DNA of 49,526 nt from an uncultured Pelagibacteraceae bacterium (GTDB lineage Bacteria; Pseudomonadota; Alphaproteobacteria; Pelagibacterales; Pelagibacteraceae): NCBI GenBank assembly GCA_902554035.1, contig CACDMX010000006.1:1-49526 (forward strand). The letters run 5' to 3'. The notes beneath the pieces are model-generated. The model searched no databases, had not been told where the DNA came from, and saw nothing but the letters and a program-made list of their open reading frames with translations. Position 1 is the stretch's first letter. Every line of letters begins with the position of its first letter. Shown here piece after piece: positions 1 to 49,526 of the stretch. Made by a program: the position numbers and the translations under genes.

Positions 1-212
1 TAATAAAAGGAAGTTGTTTTGTGATTGCAAACGATACTGGTCCAGCTCATATGGCAGCTCATTTACAATCTAAGGGTTTGACTTTATTCGGATCACATAC
101 AACTGCATATAAGGTCAGTATTGAAAGAGAAAATTTTAAAGCAATACAAGTTGAAGATTTAAATAAACTTAGTCCAGAAAAAGTTTTTGAATATATAATT
201 GATAAAATTTAA
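1..212 (+). CDS. Glycosyltransferase family 9 (heptosyltransferase-like), C-terminal fragment
   Basis: This is the 3' end of a gene that enters from outside the window; the frame is open from base 3, so the GTG at 21 is probably an internal valine rather than a start. The segment VIANDTGPAHMAAHL is the conserved donor-binding region of GT9 heptosyltransferases (D-TG-x-H-A), followed by a short LTLFGS strand typical of the C-terminal Rossmann domain. Family members transfer sugars from nucleotide donors during lipopolysaccharide core assembly at the inner membrane. Acceptor and donor cannot be told from 63 residues. Its stop overlaps the convergent membrane-protein gene by 4 nt. The glycosyltransferase at 638-1720 suggests a surface-polysaccharide neighbourhood. 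Confidence 0.75.
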   Translation, partial: IKGSCFVIANDTGPAHMAAHLQSKGLTLFGSHTTAYKVSIERENFKAIQVEDLNKLSPEKVFEYIIDKI

Positions 213-625
213 ATATAGATTTTATCTGATAGACCATAACATAAAATAGCACTCATCAAAGTCAGAACTCCTGGTGCAATTATTCCCTCAATTGAAGTTT
301 TTTCATTTGTACCTAGGTTACCTTTTTTATGTGACCAAATTGCAAAAACAAAAGCAGCTGCATTTTGTAAAAAAATTAAATTAAAAAAAGCCCAAGTATT
401 TTCTAATCCACCAGGTCTAACAAATCCCACATAGATTGCCATTAGCACTGACCCAACAAAAATTGAACCAAAAAACCTTGTCATGATAGCAGCGCCATCA
501 CCCATACCGTATTGATCTACAAATTTTTTAGTAGAGAACAAACATCTAAATGCATAAAAAGCATAAGCACCAAAATGAACTAAAAAAATTACCAGGAAGA
601 CTATTCCATTAAATTTGTCTAACAT
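209..625 (-). CDS. Small integral membrane protein, unknown function
   Basis: The product is 138 residues with about four hydrophobic segments: roughly residues 7-27 (VFLVIFLVHFGAYAFYAF), 48-68, 78-98 and 114-132. There is no signal peptide beyond the first membrane helix and no catalytic motif that I recognise. The short loop after the third helix is charged (SHKKGNLGTNEK). It lies 12 nt downstream of the GT4 glycosyltransferase on the same strand, so it may be the last gene of that transcript. Its 3' end overlaps the convergent GT9 gene by 4 nt. I do not assign a function; the ATG start is the only plausible one. Confidence 0.6.
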   Translation of the reverse strand: MLDKFNGIVFLVIFLVHFGAYAFYAFRCLFSTKKFVDQYGMGDGAAIMTRFFGSIFVGSVLMAIYVGFVRPGGLENTWAFFNLIFLQNAAAFVFAIWSHKKGNLGTNEKTSIEGIIAPGVLTLMSAILCYGLSDKIYI

Positions 626-637
626 ACAAATAACTTA

Positions 638-1720
638 TCATAATATCTCTAAATATTGCTTAATAATATTGTCCCATTCAAATTTTTTTGAAAATTCTTT
701 AGTTTTATTAATAAAATTTTTATAAGAATTATTTTTTAAAATTAAATCTATACTAGAATAGATTTCCTCTAAGTTGTTTCCGTTACAAATGATGCCTGTC
801 TCATTATTTTTAATTGCATCAGCTTCTCCTCCATCTTTTCCACCAATTGACGGTAGGCCGTATTGGGCTGCCTCAATAAAAGCAATTCCAAATCCTTCTA
901 CTGATTTTTTATAAACTATAGATGGCATTACAAAAAGATCAGATTTATCTAATAATGCGTTTTTAAATTCCTTAGATATATTTTTTAAAAATAATACATG
1001 ATTTTCCAAGTTTAATTCTTTAACAAGATTCTTTAAATTTTCCTCTTCTTCACCATGTCCTATGCACGTATAAATAATATTTGGATATAGCTGTTTTAAA
1101 TTTTTTAAAGACATAATTATTTTTTCGTGGTTTTTTCTTTTTTCTAGTCTTGATACAGTTATGAGTCTTGGACTTTTATTTTGCAACAAGTCCTCAGCTT
1201 CAAATAAGATTTCTTTACTGATTTTTTTTAAAGGTTCTATTCCTGGATTAATGACTATAATTTTTTTTTCATCAACGCCACAAGAAATTGCAAGATTTTT
1301 TGTATATTTAGAATTAGAGATAACAATTTCAACATTGTTTAAGACATTTAAAACTCTTTTATTTAACAAACTTCCTTTTTGATGATTAATTTCTTTTGAG
1401 TGAATTAAGCAAATTTTTTTTCTTCTTGTGTTTATTAATTCTAAGCTTTTCCAATGATCAGCAATTATTCCTTTAATATTTTTATTATTTTTTATAAAAT
1501 CATTTACTAAATAAGCTTTTCTGTATTTTCTTATTAACTTGGGACCGCCAATTCTTTCTATGCTATAAGACACCTTTTCGTCAGTACTTTTGCTTTCTTC
1601 ATTTTGCTCAGCAAATACCTTAACCATATGATGTTTAGAAATATTATTTGTCAATCCCCACATCAAATTTTGCATACCTCCAGTTTCAGGGGGAAATGAA
1701 CGAGTTACAATTAAATACAT
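638..1720 (-). CDS. Glycosyltransferase family 4 (GT-B fold)
   Basis: A 360-residue retaining glycosyltransferase of the GT4 group. The N-terminal half opens with MYLIVTRSFPPETGGMQNLM, the usual GT4 acceptor-domain start with its Gly-Gly loop. The C-terminal donor domain contains TVSRLEKRKNHEKII near residue 190 and EGFGIAFIEAAQYGLPSIGG near 275-294, the EX7E-type signature that contacts the nucleotide sugar. Such enzymes act on the cytoplasmic face of the inner membrane in LPS, glycolipid or capsule assembly; the sugar is not predictable. The ATG start overlaps the stop of the upstream thioredoxin-like gene in a TAATG arrangement, suggesting translational coupling. Confidence 0.85.
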   Translation of the reverse strand: MYLIVTRSFPPETGGMQNLMWGLTNNISKHHMVKVFAEQNEESKSTDEKVSYSIERIGGPKLIRKYRKAYLVNDFIKNNKNIKGIIADHWKSLELINTRRKKICLIHSKEINHQKGSLLNKRVLNVLNNVEIVISNSKYTKNLAISCGVDEKKIIVINPGIEPLKKISKEILFEAEDLLQNKSPRLITVSRLEKRKNHEKIIMSLKNLKQLYPNIIYTCIGHGEEEENLKNLVKELNLENHVLFLKNISKEFKNALLDKSDLFVMPSIVYKKSVEGFGIAFIEAAQYGLPSIGGKDGGEADAIKNNETGIICNGNNLEEIYSSIDLILKNNSYKNFINKTKEFSKKFEWDNIIKQYLEIL

Positions 1721-2277
1721 TAATTACTTATCCACTTTATATTACAACCCATACTTGGAATTTGTTTTTCAGGTCCTTTTCCAGTCTCAGAAATCTGTTT
1801 CATTGCTTTATATAAATCACTATCGCCATTATTAATTGGTTTTAAATCTTTTAATTCTCTAATTCTACCTCTGTACTGTAACTCTAAATTTTTATTGTAA
1901 CCAAAAAAATCTGGAGTACATACAGCATTGTATTTTTTTGCAATTTTTTGAGACTCATCAAAAAGATAAGGGAATTTAAAATTATGGTTCTCCGAAAATT
2001 TAACCATATTTTCAAAAGAGTCCTCAGGATAATTTTTTACATCGTTTGAACAAATTGCAACAGCCTCAACCCCAATACTTTTTAATTTATTACAATCTTC
2101 AACGATATTTTCTATTACAGCTTTAACATATGGGCAGTGGTTACATATAAACATTATTAAAGTTCCGTTTTGTCCCTTAATATCATTTAAAGAGATAATT
2201 TTATTATTAGTAGATTTTAATTGGAAATCCTCGGCTCTTTTTCCAAAATCACATATTGGAGTTTTTGTTAATGACAT
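1720..2277 (-). CDS. Thioredoxin-fold redoxin (AhpC/TSA-like)
   Basis: A 185-residue thioredoxin-fold protein with the core ...GTLIMFICNHCPYVKAV..., a CxxC pair at Cys45 and Cys48 in the redox-active position. The motif CNHCPYVKA is characteristic of a peroxiredoxin/TlpA-related family of uncharacterised thioredoxin-like proteins. A further FxFPYLFDES segment resembles the AhpC/TSA fold. There is no signal peptide, so it is probably cytoplasmic, acting as a thiol-disulfide reductase or peroxidase. The gene is divergent from the gamma-carbonic-anhydrase gene with only 19 nt between start codons, and overlaps the downstream GT4 gene by 1 nt. Confidence 0.8.
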   Translation of the reverse strand: MSLTKTPICDFGKRAEDFQLKSTNNKIISLNDIKGQNGTLIMFICNHCPYVKAVIENIVEDCNKLKSIGVEAVAICSNDVKNYPEDSFENMVKFSENHNFKFPYLFDESQKIAKKYNAVCTPDFFGYNKNLELQYRGRIRELKDLKPINNGDSDLYKAMKQISETGKGPEKQIPSMGCNIKWISN

Positions 2278-2296
2278 GATAAGTATTATATAAGAT

Positions 2297-2809
2297 ATGT
2301 TTTACGATTTGGAAAATAAAAAACCAAAAAATTCAGGCGAAAATTGGGTAGCTCCTAATGCAACAATAATTGGCAATGTTATCTTAGAAAAAAATACAAG
2401 TATTTGGTTTAACGCAACTTTACGAGGTGATATTGAAAATATTCATGTAGGGGAAGGATCAAATATACAAGACGGAAGCGTACTACATACAGATCCAGGT
2501 TTCCCTCTTAAAATAGGAAAGAATGTAACTGTTGGACATATGGTAATGCTTCACGGATGTACAATAGATGACAATAGTCTCATTGGAATAGGAGCTGTCA
2601 TTCTAAATAATGCAAAAATAGGAAAAAATTGTATTATAGGAGCCAAAGCCTTAATTACAGAAAATAAAGAAATTCCAGACAATTCATTAGTAGTTGGATC
2701 TCCAGGTAAAGTTGTAAGACAAGTAACAAAAGAAGAAGAAAAAATTTTACTTGAGAATGCTAAACATTATCAAGATAATTGGAAAAAATATTCTAAATCA
2801 ATATTTTAA
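2297..2809 (+). CDS. Gamma-carbonic anhydrase family hexapeptide-repeat protein
   Basis: A 170-residue left-handed beta-helix protein with hexapeptide repeats (IIGNVIL, IHVGEGSNIQDGS, IGKNVTVGH, IGIGAVIL). The three zinc-ligand histidines of the gamma-CA family are in place at His64, His81 and His86, and the LRGD motif near residues 42-45 supplies the conserved Arg and Asp. It is the size of YrdA/CaiE-type proteins. Known members range from carbonic anhydrases to metal-binding proteins without shown activity, so CO2 hydration is possible but not certain. The cytoplasmic trimer is inferred from the fold. A beta-CA-like gene lies close by at 3869-4264. Confidence 0.85.
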   Translation: MFYDLENKKPKNSGENWVAPNATIIGNVILEKNTSIWFNATLRGDIENIHVGEGSNIQDGSVLHTDPGFPLKIGKNVTVGHMVMLHGCTIDDNSLIGIGAVILNNAKIGKNCIIGAKALITENKEIPDNSLVVGSPGKVVRQVTKEEEKILLENAKHYQDNWKKYSKSIF

Positions 2810-2847
2810 TCGTATCATCTCGTGCAAATTTCATTTAAATTAAATTA

Positions 2848-3867
2848 TTGAAAAAAATATTTATATTATTAATTTTTGTAGTTTCCATTAACTCTTCATT
2901 TGCCGGAACATCTCCTCTATGGTCTTTGGGACCATTTTTTAAAGAAGGTAAGATGGTAAAAATTCCTTCATACAATTCGGGACCTTTTCCAAATGAATTT
3001 ATAAGTTTAAAAGATGGATCATATAAAAATTCACCAGTCAAAATAGATGGATTAATGGTATATCCTAAGAAAGGTGATGGACCGTTTCCTGTTATAGTAT
3101 TCAATCATGCAAGTGGTGGATCTTGGATGTGGAGTAATGAATGGTTTAAATTTGACAGACAAATGGCACGTTATTTTTTAAAAAAAGGTGTTGCAGTATT
3201 ATTTGTCGATAATTTTACTGGAAGACATGTGGTAAGTGCCGATGAAGATCAATCACAAGTATCAACTTATTCATTTTTCATTGATGCATTTATGACTCTT
3301 GAATTTTTATCAAATGATCCGAGGGTAAATATAAAAAAAATTGGAATTACTGGCTGGTCAAGAGGCGGCATGAATTCACTTGCGGTTGCTGAAACCAGAA
3401 TAAGAGACGCGCTTATTAGTAAGGATTTATATTATGCTGCTTCGTTACCCAGATCTGTAGAATGCCGTCAGTCAGGTTATTTTAGAAATCCTCAACCAAT
3501 ACCAGAAACGAAAATTTTAATGGTCAATGGTAAAATCGATGACGCTTCACATGCACACATATGTGAAGAATATGGAGAAAAAATGAAAGCAATGGGTGCA
3601 GATATAAAGGTAATGACTAAGCATGGATGGGGCCATGGGTTTGAAGCAAATTATTCGGCTGAATTTGAAAAAGGTCAAGAAGTCTGGCATGGATGTCCCG
3701 ATTACTATACAGAGGATGACGGAATGGCAAACAAAGATGCAAAGTTTGATTCTACATGTATTACTTATGATGGCTATCATATAGGCGGAACAAGGAAAAC
3801 CGGTGCACCAAGTTGGGAACAATTTAGGTCTATATTCACAAAATTTTTTAAAAAGTCTTTACTTTAA
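2848..3867 (+). CDS. Secreted alpha/beta hydrolase (dienelactone hydrolase-like)
   Basis: A 339-residue alpha/beta hydrolase beginning at a TTG codon; no in-frame ATG precedes the clear signal peptide MKKIFILLIFVVSINSSFAG (cleavage after SFA). The nucleophile elbow GITGWSRGGMNS places Ser171 as nucleophile, preceded by an oxyanion segment IVFNHASGGSW. The likely acid is the Asp in NGKIDDASH and the likely base the His in HGWGHGFEA. This pattern matches the dienelactone hydrolase / BAAT-like group. Export to the periplasm suggests hydrolysis of an ester or peptide-like nutrient; the substrate is unknown. It converges on the beta-CA-like gene with 1 nt between stops. Confidence 0.75.
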   Translation: MKKIFILLIFVVSINSSFAGTSPLWSLGPFFKEGKMVKIPSYNSGPFPNEFISLKDGSYKNSPVKIDGLMVYPKKGDGPFPVIVFNHASGGSWMWSNEWFKFDRQMARYFLKKGVAVLFVDNFTGRHVVSADEDQSQVSTYSFFIDAFMTLEFLSNDPRVNIKKIGITGWSRGGMNSLAVAETRIRDALISKDLYYAASLPRSVECRQSGYFRNPQPIPETKILMVNGKIDDASHAHICEEYGEKMKAMGADIKVMTKHGWGHGFEANYSAEFEKGQEVWHGCPDYYTEDDGMANKDAKFDSTCITYDGYHIGGTRKTGAPSWEQFRSIFTKFFKKSLL

Positions 3868-3868
3868 A

Positions 3869-4264
3869 TCAATCTTTTAAGGATAAAATTTTAAAGCCGA
3901 CTTTAAGATTTGGAAATTTTTTATTGATAACCTTTTTAATTTTTTTAAACGACTCTTTGTGAATTCTGTTTTCAACAACTGAATTAAATTTTTTTTTACC
4001 ATTAACTATTTTTGCAGCCCCACAATCTTTATGATTAATTACGATAAGTTTATGAATTTTATGTAGTTTGATTGAGGTTGATAGATTATCGAGGAATGTA
4101 GAGTGCCATTTTTTAAATTTTTTGGCTGTAACTCCTATTGCAGCTCCAGCAATTGTAAAAGAACTGTATTTTCCAGTTAGTTTTTTATTTTTTAAATACT
4201 TATAAACTTTTGGCTGAAATCTAGGATCCATGCAGGACAAAACCATTGCTTCGTATTTTTTCAT
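3869..4264 (-). CDS. Beta-carbonic-anhydrase-like protein
   Basis: With the start at 4264 (MKKYEAMVLSCMDPRF) the product is 131 residues, shorter than typical beta-carbonic anhydrases of about 200. The zinc-site elements are present: Cys11 with the CxDxR dyad (C11, D13, R15), then His78 and Cys81 in INHKDCGA. The C-terminal part is truncated or compact. Related short proteins are annotated as carbonic-anhydrase-like, so catalysis is plausible but unproved. A longer reading from 4279 would add five residues inside the upstream gene. I prefer the ATG that overlaps the upstream stop as TAATG, indicating translational coupling to the PNPOx-like gene. Confidence 0.75.
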   Translation of the reverse strand: MKKYEAMVLSCMDPRFQPKVYKYLKNKKLTGKYSSFTIAGAAIGVTAKKFKKWHSTFLDNLSTSIKLHKIHKLIVINHKDCGAAKIVNGKKKFNSVVENRIHKESFKKIKKVINKKFPNLKVGFKILSLKD

Positions 4265-4863
4265 TATGGTACAAGCCAACTTTCATTCTTATTTTCTAAA
4301 TCAAATTTTGCTCTACGATGTCCTTTAGCAGCAAGATATAACCATTCTATAGATTTAATTTTACATTTAATTACAGTAAAGTTTTTATAACCTTCTTCGC
4401 TTTGCTCCATTGTATAATCAAAATCTTCTAATTTAGATATCATGCCGGAAGTAGGGTTTTTTGAAGTAGTTCCAGGGGGATTATCAGTTAAATAGCACCT
4501 TCTACTTATATGTTGAGTTTTTTTCCAAGACTCTTCAGTTATGGAGTTTTGATTATTTATTTCACAATCAACTTTAACCCTTAATTGGATTTTTTCTTCT
4601 TTATCATAAAAAAGTAAAGAAGCTTTGTTATTCTTTTTAAGTATATCTACTTTTGGAGATCTAAGATCAGTGTGAAACTGTAATAAATTATTTCTTCTAT
4701 CTGATTTTCTTAAAACAACTATTCTTCCATCAATTTCATTTTGATGTGCACACATAAATACTGGAATTCTAAATGGTGAAGCCCTATTAGTCACTGCATC
4801 ATCTAGCATTGACCAATATTTATTTTGGATTTCAACTAAATTTTCATAGTATGCTGGTTGCAT
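4264..4863 (-). CDS. Pyridoxamine-phosphate-oxidase-like FMN-binding protein
   Basis: A 199-residue protein with the split-barrel flavin fold. Recognisable parts are IDGRIVVLRKSDRRNNLLQFHTD (strand and phosphate-binding arginines), SPKVDILKKNNKASLLFYDKE, and the C-terminal SIEWLYL followed by HRRAKF, as in the pyridoxamine 5'-phosphate oxidase-like family. True PdxH usually carries a longer C-terminal dimerisation segment, so this is more likely a related flavoprotein of undefined substrate. It lies 6 nt after the dehydrogenase at 4870-5739 and overlaps the downstream beta-CA-like gene by 1 nt, making a three-gene minus-strand operon. Confidence 0.75.
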   Translation of the reverse strand: MQPAYYENLVEIQNKYWSMLDDAVTNRASPFRIPVFMCAHQNEIDGRIVVLRKSDRRNNLLQFHTDLRSPKVDILKKNNKASLLFYDKEEKIQLRVKVDCEINNQNSITEESWKKTQHISRRCYLTDNPPGTTSKNPTSGMISKLEDFDYTMEQSEEGYKNFTVIKCKIKSIEWLYLAAKGHRRAKFDLENKNESWLVP

Positions 4864-4869
4864 ACAGTG

Positions 4870-5739
4870 TTACTTTCTAAATCTTCTAATTAAGCTGGAT
4901 GTATCCCATCTATTTCCACCCATGTTTTGAACTTCCGCATAATATTTATCCACAACTTCTGTTATCGGTAATAACGAACCGTTATTTTTTGCTTCATCCA
5001 TTGCTATTTTAAGATCTTTTCTCATCCAATCTACAGCAAAACCAAATTCAAACTTGTCATCAATCATAGTTTTATATCTATTTTCCATTTGCCAAGATTG
5101 TGCTGCTCCTTTTGAGATTACCTCAATTACATCTTCCATATTTAAACCAGCTTTCATTCCAAAGTTTATCGCTTCTGATAATGCTTGAACTAATCCACCA
5201 ATACAAATTTGATTAACCATTTTAGCTAGCTGTCCACTACCAGCCTTACCAAGTAATTTCATTTTTTTACTGTAACAATCAATTTTATCTTTTGCTTTAT
5301 CAAAGTCAGCCTGATCACCGCCAATCATAACTGTTAATGCACCATTTTCAGCACCAGCCTGACCACCAGAAACAGGAGCATCTAAAGAGCCAAATCCATT
5401 TTTTTTTGCATAATCATAAATTTCTCTTGCTATAGTCGCAGATGCTGTTGTGTTATCAATGTAGATTGCTCCTTTTTTAATTGTCTTAAATGCTCCGTTA
5501 TCTCCAAAAGTAACTTCCCTCAAATCATTATCATTTCCAACACATGTAAAAATATAATCTGCGTCCTTTGTGGCCTCAGCAGGTGTTGCAGCCATTTTAC
5601 CTTTATATTCACTTATCCATTTTTCAGCTTTAGATTTTGTTCTATTAAAAACAGTTACACTATGACCACCTTTTGATATATAACCTGCCATTGGATATCC
5701 CATGACACCAAGACCTATAAAAGCAACGTTACAAGACAT
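4870..5739 (-). CDS. NAD(P)-dependent beta-hydroxyacid dehydrogenase (3-hydroxyisobutyrate / tartronate semialdehyde type)
   Basis: A 289-residue enzyme with an N-terminal Rossmann domain (VAFIGLGVMGYPMAGYIS, GxGxxG) and the family substrate motif DAPVSGGQAGAENGALTVMIGGD. The catalytic lysine lies in GSGQLAKMVNQICIGG. The all-alpha C-terminal dimer domain is complete. Members reduce or oxidise 3-hydroxyisobutyrate, tartronate semialdehyde or succinic semialdehyde; the sequence alone does not separate these. It leads a minus-strand operon with the PNPOx-like and beta-CA-like genes. Its start codon is only 5 nt from that of the divergent MFS gene. Confidence 0.85.
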   Translation of the reverse strand: MSCNVAFIGLGVMGYPMAGYISKGGHSVTVFNRTKSKAEKWISEYKGKMAATPAEATKDADYIFTCVGNDNDLREVTFGDNGAFKTIKKGAIYIDNTTASATIAREIYDYAKKNGFGSLDAPVSGGQAGAENGALTVMIGGDQADFDKAKDKIDCYSKKMKLLGKAGSGQLAKMVNQICIGGLVQALSEAINFGMKAGLNMEDVIEVISKGAAQSWQMENRYKTMIDDKFEFGFAVDWMRKDLKIAMDEAKNNGSLLPITEVVDKYYAEVQNMGGNRWDTSSLIRRFRK

Positions 5740-5744
5740 AAATA

Positions 5745-6953
5745 ATGTTTAATAAGTTAAGTATAAAAGTAATTATTTTTGGATTTATATTTACATTTTT
5801 TTCTAGCTTTGGACAGAGTTTTTTTTTAGGGATTTTTAATCCTAGTATTAGAAATGAGTTATCTATTACACATGGACAATTTGGCTCAATTTACGCTTCA
5901 GCCACTTTATTAAGTAGTTTTATACTTATCTGGTTAGGAAAAAAAATAGATGATATAAATATTTTTAAGTTTGCATTACTAGTTGCTTTACTTTTGTCAT
6001 TTTCTTGTTTCTTTTTTTCAAAAATTTCCTCAATAACATTTCTTTTTATAGCAATATTGTTAATGAGATTTTCTGGTCAAGGAATGATGTCTCATACAGC
6101 AACAACAACTATCTCACGTTATTTTACTAAATCTAGGGGGAAAGCGTTAAGCACGGCATGGTTTGGATTATCTACTGCCGAGTTTATTTTACCAGTTTTG
6201 ATGATCTATCTATTAAGTATTATTAATTGGAAAATAATATGGATTTATATTTCTATTTTAGTTCTTATTTTCTTACCAATTATTTCTTTTTATTTAATTA
6301 AAAATCTAAATTTTGACTCAAGAGAAGAAACTTCAGAAAAAAATGAAAACTTTAAAAATATAAAAAATTGGACAAGGCTAGAAGTTGTAAAAGATCACAG
6401 GTTTTATATTATTTGTATGAACATGTTAGCTATGCCTTGGATAGCTACGGGTGTTTTTGTTTATCAATCATTTATTTTAACTTCTAAAGGTTGGGGACCT
6501 TATATAATTGCTCAATCATTCATGGTTTATTCTATTACTTCAGTCATTACATTATTTGTTGCTGGTTTTTTAATTGATAAGTTTACAAGTAGAAGGCTAT
6601 TAATATATATGAATATTCCTCTTTTAATTGCAGCTGTTGTATTGTTTTATTTTGAAAGCCCCATATCATCTTTTTTCTTTTTAGGTTTAATAGGTATTTC
6701 AAACGGTTTAGCCAATGTTTTGGGATCTTCTACTTGGGCTGAAATTTATGGAGTTAGACATATAGGATCCATTAAGGCTTTAACTACTGCTTTAATGGTT
6801 TTTGCAACTGCATTTGGCACCGCACTATTTGGTTTTTTGATTGATAAGGGTTTATCTATTGAAAATATTTCTATCATATCTGGTACTTATATTTTCTCAT
6901 CGATTATATTGTTGATCCTTATTAAGGAAAAATTAAATCCAATATATCAATAG
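5745..6953 (+). CDS. MFS transporter
   Basis: A 402-residue protein with about 12 predicted membrane helices in two six-helix halves, separated by the polar loop SREETSEKNENFKNIKNWTRLEVVK near residues 190-220. The segment between helices 2 and 3, WLGKKIDDINIFKF, corresponds to the MFS motif A loop, and DKFTSRRLL is its echo in the second half. An oxalate/formate- or monocarboxylate-type MFS carrier is a reasonable guess, but the substrate is not known. It is divergent from the dehydrogenase operon with a 5-nt gap, so its promoter must lie within the neighbouring gene or the mRNA must be nearly leaderless. Confidence 0.85.
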   Translation: MFNKLSIKVIIFGFIFTFFSSFGQSFFLGIFNPSIRNELSITHGQFGSIYASATLLSSFILIWLGKKIDDINIFKFALLVALLLSFSCFFFSKISSITFLFIAILLMRFSGQGMMSHTATTTISRYFTKSRGKALSTAWFGLSTAEFILPVLMIYLLSIINWKIIWIYISILVLIFLPIISFYLIKNLNFDSREETSEKNENFKNIKNWTRLEVVKDHRFYIICMNMLAMPWIATGVFVYQSFILTSKGWGPYIIAQSFMVYSITSVITLFVAGFLIDKFTSRRLLIYMNIPLLIAAVVLFYFESPISSFFFLGLIGISNGLANVLGSSTWAEIYGVRHIGSIKALTTALMVFATAFGTALFGFLIDKGLSIENISIISGTYIFSSIILLILIKEKLNPIYQ

Positions 6954-6995
6954 AAATTGCTTGATTTTATAGTTCTTCGGGTATAAATACCTCGC

Positions 6996-7523
6996 ATGGC
7001 AAGAGTAACCGTTGAAGACTGTATGGATAAAGTAAAAAGCCCTTACGAGCTAGTTTTGGTAGCCAAAGAAAGAGCTACTCAGCTAAATTCAGGTATAGAA
7101 CCAACAGTTGAAAGAGATAATGACAAAAACACTGTAATTTCTTTAAGAGAAATTGCTGAAGAAAAAGTAAAAGTTTCAGAACTAACTGATAGCGCTGTTT
7201 ATAAATTAAGAAAACATATAGAGCAAATAGACGAAAACCCAGAAGAAGATGAGGAAGTGGGCGATGATTTTCAAAATTTATATAAAGGAGAAATATCTAA
7301 GAGCGGAACGCCAATTCTGCCATCTAAAAGGGCAAGAAAAATTCCAGAAAAAATTAAAGTTTCAAAAGAAGATTTACAGGAATTAAAAGGAACAGCAGAT
7401 CAAAATGTTGAAGCGACTCAAGAAACCAATGAAGATGGAAACATGTCTTTAGACGAGATGTCAGAGGCTGAAAGTCAAACATCTGAAGTAAATAGTGAAG
7501 ATAGCGATACTTCAAATACATAA
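6996..7523 (+). CDS. rpoZ: DNA-directed RNA polymerase omega subunit
   Basis: The first 65 residues (MARVTVEDCMDKVKSPYELV, then the helix around AKERATQLNSG and VISLREIAEEKV) are the standard omega fold that clamps the beta' C-terminus and helps RNA polymerase assembly. The protein is 175 residues, much longer than typical bacterial omega (about 80-130). The extra C-terminal half is strongly acidic and low-complexity, rich in Glu, Asp, Ser and Thr, ending NSEDSDTSNT. A basic patch (PSKRARKIPEKIKVSKEDL) sits between the core and the tail. The gene is followed 22 nt later by dusA. In many alphaproteobacteria rpoZ is next to spoT, which is absent here. Confidence 0.9.
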   Translation: MARVTVEDCMDKVKSPYELVLVAKERATQLNSGIEPTVERDNDKNTVISLREIAEEKVKVSELTDSAVYKLRKHIEQIDENPEEDEEVGDDFQNLYKGEISKSGTPILPSKRARKIPEKIKVSKEDLQELKGTADQNVEATQETNEDGNMSLDEMSEAESQTSEVNSEDSDTSNT

Positions 7524-7545
7524 ATAAATAATATAAAACATAGTC

Positions 7546-8532
7546 ATGAATAGGAAAGTTTCAGTTGCACCTATGATGGATTGTACGGACCGTCATGAGA
7601 GATATTTTTTAAGATTAATTAGTAAAAATGTATTGTTATATACTGAGATGATTGTATCAGAGGCTATCGATAGAGGGGATAAGAAAAAGTTATTATCATT
7701 TAATCTAGAAGAAAAACCTGTTGCCTTACAATTAGGGGGATCATCACCGAAGTTGCTTTCAACTGCATCAAAAATTGGTGAAGAATTTGGATATGATGAG
7801 ATAAATTTAAATTTAGGTTGTCCTAGTAAAAAAGTACAAAAAAATAAATTTGGTGCTTGTTTAATAAAAGAGCCAAACCTAGTTGCAGATTGTTTGAATG
7901 AAATGCAAGCTAAAACTAATTTACCTGTCACAGTTAAAACAAGAATTGGTTATGACAATGTTGAAGACTATGAAAATCTTTTTAATTTTATTAATCTCTT
8001 AAAATCGACGGGTGTTAAGACATTTATAATTCATGCAAGAAAAGCAATGCTTGGAAAGTTTACTCCAAAACAAAATTTAAATATTCCACCCCTAAAATAT
8101 GAAATGGTTTATAAATTGAAGGAAGATTTTAAAGATCTTGAAATAATTATTAATGGTGGAATTACTTCTGTTGATCAAGTGAAAAACCATTTAAATAAGG
8201 TAGATGGCGTTATGATAGGGAGATCCATTTATCACTCTCCATATATGTTATCTGATATTGAAAAAGAAATTTTCCAAAATAATAATATTTTAACTAGAGA
8301 GGAAATAATTAAAGAATTAGTACCATATGTTAAAAATGAAATTAAAAATGGCACAAGACTGAATCAAATAATGAGACATACTTTAGGACTTTTTCATGGA
8401 CAAACCGGTTCAAGTTATTGGAAGCGATACCTGAGTGAAAACATGTGTGTGAGAGATGCTGATGTTAAAAAAATTGATCATATAATGGATAAAGTTAAAT
8501 TAGCACCTCAATCAGCAGGTCAAATTGATTAG
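7546..8532 (+). CDS. dusA: tRNA-dihydrouridine synthase A
   Basis: A 328-residue FMN-dependent TIM-barrel enzyme that reduces uridines in the tRNA D-loop using NADPH. It opens with VSVAPMMDCTDRHERYFLRL and contains LQLGGSSP and the family signature NLNLGCPSKKV, where the Cys is the catalytic proton donor. The FMN-phosphate loop appears as IINGGITS and GVMIGRSIYHSP. The DCTDRH start and overall length favour DusA over DusB or DusC. Its stop lies 8 nt inside the downstream TauE/SafE gene. Confidence 0.92.
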   Translation: MNRKVSVAPMMDCTDRHERYFLRLISKNVLLYTEMIVSEAIDRGDKKKLLSFNLEEKPVALQLGGSSPKLLSTASKIGEEFGYDEINLNLGCPSKKVQKNKFGACLIKEPNLVADCLNEMQAKTNLPVTVKTRIGYDNVEDYENLFNFINLLKSTGVKTFIIHARKAMLGKFTPKQNLNIPPLKYEMVYKLKEDFKDLEIIINGGITSVDQVKNHLNKVDGVMIGRSIYHSPYMLSDIEKEIFQNNNILTREEIIKELVPYVKNEIKNGTRLNQIMRHTLGLFHGQTGSSYWKRYLSENMCVRDADVKKIDHIMDKVKLAPQSAGQID

Positions 8533-9358
8533 TTCAATTATATCTAACGAATATTCTCTTTTCATTTTATTAATGATTTTAACTGCCTTTCCAGTAGGTT
8601 TTTTTGCAGGATTATTTGGTATTGGCGGAGGTTTAATCACTGTTCCTTTCTTATTTTTTATATTTGAAAGTTTAAATGTTGACCCCAATTACCTCATGCA
8701 TTTAGCAGTAGGTACCTCGTTTTCTATAATTATACCTACCTCCGGGGTTTCAGTTTTTACTCATAAAAAACACAATGCTGTAAATTTAAGTATTATTAAG
8801 AGTTATGGTCTATTTGTAATATTAGGAGTTTTGTCTGGAACCATATTTGCTGCTGCTTTAGATACAAAATCATTATTGTTATTTTTTACTGTAATAGTTT
8901 ATTTTTTAGGAGCTTATCTTCTTAATCTTAAAGATAAGGCAAGTAAAATTAAGGCAAATTTTAATCTATTACCTAGAGTGGTTTTTGGTTTTGCTTCAGG
9001 CTTTATATCAGCTCCAATGGGAATTGGTGGTGCAGTCATGAATGTTCCTATATTGAGATACTTTGGATATCCAATTAACAAAGCAATTGGCAGTGCAGCT
9101 GCTATAGGTTTAATTATAGCTTCATTTGGTGCAATTGGTTTTTTAATCACGGGATCATATTTAAACGTAAATCTACCACTAAGCATTGGCTTTATAAACA
9201 TACCTGCATTTTTAATTTTTATACCTATAACCATGTTTATGGCTAGAGTTGGCGCTAATACGGTTCATAAGTTAAATAAGTCTAAAATCCAAAAATTTTT
9301 TGGAATTTTTTTGTATGTCGTTGGAACAATTTTTTTATATAGATATTTAGTTATTTAA
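8525..9358 (+). CDS. TauE/SafE (TSUP) family permease
   Basis: A 277-residue polytopic protein with about eight membrane helices. The two inverted family signatures are visible: GFFAGLFGIGGGLITVPFL near residues 25-44 and GFASGFISAPMGIGGAVMNV near 155-175. TSUP proteins move sulfite, sulfoacetate, taurine-derived or other small anions across the inner membrane; the substrate is unassigned. The start is a TTG at 8525 that overlaps the dusA stop by 8 nt. A later ATG at 8573 would cut into the first helix, so I kept TTG. The gene abuts the convergent phosphomannomutase gene without spacing. Confidence 0.85.
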   Translation: MISSIISNEYSLFILLMILTAFPVGFFAGLFGIGGGLITVPFLFFIFESLNVDPNYLMHLAVGTSFSIIIPTSGVSVFTHKKHNAVNLSIIKSYGLFVILGVLSGTIFAAALDTKSLLLFFTVIVYFLGAYLLNLKDKASKIKANFNLLPRVVFGFASGFISAPMGIGGAVMNVPILRYFGYPINKAIGSAAAIGLIIASFGAIGFLITGSYLNVNLPLSIGFINIPAFLIFIPITMFMARVGANTVHKLNKSKIQKFFGIFLYVVGTIFLYRYLVI

Positions 9359-10804
9359 TTAGATTTTTTGATCGTATTCACCGATTTTCCCAGTTTCTTG
9401 TAGTAAACTATCTATAAATTTAAAAATTTCTTTTTTTCTTATATCAGAGGTAGGACTTTCAGTAACAATAACTAATGATGGTTTATTTGATGAGGCTCTT
9501 ACTAAACCCCAGGATCCATCTTCAAGAGTAAATCTTATACCATTTACTGTAAGTATATCTTGTATTTTTAAACCATCTATTTTTTTATTGCTATTTTTTA
9601 ATTTATTAATTTTTAAAATTATTTCCTCAATAACTTTGTATTTTTCATCATCTTTACAAAACGGACCCATTGTAGGACTTTGGAATGTTTTCGGAAGTTT
9701 ATTAATTAATTCATTAATATTTTTATTTTGACTATCCAAAAGATGGCAAATTTGAATTGCAGAATTAATTCCATCATCAAATCCATATCCTAGAGGTTTG
9801 TTGAAAAAAAAATGTCCACTTTTTTCAAATCCTGCAATTGCTTTATCCTGATTAACTTTTCTTTTAATATATGAATGTCCTGTTTTCCAATAAACTGTTT
9901 TACATTTATTATTCAACAGAACTTCATCTTTTTGAAATAATCCAGTTGATTTAACGTCTACAATAAATTTTGAACCAGGATGATTATTAGATATATTCCT
10001 TGCAATTAACAAACCAATTTTATCAGCAAATATTTCATTACCTTCATTATCAACTACTCCAACACGATCACCGTCTCCATCAAAACCAAATCCAACATCA
10101 GCCTTATTTTCTTTTACACATTTTGCAATTTCATGTAACATTTTCATATCTTCAGGATTAGGATTATATTTTGGAAAATTATAATCAAGATTACAATCTA
10201 ATTCTATAACCTCACAACCAATTCCTCTTAAAATTTGTGGGGCAAATATTCCTGCAGTTCCATTTCCACATGCTGCTACAACTTTTAAATTTTTCTTGAT
10301 TTTATTACTTGATAATTCACCAATATAAATTTTATTAAAATCATTTATTGACTTATATGAACCTTCTCCAGATACAAATTTTTTATTTAAAACAATATCT
10401 TTAAGTTCTGACATTTCTTCTTTACAATGAGTTAATCCTTTTTCAATACCCATCTTAATTCCTGTCCATCCATTTTCATTATGACTTGCAGTAATCATTG
10501 CTACAGCATCTGAATTTAACTTAAATTGTGAAAAATATATTGTAGGAGATAAACACAAACCTATATCCTCAACATGACATCCGGTTGATTTTAATCCTTC
10601 TATGAAATTTTTTTTAACTTCTTCGCTATAAGATCTATAATCGTGTCCAACTGTAACTCTTGGTTTTTTTATTTTTTTAATAATTTGTGTTCCAAAACCT
10701 TTTCCTACAGCTTTGATTCCTTCCCCATTAATGCTATCTGGATATAACCATCGTGCGTCATACTCTCTAAAACCTAGTGGATCAATTTTTACTGAATTTT
10801 CCAT
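9359..10804 (-). CDS. Phosphomannomutase / phosphoglucomutase
   Basis: A four-domain alpha-D-phosphohexomutase of about 481 residues that interconverts hexose 1- and 6-phosphates for nucleotide-sugar synthesis. The phosphoserine loop ITASHNENGWTG is near residue 105, the Mg-binding loop GFDGDGDRVGVVD near 240, the sugar-specificity GFEKSGHFFF near 325, and a phosphate-binding C-terminal domain ends ...VRASSNKPSLVIVTES. The FREYDARW start matches AlgC/ManB-type enzymes. The frame is open to 10918, but the extra N-terminal residues are unlike the family, so I use the ATG at 10804 (MENSVKIDPLGFREYD). It presumably feeds the surface glycosyltransferases. Confidence 0.85.
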   Translation of the reverse strand: MENSVKIDPLGFREYDARWLYPDSINGEGIKAVGKGFGTQIIKKIKKPRVTVGHDYRSYSEEVKKNFIEGLKSTGCHVEDIGLCLSPTIYFSQFKLNSDAVAMITASHNENGWTGIKMGIEKGLTHCKEEMSELKDIVLNKKFVSGEGSYKSINDFNKIYIGELSSNKIKKNLKVVAACGNGTAGIFAPQILRGIGCEVIELDCNLDYNFPKYNPNPEDMKMLHEIAKCVKENKADVGFGFDGDGDRVGVVDNEGNEIFADKIGLLIARNISNNHPGSKFIVDVKSTGLFQKDEVLLNNKCKTVYWKTGHSYIKRKVNQDKAIAGFEKSGHFFFNKPLGYGFDDGINSAIQICHLLDSQNKNINELINKLPKTFQSPTMGPFCKDDEKYKVIEEIILKINKLKNSNKKIDGLKIQDILTVNGIRFTLEDGSWGLVRASSNKPSLVIVTESPTSDIRKKEIFKFIDSLLQETGKIGEYDQKI

Positions 10805-10959
10805 GTTGATATATGTACATTTTTTTAATTTTTTTATTGATATATTTTTCCTATGTTCTATAAATGTTCTATTGATTTCTAATTTATATAGTATATTAAG
10901 GAAATCTACATACAACATCTAGTTGTTTTACTAAAAACGTTATATATTAAGGGAGTTAA

Positions 10960-12897
10960 ATGAACAAGTTTTTGTCTCAGGCTATCAAGAAAGCTGTCTC
11001 TGAATACAGCCCAAGTACTATTAAATCCAATAATGATAAAAGACCTGATTTGTTTTCTCTTAGCGATCAAGCTGAGCTATTTCAAAATGCAAAAGGGATA
11101 ACAATTAAAATTGACCGAAGCAGAGATAAAAATTTAACTGATTTTGGTAGAGCAACATTGAGCGATAGATATTTAGGAGAAAATGAATCTTATCAAGATT
11201 TGTTTGCAAGAGTAGCAAGTCATTACGCTGATGATAATTTGCACGCTCAAAGGATATATAATTATATTAGTGATTTATGGTTTATGCCAGCTACACCTGT
11301 ATTGTCAAACGGAGGAACCAAAAGAGGATTACCAATTTCTTGTTTTTTGAATGAAGCAGGAGATAGTTTAAATGGAATTTTAGATTTATGGAGTGAAAAT
11401 GTTTGGTTAGCTGCTAGAGGAGGCGGTATAGGAAGTTATTGGGGAAACCTAAGATCAATAGGTGAAAAAATCGGTAGAGTTGGAAAAACTTCAGGAATCA
11501 TTCCTTTTATCAAAGTAATGGACTCTCTTACAATGGCAATAAGTCAAGGATCACTTAGAAGGGGATCTGCTGCATGTTATTTACCAATAGATCATCCTGA
11601 GATAGAAGAATTTATTGAGATGAGACGTCCGACTGGAGGAGATCCTAATAGAAAAGCGTTAAATCTTCACCATGGAGTTCTAGTTTCAGATGCTTTCATG
11701 AGAGCAGTTGAAATGGATGAACAGTGGGGACTAAAAAGTCCAAAAGATGGTTCAATACAGTCAACAATTTCAGCAAGAAATTTATGGATTAGATTGCTTA
11801 CAGCGAGAGTGGAAACTGGAGAGCCATATATAATTTTTATAGATACTGTTAATAGACAAATACCACAACACCATAAATTAGCAGGTCTAAATGTTAAGAC
11901 TTCCAATCTGTGTAGTGAAATTACTCTTCCTACAGGATTAGACAGAGACGGCAAAGAAAGAACCGCTGTTTGTTGTTTGTCATCTTTAAACATTGAAAAA
12001 TATGATGAATGGAAAGACGATAAAAATTTCATTAAAGATGTAATGAGATTTTTAGATAATGTATTGGAAGATTTTATACATAAAGCTCCTGAAGAATTTC
12101 AAGATGCAAAATACTCTGCAGAAAGAGAGCGTAGTGTGGGTTTGGGCGTAATGGGTCTTCACTCTTTCTTTCAACAAAAAATGATACCACTAGAGTCGGT
12201 AATGAGCAAAGTGTGGAACAAAAAAATATTTGAAAAAATTCAAAAAGAAGTAGATCAAGCATCAAAAGACTTAGCAGAAGAGAGAGGCTCATGTCCAGAT
12301 GCTGCAGAATATGGTTATAAAGAAAGATTTTCTAACAAGACTGCAATAGCACCAACTGCATCAATTTCTATAATTTGTGGAGGCACATCTCCAGGTGTAG
12401 AACCAATAGCTGCTAACAGTTACACTCACAAAACTTTGTCTGGATCTTTTAATGTTAGAAATAAATATCTTGGAAAATTACTCGCAAAACATAATAGAGA
12501 TGATGATGAAACCTGGTCTAGTATTACAACTAATCAAGGTTCCGTATCTCACTTAGACTTTTTGACTCAACAAGAAAAAGACGTTTTTAAAACAGCCTTT
12601 GAACTAGATCAAAAGTGGATAGTTGAATTAGGAGCTGATCGGACTCCTCATATTTCTCAAGCCCAATCTATCAATATATTTTTACCTGCTGATGTTCATA
12701 AAAAAGAACTTCATCAAATCCATTTTCAAGCATGGAAAAAGGGTTTAAAAAGTTTGTATTATTGCAGGTCTAAGTCAATTCAGCGAGCCGAAAATGTTAA
12801 TGATGCTAAATCAACGGACATTACAGCGAATGTTTATAAATCAAATAAAAAACAAGACAATCAACCAGAATATGAGGAGTGCTTATCATGTCAGTAA
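10960..12897 (+). CDS. nrdA: Class I ribonucleoside-diphosphate reductase, alpha subunit
   Basis: A 645-residue catalytic subunit that makes deoxyribonucleotides. Key residues are visible: redox Cys128 in PISCFLNE, the active-site N-L-C-S-E at Asn316/Cys318/Glu320, a second redox Cys in AVCCLSSLN, the radical-transfer Tyr600-Tyr601 pair in SLYYCRS, and the C-terminal shuttle pair CLSC (641-644). The N-terminus goes almost directly into the alpha barrel, with no room for the usual ATP-cone activity domain of about 90 residues. A good ribosome site, AGGGAG, lies 4 nt before ATG. It overlaps nrdB by 10 nt. Confidence 0.9.
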   Translation: MNKFLSQAIKKAVSEYSPSTIKSNNDKRPDLFSLSDQAELFQNAKGITIKIDRSRDKNLTDFGRATLSDRYLGENESYQDLFARVASHYADDNLHAQRIYNYISDLWFMPATPVLSNGGTKRGLPISCFLNEAGDSLNGILDLWSENVWLAARGGGIGSYWGNLRSIGEKIGRVGKTSGIIPFIKVMDSLTMAISQGSLRRGSAACYLPIDHPEIEEFIEMRRPTGGDPNRKALNLHHGVLVSDAFMRAVEMDEQWGLKSPKDGSIQSTISARNLWIRLLTARVETGEPYIIFIDTVNRQIPQHHKLAGLNVKTSNLCSEITLPTGLDRDGKERTAVCCLSSLNIEKYDEWKDDKNFIKDVMRFLDNVLEDFIHKAPEEFQDAKYSAERERSVGLGVMGLHSFFQQKMIPLESVMSKVWNKKIFEKIQKEVDQASKDLAEERGSCPDAAEYGYKERFSNKTAIAPTASISIICGGTSPGVEPIAANSYTHKTLSGSFNVRNKYLGKLLAKHNRDDDETWSSITTNQGSVSHLDFLTQQEKDVFKTAFELDQKWIVELGADRTPHISQAQSINIFLPADVHKKELHQIHFQAWKKGLKSLYYCRSKSIQRAENVNDAKSTDITANVYKSNKKQDNQPEYEECLSCQ

Positions 12898-13895
12898 TTA
12901 AACAAGGAAAAAAAGAGATTATACAACCAAAAAAGATGGGTTTATTAGTAGAAAATCCTGTGTATAAGCCATTTAGGTATCCATGGTGTTACGACGCTTG
13001 GCTAACACAACAAAGAATACACTGGTTACCAGAAGAAGTTCCACTTGGAGATGACGTAAGAGACTGGCAAAAAAGTTTATCTCAAGCAGAAAAGAATTTA
13101 TTAACTCAAATTTTCAGATTTTTCACTCAGGCTGATGTTGAGGTTAATAATTGCTATTTGAGACACTACACAACTGTATTTAAACCTACGGAAGTTTTAA
13201 TGATGATGACTGCTTTTGCTGCAATGGAAACAGTACATATAGCAGCATACTCTCATCTTCTAGATACAATTGGAATGCCAGAAACAGAATATTCTGCCTT
13301 CATGAAATATAAAGAAATGAAAGATAAATATGATTACATGCAGGGATTTAATATGAATTCAAAAGAAGATATTGCAAAGACTGTTGCTGTGTTCAGTGCT
13401 TTCACAGAAGGTTTGCAACTGTTTGCAAGCTTCGCAATACTATTAAATTTTCCAAGATTTAATAAAATGAAAGGTATGGGACAAATAGTAACCTGGTCAG
13501 TGAGAGATGAGACACTCCACTGCAACTCTATGATCAGAATTTTTAAAGAATTCATAAAAGAAAATCCTGAAATTTGGACACCTAAACTAAAAAAAGAAAT
13601 TTATGAAGCTTGCAGAACAATTATAGAGCATGAAGACGCTTTTATAGATTTAGCTTTTGAAATGGGACCAATGAAAGGATTAACCGCACAAGAAGTAAAA
13701 GACTATATAAGATTTATTGGAAATAGAAGACTTTCCCAATTAGGATTGGAGCCTATTTATAATGTGGATAAAAATCCTCTTACATGGTTAGATACAATGC
13801 TTAATGCTGTTGAGCATATGAACTTTTTTGAGGGTAGAGCTACAGAATATTCTAAAGCTTCTACTCAAGGAAGTTGGACAGAAGCTTTTAGTTAA
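12888..13895 (+). CDS. nrdB: Class I ribonucleoside-diphosphate reductase, beta subunit
   Basis: The 335-residue radical-generating partner of NrdA. The dinuclear metal ligands and the tyrosyl radical position are intact: Asp83 (TQADVEVN), Glu114 and His117 with Tyr121 in METVHIAAYSH, and later Glu residues in AFTEGLQLFAS and VRDETLHC, the latter with His. This arrangement matches the tyrosyl-radical, class Ia-like type. I use the ATG at 12888, which has a GAGGAG ribosome site 8 nt upstream inside nrdA; a GTG three codons earlier is in frame but lacks such a site. Overlap with nrdA implies coupled translation. Confidence 0.9.
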   Translation: MSVIKQGKKEIIQPKKMGLLVENPVYKPFRYPWCYDAWLTQQRIHWLPEEVPLGDDVRDWQKSLSQAEKNLLTQIFRFFTQADVEVNNCYLRHYTTVFKPTEVLMMMTAFAAMETVHIAAYSHLLDTIGMPETEYSAFMKYKEMKDKYDYMQGFNMNSKEDIAKTVAVFSAFTEGLQLFASFAILLNFPRFNKMKGMGQIVTWSVRDETLHCNSMIRIFKEFIKENPEIWTPKLKKEIYEACRTIIEHEDAFIDLAFEMGPMKGLTAQEVKDYIRFIGNRRLSQLGLEPIYNVDKNPLTWLDTMLNAVEHMNFFEGRATEYSKASTQGSWTEAFS

Positions 13896-13902
13896 TATTT
13901 TT

Positions 13903-15027
13903 TTATCTTTGATTTAATTGAACAACTTTTCGGTACTTACTACCTTTATAACTTGCAAGAGGTCTTATTAACTTATTTGCGGCGTGTTGTTCCATTATGT
14001 GAGCTGACCAACCAGTAATTCTTGACATTACAAAAATTGGAGTAAAAAAATCAGTATCAAAACCCATTAAATGGTAAGTTGGTCCAGTAGGGTAGTCAAC
14101 ATTTGGATGGATGTTTTTACGATCAATCATAACTTTTTCAACAATATCGTAAATTTTCTCAAATTTTTTATCTTTTTTAATCTTAGCAACTTTACCAAAA
14201 TATTCTCTCATTGTTGGAACTCTTGAATCGCCACTTTTATAAACTCTATGACCAAAACCCATAACTACTTCTTTATTATCCAGAGCGCTATTTATCCATT
14301 TTAAAGCATTTTCAGGTTTTTTTATCTTTTTCATCATATGCATTACTTCTTCATTGGCGCCTCCGTGCAATGGTCCTTTTAAACTAGCAATAGCACCAGT
14401 AATCGCTCCATGGATATCAGACAAACTACTTGTAATGGTTCTAGCGGTAAATGTTGAAACATTAAAACTATGTTCCGCATATAAAATTAAAGAAACATCA
14501 AAAGCTTTGACAATTTCTTTATTGGGAACTTTTCCAAAACACATGTGAAAAAAATTCTCTGACATTGAATATTTCTTTTTTGGAGGAATTATTTTTTTTC
14601 CTTTTCTTGCTCTGTAAAATGCAGCTAGTGCAACAGGAGTTTTTGCAAAAATTCTCATTGCTTTTCTTAAGTTAGCTTTAGGAGAATTATCTCTAGTTTC
14701 TTTATCTTCTAGACCCATAATACTAACTGCTGTTCTCGCAACATCCATTGGATGTGCTTTCTTTGGGATTTTTTTTATGTCAGCAAGTAGAGTATTTGAT
14801 AATTTTCTTTCTTTTCTTTCTTGTGTTTCAAAATTTTTTAATTGTTTTTTATTAGGGAGTTCCCCGTTTAAAATTAAATATGCAACTTCTTCAAATTTAC
14901 ATTTTGAACATAAATCTTGTGCTGCATACCCTCTATAAGTAAGTGAATTTATTTCGGGCATTACTTTTGAAACCTCAGTTTCATCAACAACTATGCCAAG
15001 TAAGCCTTTTTTTATTTCATCACTCAT
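13903..15027 (-). CDS. prpC: 2-methylcitrate synthase (citrate synthase family)
   Basis: A 374-residue citrate-synthase-fold enzyme. It contains AEHSFNVSTFTART, PLHGGANEEVM and GFGHRVYKSGDSR, which hold the catalytic His residues, and NVDYPTGPTYHLMG near the C-terminus. The short length, and its place as third gene of a prpD-prpB-prpC operon (4-nt overlap with prpB), argue for condensation of propionyl-CoA with oxaloacetate rather than a main TCA citrate synthase, although such enzymes often accept acetyl-CoA as well. It converges on nrdB with 7 nt between the stops. Confidence 0.85.
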   Translation of the reverse strand: MSDEIKKGLLGIVVDETEVSKVMPEINSLTYRGYAAQDLCSKCKFEEVAYLILNGELPNKKQLKNFETQERKERKLSNTLLADIKKIPKKAHPMDVARTAVSIMGLEDKETRDNSPKANLRKAMRIFAKTPVALAAFYRARKGKKIIPPKKKYSMSENFFHMCFGKVPNKEIVKAFDVSLILYAEHSFNVSTFTARTITSSLSDIHGAITGAIASLKGPLHGGANEEVMHMMKKIKKPENALKWINSALDNKEVVMGFGHRVYKSGDSRVPTMREYFGKVAKIKKDKKFEKIYDIVEKVMIDRKNIHPNVDYPTGPTYHLMGFDTDFFTPIFVMSRITGWSAHIMEQHAANKLIRPLASYKGSKYRKVVQLNQR

Positions 15028-15920
15028 TCATGCCCCTCTGAACTAAAATTATAAATTTTTTCGTCCAAACTATTGTATTTTTCGTAGTCAACAAGTTCGT
15101 ATAAACGTTTTCTAGTCTGCATTTTATCGATAATATTGTTCTGATGTCCATTTGTATAAATGTCTCTTAATCCATCTTCAACATTTTTCATTGCCAGTCT
15201 CTGAGTTGTAACTGGATAAATAACAATATTATATCCAAAATTCTCTAATTCCTTATAATTGAATAGCTTTGACTTTCCAAACTCAGTCATATTTGCCAAT
15301 AAGTAACAAGATAATTCCTTCCTGACCTTCTCAAAATCCTTTTCATCATGTAAAGCTTCAGGAAAAATTATCTCAGCTCCAGCATCAATATATGCTTTAC
15401 ATCTTTCAATCATTTTATCTATACCCTCAACACTCTTTGCATCTGATCTTGCAATTATTTTAAAATTATCATCTTTTTTTGCAGAAATACATTCTTTAAT
15501 TTTCATAACCATAGCTTCAGTACTTATTAACTCTTTGTTATCTAAATGCCCGCATCTTTTTCTTTCAATTTGATCCTCTAAATGAACAGATGCGACTCCA
15601 AATTCTTCAAAAGTTTCTATAGTTTCTTTACATGATTTGAAACCAGTATCTATATCTACAATCGTTGGAAGATTAGTAACTCTTGAGATTAAGTAAGATC
15701 GAGTACTAACATCTTGCAAAGTTGTTAATCCTATATCGGGAAATCCAAGATCGTTTGCCATTACTGCACCTGAAACATAAACTGCATCATAACCAATTTC
15801 CTCAATTAGTTTTGCTGTAAGAGGATTGTAAGCACCAGGAACTCTTAAAATTTTATTTGATTTTAATTTATTAACAAAATCTAATCTTTTTTGACTTGGT
15901 TCTTTTTCAACAAAATGCAT
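15024..15920 (-). CDS. prpB: 2-methylisocitrate lyase
   Basis: A 298-residue member of the isocitrate lyase / PEP mutase family that cleaves 2-methylisocitrate to pyruvate and succinate. The family sequence IERKRCGHLDNK, with the catalytic Cys near residue 122, and the metal-binding DIDTGF are clear, as is the start LRVPGAYNPLTAKLIEE. Its length matches PrpB rather than the much longer isocitrate lyase AceA. It overlaps prpD by 1 nt (TAATG) and prpC by 4 nt (ATGA), giving a tightly coupled operon. Confidence 0.9.
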   Translation of the reverse strand: MHFVEKEPSQKRLDFVNKLKSNKILRVPGAYNPLTAKLIEEIGYDAVYVSGAVMANDLGFPDIGLTTLQDVSTRSYLISRVTNLPTIVDIDTGFKSCKETIETFEEFGVASVHLEDQIERKRCGHLDNKELISTEAMVMKIKECISAKKDDNFKIIARSDAKSVEGIDKMIERCKAYIDAGAEIIFPEALHDEKDFEKVRKELSCYLLANMTEFGKSKLFNYKELENFGYNIVIYPVTTQRLAMKNVEDGLRDIYTNGHQNNIIDKMQTRKRLYELVDYEKYNSLDEKIYNFSSEGHE

Positions 15921-17422
15921 TAAAATATTCCTTTTTTTAAATTCTTTTTAATTTTAGATCTTTTTATTTCTATATTTAATTTATTTAGTTGTCCTGATTT
16001 TAATTTTTTAAGATTTTGTACGTTTTTTAAAAATCCTGCACTCTGCTTTTTGTTTAAAATATTTTCTGTTAAAGTTAAAAACTTATTAATATAATTTTCT
16101 CTTTTAAAAGGTCTTGATCCATATGGGTGGGCATCTGCTTTTTCTTGTTGTTGTGTTATTTTTTTTCCATTTTTTAAAGTTATTACTACTTTCGCACCAA
16201 ATGATTTTTTCTTTGGATTTGGGTTGTGATATTTGTTTGTCCATTTTTTATCCTCATGAGTTTTAATTGATCTCCAAATTTTAAGGGTGCTTTTTCTCTT
16301 AGCTCTTGATTTAGAGTAAGATCTAATATGATGCCAGTCACCGTCTTCAAGTGCTACAGCAAAAATATACATTATAGAATGATCTAATGTTTCCCTGCTT
16401 GCACTAGGATCCATTTTTTGAGGATCATTTGCTCCTGTTCCAATTACATAATGTGTGTGATGACTCGTGTAAATATCAATTTTTTTAACCTGATTTAAAT
16501 TATCTATTTTTTTTCTAAGTTTTTTTGCTAAATCAATTAGAGCTTGTGATTGATACTCTGCGGAATATTCTTTTGTATAAGTCTCTAGTATTGCTTTTTT
16601 AGTTTCACCTTTTTTAGGCAAAGGCACTTTATATAATGCTTTTTTTCCATCTAAAATCCTAGCTATTACACTATCTTCACCTTCATAGATTGGGCTTGGT
16701 GCACCTTCCCCACGCATAACTCTATCTACTGCTTCTATTGCAAGTTTTCCAGCATGAGCTGGAGCATAAGCTTTCCAGCTTGAGATCTCACCTTTTCTTG
16801 ATTGTCTTGTTGAAATTGTAGTATGCAATGCTTGTTGAATTGCCTGATAAATAGTTTCAGTTTTTAATTTAAGCATAGTTCCAATTCCTGCAGCTACACT
16901 TGGACCTAAATGCGCAATATGATCAATTTTATGTTTATGAAGACAAATTCCTTTTACAAGATTTACCTGTACTTCATAAGCGGTTAAAATACCTTTTATA
17001 AGGCTAATCCCACTTAATCTTTTTTGTTGGGCAACTGCAAGTAAAGGAGGAATATTATCTCCTGGATGACTGTAATCTGCGGCTAGAAAAGTATCGTGAA
17101 AATCTAATTCTCTTACAGCTGTTCCATTTGACCATGCTGCCCACTCACAATCTACTTTTATTTTTGAATTAACTCCAAATAGTGTAGCACCGTTATTTCT
17201 TTTATGTTTTAATGCCATTTCCCTAGAAGAGATAACAGCTTTTCTATTTAAAGAGGCAATTGCAACAGATGCATTATCAATTATTCTATTGATAACCATG
17301 TCCACTGATTTTTTATTAAGTTTTGAATTATCACTAGCTATTTCAGCAATTTTCCAAGCCAGTTGTTTTTTCTTTGGCAAGTGTATTTTTGATGGATAAA
17401 CTTTAACTCTATGAATAATCAA
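15920..17422 (-). CDS. prpD: 2-methylcitrate dehydratase (MmgE/PrpD family)
   Basis: A 500-residue MmgE/PrpD protein, the first gene of the methylcitrate operon. It dehydrates 2-methylcitrate towards 2-methylaconitate or 2-methylisocitrate. Visible family features are [28 protein letters not shown] near residue 105-130, [36 protein letters not shown] and the C-terminal [17 protein letters not shown]. No methylaconitase (acnD/prpF) or propionyl-CoA ligase (prpE) is linked, so a general aconitase and another CoA source must complete the cycle. Confidence 0.88.
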
Positions 17423-17440
17423 TATAACTCCTAAAATCTA

Positions 17441-18040
17441 TTACTGTAATACAATAATAATTGCAGTTATCAAAAGTAAAATTGCTAAAAAATACTCAAT
17501 AACTGCTTTAATTTTATTATTCTTCACCAAATTTCTAATAGCAGAACCAAAAGCAGCCCAAGGTGATATTGATAAGGGACAAATTATTAGTGCAATGATT
17601 GCAATAAAAATAATTGAAAAAAATAAATTTCCATCTTTAGGAAGAAAACCAGATGCAGCCATGCTCGATATAGTCCAAGCCTTAGGATTTACAATTTGAA
17701 ATAAAGCAGCTTCATGAAATTTTAGTGGTCTTGCATCGTCCTCCTTTATTTTACTGAAAGATCCAATAATCTTATAACCGAGATACAGCAGGTATAAAGC
17801 ACACAATATTTTTAAAATATTTTGAAGTTGTGGGAAAATTTGAAATATTTTACCAAGCCCTAAACACACTAGGATTAATTGCAAGACATGACCTATGGTA
17901 ATCCCCGTCATGTGTGGAACCGTTTTTAAAAAACCAAATTTCAAACCTGATGTTAAAACCATTGCATTATTTGGACCTGGTGTTACGTACATAACAAAAT
18001 AGAATGTTATAAGTGCAAATAAAAGCTCAAGATTAATCAT
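17441..18040 (-). CDS. LysE/RhtB family amino-acid exporter
   Basis: A 199-residue protein with about six membrane helices. The N-terminal motif FVMYVTPGPNNAMVLTSGLKFG is the LysE/RhtB signature (PGPNN-MV...G), and the central FQIVNPKAW is the second family landmark (NPKAW/L). Such carriers export lysine, threonine, homoserine or related compounds. It overlaps the start of the HAD phosphatase-side operon by 8 nt: the phosphatase stop lies just inside this gene's start. No regulator is adjacent, so the substrate remains unknown. Confidence 0.85.
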   Translation of the reverse strand: MINLELLFALITFYFVMYVTPGPNNAMVLTSGLKFGFLKTVPHMTGITIGHVLQLILVCLGLGKIFQIFPQLQNILKILCALYLLYLGYKIIGSFSKIKEDDARPLKFHEAALFQIVNPKAWTISSMAASGFLPKDGNLFFSIIFIAIIALIICPLSISPWAAFGSAIRNLVKNNKIKAVIEYFLAILLLITAIIIVLQ

Positions 18041-18722
18041 TTAAATAATTTGATATAATCTTTTCTATCCCAATGAAATCTCTAATAAGATGATTATGAG
18101 AAATTTCACTAACTTTCTTTTCTGTATATCCATCCTCTAAAAGAATAAAAGGGACTCCAGCATTTTTAGCAGTTTCAGAATCTGTTTCACTATCACCTAT
18201 CATTACACTTTTTTTTATGTCACCTTGCATGATATCAATAACATTCGTTAGATGCCTTGGATCTGGTTTACAATAATCAAAAGTATTACTTCCTGCTATG
18301 TATTCAAAATAATCATAAACATTAATTTTTTTTAAAAGATCAACCGCTAAGTAGTCCTGTTTATTTGTACAAATACCCATCGAAATATTATTTTCTTTAC
18401 ACCATTTTAAAAAATCTAATACACCATTTGATAATTTACTTTCATTTGCAATATTATTTGAATAGAATTTTATAAACTCATTAGTCATTTCTTTTTTAAT
18501 TTTATCGTCATCTACTTTGCCAAATTCTTTTTTTGCTTGACCCCAAACAGATCTGCCTATTAAAGATTTGGCTCCTTTACCCACTAAATTTCTAATATCT
18601 TCTGTCGTTTTAGTTTCATATCCATATTTTTTCATCACATGATTGTGAGCGTTCATAAGATCAGGCGCCGTATCAACCAAAGTTCCATCTAGATCGAATA
18701 TTATTGTTAATTTTTGAGTCAT
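18033..18722 (-). CDS. gph: HAD-family phosphatase, phosphoglycolate phosphatase-like
   Basis: A HAD hydrolase of about 229 residues with all four motifs: FDLDGTLVDT (nucleophile and acid Asp) at the N-terminus, CTNKQD (motif II), Lys in YCKPDPRHL (motif III) and GDSETDSETAKNAG (motif IV). The helical cap and the VDTAPDLMNAHN start match phosphoglycolate phosphatases, which clear 2-phosphoglycolate from DNA repair or other sources; related HAD enzymes share this look. The frame stays open to 18746, but the ATG at 18722 (MTQKLTIIFDLDG) gives the normal family start. Confidence 0.8.
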   Translation of the reverse strand: MTQKLTIIFDLDGTLVDTAPDLMNAHNHVMKKYGYETKTTEDIRNLVGKGAKSLIGRSVWGQAKKEFGKVDDDKIKKEMTNEFIKFYSNNIANESKLSNGVLDFLKWCKENNISMGICTNKQDYLAVDLLKKINVYDYFEYIAGSNTFDYCKPDPRHLTNVIDIMQGDIKKSVMIGDSETDSETAKNAGVPFILLEDGYTEKKVSEISHNHLIRDFIGIEKIISNYLND

Positions 18723-18794
18723 TTTAAAAGTATTAATAAGAAACAATTTGTGACTTAAAGATCATTGTTACTTAACTATAAGAAAACTTAATAA

Positions 18795-19403
18795 ATGAAA
18801 CAAATAAATTTACAAGACAATTTAAGAAAAAAATTCATCAAAAAAGGGGTGAAGATGATGGCTCCCGAAACAGTTTTTTTTTCTAAAGATACAAAAATAG
18901 GAAAAAATGTAACTATAGATCCATATGTTGTAATTGGAGAAAAAGTAAAAATTCAAAATAACGTTAAAATTTTTTCATTTTCACATTTAGAAAAAGTTAA
19001 AATAGAAAATAATGTAAATATTGGGCCATATGCAAGATTAAGACCAGGCACAATTTTAAAGTCAGGCTCTAGAGTTGGTAATTTTGTAGAAATTAAAAAG
19101 AGCATAATTGGAAAAAGTTCTAAAGTTAATCATTTATCTTACATTGGAGATTCTGACTTAGGATCAAAAGTAAATATAGGAGCAGGAACAATAACTTGTA
19201 ACTATGATGGAATAAAAAAAAATAAAACAAAAATTAAAGATAAAGTGTTTATTGGCTCTAACACTTCTTTGGTTGCTCCAATTACTATCAATGAAAATAG
19301 CGTTGTTGGGGCAGGATCTGTTGTAACAAAAAATGTAGGCAAAAAATCTTTGGCATTAACCCGATCTGCCCAAGTAGAAATTAAAAATTATAAGAGAAAA
19401 TAA
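18795..19403 (+). CDS. GlmU acetyltransferase half (glucosamine-1-phosphate N-acetyltransferase), stand-alone
   Basis: A 202-residue left-handed beta-helix protein that aligns by eye with only the C-terminal half of GlmU: APETVFF, GPYARLRPGT, GNFVEIKKS, HLSYIGDSDLG, NIGAGTITCNYDG and GSNTSLVAPITI are GlmU landmarks. The HLSYIGD and NYDG segments hold the acetyl-transfer active-site residues. The N-terminal uridylyltransferase domain (LAAGxGTRM) is absent, and there is no upstream frame for it. It should acetylate glucosamine 1-phosphate. GlmS follows 2 nt later, so the UDP-GlcNAc precursor steps are co-transcribed. The uridylyl step must be encoded elsewhere. Confidence 0.85.
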   Translation: MKQINLQDNLRKKFIKKGVKMMAPETVFFSKDTKIGKNVTIDPYVVIGEKVKIQNNVKIFSFSHLEKVKIENNVNIGPYARLRPGTILKSGSRVGNFVEIKKSIIGKSSKVNHLSYIGDSDLGSKVNIGAGTITCNYDGIKKNKTKIKDKVFIGSNTSLVAPITINENSVVGAGSVVTKNVGKKSLALTRSAQVEIKNYKRK

Positions 19404-19405
19404 AT

Positions 19406-21223
19406 ATGTGTGGAATTGTAGGAATAGTTAGCAACAAATCTGTTTCAGCTAGTATTATAGGTGCATTAAAAAAACTTGAATATCGTGGCTATGACTCAGC
19501 TGGCATATCTACAATAAGTAATGGACAAATATACGAACAAAAATGTTCAGGAAGAGTTGATAACTTAGAAAAAATTCTTTTTCAAAATCCATCAAGTGGG
19601 GATCTTGGCATCGGTCATGTTAGATGGGCAACACATGGAGTGCCAAATCAAGTAAATGCACATCCTCATTCATCAGAGGTAGTTTCTGTTGTTCATAATG
19701 GGATCATAGAAAACTCAGATGAATTACGAAAGGAATATAAAGAAAAAGGTTACTCTTTTAAATCTCAAACAGATACAGAAGTGATTACAATTATGTTAAC
19801 TGATTACCTTAAAAAAGAAAATTTAATTAACTGTATTCATAAAACGCTAGAAAAATTAGAAGGCAGTTTTGCTTTGGGAGTTATTTTTAAAGATTTTGAT
19901 AATTTGGTAGTTGGAGCAAGACGAGGTAGCCCTTTAGCTGTTGGTTATGGACATAATGAAAATTTTATTGGCTCAGACTCTTATGCGCTTAAATCAATGA
20001 CAAATAAAATTTCTTATCTCGATGATGGAGATTTTTGTATTTTATTTAAAGAAAAAGTAGAATTTTATAATTCTGATAAAAAAAAAATTAATAAACAAAT
20101 ATTTGAGTTATCTAATGAGGATAATACAGCAGATAAAGGTGATTATAGAGATTTTATGTCAAAAGAAATTAATGAACAATCTATCACAACAAAAAAATGT
20201 ATTAATGAATATTTAGATAAATCACGTAATGATATAAATATTTATAATTTACCAATCGACCCAAAAAAAATTAATAAAATTCGTTTAATAGCCTGTGGCA
20301 CAGCATATCATTCATGTTTGATGGCAAAGTATTGGATTGAGGAATTCACATCATTAGATGTTGAGGCTGATATAGCTTCAGAGTTTAGATATAGAAAAAT
20401 AAAATTCAACTCAAATGATCTTTATATCTTTGTTTCACAATCTGGAGAAACTGCAGATACTTATGCTGCATTAGAAAAGTGTAAAAAAAATCAAGTTAAA
20501 ACATGTGGAATTGTAAATGTAGTCGAAAGCTCTATAGCTAGAATGGCAGATTTTGTTTTACCAATACATGCTGGACCTGAAATAGGAGTTGCTTCTACAA
20601 AAGCTTTTATTGGACAGCTTATAGTTCTTTATTTATTGACTTTAAAAATATCTAAAGAAAGAAATGATATAATTAACGACGAATATTTAAAATTGATTTT
20701 AGATTTAAAGAAATTACCCGAACTAATCGAGGAAACATTAAATAAACAGAAAGATATTCAGTTAATTGCAAGAGATTTTATTGAGGCAAAAGGAACGATG
20801 TACCTGGGTAGAGGCTACTCTTATCCAATTGCAATGGAAGGAGCTTTAAAACTCAAAGAACTTTCTTATATTCATGCAGAGGGATATGCTGCCGGAGAAA
20901 TGAAGCATGGACCACTTGCTCTTATCGAAGATGGTATGCCAGTTATCGTTTTAGCGCCCAAAGATAGATTTTTTGAAAAAACTATTTCTAATATGCAAGA
21001 AGTAATAGCTAGAGGTGGTAAAGTTTTAATGATTACAGACGATACATCGAAAACAATGAATGAAAATATTAGATTTAAATTTCAAATTCCTAAAACAAAT
21101 TCAACAATAAATTCTTTTCTTTTAACTATCCCAATTCAATTTTTGGCATACCACGTTGCATTATTAAAGAATTGTGACATAGATAAGCCACGAAATCTTG
21201 CTAAATCCGTCACTGTTGAATAA
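19406..21223 (+). CDS. glmS: Glutamine-fructose-6-phosphate aminotransferase (isomerizing)
   Basis: A 605-residue enzyme making glucosamine 6-phosphate from fructose 6-phosphate and glutamine. Cys2 of MCGIVGIV is the N-terminal nucleophile of the glutaminase domain, with GHVRWATHG and HNGIIEN. Two SIS domains follow, shown by VSQSGETADT and by LGRGYSYPIAMEGALKLKE. The C-terminus PRNLAKSVTVE is the standard ending. It lies 2 nt after the stand-alone GlmU acetyltransferase gene and probably shares its transcript. No glmS ribozyme-like or other leader structure could fit in that gap. Confidence 0.95.
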   Translation: MCGIVGIVSNKSVSASIIGALKKLEYRGYDSAGISTISNGQIYEQKCSGRVDNLEKILFQNPSSGDLGIGHVRWATHGVPNQVNAHPHSSEVVSVVHNGIIENSDELRKEYKEKGYSFKSQTDTEVITIMLTDYLKKENLINCIHKTLEKLEGSFALGVIFKDFDNLVVGARRGSPLAVGYGHNENFIGSDSYALKSMTNKISYLDDGDFCILFKEKVEFYNSDKKKINKQIFELSNEDNTADKGDYRDFMSKEINEQSITTKKCINEYLDKSRNDINIYNLPIDPKKINKIRLIACGTAYHSCLMAKYWIEEFTSLDVEADIASEFRYRKIKFNSNDLYIFVSQSGETADTYAALEKCKKNQVKTCGIVNVVESSIARMADFVLPIHAGPEIGVASTKAFIGQLIVLYLLTLKISKERNDIINDEYLKLILDLKKLPELIEETLNKQKDIQLIARDFIEAKGTMYLGRGYSYPIAMEGALKLKELSYIHAEGYAAGEMKHGPLALIEDGMPVIVLAPKDRFFEKTISNMQEVIARGGKVLMITDDTSKTMNENIRFKFQIPKTNSTINSFLLTIPIQFLAYHVALLKNCDIDKPRNLAKSVTVE

Positions 21224-21258
21224 TTACCAAACTTTGATAAAACACTCTTAGGTTGAAC

Positions 21259-22638
21259 ATGAAAAAATGGAAAATTAACAGTTGGAGAAATTATCCAGTA
21301 AAACACATCCCTACTTATGAGGATGCAAAGGAGTTAACTTCAGTTTTAAATAAAATTAAAACTTTTCCTCCTTTAGTTTTTGCTGGTGAAACAAGACATT
21401 TAAAACAACAACTTGCAAATGTTGTTGATGGTAAAGCATTCTTATTACAAGGAGGAGACTGCGCTGAAAGTTTTGCTGAATTTAATCCTGACAATATAAG
21501 AGATACATTTAAGGTGATATTGCAAATGTCATTAATTTTAACATACTCAGCATCTTTGCCTGTAGTAAAATTAGGTAGAATAGCAGGACAGTTTTCTAAG
21601 CCAAGAAGTGCACCAACTGAAATACAAGGTGATAAAGAACTTCCAAGTTATCTTGGAGATAATATTAACGGAATTGAATTTACTGAGAAAGCAAGAAAAC
21701 CTGACCCTAAAAGATTATTCAAAGCTTATTCTCAGGCTGCCTCGACTTTAAATTTACTCAGAGCTTTTTCAAAAGGAGGTTTTGCTGATTTAAATAAAGT
21801 TCATTTATGGAATTTGGATTACATTAAAAAAAGTCAACAAGCAAAAAAATTTAAAGATCTAGAAGATAAAATTGCTGATGCCTTAGCATTTATGGATGCA
21901 TGTGGTATTACTTCTGATTTTAATAATAGATTATACACTGTTAATTTTTGGACATCACACGAAGCTTTACTTTTACCATTTGAAGAAAGTATGACTAGAG
22001 TAGATTCAACAACAGGAGAATATCATGATACATCTGCACATTTTGTTTGGATAGGTGATAGAACTAGACAATTAGATGGTGGCCATGTTGAGTTTTGTAA
22101 AGGAATACAAAATCCAATTGGAATTAAATGTGGTCCGACATCAAAACCTGACGAAATTGCAAAAATTTGCAATGTTTTAAATCCAAATAATGAAAAAGGA
22201 AAAATTACATTAATTTCAAGATTTGGTCATGAAAAAGTTGAGAAATTTTTACCAAAATTAATTAGAGGTATTAAAAAAGAAGGACTTAATGTTATTTGGT
22301 CTTGTGATCCAATGCATGGGAATACAATTAAATCTACTACAGGTTTTAAAACTAGACCTTTTAACAATGTTGTTTCAGAGGTAAAAAATGTTTTTGCAGT
22401 TCATCAAAGCGAAGGTTCATATGCAGGAGGTTTACATATAGAAATGACTGGTCAAAATGTTACAGAATGCACTGGTGGAGCGAAAAATATTTCTGATGCA
22501 GACTTATCAAGTAGATACCATACACACTGTGATCCTAGATTAAATGCAGATCAAGCTTTAGAGCTTGCATTCTTAATATCTGATGAGATTAAAAAGAATT
22601 CTAATTACGCTAAAAACGGAATTAGAGCGGCATCTTAA
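21259..22638 (+). CDS. 3-deoxy-7-phosphoheptulonate synthase, class II
   Basis: About 459 residues; the first committed step of aromatic amino-acid synthesis, condensing PEP and erythrose 4-phosphate. It is the plant/Mycobacterium-type class II enzyme: LPPLVFAGE-like start (FPPLVFAGETRHLK), LLQGGDCAESFAEF, GRIAGQFSKPRS, LWIGDRTRQLDGGHVEF, WSCDPMHGNT and GGLHIEMTGQNVTECTGG are signature blocks, with metal-ligand Cys, His, Glu and Asp among them. I use the ATG at 21259; a TTG two codons earlier is possible. It lies 35 nt after glmS on the same strand. Confidence 0.92.
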   Translation: MKKWKINSWRNYPVKHIPTYEDAKELTSVLNKIKTFPPLVFAGETRHLKQQLANVVDGKAFLLQGGDCAESFAEFNPDNIRDTFKVILQMSLILTYSASLPVVKLGRIAGQFSKPRSAPTEIQGDKELPSYLGDNINGIEFTEKARKPDPKRLFKAYSQAASTLNLLRAFSKGGFADLNKVHLWNLDYIKKSQQAKKFKDLEDKIADALAFMDACGITSDFNNRLYTVNFWTSHEALLLPFEESMTRVDSTTGEYHDTSAHFVWIGDRTRQLDGGHVEFCKGIQNPIGIKCGPTSKPDEIAKICNVLNPNNEKGKITLISRFGHEKVEKFLPKLIRGIKKEGLNVIWSCDPMHGNTIKSTTGFKTRPFNNVVSEVKNVFAVHQSEGSYAGGLHIEMTGQNVTECTGGAKNISDADLSSRYHTHCDPRLNADQALELAFLISDEIKKNSNYAKNGIRAAS

Positions 22639-22677
22639 ACTATTGCAAAATTTAGCTGTAATAATTAATTAAAAGGT

Positions 22678-23415
22678 ATGACACCCTCAGAGAAAGTAAA
22701 ACATATTAGTAATTGGATATTGAATTATGTTAATTCAATGCCCAAAAAAGCCGAGTCACTTGTAATAGGTATTTCCGGTGGTATCGATTCATCTGTATCA
22801 AGTACTTTAAGCGCTCTAACAGGTTTAAAAACTATTGTTTTGTCTATGCCAATCAACCAAATAAAGTCTCAGCATGATTTAAGCATCAAACATCAAGAGT
22901 GGTTAGTAAAGAATTTTAAAAATGTTAAAGCTCATACTATTAATTTAGATAATTTGTTTAGTAGTTTCAAAACAACTCTTTCAGATTTTGATAATGAGCA
23001 TGGGCTTGCAAATTCGCGAGCAAGATTAAGGATGGCTACTCTTTATCAAGTAGCTTCGTCAAACAATGGTATTGTAGTTGGAACCGGAAACAAAGTTGAG
23101 GATTTTGGTGTAGGTTTCTATACAAAATATGGCGACGGAGGAGTGGACATATCTCCAATAGCAGATTGTAATAAAACTCAGGTTTGGGAGCTTGGCAAAG
23201 AATTAAAAATATTAGATGAGATTATAAAAGCAGAGCCTACCGATGGTTTATGGGATGATGGCAGAACTGATACCGGTCAGTTAGGTTTAAAATATAATGA
23301 ATTAGAAGAGGCAATGAACAACCCAAATTCTAAAAATAGAGAAAAGTACGAAAAAATAAGAAAATTAAACTTGCATAAAATGGAATCAATTCCAGTTTGT
23401 AAGATTCCCAACTAA
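22678..23415 (+). CDS. nadE: NAD+ synthase, ammonia-dependent
   Basis: A 245-residue ATP-pyrophosphatase-fold enzyme that amidates nicotinic acid adenine dinucleotide to NAD+. The PP-loop SGGIDSSVS near residue 36 binds ATP, and NSRARLRMATLYQVA, VGTGNKVEDFGVGFYTKYGDGGVDI and PTDGLWDDGRTDTGQLG are family blocks. No glutaminase (nitrilase) domain is attached, and the length fits the ammonia-using type. It lies 39 nt after the DAHP synthase gene and 45 nt before cysS. Confidence 0.92.
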   Translation: MTPSEKVKHISNWILNYVNSMPKKAESLVIGISGGIDSSVSSTLSALTGLKTIVLSMPINQIKSQHDLSIKHQEWLVKNFKNVKAHTINLDNLFSSFKTTLSDFDNEHGLANSRARLRMATLYQVASSNNGIVVGTGNKVEDFGVGFYTKYGDGGVDISPIADCNKTQVWELGKELKILDEIIKAEPTDGLWDDGRTDTGQLGLKYNELEEAMNNPNSKNREKYEKIRKLNLHKMESIPVCKIPN

Positions 23416-23460
23416 TCAATTAGATTAACAAATCTAAAATTAAAGTATATTTCTATAGTT

Positions 23461-24822
23461 ATGGATAAAGATATTTTTTTAACAAATAGTTTTGGAAACA
23501 AAAAAGAAAAATTTGCACCAATTAATACCAAGAAAATTGGCATGTATGTTTGTGGTCCAACAGTTTACGATGATCCACACATAGGAAATGCAAGACCATT
23601 GGTTGTTTTTGATATCTTATACAAAGTTTTAAAATGTAAATACGGCAAAAAATCAGTTTCTTATGTAAGAAACATTACAGATGTTGACGATAAAATTATT
23701 CAATCTTCTTTAGAAAAGAAAATATCTATTGATGATTTAACAAAAAAAATAATATTAAATTTTAATAATGATTGCGAATATTTAAATTGTGAAAAACCTG
23801 ACGAGGAACCTAAAGCAACTGATAATATTTCTCTTATGGTTAAAATGATAGAGGATTTAATCGATAAAAATTACGCATACATTAATAATAACCATGTTTA
23901 CTTTGAGGTTAAAAAATTTAAAGATTATGGAAAACTTTCGAATAAAAATTTAGAAGAATTGGTTGCTGGTTCTCGGGTAGAAATATCAGAAAATAAAAAG
24001 AATGCAGAAGATTTTGTTTTGTGGAAACCATCTAAAGAAAATGAACCATCTTGGGACTCCCCATGGGGCAAGGGTAGACCTGGCTGGCATTTAGAATGTT
24101 CTGTAATGTCAAAAAAATATCTTGGAACTAAATTTGATATTCATGGTGGTGGCAGAGATTTAATATTTCCTCATCATGAAAATGAAATTGCTCAATCTCG
24201 ATGTGCAAACGATACTGATACATTTGCTAATTATTGGGTGCATAATGGATTTATAACTATTTCAAATGAAAAAATGGCAAAGTCTCAAGGTAATATTTTA
24301 AAAATTAAAGATTTAAAAAAAAATATTAATGGTCAAGTTTTAAGATTGGCTCTTATAACCACTCACTATAAGCAGCCATTAGATTGGAACGATAAACTAC
24401 TTGAAGAATGTCAAAAAACTTTAAACAAATGGTATGATTGTTATATTCAAGTTAAAAAGAAAGTCTTAATTCCTGATGAGTTATTGGCGCCACTTTATGA
24501 TGATTTAAATACTCCAAGTTATATAGCAAATATTCATAAATTATATGAAAAGGCTCATCAAGGAAATGATCAAGATAAGGAAGTTTTTACAACTGCTTGT
24601 AACTTTATAGGTTTGCTCTCTGAAACAAAAGATCAGTGGCTTAAGTTTAAAAAAGAAAAATCTGAGATATCAGAAGAAGAAATATTATCTAAAATTAAAG
24701 CACGTGATAAAGCTAGAAAAGATAAAGATTATAAACTTTCTGATAAAATTAGAGATGAACTGCTTAACAAAGGTGTTTTAATAGAAGATAAAGATGGTAA
24801 AACCACGTGGAAATTAAAATGA
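23461..24822 (+). CDS. cysS: Cysteinyl-tRNA synthetase
   Basis: A 453-residue class I synthetase. The zinc-binding Cys in MYVCGPTVYD, the HIGH motif as HIGN in DPHIGNARPLVVFD, further zinc ligands in WHLECSVMS and HHENEIAQS, and the KMSKS motif as KMAKSQGN are all present, with an anticodon-binding helical C-terminus. Length is normal for the family. The stop codon overlaps the start of cimA in an ATGA junction. Confidence 0.95.
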   Translation: MDKDIFLTNSFGNKKEKFAPINTKKIGMYVCGPTVYDDPHIGNARPLVVFDILYKVLKCKYGKKSVSYVRNITDVDDKIIQSSLEKKISIDDLTKKIILNFNNDCEYLNCEKPDEEPKATDNISLMVKMIEDLIDKNYAYINNNHVYFEVKKFKDYGKLSNKNLEELVAGSRVEISENKKNAEDFVLWKPSKENEPSWDSPWGKGRPGWHLECSVMSKKYLGTKFDIHGGGRDLIFPHHENEIAQSRCANDTDTFANYWVHNGFITISNEKMAKSQGNILKIKDLKKNINGQVLRLALITTHYKQPLDWNDKLLEECQKTLNKWYDCYIQVKKKVLIPDELLAPLYDDLNTPSYIANIHKLYEKAHQGNDQDKEVFTTACNFIGLLSETKDQWLKFKKEKSEISEEEILSKIKARDKARKDKDYKLSDKIRDELLNKGVLIEDKDGKTTWKLK

Positions 24823-26420
24823 GTAAAGAAAAATTATACATATTTGATACCACGCTAAGAGACGGGGCACAAACACAAGGCGTTGATTTTTCTATTGATG
24901 ATAAATTAAAAATAGCTAAATCATTAGATGATCTTGGAGTTGATTATATCGAAGGTGGATGGCCAGGAGCCAATCCAACAGATACAGAATTTTTTCAGAA
25001 AAAAGTTAAATGTAAAAATTCAGTCTTAACAGCATTCGGTATGACAAAAAAAACTGGTAGAAGTGCAGACAATGATCCGGGCTTATCTGCTCTTTTAAAT
25101 AGTAATTCAAAAGCAGTATGTATTGTTGGTAAATCATGGGACTTTCATGTTGATGTCGCTCTTGGTATCTCTAATGAAGAAAACTTGGAAAATATTAGCG
25201 AAAGTACAAAACTTTTTGTTAAAGAAAAAAAAGAGTTTATGTTTGACGCTGAACATTTCTTTGACGGCTATAAAGCAAATCCAAAATATACTGTGTCATG
25301 TTTAAAAGCTGCTTATGATAACGGTGCAAGATGGATAGTTTTGTGTGATACCAATGGTGGGACACTACCTCATGAAGTAACAAAAATAGTTAATGAAGTT
25401 ATAAAAATTATTCCAGGAAAAAATTTAGGAATTCATGCACATAATGATACTGGAAATGCTGTATCTAATAGTTTAGCAGCAGTATTAGCTGGCGTTAGAC
25501 AAGTTCAAGGAACAATTAATGGATTAGGTGAAAGATGTGGTAATGCAAATCTTATGTCTTTAATACCAACATTTTATTTAAAAAAAGATTTTTCAGATAA
25601 ATTTGAAATCAATATTAAAGAGAATAACATTAAGAATTTAACTCAATGTTCAAGACTTTTAGATGAAATATTGAACAGAAAACCAAATAAACATTTGCCG
25701 TATGTCGGAGCTGCTGCTTTTTCCCATAAGGGGGGATTACATGTTTCTGCAGTTCAAAAGGATCCAAAAACTTATGAGCATATCAATCCAGAAGAGGTCG
25801 GTAACGTAAGAAATATTGTTGTTTCAGATCAAGCTGGAAAATCTAATATATTATCAAGATTAAAAACTATTGGAATTGACATTAAAGAAGATGATCCTAA
25901 AGTTAAAAAACTTTTGAGTGAGGTAAAAGATAGAGAGTTTATTGGATATAGCTACGATGGAGCAGATGCTTCATTTGAACTATTAGCTAGAAGAATAATG
26001 AGCGAAATACCAAGATATATTTTAATTAAAGAATATGATGTGTCAGTAAAAAAAAACTCCTCAGGAAATATAATTTCATCAGCAAAGGCTCATCTAGAAG
26101 TAGATGGAGAAAAAATTGTTTGCGAGGGAGAGGGTAACGGTCCAGTTAATGCACTAGATAACGCTATCAGAAACAATGTTGATCGATTAGCAAAATATTC
26201 TAAGTATTTAAAGGACCTTAAATTGGTGGACTATAAAGTTAGAATTTTAAATACTGGTACAGAAGCTATAACAAGAGTTTCTATAGAGAGCACAGATTCA
26301 AAAGGTAAAAATTGGTTTACAATAGGAGTTTCAACAAATATTATTGACGCTTCATTTAAAGCTTTAATAGATAGTTTGGATTATAAATTATTTAAAGATA
26401 ATGCTCCTGCAAGCAATTAA
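24819..26420 (+). CDS. cimA: Citramalate synthase
   Basis: About 533 residues of the LeuA/HCS-like TIM-barrel family. It starts IFDTTLRDGAQTQGVDFSI, then DYIEGGWPGANPTD, characteristic of CimA rather than 2-isopropylmalate synthase. The metal site HAHNDTGNAVSNSLAAV and NGLGERCGNANL follow, and a C-terminal LeuA-type regulatory domain begins near residue 400. CimA condenses pyruvate and acetyl-CoA to (R)-citramalate, giving threonine-independent isoleucine synthesis. I use the ATG at 24819 (ATGA overlap with cysS) rather than the upstream GTG at 24807. It ends in a TAATG overlap with trmJ. Confidence 0.9.
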   Translation: MSKEKLYIFDTTLRDGAQTQGVDFSIDDKLKIAKSLDDLGVDYIEGGWPGANPTDTEFFQKKVKCKNSVLTAFGMTKKTGRSADNDPGLSALLNSNSKAVCIVGKSWDFHVDVALGISNEENLENISESTKLFVKEKKEFMFDAEHFFDGYKANPKYTVSCLKAAYDNGARWIVLCDTNGGTLPHEVTKIVNEVIKIIPGKNLGIHAHNDTGNAVSNSLAAVLAGVRQVQGTINGLGERCGNANLMSLIPTFYLKKDFSDKFEINIKENNIKNLTQCSRLLDEILNRKPNKHLPYVGAAAFSHKGGLHVSAVQKDPKTYEHINPEEVGNVRNIVVSDQAGKSNILSRLKTIGIDIKEDDPKVKKLLSEVKDREFIGYSYDGADASFELLARRIMSEIPRYILIKEYDVSVKKNSSGNIISSAKAHLEVDGEKIVCEGEGNGPVNALDNAIRNNVDRLAKYSKYLKDLKLVDYKVRILNTGTEAITRVSIESTDSKGKNWFTIGVSTNIIDASFKALIDSLDYKLFKDNAPASN

Positions 26421-27127
26421 TGTCATCTGTATCTTTTATTCTTCATAAACCACAGTTATCTGAAAATATAGGAGCATGCGCTAGAGCTATTAAAAACTTT
26501 AGTTTTAATAAATTAGTAGTAATTAGCCCTAAACCTATATTTCCCAATGACAAAATTATTGCTACATCAGTAGGCGCAAAAGAAATTATTAAAAAATGTA
26601 AAGTTTACGAAAACTTAGAGTCTGCTATTAAAAATGTTGATTACGTTATCGCTACATCTTCTAGGTTTAGAAATAAAAATATTAAGCATATTACCTTAAA
26701 CGAATTATTGAATATAGATTTCAGTAAAAAAATTGGCTTTCTATTTGGTTCAGAGGCGTCAGGACTATCAAACAGTGAAATAGTTTATGCTAACTGCACG
26801 ATGCAAATACCCACTAATCCCAATTTTAAATCACTTAACTTGTCTCACAGTGTAATTATTGTGGCGCAAGTAGTTTCAAGTTTAATTAAATTAAAAAGAT
26901 CAAGTTTTAAAAAGTCTCAAAAGGTTAAACCGGCATCCAAAAAAGATATTCAATTAATGATAAATTTATGCATTTCTCAGCTTGAGAGTAAAAATTTTTT
27001 TAAACCAACTGAAAAAAAACCCATAATGCTGGAAAATCTTAGAAATATTTTTTATAAAATGGAGTTATCCGAAAAAGAAACTCGCATTTTATCAAGTGTA
27101 TTTGCTAATCTTGCAAAAAAAGGTTGA
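26420..27127 (+). CDS. trmJ: SpoU-family tRNA 2'-O-methyltransferase (TrmJ-like)
   Basis: A 235-residue SPOUT-fold RNA methyltransferase. FILHKPQLSENIGACARAIKNF is the TrmJ/LasT-like start (motif 1 Arg within NIGACARA), IGFLFGSEASGLSN is motif 2 and LNLSHSVIIVAQVV is motif 3, forming the knotted AdoMet site. The C-terminal extension is helical and basic. It probably methylates a tRNA anticodon-loop ribose (position 32 in known TrmJ); the exact target is inference. It is translationally coupled to cimA by a 1-nt overlap. Confidence 0.85.
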   Translation: MSSVSFILHKPQLSENIGACARAIKNFSFNKLVVISPKPIFPNDKIIATSVGAKEIIKKCKVYENLESAIKNVDYVIATSSRFRNKNIKHITLNELLNIDFSKKIGFLFGSEASGLSNSEIVYANCTMQIPTNPNFKSLNLSHSVIIVAQVVSSLIKLKRSSFKKSQKVKPASKKDIQLMINLCISQLESKNFFKPTEKKPIMLENLRNIFYKMELSEKETRILSSVFANLAKKG

Positions 27128-27155
27128 TTGACAAAAACATGGGTAAGTTTATAAA
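27128..27155 (+). promoter_or_regulatory. Sigma70-type promoter before rpsD
   Basis: A perfect -35 TTGACA lies at 27128-27133 and a -10 TATAAA at 27150-27155, with a 16-nt spacer. It starts immediately after the trmJ stop and ends 13 nt before the rpsD ATG, so rpsD should have its own short-leader transcript. Seen by motif matching only. Confidence 0.55.
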
Positions 27156-27168
27156 AGCGATTTATTAA

Positions 27169-27786
27169 ATGACAAAAAGACTAAATTCTAAACATAAAGT
27201 AGACAGAAGACTAAGAGTAAACTTATGGGGTAGACCTAAAAGCCCGTTTAATACTCGTGCCTACCCACCTGGTCAACATGGACAAACAAAATCTGCCAAA
27301 CCCTCTGACTATGGTACTCAGTTACAAGCTAAACAAAAACTAAAATCTTATTATGGAAACATGAATGAGAGACAGTTTAGAAATGTTTATAAAAAAGCAA
27401 TTATGAAAAAGGGCGATACTGCAGAGAACCTAATTGGTTTATTAGAAAGACGATTAGATGCAGTTATTTATAGATCAAAATTTTCAACTACCATTTTTGG
27501 AGCAAGACAATTGATTAATCATGGACATGTAAGAGTAAATGGAAAAAAAGTTAATATCGGAAGTTATCAATTAAAAGAAGAAGAAACTGTTGAAATTAGA
27601 GAAAAGTCAAAACAGCTTGCTTTGATTGACATAGCTTTAGCTAACAAAGAAAGAGAAGTTCCGGAGTACCTTCAGGTTGATGAGAAAAACAGAAAAGTTA
27701 AATTTGTTAGAACTCCTAAGTTTGAAGAAGTACCATATCCAGTTGTGATGGAACCAAATCTTGTTATTGAATATTATTCAAGATAA
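27169..27786 (+). CDS. rpsD: 30S ribosomal protein S4
   Basis: A 205-residue S4 protein, a primary 16S rRNA binder. The N-terminus ([27 protein letters not shown], without zinc cysteines) and the S4 RNA-binding domain around [11 protein letters not shown] and [14 protein letters not shown] are clear. The C-terminus [15 protein letters not shown] is standard. It follows its own putative promoter and converges on the glutaredoxin gene with 5 nt between the stops. Confidence 0.97.
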
Positions 27787-27791
27787 AAAAT

Positions 27792-28124
27792 TTATTTTTT
27801 GAAATTTATAGAGCTTTCTTCAAGTTTTTTTTTAAGTTCACCGTTTTCATACATTTCTTTAATTATATCACAACCACCCACAAATTCTTTGTTAATATAT
27901 AATTGTGGAATTGTTGGCCAGTCACTAAACTGTTTTATTCCCTCTCTTAACTCTTGGCTTTCAAGAACATTTACACCTTGAAAGTTGACCTCTAAAATTT
28001 TTAATATATTTGATACAGCCATAGAAAAACCACATTGAGGCGCATCTGGAGTACCTTTCATAAATAAACAAACTTTATTTTCATTTATTTTATTTTGTAT
28101 TAAATTTTTAGTGTCCTCATTCAT
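27792..28124 (-). CDS. grxD: Monothiol glutaredoxin (CGFS type)
   Basis: A 110-residue monothiol glutaredoxin with the active site CGFS at Cys31 (FMKGTPDAPQCGFSMAV) and the glutathione-binding WPTIPQLYI and GGCDI segments. CGFS glutaredoxins bind a glutathione-ligated [2Fe-2S] cluster and work with BolA in iron-sulfur cluster delivery or iron sensing. The bolA gene is directly upstream, its stop and this start being adjacent, which supports the functional pair. It is the last gene of the minus-strand purine operon. Confidence 0.92.
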   Translation of the reverse strand: MNEDTKNLIQNKINENKVCLFMKGTPDAPQCGFSMAVSNILKILEVNFQGVNVLESQELREGIKQFSDWPTIPQLYINKEFVGGCDIIKEMYENGELKKKLEESSINFKK

Positions 28125-28355
28125 TTATTTTTCCTTTGTTTTTATTGCTAGAGCATGTAATTCATTTCCCATTCTTCCTTTTAAAGATGCATAAACCATT
28201 TTATGTTGCTCTATTTTACTTTTACCAGAAAATTGTGAAGAAACAATAGTAGCAGAATAATGATTTCCATCACCAGCTAGATCCTGTATATCAACTAATG
28301 CATCGGGTATAGCTTCTTTAATAAACTTTTCTATCTCTTTTAAATCCATAGCCAT
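28125..28355 (-). CDS. bolA: BolA family protein
   Basis: A 76-residue BolA-like protein of the short (BolA2/IbaG-like) type, with DLAGDGNHYSATIVSSQFSGKSKIEQHKMVYASL. The conserved invariant His in HKMVY is the usual cluster ligand when BolA heterodimerises with a CGFS glutaredoxin. It lies between purL (1 nt gap) and grxD (no gap). The true start may be the second Met (28349); both give the same domain. Confidence 0.9.
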   Translation of the reverse strand: MAMDLKEIEKFIKEAIPDALVDIQDLAGDGNHYSATIVSSQFSGKSKIEQHKMVYASLKGRMGNELHALAIKTKEK

Positions 28356-28356
28356 T

Positions 28357-30549
28357 TTATTTTTCCATATATTTTTTCAACCAAATATTATTTGAAAGTT
28401 CTAAATCATCAACTGATAATTTTGTCTTATCTTCAAAAACAATATCATTATCTAAAACAGTACCAATTTCATCATAATGTACTGAACTTTTATTAAGTAT
28501 TTCTTTTACATTTTTATAATTTTCTTTCTTAATTTCTAATATATATCTGCCTTGGTCCTCAGAAAACATATATTGAAACTGATTTATCAGCTGTTTTGTT
28601 TTTTTAATTTCAATACCTTTTTTTCCTTTAATACACATTTTAGCTATAGCTACAATGATACCTCCTAGAGATACATCATGAGCAGACTTAATTAATTTTT
28701 TTTTAATTAAATTTAGAACTGTTTCACCATTATTTTTTTCATTAAAAAGATTTACTTCAGGAGGTGGACCACTTTTTATATTAAGAATTTCTCTAGCAAA
28801 AATACTTTGATCTAGACTACCTTCAGTTTTACCAATAACTAAAACTATATTTCCTGATTCTTTAAAACCCATAGTTATCATATCTTTATAATTTTTGATT
28901 AATCCTACCCCTCCAATTGTAGGAGTTGGTTTAATACCTTTATCTTTAGTCTCGTTATAAAAAGATACATTTCCAGAAACTACAGGAAAATTTAAGTATT
29001 CGCTTGCTTCGCCTAATCCTTTAACGCATTCAACAAATTCACCCATATTTTCATCTTTTTCTGGATTTCCAAAATTTAAACAATTAGTTATAGCTATTGG
29101 TTCTGCACCGACAGATATTAAATTTCTCCAACTTTCACAAACAACTTGTTTTCCACCAGTTAATGGATGAGCGAAACAATATATAGCGGAAGAGTCTACC
29201 GATGCAGCCACAGCTTTATTTGTACCATGTATTCTAACTATACCTGAGTCACTACCAGGTTTTTGTATAGTGTCACCCATCACGGTATGATCATATTGTT
29301 CCCATATCCATTCTTTATTACATATATTAGGGTTGGATAAAATTTTATTTAAAATATTACTAATTTTTAAATTTTTAAAATTTTCTTTATTAAATTTATT
29401 TTTTTGGGGTAGTTTTGTTTTTTTCCATTTTCTATCATACATCGGTGAGTTTTCTACCAAGGTATCAACAGGTATTTCTGCAATTTTTTTTTCATCATAA
29501 AATAATTCAATTTTTTTAGTGTTAGTAGTTTTTCCAATTACAGAAAAATCTAAATTCCATTTATCAAAAATCTTTTTTGCTTGATTTTCTTTACCTTTTT
29601 CTAAAACAATTAACATTCTCTCTTGACTTTCTGACAACATGATTTCGTAGGGTGTCATGTTAGACTCTCTACATGGTACTTTGTTTAAGTTAAGTTCAAT
29701 ACCTAATTTACCTTTAGAAGCCATTTCTATACTTGATGAAGTCAAACCAGCAGCACCCATATCTTGAATAGATATTATTGAGTCACCAGCCATTAATTCT
29801 AAGCAAGCTTCAAGAAGAAGTTTTTCTGTAAAAGGATCTCCAACTTGAACTGTAGGTTTTTTTTCCTCTATTTTTTCATCAAAAACGGCAGAGGCCATAC
29901 TTGCTCCGTGTATTCCGTCTCGTCCAGTTTTTGATCCAACATAAATTACCGGCTTATTTATACCTGCTGCTTTTGAATAAAATATTTTATTTTTTTTTAC
30001 CAATCCTAAAGTCATTGCATTTACCAGGATATTTCCATTATATGACTCATCAAAGCAGGTTTGACCACCAACTGTAGGAACACCAATACAATTTCCATAT
30101 CCACCAATTCCTTGGACAACACCTCTTAATAAATTTTTAGTTTTTTTATGTTGAGGTGAACCAAAGTGTATAGAATTTAAATTCGCTATAGGCCTAGCAC
30201 CCATTGTAAAAACATCTCTCATAATACCACCGACACCGGTGGCAGCACCCTGATACGGCTCTATAAATGATGGGTGATTATGACTTTCAATTTTGAAGAC
30301 GATTGCATCATCATCTCCAATATCAATAACCCCAGCATTTTCACCTGGTCCTTGAATAACTTTTTTTCCTTTAGTGGGTAAATTTTTTAAGTGCAATCTT
30401 GATGATTTATATGAACAATGTTCATTCCACATTGCTGAAAATATTCCAAGTTCGGTTATATTTGGAATTCTTTTTAACAGATCACATATTTTTTTATATT
30501 CTGTTTTTTTTAAACCGTGCTCTATAGCAATATTTTCGTTTACTTCCAT
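28357..30549 (-). CDS. purL: Phosphoribosylformylglycinamidine synthase, large subunit (small-PurL type)
   Basis: A 730-residue FGAM synthase subunit. It uses ATP and ammonia from PurQ to convert FGAR to FGAM in purine synthesis. Clear blocks include [70 protein letters not shown] and [10 protein letters not shown]. Its length and linkage to separate purS and purQ show the multi-subunit type rather than the 1300-residue fused enzyme. It overlaps purQ by 1 nt (TAATG). Confidence 0.95.
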
Positions 30550-31232
30550 TATTTAAGATTATTTATTAAATTTTGAAAAAAAAATGAACCATCTTCGCCA
30601 GACAAATAGTTATCAATCATTCTTTCGGGATGAGGCATCATTCCAAGAATATTTTTTTGTTTGTTGAATATTCCGGCGATGTTTTTAATTGCACCATTTG
30701 GGTTAAAATTATCTTCTACTTGACCTTTTTGATCGCAATAGTTAATTGCAATTTGATTATTATCTTCTATTTCTCTCATTTGATCATTAGAACAGAAAAA
30801 ATTTCCTTCATTATGTGCGATATGGAGCTCTAAAACATTTTTTTTTAGATTTTTAAAATATTTATTTTCCGAGTTATTAATTTTTACAAATACATTTTTG
30901 CATATAAACTTTGAATATTTATTTCTTAATAAAGCTCCTGGTAGCAATTTGGTTTCTGTTAAAATTTGGAATCCGTTACAGATACCCAATAACAGACCAC
31001 CAGATTTAGCAAATTTAATAACAGAGTCTATTATTTTTGATTTTGATGCCATACTTCCACACCTCAAATAATCACCGTAAGAAAAACCTCCTGGTAAAAC
31101 CACCAAATCACTTTTTGGTAATTCACTATCATTGTGCCAAATCATTTGATTCTTAAATCCAAATTTTTTAAGAGCCACATCCATGTCTCTATCACAATTG
31201 GATCCAGGGAAAATTATTACTGAAGAATTCAT
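30549..31232 (-). CDS. purQ: Phosphoribosylformylglycinamidine synthase, glutaminase subunit
   Basis: A 227-residue class I glutamine amidotransferase supplying ammonia to PurL. The oxyanion and nucleophile region [14 protein letters not shown] holds the catalytic Cys, and MMPHPERM holds the His and Glu of the triad. It begins [18 protein letters not shown], typical for PurQ. It lies 6 nt after purS and overlaps purL. Confidence 0.95.
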
Positions 31233-31238
31233 TAATTA

Positions 31239-31478
31239 TTATTTTTCAATAATTTTATAATCCTCGATTACAAGATTGGCTAAAAGTTTTTTACACATTT
31301 CTTCTGCTTTTTGTTCGGCTATTTTTTTATCTTTTTCGTCAATTTCAATTTCAAAATATTTACCTTGCCTGATACTTTTTACACTATCAAAACCAATACC
31401 ATTTAATGCTTGATGAACTGCCTTTCCCTGTGGATCAAGCACATCTTTCTTTAAAGTAATTATTGCAGAAATCTTCAT
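31239..31478 (-). CDS. purS: Phosphoribosylformylglycinamidine synthase, PurS subunit
   Basis: A 79-residue PurS, the small bridging subunit between PurQ and PurL in the multi-subunit FGAM synthase. The family pattern [35 protein letters not shown] is intact, and a C-terminal [13 protein letters not shown] follows. It overlaps purC by 4 nt (ATGA). Confidence 0.95.
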
Positions 31479-32263
31479 TTTTTATTTTTTCTTTTAAAGG
31501 AACTCAAGCTTGTAACATTAGAATTATTTAATCCTGATGTTTCGTGTAAAATACCCAATCTTTTTGCAACCTCAGTATAAGCCGGTATTAATCCACCCAA
31601 ATTTTTTCGAAATCTATCTTTGTCTAGTTTTTTCTCAGTAATAGAGTCCCACAATCTACATGTATCAGGACTTATTTCATCAGCTAGAATGATATCATTT
31701 TTATCGTTTACTTTTAACCGACCAAATTCTAATTTAAAATCAACAAGTTTAATTCCAACACCTCTAAACATTCCAACCATAAAATCATTTATTCTTAAAA
31801 TCATTTTTTTAATTTTTTCTACTTCTCTTTTAGTTGCCCAATCAAACGCTAAAATGTGTTCTTCTGAAATTAGAGGGTCACCCAATTTATCATCTTTAAG
31901 ACAGTATTCTATTAAAGGTTCCTTTAGAACAGTTCCCTCCACAATACCCAATCTTTTTGTCAGTGATCCTGAAGCTATATTTCTAATCACGAATTCAATA
32001 GGTATAATTTCAGCTAGTTTTATTATTTGCTCCCTCATGTTAAGTCTTTTTACTAGATGAGTTTTAATTCCGATTTGAGCTAAATTTTCTAAAATATATT
32101 CTGAAATTCTATTATTTAAAACACCTTTACCCTCAATTTTAGATTTTTTTTGATTATTAAACGCTGTTGCATCATCTTTAAAATATTGAATTGCCAATCC
32201 TTTTGTATTTGTAGAATAAATAACTTTTGCTTTTCCTTCGTAGAGTTTTTTACCTTTTTTCAT
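31475..32263 (-). CDS. purC: Phosphoribosylaminoimidazole-succinocarboxamide synthase
   Basis: A 262-residue SAICAR synthetase, joining CAIR and aspartate with ATP. Landmarks are [45 protein letters not shown] and [13 protein letters not shown] serine/lysine-rich C-terminal extension (SSFKRKNKK) goes slightly past the family end. It overlaps purB and purS and lies inside a complete purB-C-S-Q-L block. Confidence 0.95.
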
Positions 32264-33555
32264 TATTTGAATACTCTTCTAAATATTAGATTTACATTTT
32301 TGAAATGCTTAGAATAATTAAAAATAGCTCTTAATTTTTTTGGTGAAATTTTACTCATTATGTAATTATCAGATTGAATAACTTTAAACAAATCTAAGTT
32401 TTCCGCAAAACATTTTTTTGCGTAAGCTTGAACCATTTTATAAGATTTTTCTCTACTAAGACCTGTTTTAGTTAATTCAAGCATTAACTCTTGAGAAAAA
32501 ATTAATCCTTTTGTAATGTTTAAATTTTCTAACATCTTTTGGGGATAAACAATCATATTGTCTAAAATGTTAGTTAATCTAACTAAAGCAAAATCAATTG
32601 TTATATTGGCGTCAGGTCCAATATTTCTTTCAACACTTGAGTGTGAAATATCTCGTTCATGCCACAAAGCTATATTTTCTAGGGCAGGGACTACAGTGCC
32701 TCTAACTATTCTAGCAAGACCAGTTAAATTTTCACTTAAAATTGGATTTTTCTTATGAGGCATAGCTGAAGAACCTTTTTGGTTTTTCGAAAAATATTCT
32801 TGCAATTCATAGACTTCGGTTCTCTGCAAATGTCTTATTTCAATTGCTACTCTCTCAATAGAACCAGCAATAATTCCTAAGACTGAAAAATAGAAAGCAT
32901 GACGGTCTCTTGGAATTATTTGTGTTGAAATAGGTTCCATTTTTAAATTTAGTTTTTTTGCAACATGTTTTTCAACACTTGGACTGATATTTGCAAAAGT
33001 TCCAACCGCTCCTGAAATTGCGCAAGTTGAGACTTCATCGATTGCATTAATTAATCTTTTTTTATTCCTTTTAAATTCTTCATAAAATGAAGCCAACTTT
33101 AAACCAAAAGTAATTGGTTCAGCATGAATACCGTGACTTCTACCCATGCATGGTGTAAATTTATATTTTCTTGCTTGTTTCTTAAGTACTTTTAAAATCT
33201 GATTTAAATCTTTAAGAATTATTTTACCTGATTGGACTAACTGAATATTGAAACTAGTATCTAATACATCGGATGAAGTCATGCCCTGATGAAGGTATCT
33301 TGCTTTAATACCAGCTCTTTCAGTAACAGAAGTTAAAAAGGCAATAACATCATGTTTTACTTGTGTCTCTATTTGATGAATTCTTTTAACATTTATCTTA
33401 GCTTTTTTTTTAACAGCTGAAGATACACCTTTTGGTATGTGGCCTAACTTTTCCATTGCTTCTGCAGCTGCAATCTCGACATCCAACCAAATTTTATATT
33501 TATTTTCTTCTGACCAAATATCAGTGAGTTCTTTTCTCGAGTATCTTTTAATCAT
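32263..33555 (-). CDS. purB: Adenylosuccinate lyase
   Basis: A 430-residue fumarase/aspartase-superfamily lyase that acts twice in purine synthesis, on SAICAR and on adenylosuccinate. The superfamily signature [11 protein letters not shown], the [12 protein letters not shown] block and [15 protein letters not shown] are present. The first residues [19 protein letters not shown] match the family start. It lies 5 nt after map and shares a 1-nt overlap with purC. Confidence 0.95.
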
Positions 33556-33560
33556 TAATA

Positions 33561-34331
33561 TTATAAGTAAGGAGGCTTATGATAACCTTTAACAGATTCT
33601 GTAAAGATTTCATAACCATTTTCAGTAATACCTAGAGTATGTTCAAATTGTGCTGATAAAGATTTATCTTTAGTAACAGCTGTCCATCCATCTGGAAGAA
33701 CTTTTACTTCATATTTTCCACTATTAATCATTGGTTCAATTGTAAAGGTCATACCTGGGCTTAATTCAGTACCAGTATCTTTTTTACCATAATGAAGTAC
33801 GTTAGGATATTCGTGAAATTTTGTACTTACACCATGCCCACAAAAATCTCTTACAACAGAGAAACCGTTTTTTTCAGCATGTGTTTGAATTTCATATCCT
33901 ATATCACCTAGTTTAATATTTGGTTTTAAAATTTTAATTGCTTTCATCATTGAGTCATAAGTTACATTTATTAAATTATTTGCTTTAATAGGCGTTTTAC
34001 CAATACAAAACATTCTACTAGTGTCTCCATGATGATCTTCAACTATAGCCGTAACATCAATATTAACTATGTCACCCTCAACTAAAATTCTATCTGATGG
34101 AATACCATGACAGACAACATGATTTAAAGAAGTGCATAAAGATTTTTTATAGCCACGATAAAATAGTGGAGCAGAAAATCCACCATTATCTCTAATAAAT
34201 TCATAACCAAGTTTATCAATTTCCTCAGTTGATATTCCAGGTTTAATATTTTCTGTCAACATATCAAGGGTTCTTGCCGCAAGGTTTCCAGCGAGTCTCA
34301 TTTTTTCGAATTTTTCTTTATAGCTATTCAT
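33561..34331 (-). CDS. map: Methionine aminopeptidase, type I
   Basis: About 256 residues of the pita-bread metallopeptidase family that removes initiator methionine. Metal ligands are visible in VNIDVTAIVEDHHGDTSRMF (two Asp), HGVSTKFHEYP (His), FTIEPMI (Glu) and AQFEHTLGI (Glu). No N-terminal zinc-finger extension is present, so it is the simple type I enzyme. I use the ATG at 34331, which overlaps the sfsA stop by 8 nt; a TTG one codon earlier is in frame. Confidence 0.93.
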   Translation of the reverse strand: MNSYKEKFEKMRLAGNLAARTLDMLTENIKPGISTEEIDKLGYEFIRDNGGFSAPLFYRGYKKSLCTSLNHVVCHGIPSDRILVEGDIVNIDVTAIVEDHHGDTSRMFCIGKTPIKANNLINVTYDSMMKAIKILKPNIKLGDIGYEIQTHAEKNGFSVVRDFCGHGVSTKFHEYPNVLHYGKKDTGTELSPGMTFTIEPMINSGKYEVKVLPDGWTAVTKDKSLSAQFEHTLGITENGYEIFTESVKGYHKPPYL

Positions 34332-35010
34332 CAATAATATTTATTTTTTTTTCAATTTTAATTTCTTTAGAATTTAAAGAACACCTATAAGCCAGAAATT
34401 TAACACCTGCTTTTTTTGCTTTATTATAATTTTGATAATAGATGTTATCAATATCCTTTGCTATTCTAAAATTATTTATACCTTGAATTTGAGTTAAAAA
34501 TAAGACGTAAGGAATAAATTTTTTATTAATTGAATTAATAAGGTTTATAAGGTGTTTTGATCCTCTCGCAGTAACTGCATCAGGAAACTCTGCCAAATCT
34601 TTTTGTCTGTTTAACGTAACATTTTTAACCTCAATTAAATTTTTATCACATAAAAAATCAAATCTTGTATCACTAGAAAATTTAAATTCTGGTCTAATTT
34701 TTTTAATTGATAGGAATTCTTTAATTAACTTATTATTTAAACCGTGTTCAACTATCTTATTTGCTTTATGCGTATTAACACCTATAAGTTTATCTTTAAC
34801 TTTTATTATTTCTAATGTAAATTTTAATTTTCTGTTTGGATTATTGGTTTTTGACAACCATACGTAATTTCCCTCATCCAACAATCCCATCATCGACCCT
34901 GTATTTGGACAGTGGGCTGTTAATATTGAATTATTTACCTTTACATCTACAAAAAATCTTTTATATCGCTTGATTAATTTGCCTTTAATTAAAGTACTGG
35001 TAAATTTCAT
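34324..35010 (-). CDS. sfsA: SfsA family DNA/RNA-binding nuclease-like protein
   Basis: A 228-residue SfsA protein. It has the N-terminal OB-like part IKGKLIKRYKRFFVDV and AHCPNTGSMMGLL, and the PD-(D/E)xK-like core RPEFKFSSDTRFDFLCDKNLIEVKNVTL. SfsA was first described as a sugar-fermentation regulator in E. coli; its present role is unclear and its fold suggests nuclease activity. The frame extends to 35070, but the extra residues are hydrophobic and unlike the family, so I use the ATG at 35010. It leads the minus-strand run and is divergent from the CinA-like gene (22 nt). Confidence 0.85.
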   Translation of the reverse strand: MKFTSTLIKGKLIKRYKRFFVDVKVNNSILTAHCPNTGSMMGLLDEGNYVWLSKTNNPNRKLKFTLEIIKVKDKLIGVNTHKANKIVEHGLNNKLIKEFLSIKKIRPEFKFSSDTRFDFLCDKNLIEVKNVTLNRQKDLAEFPDAVTARGSKHLINLINSINKKFIPYVLFLTQIQGINNFRIAKDIDNIYYQNYNKAKKAGVKFLAYRCSLNSKEIKIEKKINIIDE

Positions 35011-35032
35011 TATAATTAATTTATATTTGTAA

Positions 35033-35785
35033 ATGACAAATAAAAAAGAAATTTTTGCAGGAATAATCATAATAGGTAATGAAATATTATCTGGAAGGAC
35101 TCAAGACACTAACACTGCTACGTTATCAATTTGGCTGAATTCTTTGGGTATTAAGTTGCAAGAAGTAAGAATCATACCGGATGTTGAAAAAACGATCATA
35201 GAAACAGTTAATGAACTACGAAAAAAATATAATTATATTTTTACAACTGGTGGAATAGGACCAACCCATGATGATATTACAGCATTATCAGTTTCAAAAG
35301 CATTTGGTGTAGAATATGGTCCACATAAAGAAGCAATGTCTATACTAGAAAAATATTATAAACCAGGTGAATTTAATGAAGGTAGGCAAAAAATGGCGCA
35401 TATGCCTTTAAATGCAAAATTAATTTTAAACCCAACTAGTGGAGCACCAGGATTTTATATAGAAAATGTTTATTGTCTACCAGGTGTTCCATCAATCTTA
35501 AAGTCTATGCTTGGAGGGATTACAAATAAATTAGTTGGAGGTGAACCAATTCAAAGTATGACTATTAATCTAAGAACTGTTGAAAGCGAAATAGCAAAAT
35601 CACTTAAAAAAGTACAAGAAGAAAACAATGAGGTCGAGATAGGAAGTTATCCATTTTTCAAAGCAGGAAAACTTGGAGTAGCAATAGTTTTACGATCTAT
35701 AGATCAAAATAAAATTAACAAATGCAATACAGAGATAACGCAATTTGTTAAACAAAAAGAAATTGAAATAATTAGTAACGATTGA
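35033..35785 (+). CDS. CinA/MoaB N-terminal domain protein (molybdopterin-binding-like)
   Basis: A 250-residue protein consisting of the MoaB/Mog-like domain of CinA. IIIGNEILSGRTQDTNT, the TGGIGPTHDDITALSVSKAFG motif and SGAPGFYIENVYCLPGVPS are family hallmarks. The C-terminal nicotinamide-nucleotide amidase domain of full CinA (about 160 residues) is missing. Such N-terminal-only proteins are annotated as competence/damage-inducible protein A or as ADP-ribose pyrophosphatase-like; the real role is unknown. It overlaps the GGCT-like gene by 1 nt (TGATG). Confidence 0.8.
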   Translation: MTNKKEIFAGIIIIGNEILSGRTQDTNTATLSIWLNSLGIKLQEVRIIPDVEKTIIETVNELRKKYNYIFTTGGIGPTHDDITALSVSKAFGVEYGPHKEAMSILEKYYKPGEFNEGRQKMAHMPLNAKLILNPTSGAPGFYIENVYCLPGVPSILKSMLGGITNKLVGGEPIQSMTINLRTVESEIAKSLKKVQEENNEVEIGSYPFFKAGKLGVAIVLRSIDQNKINKCNTEITQFVKQKEIEIISND

Positions 35786-36228
35786 TGCTATATTTTGCTT
35801 ACGGAAGTAATCTTAATCATTCGCAAATGCAAAATCGTTGTGAGGGAGCAAAATATATTAAAAAGTATATTTTAAAAGGTTACAGGTTATGCTTCAGTCA
35901 TAAAACAAATAACTCAGTTTATGGTCATGCAAATATTATTAAATATGTTAAATCAAATGTACAAGGAGCATTGTGGAATATAACAAAAAAAGATGAAGAA
36001 ATTTTAGATGGATACGAAGGGGTAGATTACAATTATTATCAAAAAATATATTTCAATCTAAAAGGTAAAAAAGTTTTAGTATACGTTCAGCAAAAGTATT
36101 ATTTACAAAAACCTAACTCAACATATCTACACACAATAATAGAGGGCTATAAAGATTGTTCGCTTGATTTAAAAAAGCTTAAAAAAACAATTTCTAGTTA
36201 TAAAATTAATTATATTATTAATTGGTAG
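35785..36228 (+). CDS. Gamma-glutamylcyclotransferase-like protein
   Basis: A 147-residue protein with the GGCT/BtrG start LYFAYGSNLNHSQMQNRC, where YGSNL binds the gamma-glutamyl group, and DEEILDGYEGVDYNYY, containing the likely catalytic acid. It probably cyclises a gamma-glutamyl amine or amino acid to 5-oxoproline, but the substrate is unknown. I use the ATG at 35785 rather than the TTG one codon before. It converges on the GT2 gene with an 11-nt overlap. Confidence 0.75.
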   Translation: MLYFAYGSNLNHSQMQNRCEGAKYIKKYILKGYRLCFSHKTNNSVYGHANIIKYVKSNVQGALWNITKKDEEILDGYEGVDYNYYQKIYFNLKGKKVLVYVQQKYYLQKPNSTYLHTIIEGYKDCSLDLKKLKKTISSYKINYIINW

Positions 36229-37108
36229 TTGTTTCTAAAATTTTATTACTTTTTGAGGATTTTATTCTTAAAATAGAACATATCAAACCTAGAAACCTAT
36301 ACTTATTAGTCTTAAATTTTTTTTTTGAGAATAAATAAGTAAAGATTGCAGTTACAAAAAAACGTAAAAGTTTTGATAAATGTTGAATTAAAGCTTTATG
36401 AAAACCATAGTGTTTTTTAAAATAATAAAACCTTGACCAGTAATAGTTCCAATTTCTAAAGTTATCATAGATATCATTATTGTTAGAATTTAGAGAGCTC
36501 GCATTACCATGGTAAATTTTAATTTTGCTAAATACAAATATATTTTCGTTTAGATCTTTAATTCTTTTACAAAGATCTATTTCTTCATAGAAAAAGAAAT
36601 AATTACTATCAAAGATTTGATTACTATTAAATTTATTTAAATTAATAACTAATGAACAGCCCTTTACCACTTCTACTTTTTTTCTATTATTTGTTTCCTT
36701 ATAATCCAACTCACTCTTAGCTAGATTTTTGTCAAACTCGTTATTCATACTAAAATCAATTAAGTCATCGTATATAGGTGTCGCTAGAGCAAAATCGTCA
36801 CCATTATTAGCTATTTCTTTTTCGATTTCATTTATCTCAGTCTCTTTAATGAAGGTATCCGTATTTAATAATAGAGCAAATTGTGTATTAATGTCTTTGA
36901 GTCCAATATTTGCTGCAGCAGCATATCCTAAATTTTTATCATTTATTATAACCTTACAGAAGCTGTATTTGTTTTCTATTATTTCTTTGATTTTATTGTT
37001 ATTAGAATTTTCTACTATGACGATCTTAAAATTACCTCCAATAGTAGAAAGACACTTTTCAAGTTTTTCTAAAGATTTGTAAGAAATAATTATAATTGTT
37101 AGACTCAT
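36218..37108 (-). CDS. Glycosyltransferase family 2 (rhamnosyltransferase-like)
   Basis: A 296-residue GT-A glycosyltransferase. It begins SLTIIIISYKSLEKLEKCLS, with VENSNNNK and NDKNLGYAAAANIGLKD typical of the rhamnosyltransferase-type GT2, and the nucleotide-sugar metal motif as LLNTDTF near residue 80. FFYEEIDLCKRIKDLN carries the ED acid/base-like motif near residue 165. A hydrophobic stretch near the C-terminus (FFVTAIFTYLF) may associate with membrane. The role is surface polysaccharide or glycolipid synthesis; acceptor unknown. Confidence 0.82.
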   Translation of the reverse strand: MSLTIIIISYKSLEKLEKCLSTIGGNFKIVIVENSNNNKIKEIIENKYSFCKVIINDKNLGYAAAANIGLKDINTQFALLLNTDTFIKETEINEIEKEIANNGDDFALATPIYDDLIDFSMNNEFDKNLAKSELDYKETNNRKKVEVVKGCSLVINLNKFNSNQIFDSNYFFFYEEIDLCKRIKDLNENIFVFSKIKIYHGNASSLNSNNNDIYDNFRNWNYYWSRFYYFKKHYGFHKALIQHLSKLLRFFVTAIFTYLFSKKKFKTNKYRFLGLICSILRIKSSKSNKILETTTN

Positions 37109-37167
37109 TGAACTTTAAATAATATATATTATTTTTCTAATAAGTTTAGTTATTATTTGATCACAAA

Positions 37168-39192
37168 ATGTTATTTATTAAATCGAAGATTAATAAAATT
37201 ATAAAATTTTCATTTTATTTTTTAATATTATTAATAGTTTTCATATTTTATGAATTAATTTCTTTGGATACTTCATATATTAATAAAAGTGCATTTAGTG
37301 TTGATGTGAATAATGTTAGAAACCCACAGGTTAAAAAAATAGTAAGAAATATAGATAATCGATTAGGTCAATTTTATTTTAAAATAAGTAAAAAAAAACA
37401 AAAAGAGTTTTATGAAGTAGATTTAAACAAATATAATAATTTACCAGATGAAATTATTGTCAAACCTAAGCTTAATAATTTAACTTTAACTAATGGTAAA
37501 AATACTAATAATGAAAAAAATTGGAAAAGAAGTCACGGCAATCATTCATCAAATAAGTTCTCTAATTTAAAAAAAATTAATAAAAATAATATAAGTTTAT
37601 TAGATTTAGCATGGACTCATTCATTTGAAAAAAAGGGTAACATTCCAGGAAATCCAATTTACTTTAATGGTACAATATTTCTTTCCTCTACAGATAAATC
37701 TCTTGTAGCATTAAATGCAATTAATGGAGAAAAAAAATGGGAATATAAAACCGAGGGAAAGGCAGCCAGAAGAGGCTTAATGATTCATGGAGAAAAAAAC
37801 CCGAAAATATATTTTTGTGATCTTAAAAATTTAATAGCTCTTGATGCTAAAAATGGAAACCCAATTAAAAAATTTGGTAAAAATGGAAAAATAAAACTTA
37901 AAAAACACTGTCAAATCACTCCGGTCATTGTTGATGATAAAATTATAATTGGTACCTTTGAACCATCAGTAGAAACTTATGATCTGAATAGTGGTAAATT
38001 ACTATGGAGATTTTACCTCAAAGAAAAAAATAATAAATTTTTTAGATACGGTGGAAAAAGATATGACTATTCGGGTGGAAATCCCTGGGGAGGAATTTCA
38101 GCTGATTTGGATAGAAAAATTCTGTACGTATCAACAGGAAACGCTGGACAATTTTATGAAGGAACAACGAGACCAGGTAACAATAAATATTCAAATTCCA
38201 TTGTGGCAATCGATATAGATAAAAAAAAGTTGCTTTGGGAATTTCAAGAAATAGAGCATGATATTTGGAATTATGATATAGCTTCACCACCAATACTAAC
38301 TTCAATTAAAAAAAACGGTAAAATAATTGATGTCGTTGTTGTTCCCACTAAATTTGGTAATACTCTTGTACTTGATCGTTTAACTGGTAATAATGTTTTT
38401 GAATATATTAAAAAAAAAGTACCATTGTCCGAAGTTCCTGGAGAAAAAACATCATTTTATCAAAAAGTTTTTTCATTACCCGAACCATTTTCAAATCAAT
38501 ATTTTAAGGAGGATGACATAACCAATATTTCAAAAGAAAGTTATAATTTTGTAAAAGATAAAATTAAAGGCGCAAATTTCGGTTTATTTTCGCCAAATTC
38601 AGTCGATAAAAAAAATATAATTTATAAAGGTGGTGCTCAATGGATGGGAGCGAGCATTGATAATAATAATTCAATAATGTACTTAACCTCAAATGATATT
38701 CCATCACTTATTTGGTTAGAAAAAAATAAATCTAAACGGTATTACGAATACTCAATGAAATCTGAATTTTTGGTTGATCATTTAGGTTATCCTGGATCTA
38801 AGCCACCATGGGGCAGACTTTCATCAATAGATTTAAGTTCTGGAAAAAAAATCTGGGAAGTTCCTTTTGGAGAGTACGAAGAACTTACAAAATTAGGAAT
38901 TTCAAAAACTGGTACATATAATTTTGGTGGAGTTACTGGAACTGCTGGGGGATTATTATTCGCAACAGGGACCCTCGATAATAAAATTAGAGCGTTCGAC
39001 TCTTCAAACGGTAAAGAAGTATGGGACTATAAAATGTCCTTTTCTGGATCAACTCCACCAACTATTTTTGAGTATTTAGAAGAACAATATGTAATTGTAG
39101 TCTCTACAGGAAGTGTTACTCTTAAATCAACTTATCCAAAGATTTCAAAATATGGTAATAAAATTTATGCATTTAAATTAATGAAAAAATGA
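37168..39192 (+). CDS. PQQ-dependent dehydrogenase (membrane-anchored quinoprotein, glucose dehydrogenase-like)
   Basis: A 674-residue quinoprotein with one N-terminal membrane helix (FSFYFLILLIVFIFYELI) followed by an eight-bladed propeller. Propeller W-motifs recur: ALNAINGEKKWEYK, TYDLNSGKLLWRF, IDIDKKKLLWEFQ, DLSSGKKIWEVP and AFDSSNGKEVWDYK. EIEHDIWNYDIASPP and the GGVTGTAGGLLFATGTLDNKI block match the Gcd-type dehydrogenase family, which oxidises sugars or alcohols in the periplasm and reduces ubiquinone. Known Gcd has five N-terminal helices; only one is here. No pqq synthesis genes are nearby, so the cofactor may come from elsewhere. It overlaps the next gene by ATGA. Confidence 0.85.
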   Translation: MLFIKSKINKIIKFSFYFLILLIVFIFYELISLDTSYINKSAFSVDVNNVRNPQVKKIVRNIDNRLGQFYFKISKKKQKEFYEVDLNKYNNLPDEIIVKPKLNNLTLTNGKNTNNEKNWKRSHGNHSSNKFSNLKKINKNNISLLDLAWTHSFEKKGNIPGNPIYFNGTIFLSSTDKSLVALNAINGEKKWEYKTEGKAARRGLMIHGEKNPKIYFCDLKNLIALDAKNGNPIKKFGKNGKIKLKKHCQITPVIVDDKIIIGTFEPSVETYDLNSGKLLWRFYLKEKNNKFFRYGGKRYDYSGGNPWGGISADLDRKILYVSTGNAGQFYEGTTRPGNNKYSNSIVAIDIDKKKLLWEFQEIEHDIWNYDIASPPILTSIKKNGKIIDVVVVPTKFGNTLVLDRLTGNNVFEYIKKKVPLSEVPGEKTSFYQKVFSLPEPFSNQYFKEDDITNISKESYNFVKDKIKGANFGLFSPNSVDKKNIIYKGGAQWMGASIDNNNSIMYLTSNDIPSLIWLEKNKSKRYYEYSMKSEFLVDHLGYPGSKPPWGRLSSIDLSSGKKIWEVPFGEYEELTKLGISKTGTYNFGGVTGTAGGLLFATGTLDNKIRAFDSSNGKEVWDYKMSFSGSTPPTIFEYLEEQYVIVVSTGSVTLKSTYPKISKYGNKIYAFKLMKK

Positions 39193-40073
39193 AAAAACAA
39201 AATAATTTTAAAACAAAAATAATCCAGGGTGACGTAATAAAATTATTAAAAAAAATTCCTAAAGATTTAAAATTTGATGTTGTAATTGCGGACCCCCCAT
39301 ACAACATTGGTAAAAACTTCGGCAATAATAATGATAATATGAACTTAAATGACTATGTTAATTGGAGTAAAAAATGGATTTCTGAATGTTTTAGAGTGTT
39401 ATCAAAAGATGGTCTTATATATATTTATGGATTTCATGAAATATTGGCAAGAATTTCAGTTGAATTTCCAATTGAGGAACAGAGATGGTTAGCATGGCAT
39501 TACACAAATAAAATAATACCATCTTCAAACTTTTGGCAAAGATCACACGAAGCGATATTATGTCTTTGGAAACCAAAAACTAAAAGGCCAAACTTAGAAA
39601 TAGATCAAATTAGAGAACCTTATACAGAGAGTTTTTTAAAAAACGCTGCCGGCAAAATTAGAAAAAATACAAAAGGGAGATTTGGTAAGAAATCAGATAC
39701 AATTTACAATGCAAACAAAAATGGTGCAATGCCAAGGGATGTTATACGTATACCTGCATTAGCTGGTGGCGCGGGGAGATCTGAAAGATGGTTCTATTGT
39801 AGAGATTGTAAAGGTCCCACTAGACCTCCAAAAGATTTACAAAAACATATTAATTGCAATATTTTAAAACACCCAACCCAAAAACCTATGGATCTCACCA
39901 AAAAGTTAATTCTTTCTAGAATTAACAAAAAACGTAAAGGAAATTTATTGATACCATTTGCTGGCTCTGGCTCAGAATGTGTAGTTGCAAAAAAATTAGG
40001 CATACCTTTCTTTGCAACTGAAATTAATCCTGAATATGTAAAATTTGCAAAAAGCTGGTTAAAAAAAATATGA
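39189..40073 (+). CDS. Site-specific DNA methyltransferase (beta-class N6-adenine or N4-cytosine)
   Basis: A 294-residue beta-class amino-methyltransferase: catalytic motif IV DPPYNIGKNFG at Asp35 comes first, the AdoMet motif I FAGSGSE at Phe257 last. The target-recognition region lies between, roughly residues 110-230. That region has CRDC (Cys204, Cys207) and a third Cys223 flanked by His residues, possibly a small zinc-like knuckle. DPPY is compatible with N6-adenine or N4-cytosine methylation; the target sequence cannot be read. It overlaps the PQQ dehydrogenase stop and the start of the downstream putative nuclease (both ATGA), consistent with a type II restriction-modification pair. 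Confidence 0.85.
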   Translation: MKKQNNFKTKIIQGDVIKLLKKIPKDLKFDVVIADPPYNIGKNFGNNNDNMNLNDYVNWSKKWISECFRVLSKDGLIYIYGFHEILARISVEFPIEEQRWLAWHYTNKIIPSSNFWQRSHEAILCLWKPKTKRPNLEIDQIREPYTESFLKNAAGKIRKNTKGRFGKKSDTIYNANKNGAMPRDVIRIPALAGGAGRSERWFYCRDCKGPTRPPKDLQKHINCNILKHPTQKPMDLTKKLILSRINKKRKGNLLIPFAGSGSECVVAKKLGIPFFATEINPEYVKFAKSWLKKI

Positions 40074-40627
40074 CAATAATAAGTGAAAAATTTTTACAAA
40101 ACCTTAAAAAAAATTTATTAGATCACCATAAAGTATACAAAAAAATAAGATGTAAAGCTGAGTATCTCGAAGAAGTTTTAACTTCGTCTTTTGAATTATC
40201 TGGTTTTAATGTTAGCTGGAAACCAGGGTCACATGATAAAAAAAAAGATTTAATAGTAAGAAATAATAGTTTATCGGTTAAATCAGGTGTTTTGATGCCA
40301 AAAAAGAAAATGTTAGAAATTTCAGGACATCGTCTGACTAGATTTGATCGTAACCTAAATAAAATTTCAAAATACTTGAACAATTCTACAGATACACTTT
40401 GCGTTTATAATCCTAAAGGAAAATCCTTAGATCACAAATACTCTTTAGCTTTTATTAAAAAAGAAATGTTTTCTGGTATTGTAGAAAGTAAATGGAAAGA
40501 TTTGGGAAAATCTTACATCCAAAGTAATGATTATGGGGTACAATTTAAAATTCAAAAAGATATGAGTGATCAAATATGGTGGCAAATTCCTATAAAAAAT
40601 TTAGATATTGATGAGATAATAATTTGA
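40070..40627 (+). CDS. Putative type II restriction endonuclease
   Basis: A 185-residue protein with no close family that I recognise by eye. Its context is strong: a 4-nt overlap downstream of a DNA methyltransferase. It has a plausible PD-(D/E)xK core in which Asp60 (KKKDLIV) precedes S-V-K at residues 69-71, i.e. an SxK variant of the usual ExK. A helical N-terminus with the strand SGFNVSWKPGSHD precedes the core, and W-rich strands follow (WWQIP near 168-172). The most likely role is cleavage of unmethylated foreign DNA. It ends 13 nt before the first copy of the island promoter repeat. Confidence 0.6.
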   Translation: MTIISEKFLQNLKKNLLDHHKVYKKIRCKAEYLEEVLTSSFELSGFNVSWKPGSHDKKKDLIVRNNSLSVKSGVLMPKKKMLEISGHRLTRFDRNLNKISKYLNNSTDTLCVYNPKGKSLDHKYSLAFIKKEMFSGIVESKWKDLGKSYIQSNDYGVQFKIQKDMSDQIWWQIPIKNLDIDEIII

Positions 40628-40640
40628 GTGGATTATATAA

Positions 40641-40687
40641 AAATTATACTTACTACCCTTGTTCAACTATAAATATTAGCATAAATA
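40641..40687 (+). promoter_or_regulatory. Orphan tRNA-Leu promoter copy (R1), island left edge
   Basis: The 47 nt align without gaps to 43394-43440 with about six mismatches. The copy retains -35 TTGTTC (40659-40664), a 17-nt spacer and -10 TAAATA (40682-40687). In the other copies this promoter sits 18 nt upstream of a tRNA-Leu 5' half. Here the match stops right after the -10, and an autotransporter remnant follows. It is therefore a promoter left without its gene by deletion. Confidence 0.7.
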
Positions 40688-40694
40688 ATCAGTA

Positions 40695-40805
40695 AGTTAT
40701 AAGAAAGATTTAAATGGTTTTGATATCAGAATGAGCTCAAATTATAGCTTGATGAGCAAAATACCTGAATATGGTGCAACTATTGAGATTGTAAATACAT
40801 TTTAG
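40695..40805 (+). pseudogene. 3' remnant of an autotransporter gene (last 36 codons)
   Basis: The bases align without gaps to the end of the intact autotransporter (45730-45840), with 9 differences in 111 positions by eye. The reading frame is intact to the stop, and only three of 36 residues differ (K/R, K/Q, I/L). It ends in ...EIVNTF like the intact gene. There is no start codon, signal peptide or passenger. It lies 7 nt after the -10 of R1, so a deletion removed everything between the tRNA promoter and the last beta-strands of a paralogous cargo gene. Confidence 0.85.
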
Positions 40806-40832
40806 AAAATATGGCTTAATTAATTTGCTCAA

Positions 40833-40863
40833 ACAAGAGCAAGACAAGAGCATGTGAAGATAA
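40833..40863 (+). repeat. Paired repeat, unit 1 left (ACAAGAGC x2)
   Basis: ACAAGAGC occurs at 40833-40840 and 40844-40851, an 11-nt period. AAGATAA follows at 40857, with the AAGATA start 13 nt from the second repeat start. It lies 18 nt before the serine hydrolase start and is preceded by AATTTGCTCAA, the shared left-end leader. Confidence 0.7.
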
Positions 40864-40880
40864 TATAATAGGAATATATT

Positions 40881-42152
40881 ATGAAAAAACTTTTAGGAAT
40901 CTTGGTTCTGGGTTTGTTGTGGTGCAATATTAGTTTTGCCCAGGATTACAGGATAAAAAATTTTATCAAGTGGTTATATGAAAATGGTCATAATCAGTAT
41001 GTTGAAAAAGATTCGGATGGAAAATTACAAACTAATTTAAAACTTAAATTAAATCCAAGAAAAAGAAACATTGATTATGATTCAAACCCAAACAGAGACA
41101 CGCTACTTTATTATGTGTGGGACTTCACATATGGATTAAGAAACTCGTATGAGGTTAAACCTTCTAAAGAACCTTATGAATTTAAATTTAATTTAATTGA
41201 AGATAAATTTGTAAAAAAACAAATGAAAACTAAAGGCATTCTTAGTTATTTGTATTACCAAGATGGCGAAGTATTAATTGATGAATTTTCTCCCAAAGAA
41301 AGATTAGGAGAGTTTTTAAACAATGAGACAAAATTTTTTTCAATGTCAATGGGTAAGTCAATAACTTCTTATGTACTTGGTCATGCGATATGTGAGGGCT
41401 ATATTGACGGAGTTGATGCAAGAGTAAATGACTGGCCTATAATAAAAGATTCACTTTATCATGATCAAAAGTTAATTGATTTTTTGAATATGAGTACTGG
41501 TGATCAAAAATATATCGATGAATTTAAATCTTACATGGGCACAACTAAATTAACCAATTATGAAGATAACAGTATTTCCCAAACAATGAGAGTTTCTCTT
41601 AAAGACTCGGTTAAATCAAAAAGTATCTATAATTATAATGGATTTGTTACGCAGCTTATTATCAATTATACAAAGCATAAAACAGGTGATGATTATGAAA
41701 AACTCTTAAATAAAATTTTTGCAGATAAGGTAAAAATTAAATACAGCATTCTTCCTTATAGAAATAGTGGCACGGGCCAAGGAAAGTTACATCCAACTAT
41801 AAGTGCAACCAGATATGATTGGCTAAGGATTGCAAAAGCAATAATGGATGACTATCAAAATGATACTTGTGTTGGTAAATATTTAAAAACAATTTATGAA
41901 AGAAGAATACCGAAGAATAAAACCGAACCAAAATTTAATCGTACCAAATCCTATGGGGGTCAATTTCATATGGATTATCCAGGGTTAAAAGATAGAGTTG
42001 TATTTGGCTTTGGTGGTTACGGCGGAAATGCAATTTTAATTGATGTCGAAAAATCTAGGATAGTAGTCCTTAATTCAGTCCACTATAATAATAAAAAATT
42101 TAAATATAATGTGAAAAAACTTTTAATTGATCCAATTAAAAAAGGAAAATGA
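40881..42152 (+). CDS. Secreted serine hydrolase, beta-lactamase / penicillin-binding family
   Basis: A 423-residue protein with signal peptide MKKLLGILVLGLLWCNISFAQ and a beta-lactamase-type serine hydrolase fold. The SxxK motif is S156-M-G-K159 within FFSMSMGKSITSYVLGHA, the standard nucleophile/base pair. A tyrosine-rich YNYNG (250-254) stands where the family has its catalytic Tyr, and GFGGYGGNAILID near the C-terminus corresponds to the third active-site strand. Likely targets are peptides, esters or cell-wall links in the periplasm; a true antibiotic resistance role is not implied. An AGGA ribosome site lies 8 nt before ATG. It overlaps the protease gene by 4 nt. It is cargo of unit 1. 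Confidence 0.8.
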   Translation: MKKLLGILVLGLLWCNISFAQDYRIKNFIKWLYENGHNQYVEKDSDGKLQTNLKLKLNPRKRNIDYDSNPNRDTLLYYVWDFTYGLRNSYEVKPSKEPYEFKFNLIEDKFVKKQMKTKGILSYLYYQDGEVLIDEFSPKERLGEFLNNETKFFSMSMGKSITSYVLGHAICEGYIDGVDARVNDWPIIKDSLYHDQKLIDFLNMSTGDQKYIDEFKSYMGTTKLTNYEDNSISQTMRVSLKDSVKSKSIYNYNGFVTQLIINYTKHKTGDDYEKLLNKIFADKVKIKYSILPYRNSGTGQGKLHPTISATRYDWLRIAKAIMDDYQNDTCVGKYLKTIYERRIPKNKTEPKFNRTKSYGGQFHMDYPGLKDRVVFGFGGYGGNAILIDVEKSRIVVLNSVHYNNKKFKYNVKKLLIDPIKKGK

Positions 42153-43333
42153 AAAAGCTTTTAGGGATCGTTTTTTTTAGTTTGTTGTTAAGTGGTAACG
42201 CTTCTGCGAAAGAAATACTATTTAGCAACAATGATGTAGTTGTTATTAAAGATAGGTTCTTCACGTATGCTAATGATAAAATTGCTAAAAATTATTGTAA
42301 TAGTAAAAATAAATTTTTTCTAAGACTTTCAATGAATGGGTTGGTAAGCAATAAACCAGCAGATTATGTCAGGTATTATTGTGTTAATAGTAGGGAAGAC
42401 TTTATTTCAAAAATAGATACAATTACTGATAATTTTCCATCAAGATATTTTAACAAAGCTACTGCCTGGTCTTTAAAAAGAGAATTTATTAATGGAAGCG
42501 ACGTCCCAGGTATTGTTGCTGGTGGAAATAATTATGTTTATAACTTCCCAGAACTTGAGGTGAAAGAAAAAGTTGCAGAAAAACCTAAAGAAACTCCAAA
42601 AAAGAAAAAACCCAAGAAACAAACTGAACAAAAAAGTAATGATGAAAAAATATATTCAGTTGGATCAGGTACTGGTTTCTTTATTAATCGTTCAGGTCAT
42701 ATCGTAAGCAACAACCACGTAATTGACTCATGTAATGCTGTTAAACTTCATTATAAAGGCAAAGTGACACCCGTTACTATTCTTGCAACTGATCGATCTA
42801 ATGACCTTTCTTTAATGAAAGTAGATACTAAACCAGATGATGTATTTCCAGTTGCTATAAATGATGCAAATTTATTAGATGATATTTTTGTTGCTGGATT
42901 TCCATTTGGAAAAACTGTCAGTTCATCTGTTAAAGTTACCAAAGGGGTCGTTAGCGCACTTACAGGAATTGCAAATAACTACTCTAATATTCAAATTGAT
43001 GCTGCTTTACAACCTGGTAACAGTGGTGGCCCAATAATAAATAAGGAAGGTAATGTAGTAGGAGTTGCTGTTGCAAAACTGGATTATAAAATAATACTAA
43101 AAAATTACGACACAATTCCAGAAGGGACCAACTTTGGAATTAAATCATCAACTGTTCAACAATTTATTAAAGCTAATAATGTTAAATCAATGCAACCAAA
43201 CAAAAGAGAAATGTCCACAAAAGATATTGGAGCGAAAATACAAAAAGCAACTGTGTATTTGGATTGTTTCATGACTGCTCAGCGATATGAAAAGCTTAAA
43301 TCAAAAAAAGTCATGTATAAAAATATTGAATAA
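42149..43333 (+). CDS. Secreted trypsin-like serine protease (S1C/Deg-like) with N-terminal domain
   Basis: A 394-residue exported protein (signal peptide MKKLLGIVFFSLLLSGNASA). The first ~145 mature residues are an uncharacterised domain, then a Lys/Pro-rich linker (KPKETPKKKKPKKQTEQK). A trypsin-like domain follows with His190 (SNNHVIDS), Asp219 (NDLSLMK) and Ser292 (PGNSGGP), all in place. There is no PDZ domain, unlike DegP or DegS. The C-terminal ~50 residues are basic. It probably cleaves misfolded or specific periplasmic proteins. It is coupled to the serine hydrolase by an ATGA overlap and begins with nearly the same signal sequence. It is cargo of unit 1. Confidence 0.85.
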   Translation: MKKLLGIVFFSLLLSGNASAKEILFSNNDVVVIKDRFFTYANDKIAKNYCNSKNKFFLRLSMNGLVSNKPADYVRYYCVNSREDFISKIDTITDNFPSRYFNKATAWSLKREFINGSDVPGIVAGGNNYVYNFPELEVKEKVAEKPKETPKKKKPKKQTEQKSNDEKIYSVGSGTGFFINRSGHIVSNNHVIDSCNAVKLHYKGKVTPVTILATDRSNDLSLMKVDTKPDDVFPVAINDANLLDDIFVAGFPFGKTVSSSVKVTKGVVSALTGIANNYSNIQIDAALQPGNSGGPIINKEGNVVGVAVAKLDYKIILKNYDTIPEGTNFGIKSSTVQQFIKANNVKSMQPNKREMSTKDIGAKIQKATVYLDCFMTAQRYEKLKSKKVMYKNIE

Positions 43334-43355
43334 CTTTATAGGATAATACGGGATA

Positions 43356-43389
43356 ACCAGTACATGACCAGTACACAGAGAGATAAAAT
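43356..43389 (+). repeat. Paired repeat, unit 1 right (ACCAGTACA x2)
   Basis: ACCAGTACA occurs at 43356-43364 and 43367-43375, an 11-nt period. GAGATAAAAT follows at 43380-43389, 13 nt after the second repeat start. Its hexamer CAGTAC does not match the unit's left copy AAGAGC, unlike units 2 and 3. Confidence 0.75.
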
Positions 43390-43411
43390 GAAAAAATTTT
43401 ACTTATTAGTC

Positions 43412-43440
43412 TTGTTGAATTATAAATATTAGCATAAATA
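43412..43440 (+). promoter_or_regulatory. tRNA-Leu promoter copy in R2
   Basis: -35 TTGTTG is at 43412-43417 and -10 TAAATA at 43435-43440 with a 17-nt spacer. The tRNA 5' half begins 19 nt after the last -10 base. The same layout is seen in R1 and R3, which supports it as the promoter of the ancestral tRNA gene. It may still fire into unit 2. Confidence 0.6.
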
Positions 43441-43458
43441 CTCATGAAATTCACAAAT

Positions 43459-43497
43459 GCCCTCGTGGTGAAATTGGTAGACACAAAGGACTTAAAA
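43459..43497 (+). pseudogene. tRNA-Leu(UAA) 5' half, truncated in the anticodon loop
   Basis: The sequence begins GCCCTCGTGGTGAAATTGG and continues through a D-arm (TAGACAC) and 5' anticodon stem AAGGA to the loop CTTAAAA, with anticodon TAA. It matches the standard bacterial tRNA-Leu 5' half. The 3' half (variable arm, T-arm, acceptor strand) is absent: after the loop the sequence becomes AACATAGGG. It is identical over 39 nt to the copy at 45981. It is read as a displaced attachment-site half, not a functional tRNA. Confidence 0.88.
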
Positions 43498-43520
43498 AAC
43501 ATAGGGTAGGGTTAATTCAT

Positions 43521-43550
43521 AATCTCATATAGTCTCATTCAGTCTCAAAT
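43521..43550 (+). repeat. AGTCTC array, 3 x 10 bp (unit 2 left end)
   Basis: Three direct repeats start at 43521 (AATCTC), 43531 (AGTCTC) and 43541 (AGTCTC) with an exact 10-nt period. The first starts 24 nt after the last base of the tRNA half, the same distance as in the second array. It resembles arm-type integrase sites; that role is inferred. Confidence 0.75.
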
Positions 43551-43623
43551 CCCATATAATCCTACACTTTTATAAAACCATCATTTATTTTTATTGGAAA
43601 GTATGAATAATAAATTTTGTCAA

Positions 43624-43656
43624 ACTAGAACTAGACTAGAACCTGGTGAGATAAAT
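43624..43656 (+). repeat. Paired repeat, unit 2 left (ACTAGAAC x2)
   Basis: ACTAGAAC occurs at 43624-43631 and 43635-43642, an 11-nt period. GAGATAA follows at 43648, 13 nt after the second repeat start. Bases 43624-43644 are identical to 45878-45898 at the other end of the unit. It lies 34 nt upstream of the autotransporter start. Confidence 0.8.
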
Positions 43657-43689
43657 ATATTAAAATAAATTAATTGATGATGAATTGTT

Positions 43690-45840
43690 GTGAAAAATAT
43701 TTATAAAATTCATTACATTGTATTTTTTTTAGCTTTATTTTTTTCTAAAGCTATAGCGGAGCCAACTCTTGTACGTAGTAAGGCAGTTGAAAATGTAACT
43801 GCTGACTTCTTAACAATGGCATTAACTTTTAATAACGATGGAACCAAAATGTATACATCATCGATGAGGCCAGGGGGAACTGGAGATAAGGTTTATGAGT
43901 ATGATTTAACAGCAGCTTACAATATTTCTACTGCAACCTTACGCACCAGTATAAATGTAGGTTCATACTCTGGTTCAGCAACTGGTATTCATGGAGCTAT
44001 GCAAGTTGTATTCAATAACGACGGTACAAAAATGTTTATTGCCGATCATCATAAAACAATTATTGAATGGACGTTAACTACACCATACGACATTGATACT
44101 GCAAGTACTACTTATAATGCAGGTCAAGGTTATGATACAAACCCAAATAACAAAAGACTGACCTCAGTTGCATTTAATAACGATGGAACTAAAATGTTTG
44201 TTACTGGAAACCACAAATCAGAAAACCCTCAATCAATTCACGAATACACACTTGATACCCCATTTGTTATTGAATCAGGAGTTACTCATGTTCAAGAAGT
44301 ACAACCTGATGATCTTCAATCAGATTACGTAGATGGAATTGTTTTTAATTACGACGGTACTAAAATGTTTATAACTTCCGGTGGAGAAAGCGGGGGAGAT
44401 AATAAAATTAGGCAGTATAAATTAACAACAGCTTTTAGTATCGCCACTCTATCACTTGAGGGAACTGTTGAATTATCTAACTACAGCGGCTTAGGAAGTG
44501 GAAGAGAAACAGCATTTAATTCTGATGGAAGTAAAATGTTTGTAATTGATGTGGATGCAGAAGTTTATGAATTTGATTTAACTTGTAATTGGAGCATAAT
44601 TGATGATACTTGTGATGATCCAATAACTACTACTGATGGTAGTAAAGATATTTTAAGCTCAATCGAGTCTCAAACTGCAACAGCAAAACAAATTGCTATT
44701 CAAGCAAGTGCTCCAGTTCTTAACCGTATGTATTGGTTAAGAAGACATAGAAATAATGATCAATTAAGTAACCAAAATATTAGATTAAACTTTTCTAATT
44801 CAATGGTGGCATCGCTTTCTAACATTATTCCCATATCAAATAAAACAAATGAAGTTCTAGACAAATTATCAGATGATTGGTCATTTTGGAGTGAGGGTAG
44901 TGTAAGTATTGGTAGAACCGGAGATACATCTACTTCATCATCTAAAAAAATTAATACCAAAGGTATTACACTTGGCATGGATAAAAAGATAAGCAAAAAT
45001 AGATTATATGGTTATGCTCTTAGATTTGGTAATGATGATGTTGATGTCGGTGCATCTGGGACTAATTTAGATACTGAGTCTTTTAGTTTATCTGTTTATG
45101 GAACTTTTCCTCATGATGATGAAAAATTTACTGAAGGTATCATTGGAGTGAGCACTTTAAAGACTGATCATGTTAGGAAAGGGGGAGGAAGTACCAGAAC
45201 AGGAGAGAGAGATGGTGCACAAATATTTGGTTCACTTAACTACTTAACAACATATAAAAAAGAAGATTTAAATGTTACTCCTAATTTAAGAATTGATTTA
45301 AGCTATACAGAATTATCCAAATATAGAGAAAAAGGTCCTGCAGCTCTAGTTTACAAAGCTCAAACAATTGAAACTGGAATGATATCTACTGGTTTTACCA
45401 TCAGTGATATTCTAAATTATAATTCTTTTACGTTTAAACCAAATGGTGGATTAGAGATTGGAGTAGATTTTAGTCCGTCTTCAGACGCTACGTATCGTTA
45501 CTTATCGGAAACTACAGAATATACAAAATCAATTGATCAAGATTCTAAAAATTTAAGAGCAAATATTGGATTTGATTTAATAACTGAGAACGGTTTTTCT
45601 GTAATGACTATTTATGAAAGAAATCAAAGTGATAATGCTCATAGCGATACTTTATATTTAGGATTTGGTTTTATACCATCAGACGATATTGAATATGCTA
45701 TGACTTTAGATAATGACAAAGCATCTTTGAGTTATAAGAGAGATTTAAATGGTTTTGATATCAGAATGAGTTCGAATTATAGCTTGATGAGTCAAATACC
45801 TGAATATGGTGCAACCCTAGAAATTGTAAATACATTTTAG
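43690..45840 (+). CDS. Autotransporter with beta-propeller-like passenger
   Basis: A 716-residue outer-membrane protein beginning at GTG; signal peptide MKNIYKIHYIVFFLALFFSKAIA. The passenger has five copies of a repeat built on AFNNDGTKMF (around residues 46, 108, 154, 216 and 276), each followed by a turn and EYxL/YDLT, suggesting a 5-blade or larger propeller. After a Cys-containing linker (CNWSIIDDTCDDP) and a helix near 320-340, the C-terminal ~320 residues alternate polar and aromatic strands and end ...EIVNTF, a typical terminal Phe of beta-barrels. A surface adhesin or phage- or grazer-exposed protein is likely. It is sole cargo of unit 2; a truncated paralogue is at 40695-40805. Confidence 0.85.
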   Translation: MKNIYKIHYIVFFLALFFSKAIAEPTLVRSKAVENVTADFLTMALTFNNDGTKMYTSSMRPGGTGDKVYEYDLTAAYNISTATLRTSINVGSYSGSATGIHGAMQVVFNNDGTKMFIADHHKTIIEWTLTTPYDIDTASTTYNAGQGYDTNPNNKRLTSVAFNNDGTKMFVTGNHKSENPQSIHEYTLDTPFVIESGVTHVQEVQPDDLQSDYVDGIVFNYDGTKMFITSGGESGGDNKIRQYKLTTAFSIATLSLEGTVELSNYSGLGSGRETAFNSDGSKMFVIDVDAEVYEFDLTCNWSIIDDTCDDPITTTDGSKDILSSIESQTATAKQIAIQASAPVLNRMYWLRRHRNNDQLSNQNIRLNFSNSMVASLSNIIPISNKTNEVLDKLSDDWSFWSEGSVSIGRTGDTSTSSSKKINTKGITLGMDKKISKNRLYGYALRFGNDDVDVGASGTNLDTESFSLSVYGTFPHDDEKFTEGIIGVSTLKTDHVRKGGGSTRTGERDGAQIFGSLNYLTTYKKEDLNVTPNLRIDLSYTELSKYREKGPAALVYKAQTIETGMISTGFTISDILNYNSFTFKPNGGLEIGVDFSPSSDATYRYLSETTEYTKSIDQDSKNLRANIGFDLITENGFSVMTIYERNQSDNAHSDTLYLGFGFIPSDDIEYAMTLDNDKASLSYKRDLNGFDIRMSSNYSLMSQIPEYGATLEIVNTF

Positions 45841-45877
45841 CAAATTTAACTAAAACTCTATAGGATAATACAAGATA

Positions 45878-45911
45878 ACTAGAACTAGACTAGAACCTAG
45901 GGAGATAAAAT
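45878..45911 (+). repeat. Paired repeat, unit 2 right (ACTAGAAC x2)
   Basis: ACTAGAAC occurs at 45878-45885 and 45889-45896, an 11-nt period, with GAGATAAAAT at 45902-45911. The 21 bases from 45878 equal those from 43624, so the autotransporter is bracketed by matching copies of one site. Confidence 0.8.
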
Positions 45912-45933
45912 AAAAAAAATTTACTTATTCGTC

Positions 45934-45962
45934 TTGTTCAATTATAAATATTGGCATAAATA
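45934..45962 (+). promoter_or_regulatory. tRNA-Leu promoter copy in R3
   Basis: -35 TTGTTC is at 45934-45939 and -10 TAAATA at 45957-45962 with a 17-nt spacer. The layout matches R1 and R2. It points towards the helicase gene and could transcribe the tRNA half and the unit 3 leader. Confidence 0.6.
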
Positions 45963-45980
45963 CTCATGAAATTCACAAAT

Positions 45981-46019
45981 GCCCTCGTGGTGAAATTGGT
46001 AGACACAAAGGACTTAAAA
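45981..46019 (+). pseudogene. tRNA-Leu(UAA) 5' half, second copy
   Basis: The 39 nt are identical to 43459-43497 and again end with CTTAAAA at the 3' edge of the anticodon loop. The sequence then becomes GGCGAGGG, unrelated to the missing tRNA 3' half. The identical breakpoint in two places is what a site-specific crossover in the anticodon loop would leave. Confidence 0.88.
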
Positions 46020-46042
46020 GGCGAGGGATTAACACTTTGATG

Positions 46043-46072
46043 AGTCTCTAGTAGTCTCTGGTAGTCTCAAAC
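46043..46072 (+). repeat. AGTCTC array, 3 x 10 bp (unit 3 left end)
   Basis: AGTCTC starts at 46043, 46053 and 46063, an exact 10-nt period, 24 nt after the last base of the tRNA half at 46019. It has the same phasing as the array at 43521. Flanking bases differ between the two arrays, so the repeat itself appears to be what is conserved. Confidence 0.78.
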
Positions 46073-46146
46073 ATCCTATAAAATCACATAACTTTAAATT
46101 AGCTTTGAATTAAGATTAGAGAATAAGGCTTAATTAATTTGTGTAA

Positions 46147-46178
46147 ACTTGCACCAAACTTGCACACAAAGAGATAAA
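46147..46178 (+). repeat. Paired repeat, unit 3 left (ACTTGCAC x2)
   Basis: ACTTGCAC occurs at 46147-46154 and 46158-46165, an 11-nt period, followed by GAGATAAA at 46171, again 13 nt after the second repeat start. It is preceded by GGCTTAATTAATTTG, which is also found before the unit 1 left site at 40813. It lies 42 nt upstream of the helicase start. Confidence 0.8.
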
Positions 46179-46219
46179 TTGAATTAAAATGAGCGTGTAA
46201 TATTATAAATAGATTTTGG

Positions 46220-49200
46220 ATGAATACTTTAACTACAATTATAAATCAATTAGATAGAGAAGGTAAAGATTTCGAAAAATTGTCAAAATGGTATTTAGAA
46301 AATGAGCCAAAATTTAAAAAGATTTTTAAAAAAGTTTGGCACTTTAAAGACTTTCCAAAGAGGTGGGGTGCAGATAAAGGAACTGATTTAATTGCAGAAA
46401 CAAATGATGGAGAATTTTGGGGTATCCAGGCAAAAAATTATGATAAAAAATATTATATAAAAAAGTCAGACGTTGATTCATTTTTAACGGATACTAGCAG
46501 AAAATTAATATCTAGAAGATTAATTATAGGGACCACCAATCTACTTGGAAGCAACGCTCTTAAAACTATTCATGATCAAGAAAAACCAGTTAATTTAGAA
46601 TTGCTAGACAGTTTAGAAAGAGCAGAGGTAAATTGGCCAAAAAATTTATCAAATTTATATCCATCGAAAATAAAAAAACACACGCCATGGAAATGGCAAC
46701 ACAAAGCAATAAATCAAATAATTAGAGACCTGAAAAAAGAAAACAAAGGCAAAATAATTATGGCTTGCGGGTCAGGTAAAACAGAAATGGGTATATGGAT
46801 TAAGGAAAGATTAAAATCAAAAAAAACTCTGATTGTGGTTCCAACAATATATTTAATGACACAAACAGTAGATAGATGGTGTGCACATTCAAGTGATAAT
46901 TTTGAATTTCTGGCTGTTTGTTCAGATAAAACAGTTGTTAACAAAGACTCACTTATTAAATCAATAAGTGAAACAGTTTTACCAAGCACCACAGACCATC
47001 AAAAGATAGCAAGATTTTTAAAGGATAAAAAAAATTCAATAATATTTTCAACATATGATTCGCTAGGAGCTGTAATTAAAGCAACCAAAATAAACTCAAC
47101 TAAATTTGATTTTATAATATCTGACGAAGCTCACAGAACGGCTAGTGCAAAAAAAAGTAAATTTTCACTTATTCATGATCAAAAACTATTACCAAGAAAA
47201 AAAATAATTTATATGACAGCAACCCCAAGAATTCATTCCCCAGCAGTTAAAGAAAAAGCTAAAATTTCTGAAATTTATTTAAATTCAATGGATGATGAAA
47301 CATATGGAAAAACACTTTATAGACTTTCTTTTTTAGAAGCAGTTAAAAAAGGAATTTTAACTGATTATAGAATCTTTATAATAGGCTACGAAACAGCTGA
47401 ATATGAAGAATTTATTAAAAAAAGATCTTTTTTAAAGTTTAAAAAAAAAATTAAAAGTGACGCTAAATCTTTAGCTCTTAAATTTTCTTTAATAAAATCT
47501 TTTAAAAAATATAATGCAAAAAAAATATTATCCTTTCATACTAGAATAAAATCCGCAAAATCTTTTGCTAATGAGTTTTTTGAATTAGATAAAATTGGTT
47601 ATTTAAAATCAAAAGGTATAAATAAATTCTGGTCCTCATGGATTGAAGGAAATATGTCTTCTTTCAATAAAAAAAATCTAATTAAACAATTCAAAACTAA
47701 CTCTAGCGAAACTTTTTCTTTATTAACAAATGCAAAATGTTTAACCGAAGGTATTGATGTGCCAAGAATTGACACTATTTGTTTTTTAGATCCAAAAAAA
47801 TCTCAAGTAGATATTGCCCAAGCTGTTGGAAGGGTTATGAGAAAAGTTAAAGGAAAAAAAATAGGAAATTTAATAATACCAATACCTGTATCAAATAAGG
47901 AGCATATAGAGGAAAAAATTTATAAGTCTGAATACAAAGAAATCTTTGCAGTAACTAATGCAATGCGTGATCATGATGATGATTTAACTGAAGTATTAGA
48001 AAATTATAGAAAAGGGCTTGGACCTAAAACATCCAACAAAAGAAGTATTGGTAAAATTATAATTGATCTACCTGAATCTGTTAGTGAGAATTTTTATAAT
48101 GAATTAAAATTGAAAATTGTTGATAGAACGACATCACTTTCTAGAGGTATGATAAGTCTTATTTCTGATTATAAAAAGAAATATAAAAACTTAAATTTTT
48201 CACAAAAAGATAAAAAACCTTTTGATAAATTGTTTACCTGGGTTGATACAATGAGAGCTTTAAATAGGCAAAATAAAATTCCTATTTGGATAAAAGATGA
48301 ATTAAATAAAATTAAAGATTTTTCATGGAGAGTAAACGGCCAAACATTAGATAGTGTTGAAAACCTTTTACCCGAAAGTATTTTTGCGAAAAAGGTTGGA
48401 TATACAAGAATAAGAAAATTAAGAGAGAAAAAATTAATTACCCCAATAGGCTTTTATCCAACAATGGGGCAGGGTGATAAATCTCAAAAAAAAGAAAGAA
48501 GATTAAGTGCTTATTATTCTTTAGATCAAAGAAAAGAGTTAAAGAATCTTGGAATACAGAAAATTGATTTTAAAAAATATATTTTAAAAGAAGAAGCAAT
48601 TAAATTACCAGGAATAACAGGTGCTACTTTTAAAAACAATACATTTAATATAGCAAGCAAAGGTATTACAGGTGGAGGAATTACTAATTGCTATGACAGA
48701 AAAATTGTTGAAAAATATTCAAGAGATTATCAAAAAAATACAGGATTAAAGGAAATAATTTCACCATCAGTTGAAAAGATTGATAAACAAGAGAAGTTAA
48801 AAAAAGAAACAATCTTAGAAAAATTTAAAAAAATTGGTTTAATATCGGGTAGCAAAGCTCATAAAATAGTTGGACACTATATTGATCAAAATCGTCTAAA
48901 ACCTGAGAAAAAAATTAAGGCAGGAAAGTTTAATTGGTTATTTTATGATTTAAAAAAAGTTAAAAAATTACGTGATGAAATAAAAAAGGAAAATCAACAA
49001 AAAAAACAATTTTTAAATGAGACGGATGTTAGAAATGAATTTAAATTAAAAAATATAGGAACGTATAGAAGAAAAAAAATTATTATTCCTGATTCAGAAT
49101 ATTTTCCAGATAAAAAAAGTAGAAAAAATAATGATCCCAAGCCACTTTACTTAAGAAAAACTATATCTAATTTTTTAAAAAAAAATAATGTTACCATTTT

Positions 49201-49465
49201 TAATAATGATAAATATTTTAATATAACAGAATTATGTAATAAATCAGGTTATACAAATGTACAAAATTTATATGATAACGGTTTATTAAAGGAGGCTGGT
49301 ATTGGAATTACAGAGGCTGGCTTTTCAAAATTATTTGATAAAAAAACTGTTAAAGAAATTAAAAAGATTAACAAATTAGCAATTAAGCTTGGATTTTCTA
49401 GAGGAAAAAATGTTTATATTAAGACAAATCAATTCAAAAAATTAAAAGAAGCGCTTAATAAATAG
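46220..49465 (+). CDS. Mrr-like nuclease / SF2 helicase fusion, putative defence protein
   Basis: A 1081-residue protein. Residues ~15-120 are a Mrr-like PD-(D/E)xK nuclease: Asp56 in KGTDLIAE and Q70-A-K72 in WGIQAKNY. Residues ~150-580 are an SF2 helicase: Walker A ACGSGKT (182-188), DEAH (302-305), TAT (333-335), and motif VI QAVGRVMR (534-541). This order matches the N-terminal part of type ISP restriction enzymes and the predicted helicases of COG4889. No methyltransferase motif (xPPY, FxGxG) follows. Instead the C-terminal ~400 residues contain at least four short segments like winged-helix/MerR DNA-binding units (near 715, 870, 935, 1000). It is sole cargo of unit 3, likely acting against invading DNA. 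Confidence 0.8.
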   Translation: MNTLTTIINQLDREGKDFEKLSKWYLENEPKFKKIFKKVWHFKDFPKRWGADKGTDLIAETNDGEFWGIQAKNYDKKYYIKKSDVDSFLTDTSRKLISRRLIIGTTNLLGSNALKTIHDQEKPVNLELLDSLERAEVNWPKNLSNLYPSKIKKHTPWKWQHKAINQIIRDLKKENKGKIIMACGSGKTEMGIWIKERLKSKKTLIVVPTIYLMTQTVDRWCAHSSDNFEFLAVCSDKTVVNKDSLIKSISETVLPSTTDHQKIARFLKDKKNSIIFSTYDSLGAVIKATKINSTKFDFIISDEAHRTASAKKSKFSLIHDQKLLPRKKIIYMTATPRIHSPAVKEKAKISEIYLNSMDDETYGKTLYRLSFLEAVKKGILTDYRIFIIGYETAEYEEFIKKRSFLKFKKKIKSDAKSLALKFSLIKSFKKYNAKKILSFHTRIKSAKSFANEFFELDKIGYLKSKGINKFWSSWIEGNMSSFNKKNLIKQFKTNSSETFSLLTNAKCLTEGIDVPRIDTICFLDPKKSQVDIAQAVGRVMRKVKGKKIGNLIIPIPVSNKEHIEEKIYKSEYKEIFAVTNAMRDHDDDLTEVLENYRKGLGPKTSNKRSIGKIIIDLPESVSENFYNELKLKIVDRTTSLSRGMISLISDYKKKYKNLNFSQKDKKPFDKLFTWVDTMRALNRQNKIPIWIKDELNKIKDFSWRVNGQTLDSVENLLPESIFAKKVGYTRIRKLREKKLITPIGFYPTMGQGDKSQKKERRLSAYYSLDQRKELKNLGIQKIDFKKYILKEEAIKLPGITGATFKNNTFNIASKGITGGGITNCYDRKIVEKYSRDYQKNTGLKEIISPSVEKIDKQEKLKKETILEKFKKIGLISGSKAHKIVGHYIDQNRLKPEKKIKAGKFNWLFYDLKKVKKLRDEIKKENQQKKQFLNETDVRNEFKLKNIGTYRRKKIIIPDSEYFPDKKSRKNNDPKPLYLRKTISNFLKKNNVTIFNNDKYFNITELCNKSGYTNVQNLYDNGLLKEAGIGITEAGFSKLFDKKTVKEIKKINKLAIKLGFSRGKNVYIKTNQFKKLKEALNK

Positions 49466-49484
49466 TCCTAGAAATTATAGGATA

Positions 49485-49518
49485 ACTTGCACAAGACTTG
49501 CACATGGAGAGATAAAAT
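49485..49518 (+). repeat. Paired repeat, unit 3 right (ACTTGCAC x2), start of R4
   Basis: ACTTGCAC occurs at 49485-49492 and 49496-49503, an 11-nt period, with GAGATAAAAT at 49509-49518, 13 nt after the second repeat start. TATAGG precedes at 49476, as in R2 and R3, although about 10 nt of the R2/R3 spacer is missing. The window ends 8 nt later, just where the promoter copy would begin. Confidence 0.8.
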
Positions 49519-49526
49519 AAAAAAAT

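What the first reader, a model, noticed from the sequence alone, without database searches (positions are those of the whole stretch)
46220..49465. Single-chain Mrr nuclease-helicase without methyltransferase and with a multi-module DNA-reading tail
The nuclease and helicase parts resemble type ISP restriction enzymes, but the methyltransferase and target-recognition domain are replaced by ~400 residues with four short winged-helix-like segments (e.g. ESIFAKKVGYTRIRKLREKKLI near 715; NITELCNKSGYTNVQNLYDNGLL near 1000). A protein that cuts DNA without self-methylation needs another way to spare the host, such as recognising DNA ends, modification state or a host mark. This would be a candidate stand-alone defence system in a group where few are known.
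Basis: partly seen in the sequence, partly recalled or inferred. Interest (0 to 1): 0.7.

Follow-up and report, generated by a model that had tools for sequence, protein, structure and literature searches.

The report
Restriction motor riding a tRNA cassette
A SAR11 ocean bacterium carries a DNA-cutting motor protein that resembles a known restriction enzyme but has lost its DNA-marking half; the gene sits alone in a tiny mobile cassette inserted in a tRNA gene, one of a tandem row of such cassettes, which suggests that these streamlined cells swap defence genes one at a time.

Summary
The ORF is real (46220-49465, 1081 aa). Residues 2-596 match the type ISP enzyme LlaBIII (E 5e-81); there is no methyltransferase. 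The tail holds a probable HA-like module and at least two winged-helix modules; the last folds like MerR DNA-binding domains (AlphaFold pLDDT 85.5, Z up to 8.6). In the same order (SAR11) 13 of 397 genomes have a match; 11 lack the methyltransferase part.

Each element starts with a copy of the tRNA 5' half and carries, near both ends, a paired 8-9-bp direct repeat of period 11 whose sequence is largely private to the element. In 55 such intervals, 42 had the left pair and 39 the right; where both were found the units agreed in 35 of 35; control windows 1 of 2729. Larger sister elements with the same ends encode a ~545-aa tyrosine integrase and may move the integrase-less ones in trans. Best reading: methyltransferase-less restriction motor, probably defence cargo. 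How it spares the host, its function and its mobility are untested.

The parts
46220..49465 (+). Mrr nuclease - SF2 helicase - HA/winged-helix tail protein, 1081 aa; sole gene of element E3
46301..46642 (+). Mrr_cat_2 nuclease domain (residues 28-141; D56, K72)
   Evidence: E 1.4e-29; positions
46682..47230 (+). SF2 helicase first half (ResIII, 155-337; K187, DEAH 302)
   Evidence: E 8e-25
47504..47842 (+). SF2 helicase second half (Helicase_C, 429-541; QAVGRVMR 534)
   Evidence: E 2e-12
48125..48328 (+). probable HA-like module (residues ~636-703)
   Evidence: alignment with HA of relatives; own Pfam match only E 0.084; not listed by my HA profile
48362..48550 (+). winged-helix (MerR-like) module, residues 715-777
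   Evidence: leave-out HMM E 1.5e-4
49172..49462 (+). winged-helix (MerR-like) module, residues 985-1081 (HMM match 998-1050)
   Evidence: leave-out HMM E 1.7e-6; AF2 pLDDT 85.5; MerR folds Z up to 8.6
45981..46019 (+). tRNA-Leu(TAA) 5' half: left boundary of E3 / right boundary of E2
   Evidence: identical to first 39 nt of tRNA-Leu 12421-12506 in L070
46147..46165 (+). E3 left paired repeat ACTTGCAC x2, period 11
49485..49503 (+). E3 right paired repeat ACTTGCAC x2, period 11
45902..46019 (+). outer direct repeat (region before the tRNA + 5' half); a further copy at 43380-43497; the contig stops at 49526 about 18 bp into what looks like a third copy
43498..46019 (+). element E2 (2.5 kb), paired repeats ACTAGAAC at 43624 and 45878, cargo autotransporter 43690-45840
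43356..43374 (+). right paired repeat (ACCAGTAC) of element E1; likely cargo ORFs 40881-42152 and 42149-43333 (trypsin-like)

Best explanation
It is a methyltransferase-less relative of type ISP restriction enzymes, carried as the only gene of a small (~3.6 kb) integrative element in the tRNA-Leu(UAA) gene of a SAR11 bacterium. Shown by sequence: Mrr nuclease and SF2 translocase modules with their key residues, no methyltransferase, a tail with at least two MerR-like winged helices, and element ends (tRNA half, matching paired repeats). Inferred: the tail finds a DNA site or structure on incoming DNA, the motor then translocates and the nuclease cuts, as in type ISP enzymes, so that the cassette protects the cell (or the resident elements) from phages or rival elements. 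Host sparing is the weak step; most likely the host lacks productive (paired) sites or the sites are masked or modified. Also inferred: the element, which has no integrase, is moved in trans by the ~545-aa tyrosine integrases of sister elements with the same kind of ends.
For: Domains and LlaBIII match. No methyltransferase in the protein; none linked in relatives (with the limits told in the report). Tail modules real and MerR-like. Element; 35 of 35 intervals with both pairs have matching units, against 261 of 1190 cross-element comparisons; control windows 1 of 2729. Ten of the 13 copies show flanking direct repeats, tRNA halves or paired repeats (window, L041, L060, L063, L064, L065, L066, L068, L069, L070); L061 and L062 showed none that I could assign, and L067, on a 3.1-kb contig, was not examined for them. 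One copy is 99.3% identical (24 of 3273 nt differ) between two genomes whose downstream flank is 66-86% identical. A full type ISP R-M enzyme (L060) sits in the same kind of element, and cargo of sister elements includes other R-M parts. Integrase-like protein in sister elements L111, L185, L197 (Pfam over its cut-off only in L197); the units of L185 and L197 recur in cargo-only elements.
Against: No functional data. Cargo is not only defence: autotransporter, pilin-like N_methyl, MORN, KARI and ComA proteins too. No integrase of this family in G000 or in 11 other carrier genomes. No integrase element with the window's own unit ACTTGCAC was found: 14 viral contigs held the pair but none with the start of the tRNA in the stretch held; 7 of 300 genus genomes held it, and the large G602 interval with that unit showed no integrase in the ten of its 22 ORFs scanned. 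One form of the cargo left junction was in 0 viral contigs. The right end of E3 lies beyond the contig, so E3 is not seen whole. Thirteen of 55 intervals lack the left and 16 the right pair. Most of the tail is unmodelled.
Confidence: 0.6

Rival explanations
1. Modification-dependent (type IV-like) restriction: the tail reads a modified base on phage DNA, so no protective methylase is needed.
For: No methyltransferase in the protein and none linked in relatives; a winged-helix tail could read modified DNA (inference).
Against: No known modification-reading domain in the Pfam scan; MerR-like folds usually read sequence (general knowledge).
Confidence: 0.17
2. Not defence: a helicase-nuclease for DNA transfer, recombination or repair of mobile DNA, like the telomere-linked helicase TtrA needed for conjugation of SLP2.
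For: Several Streptomyces helicase-HA proteins lie within about 3 kb of plasmid ends (rows); TtrA described as a putative DEAD-box helicase required for conjugation (PMC8743542, passages); window protein groups with Rhodococcus HA proteins in the tree.
Against: The Streptomyces matches shown start at query residue 132-164, so they seem to lack the Mrr part (25 of 517 records listed); no conjugation genes in the element; full type ISP R-M enzyme in the same element type.
Confidence: 0.12
3. Homing-type selfish cassette: the protein cuts the empty tRNA gene and so spreads its own element.
For: Single gene between repeats at a tRNA gene, with a DNA-binding tail and a nuclease.
Against: Elements with the same ends carry unrelated cargo and no such nuclease; sister elements carry tyrosine integrases; the tRNA is restored, so the target would persist.
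Confidence: 0.05
4. It is the restriction half of an R-M system whose methylase is the PF01555 enzyme at 39189-40073.
For: Methylase 6.1 kb upstream in the same contig.
Against: A 185-aa ORF overlaps it by 4 bp and is the likelier partner; it lies outside the element; no such enzyme in the flanks of 12 relatives; next best match in the 28 other genomes searched, carriers included, only E 4e-13.
Confidence: 0.04

Closest known systems
Type ISP restriction-modification enzymes (LlaBIII, LlaGI)
   Same: Mrr nuclease + SF2 translocase in one chain, residues 2-596 aligned to LlaBIII; a full ISP enzyme rides the same element type in a relative (L060)
   Different: No match to the coupler, methyltransferase or target-recognition part; outside the ISP group (100/100) of the tree
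Actinobacterial 'DEAD/DEAH box helicase' with HA repeats (Rhodococcus WP_064689746.1; Streptomyces telomeric helicase-HA proteins, TtrA type)
   Same: Rhodococcus protein: Mrr + SF2 + 8 HA repeats, no methyltransferase; nearest of those compared by BLAST, 34% over 15-703
   Different: Window has at most one weak HA module and then MerR-like modules; the Streptomyces rows shown seem to lack the Mrr part; that these are TtrA is inferred from place and description
Tycheposons, VEIMEs, PICI and other satellites or hitcher elements (named in PMC11389934, passage; original papers not held)
   Same: Small cargo-bearing elements in marine bacteria, tRNA-directed in the tycheposon case (PMC10872708, passages); helper dependence likely here
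   Different: Here mostly 1-4 kb, often one gene, no recombinase, tandem arrays, paired 11-bp-period repeats at both ends

Membership tests
Type ISP R-M enzyme | N-terminal Mrr-family nuclease | tested here: met
   E 1.4e-29; D...QxK
Type ISP R-M enzyme | SF2 helicase-like ATPase | tested here: met
Type ISP R-M enzyme | coupler and methyltransferase | tested here: not met
   LlaBIII match stops at 596; no Pfam MTase; no [NDS]PP[YF]
Type ISP R-M enzyme | target-recognition domain | tested here: not met
   tail modules are HA-like and MerR-like; nothing after 596 aligns to LlaBIII
Type ISP R-M enzyme | belongs to the ISP group of the motor core | tested here: not met
   nine ISP rows one group 100/100 without the window; the window is a long branch (1.28), so its exact place is unsure
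Type IV restriction enzyme | cuts only modified DNA | not testable with these tools
   needs enzyme assay
Helicase-HA family (TtrA type) | HA domain after the helicase | tested here: inconclusive
   E 0.084 in the window, strong in relatives; own HA profile did not list it
MerR-like winged helix | HTH + two-strand wing + helix fold | tested here: met
   residues 985-1081: Z 8.6 to SoxR 2zhh (2.0 A, 68 aligned), mostly MerR-type proteins in the top rows; Foldseek alone gave no E of 0.001 or less, best 0.018
tRNA-directed integrative element | insertion in a tRNA gene with duplicated tRNA part | tested here: met
   left half and both paired repeats in the window; right half not seen because the contig ends; both halves seen in L068, L070, L201
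Autonomous satellite / tycheposon | encodes its own site-specific recombinase | tested here: not met
   single gene in the part seen; no large integrase in G000, an 86% complete genome
Phage satellite | packaged in virions by a helper | tested here: inconclusive
   integrase-bearing sister L111 is a viral contig with the tRNA half near both ends; one form of the cargo left junction in 0 viral contigs

The most novel reading that the evidence does not exclude
SAR11 genomes house a previously undescribed exchange system of gene cassettes: integrase-less elements of 1-5 kb, mostly one to three genes, stacked head to tail in tRNA-Leu(UAA) and other sites, each tagged at both ends by its own pair of 11-bp-spaced repeats that decides which helper integrase (from ~8-kb virus-like elements) can move it. 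Restriction motors with swappable DNA-reading tails are one class of cargo, so a streamlined cell gains and loses defence one gene at a time.
Probability: 0.45. Interest if true: 0.88.

Novelty: new variant of a known kind. Interest (0 to 1): 0.7.

Why it matters
SAR11 are among the most abundant cells in the sea and are described as having few phage defences. If right, some of the missing defences sit as single-gene cassettes at a tRNA hotspot, where tools that look for islands, integrases or methylases may miss them. It also poses a testable enzymology question: how a type ISP-like motor works and spares its host without a methylase, and whether tails of three kinds (HA arrays, winged helices, another ~55-aa repeat) are interchangeable site readers. 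The paired repeats predict which integrase moves which cassette.

Tried and rejected
Homing by the nuclease itself: dropped, since the same ends flank unrelated genes. Methylase 39189-40073 as partner: dropped. The idea that the tail reads the paired repeats: not supported, because elements without this gene have them too.

Led nowhere: protein searches of viral contigs and genome contigs with the window protein found no relative, though a relative does lie in viral contig L132; integrase protein search of viral contigs found none; one form of the cargo left junction gave 0 viral contigs; the ACTTGCAC pair gave 14 viral contigs, none with the tRNA start in the stretch held; the 15.5-kb G602 interval with the same unit shows no phage gene or integrase in the ten ORFs scanned. 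The model of the tail is poor, and its best PDB matches, mostly MerR proteins, have E 0.4 or worse. The 'I' tails have a repeat I recalled as phage-integrase-repeat-like; Pfam gave no such match, so the name is recall only. Papers: no description of such SAR11 elements in the listings; the tycheposon and VEIME papers are not held, so novelty against them is not settled.

Selection to note: the 40 array loci were picked from genomes with at least two tRNA halves (69 of 250 by my hand count); 5 further loci were added (window, L060, L066, L068, L070). Of 116 cargo ORFs of 140 aa or more (the G602 interval L200 left out before) I scanned 94; left out were the integrase elements L185 and L197, near-duplicates of L169, L188 and L192, and two small ORFs of L066. 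Only the first 25 of 78 (Pfam) and 120 (PADLOC) families were shown. The tree used 31 rows chosen by hand. In one search I meant to use five methylase queries; the fifth (from L058) is a release factor by its look, so four count; two ORFs there with a DPPY-type motif (L061, L063) carry it in a setting unlike a methylase. In one search my filter hid 40 of the 140 shuffled tails; one search shows all, and the best shuffle is 0.079, not 0.26.
Full report
OBSERVATION. The ORF 46220-49465 (+) is complete and encodes 1081 aa; its stop codon lies 61 bp before the end of the contig, which is the whole window. Pfam gives Mrr_cat_2 (28-141), ResIII (155-337) and Helicase_C (429-541) above their cut-offs. 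By sequence the nearest solved structure is the type ISP enzyme LlaBIII, aligned over 2-596 with E 4.8e-81. The best PADLOC model, a type IIG restriction enzyme-methyltransferase, matches over 14-590 only. There is no methyltransferase family match and no [NDS]PP[YF] motif.

TAIL. A profile made only from modules of two relatives (L068, L069) finds 998-1050 (E 1.7e-6) and 715-777 (E 1.5e-4) of the window; the best of 140 shuffled tails reaches 0.079 and the best control protein 3.2. Residues 985-1081, predicted with an alignment of nine module sequences, give mean pLDDT 85.5 and the order helix-turn-helix, two-strand wing, helix. Foldseek has no match at E 0.001 or below; it ranks 3ucs (CbpA J-domain with CbpM) first (E 0.018) and mostly MerR-type proteins after it. 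VIA-align gives SoxR 2zhh Z 8.6, 2.0 A over 68 residues, and MerR-type proteins in most of the first 39 rows. The stretch about 636-703 aligns with the HA domain of the relative L041, but in the window itself the HA match is only E 0.084, and my own HA profile did not list it. The segments between are unsupported; the model of residues 575-1081 has pLDDT 51.7.

RELATIVES. In the window's order, 13 of 397 genomes have a match at 1e-10, the window's own included. By reading their tails: six (window, L041, L063, L068, L069, L070) have an HA-like module plus further segments, in L068, L069 and the window winged-helix-like; five (L061, L062, L064, L065 short, L066) have arrays of another repeat of about 55 aa; two (L060 full, L067 cut by its contig) are ISP forms. 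Mrr-helicase proteins without methyltransferase and with 3 to 13 HA repeats also occur in Rhodococcus plasmids, Myxococcota, Elusimicrobiota, Verrucomicrobiota and Bacteroidota. A tree of 31 cores puts all nine ISP rows in one group (100/100). The window groups with the two Rhodococcus proteins and the ISP side (100/99), away from the five other SAR11 proteins of its tail class, which sit with HA proteins of other phyla. The window is a long branch (1.28), so its place is unsure; but by BLAST its tail is nearest to those five (by phmmer to four of them), which hints at tail exchange.

NO LINKED METHYLASE. In the flanks held of 12 methyltransferase-less relatives, no ORF of 100 aa or more resembles four methylase queries. 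In 12 carrier genomes, the window's included, no C5 methylase passes its cut-off (one weak match, in G919). PF02384 matches in all 12 genomes (19 places): ORFs of about 280 aa, one of them (G000) beside what looks like a release factor gene (so probably PrmC, by recall), ORFs of 352-374 aa of the CcrM type (compare), and the window's own methylase; apart from this last one, none is on the contig of the nuclease gene or, in the two single-contig genomes, within 200 kb of it. The window does have a PF01555 methylase at 39189-40073, overlapping by 4 bp a 185-aa ORF without a Pfam match. Among 29 genomes searched it scores E 7e-207 at home and 4e-13 at best elsewhere. It lies outside the element described next.

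THE ELEMENT. Two Pelagibacteraceae records, L079 and L080, share this kind of gene with 24 differences in 3273 nt, while the downstream flank is only 66-86% identical: a recent transfer of a few kilobases. Self-comparison showed direct repeats around the gene and ARAGORN placed tRNA genes at them: tRNA-Leu(TAA) for L070, tRNA-Met(CAT) for L041, tRNA-Thr(TGT) for L064, L065 and L066. In the window there is no complete tRNA, but two exact copies of the first 39 nt of tRNA-Leu(TAA), at 43459-43497 and 45981-46019. After each comes a pair of 8-bp direct repeats with period 11, and a pair of the same unit stands near the other end: ACTAGAAC at 43624 and 45878 (E2, around an autotransporter gene) and ACTTGCAC at 46147 and 49485 (E3, around our gene). 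The contig stops 18 bp into what would be the next copy of the outer repeat, a likely assembly break. A pair ACCAGTAC at 43356 closes a further element, E1. From the usual spacing (103 bp to the next half) E3 should measure about 3.6 kb; whole sister elements measure 3623 (L068), 3659 (L201) and 4102 (L070).

IS IT CHANCE? Of 250 genus genomes, 179 hold the 39-mer with at most one mismatch, and the reversed control has none in the rows shown; by my count of that listing 69 hold at least two. I fetched 40 of those and added 5 loci. Between successive halves there were 55 intervals of 1.0-15.5 kb, 22 of them with a single ORF of 60 aa or more. In the expected 15-16 positions, 42 of 55 have the left pair and 39 of 55 the right, against 1 of 2729 control windows inside the elements; where both exist (35) the units agree in all 35 (at least 6 of 8 letters), against 261 of 1190 cross-element comparisons. 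Units are not all private: several recur in different genomes. The last half in an array mostly runs on into TCCTTGCC, as in an intact tRNA-Leu.

WHO MOVES IT? Sister elements with the same half and right-hand pair (L111, a 7.8-kb viral contig with the half near both ends; L185; L197) begin with a 545-551-aa protein. It matches Phage_integrase in L197 (E 3e-10, over the cut-off) and L111 (E 5e-5, under it); L185 is 48% identical to L111. L111 and L197 also encode a protein matching AEP-TOTE primase and DUF5906. Copies of the unit lie inside the start of the integrase gene. The units of L185 (ACTAGAAAC) and L197 (ACCAGCACA) recur in cargo-only elements (four each: L173, L187, L191, L199; L070, L166, L169, L181). 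That fits mobilisation in trans. Against it: this integrase is absent from G000 and 11 other carrier genomes, no integrase element with ACTTGCAC was found, and one form of the cargo left junction occurs in no viral contig. Several viral contigs that look like pelagiphages to me also carry the tRNA half, one of them (L115) beside a 283-aa integrase, without a repeat pair in the stretches examined.

CARGO. Among 94 cargo proteins scanned, four of them of our own family, the 25 families shown include ResIII in five, Mrr_cat_2 in four, Mrr_cat in two, N6_Mtase, Methylase_S, DUF3427 and caspase in two each and trypsin in four, but also N_methyl pilin-like, MORN, KARI and ComA; PADLOC adds type I, II, IIG and IV R-M models. 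Defence is thus frequent, not universal. A complete type ISP enzyme (L060, 1608 aa) lies between two tRNA-Leu halves.

HOW IT MAY WORK. Type ISP enzymes recognise an unmodified site, translocate and cut where two enzymes meet; methylation of one site of a pair is enough to protect the host (PMC4666363, passages). Here the motor and nuclease are kept and the recognising half is replaced. I infer that the tail supplies recognition, that cutting still needs two converging motors, and that the host is spared by lack of productive site pairs, by a mark, or because only certain DNA (ends, modified bases) is recognised. None of this is tested.

KNOWN OR NEW. As an enzyme it is a new variant of a known kind; it fails three tested features of type ISP and should not be filed as one. 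As an element it resembles marine satellites (tycheposons and VEIMEs, named in PMC11389934, passage), but the original papers are not held. My four literature searches on SAR11 islands and elements listed nothing that describes it.

Noticed in passing
window 39189-40627: PF01555 DNA methylase overlapping by 4 bp a 185-aa ORF without family match; possible small type II R-M pair, unlike the genus CcrM.
   Followed up: partly
window 40630-43497: Left end of the array looks decayed: what seems a remnant of an autotransporter 3' end, an unpartnered repeat pair ACAAGAGC at 40833, then a 423-aa ORF and a trypsin-like protein before the ACCAGTAC pair.
   Followed up: partly
L111, L126, L130, L132 (viral contigs); L185, L197: Elements with a ~545-aa protein, integrase-like where tested, at the same tRNA-Leu site; likely helpers. 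L132 also holds a 966-aa Mrr-helicase with the other repeat tail.
   Followed up: partly
L064, L065, L066; L042 (another family of the class): Mrr-helicase with ~55-aa repeat tail at tRNA-Thr(TGT): duplicated 49-58-bp tRNA 3' part in the first three; L042 only lies next to that tRNA.
   Followed up: partly
L079 about 7551-7778; L080 about 5120-5347: Here the target seems to be the 5' end of a 75-aa protein gene, not a tRNA; the element appears to restore its start.
   Followed up: no
L169, L188: Array elements with many consecutive ~175-aa related ORFs, perhaps the pilin-like N_methyl matches.
   Followed up: no
L178 7336-9771: Single-gene element with an 811-aa protein whose family matches are C-terminal Mrr-type nuclease domains.
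   Followed up: no
L200 (G602) rc 911-16406: 15.5-kb interval with the window's unit ACTTGCAC at both ends; DUF4116, GIY-YIG and PD-(D/E)XK proteins, no integrase in the ten ORFs scanned.
   Followed up: partly
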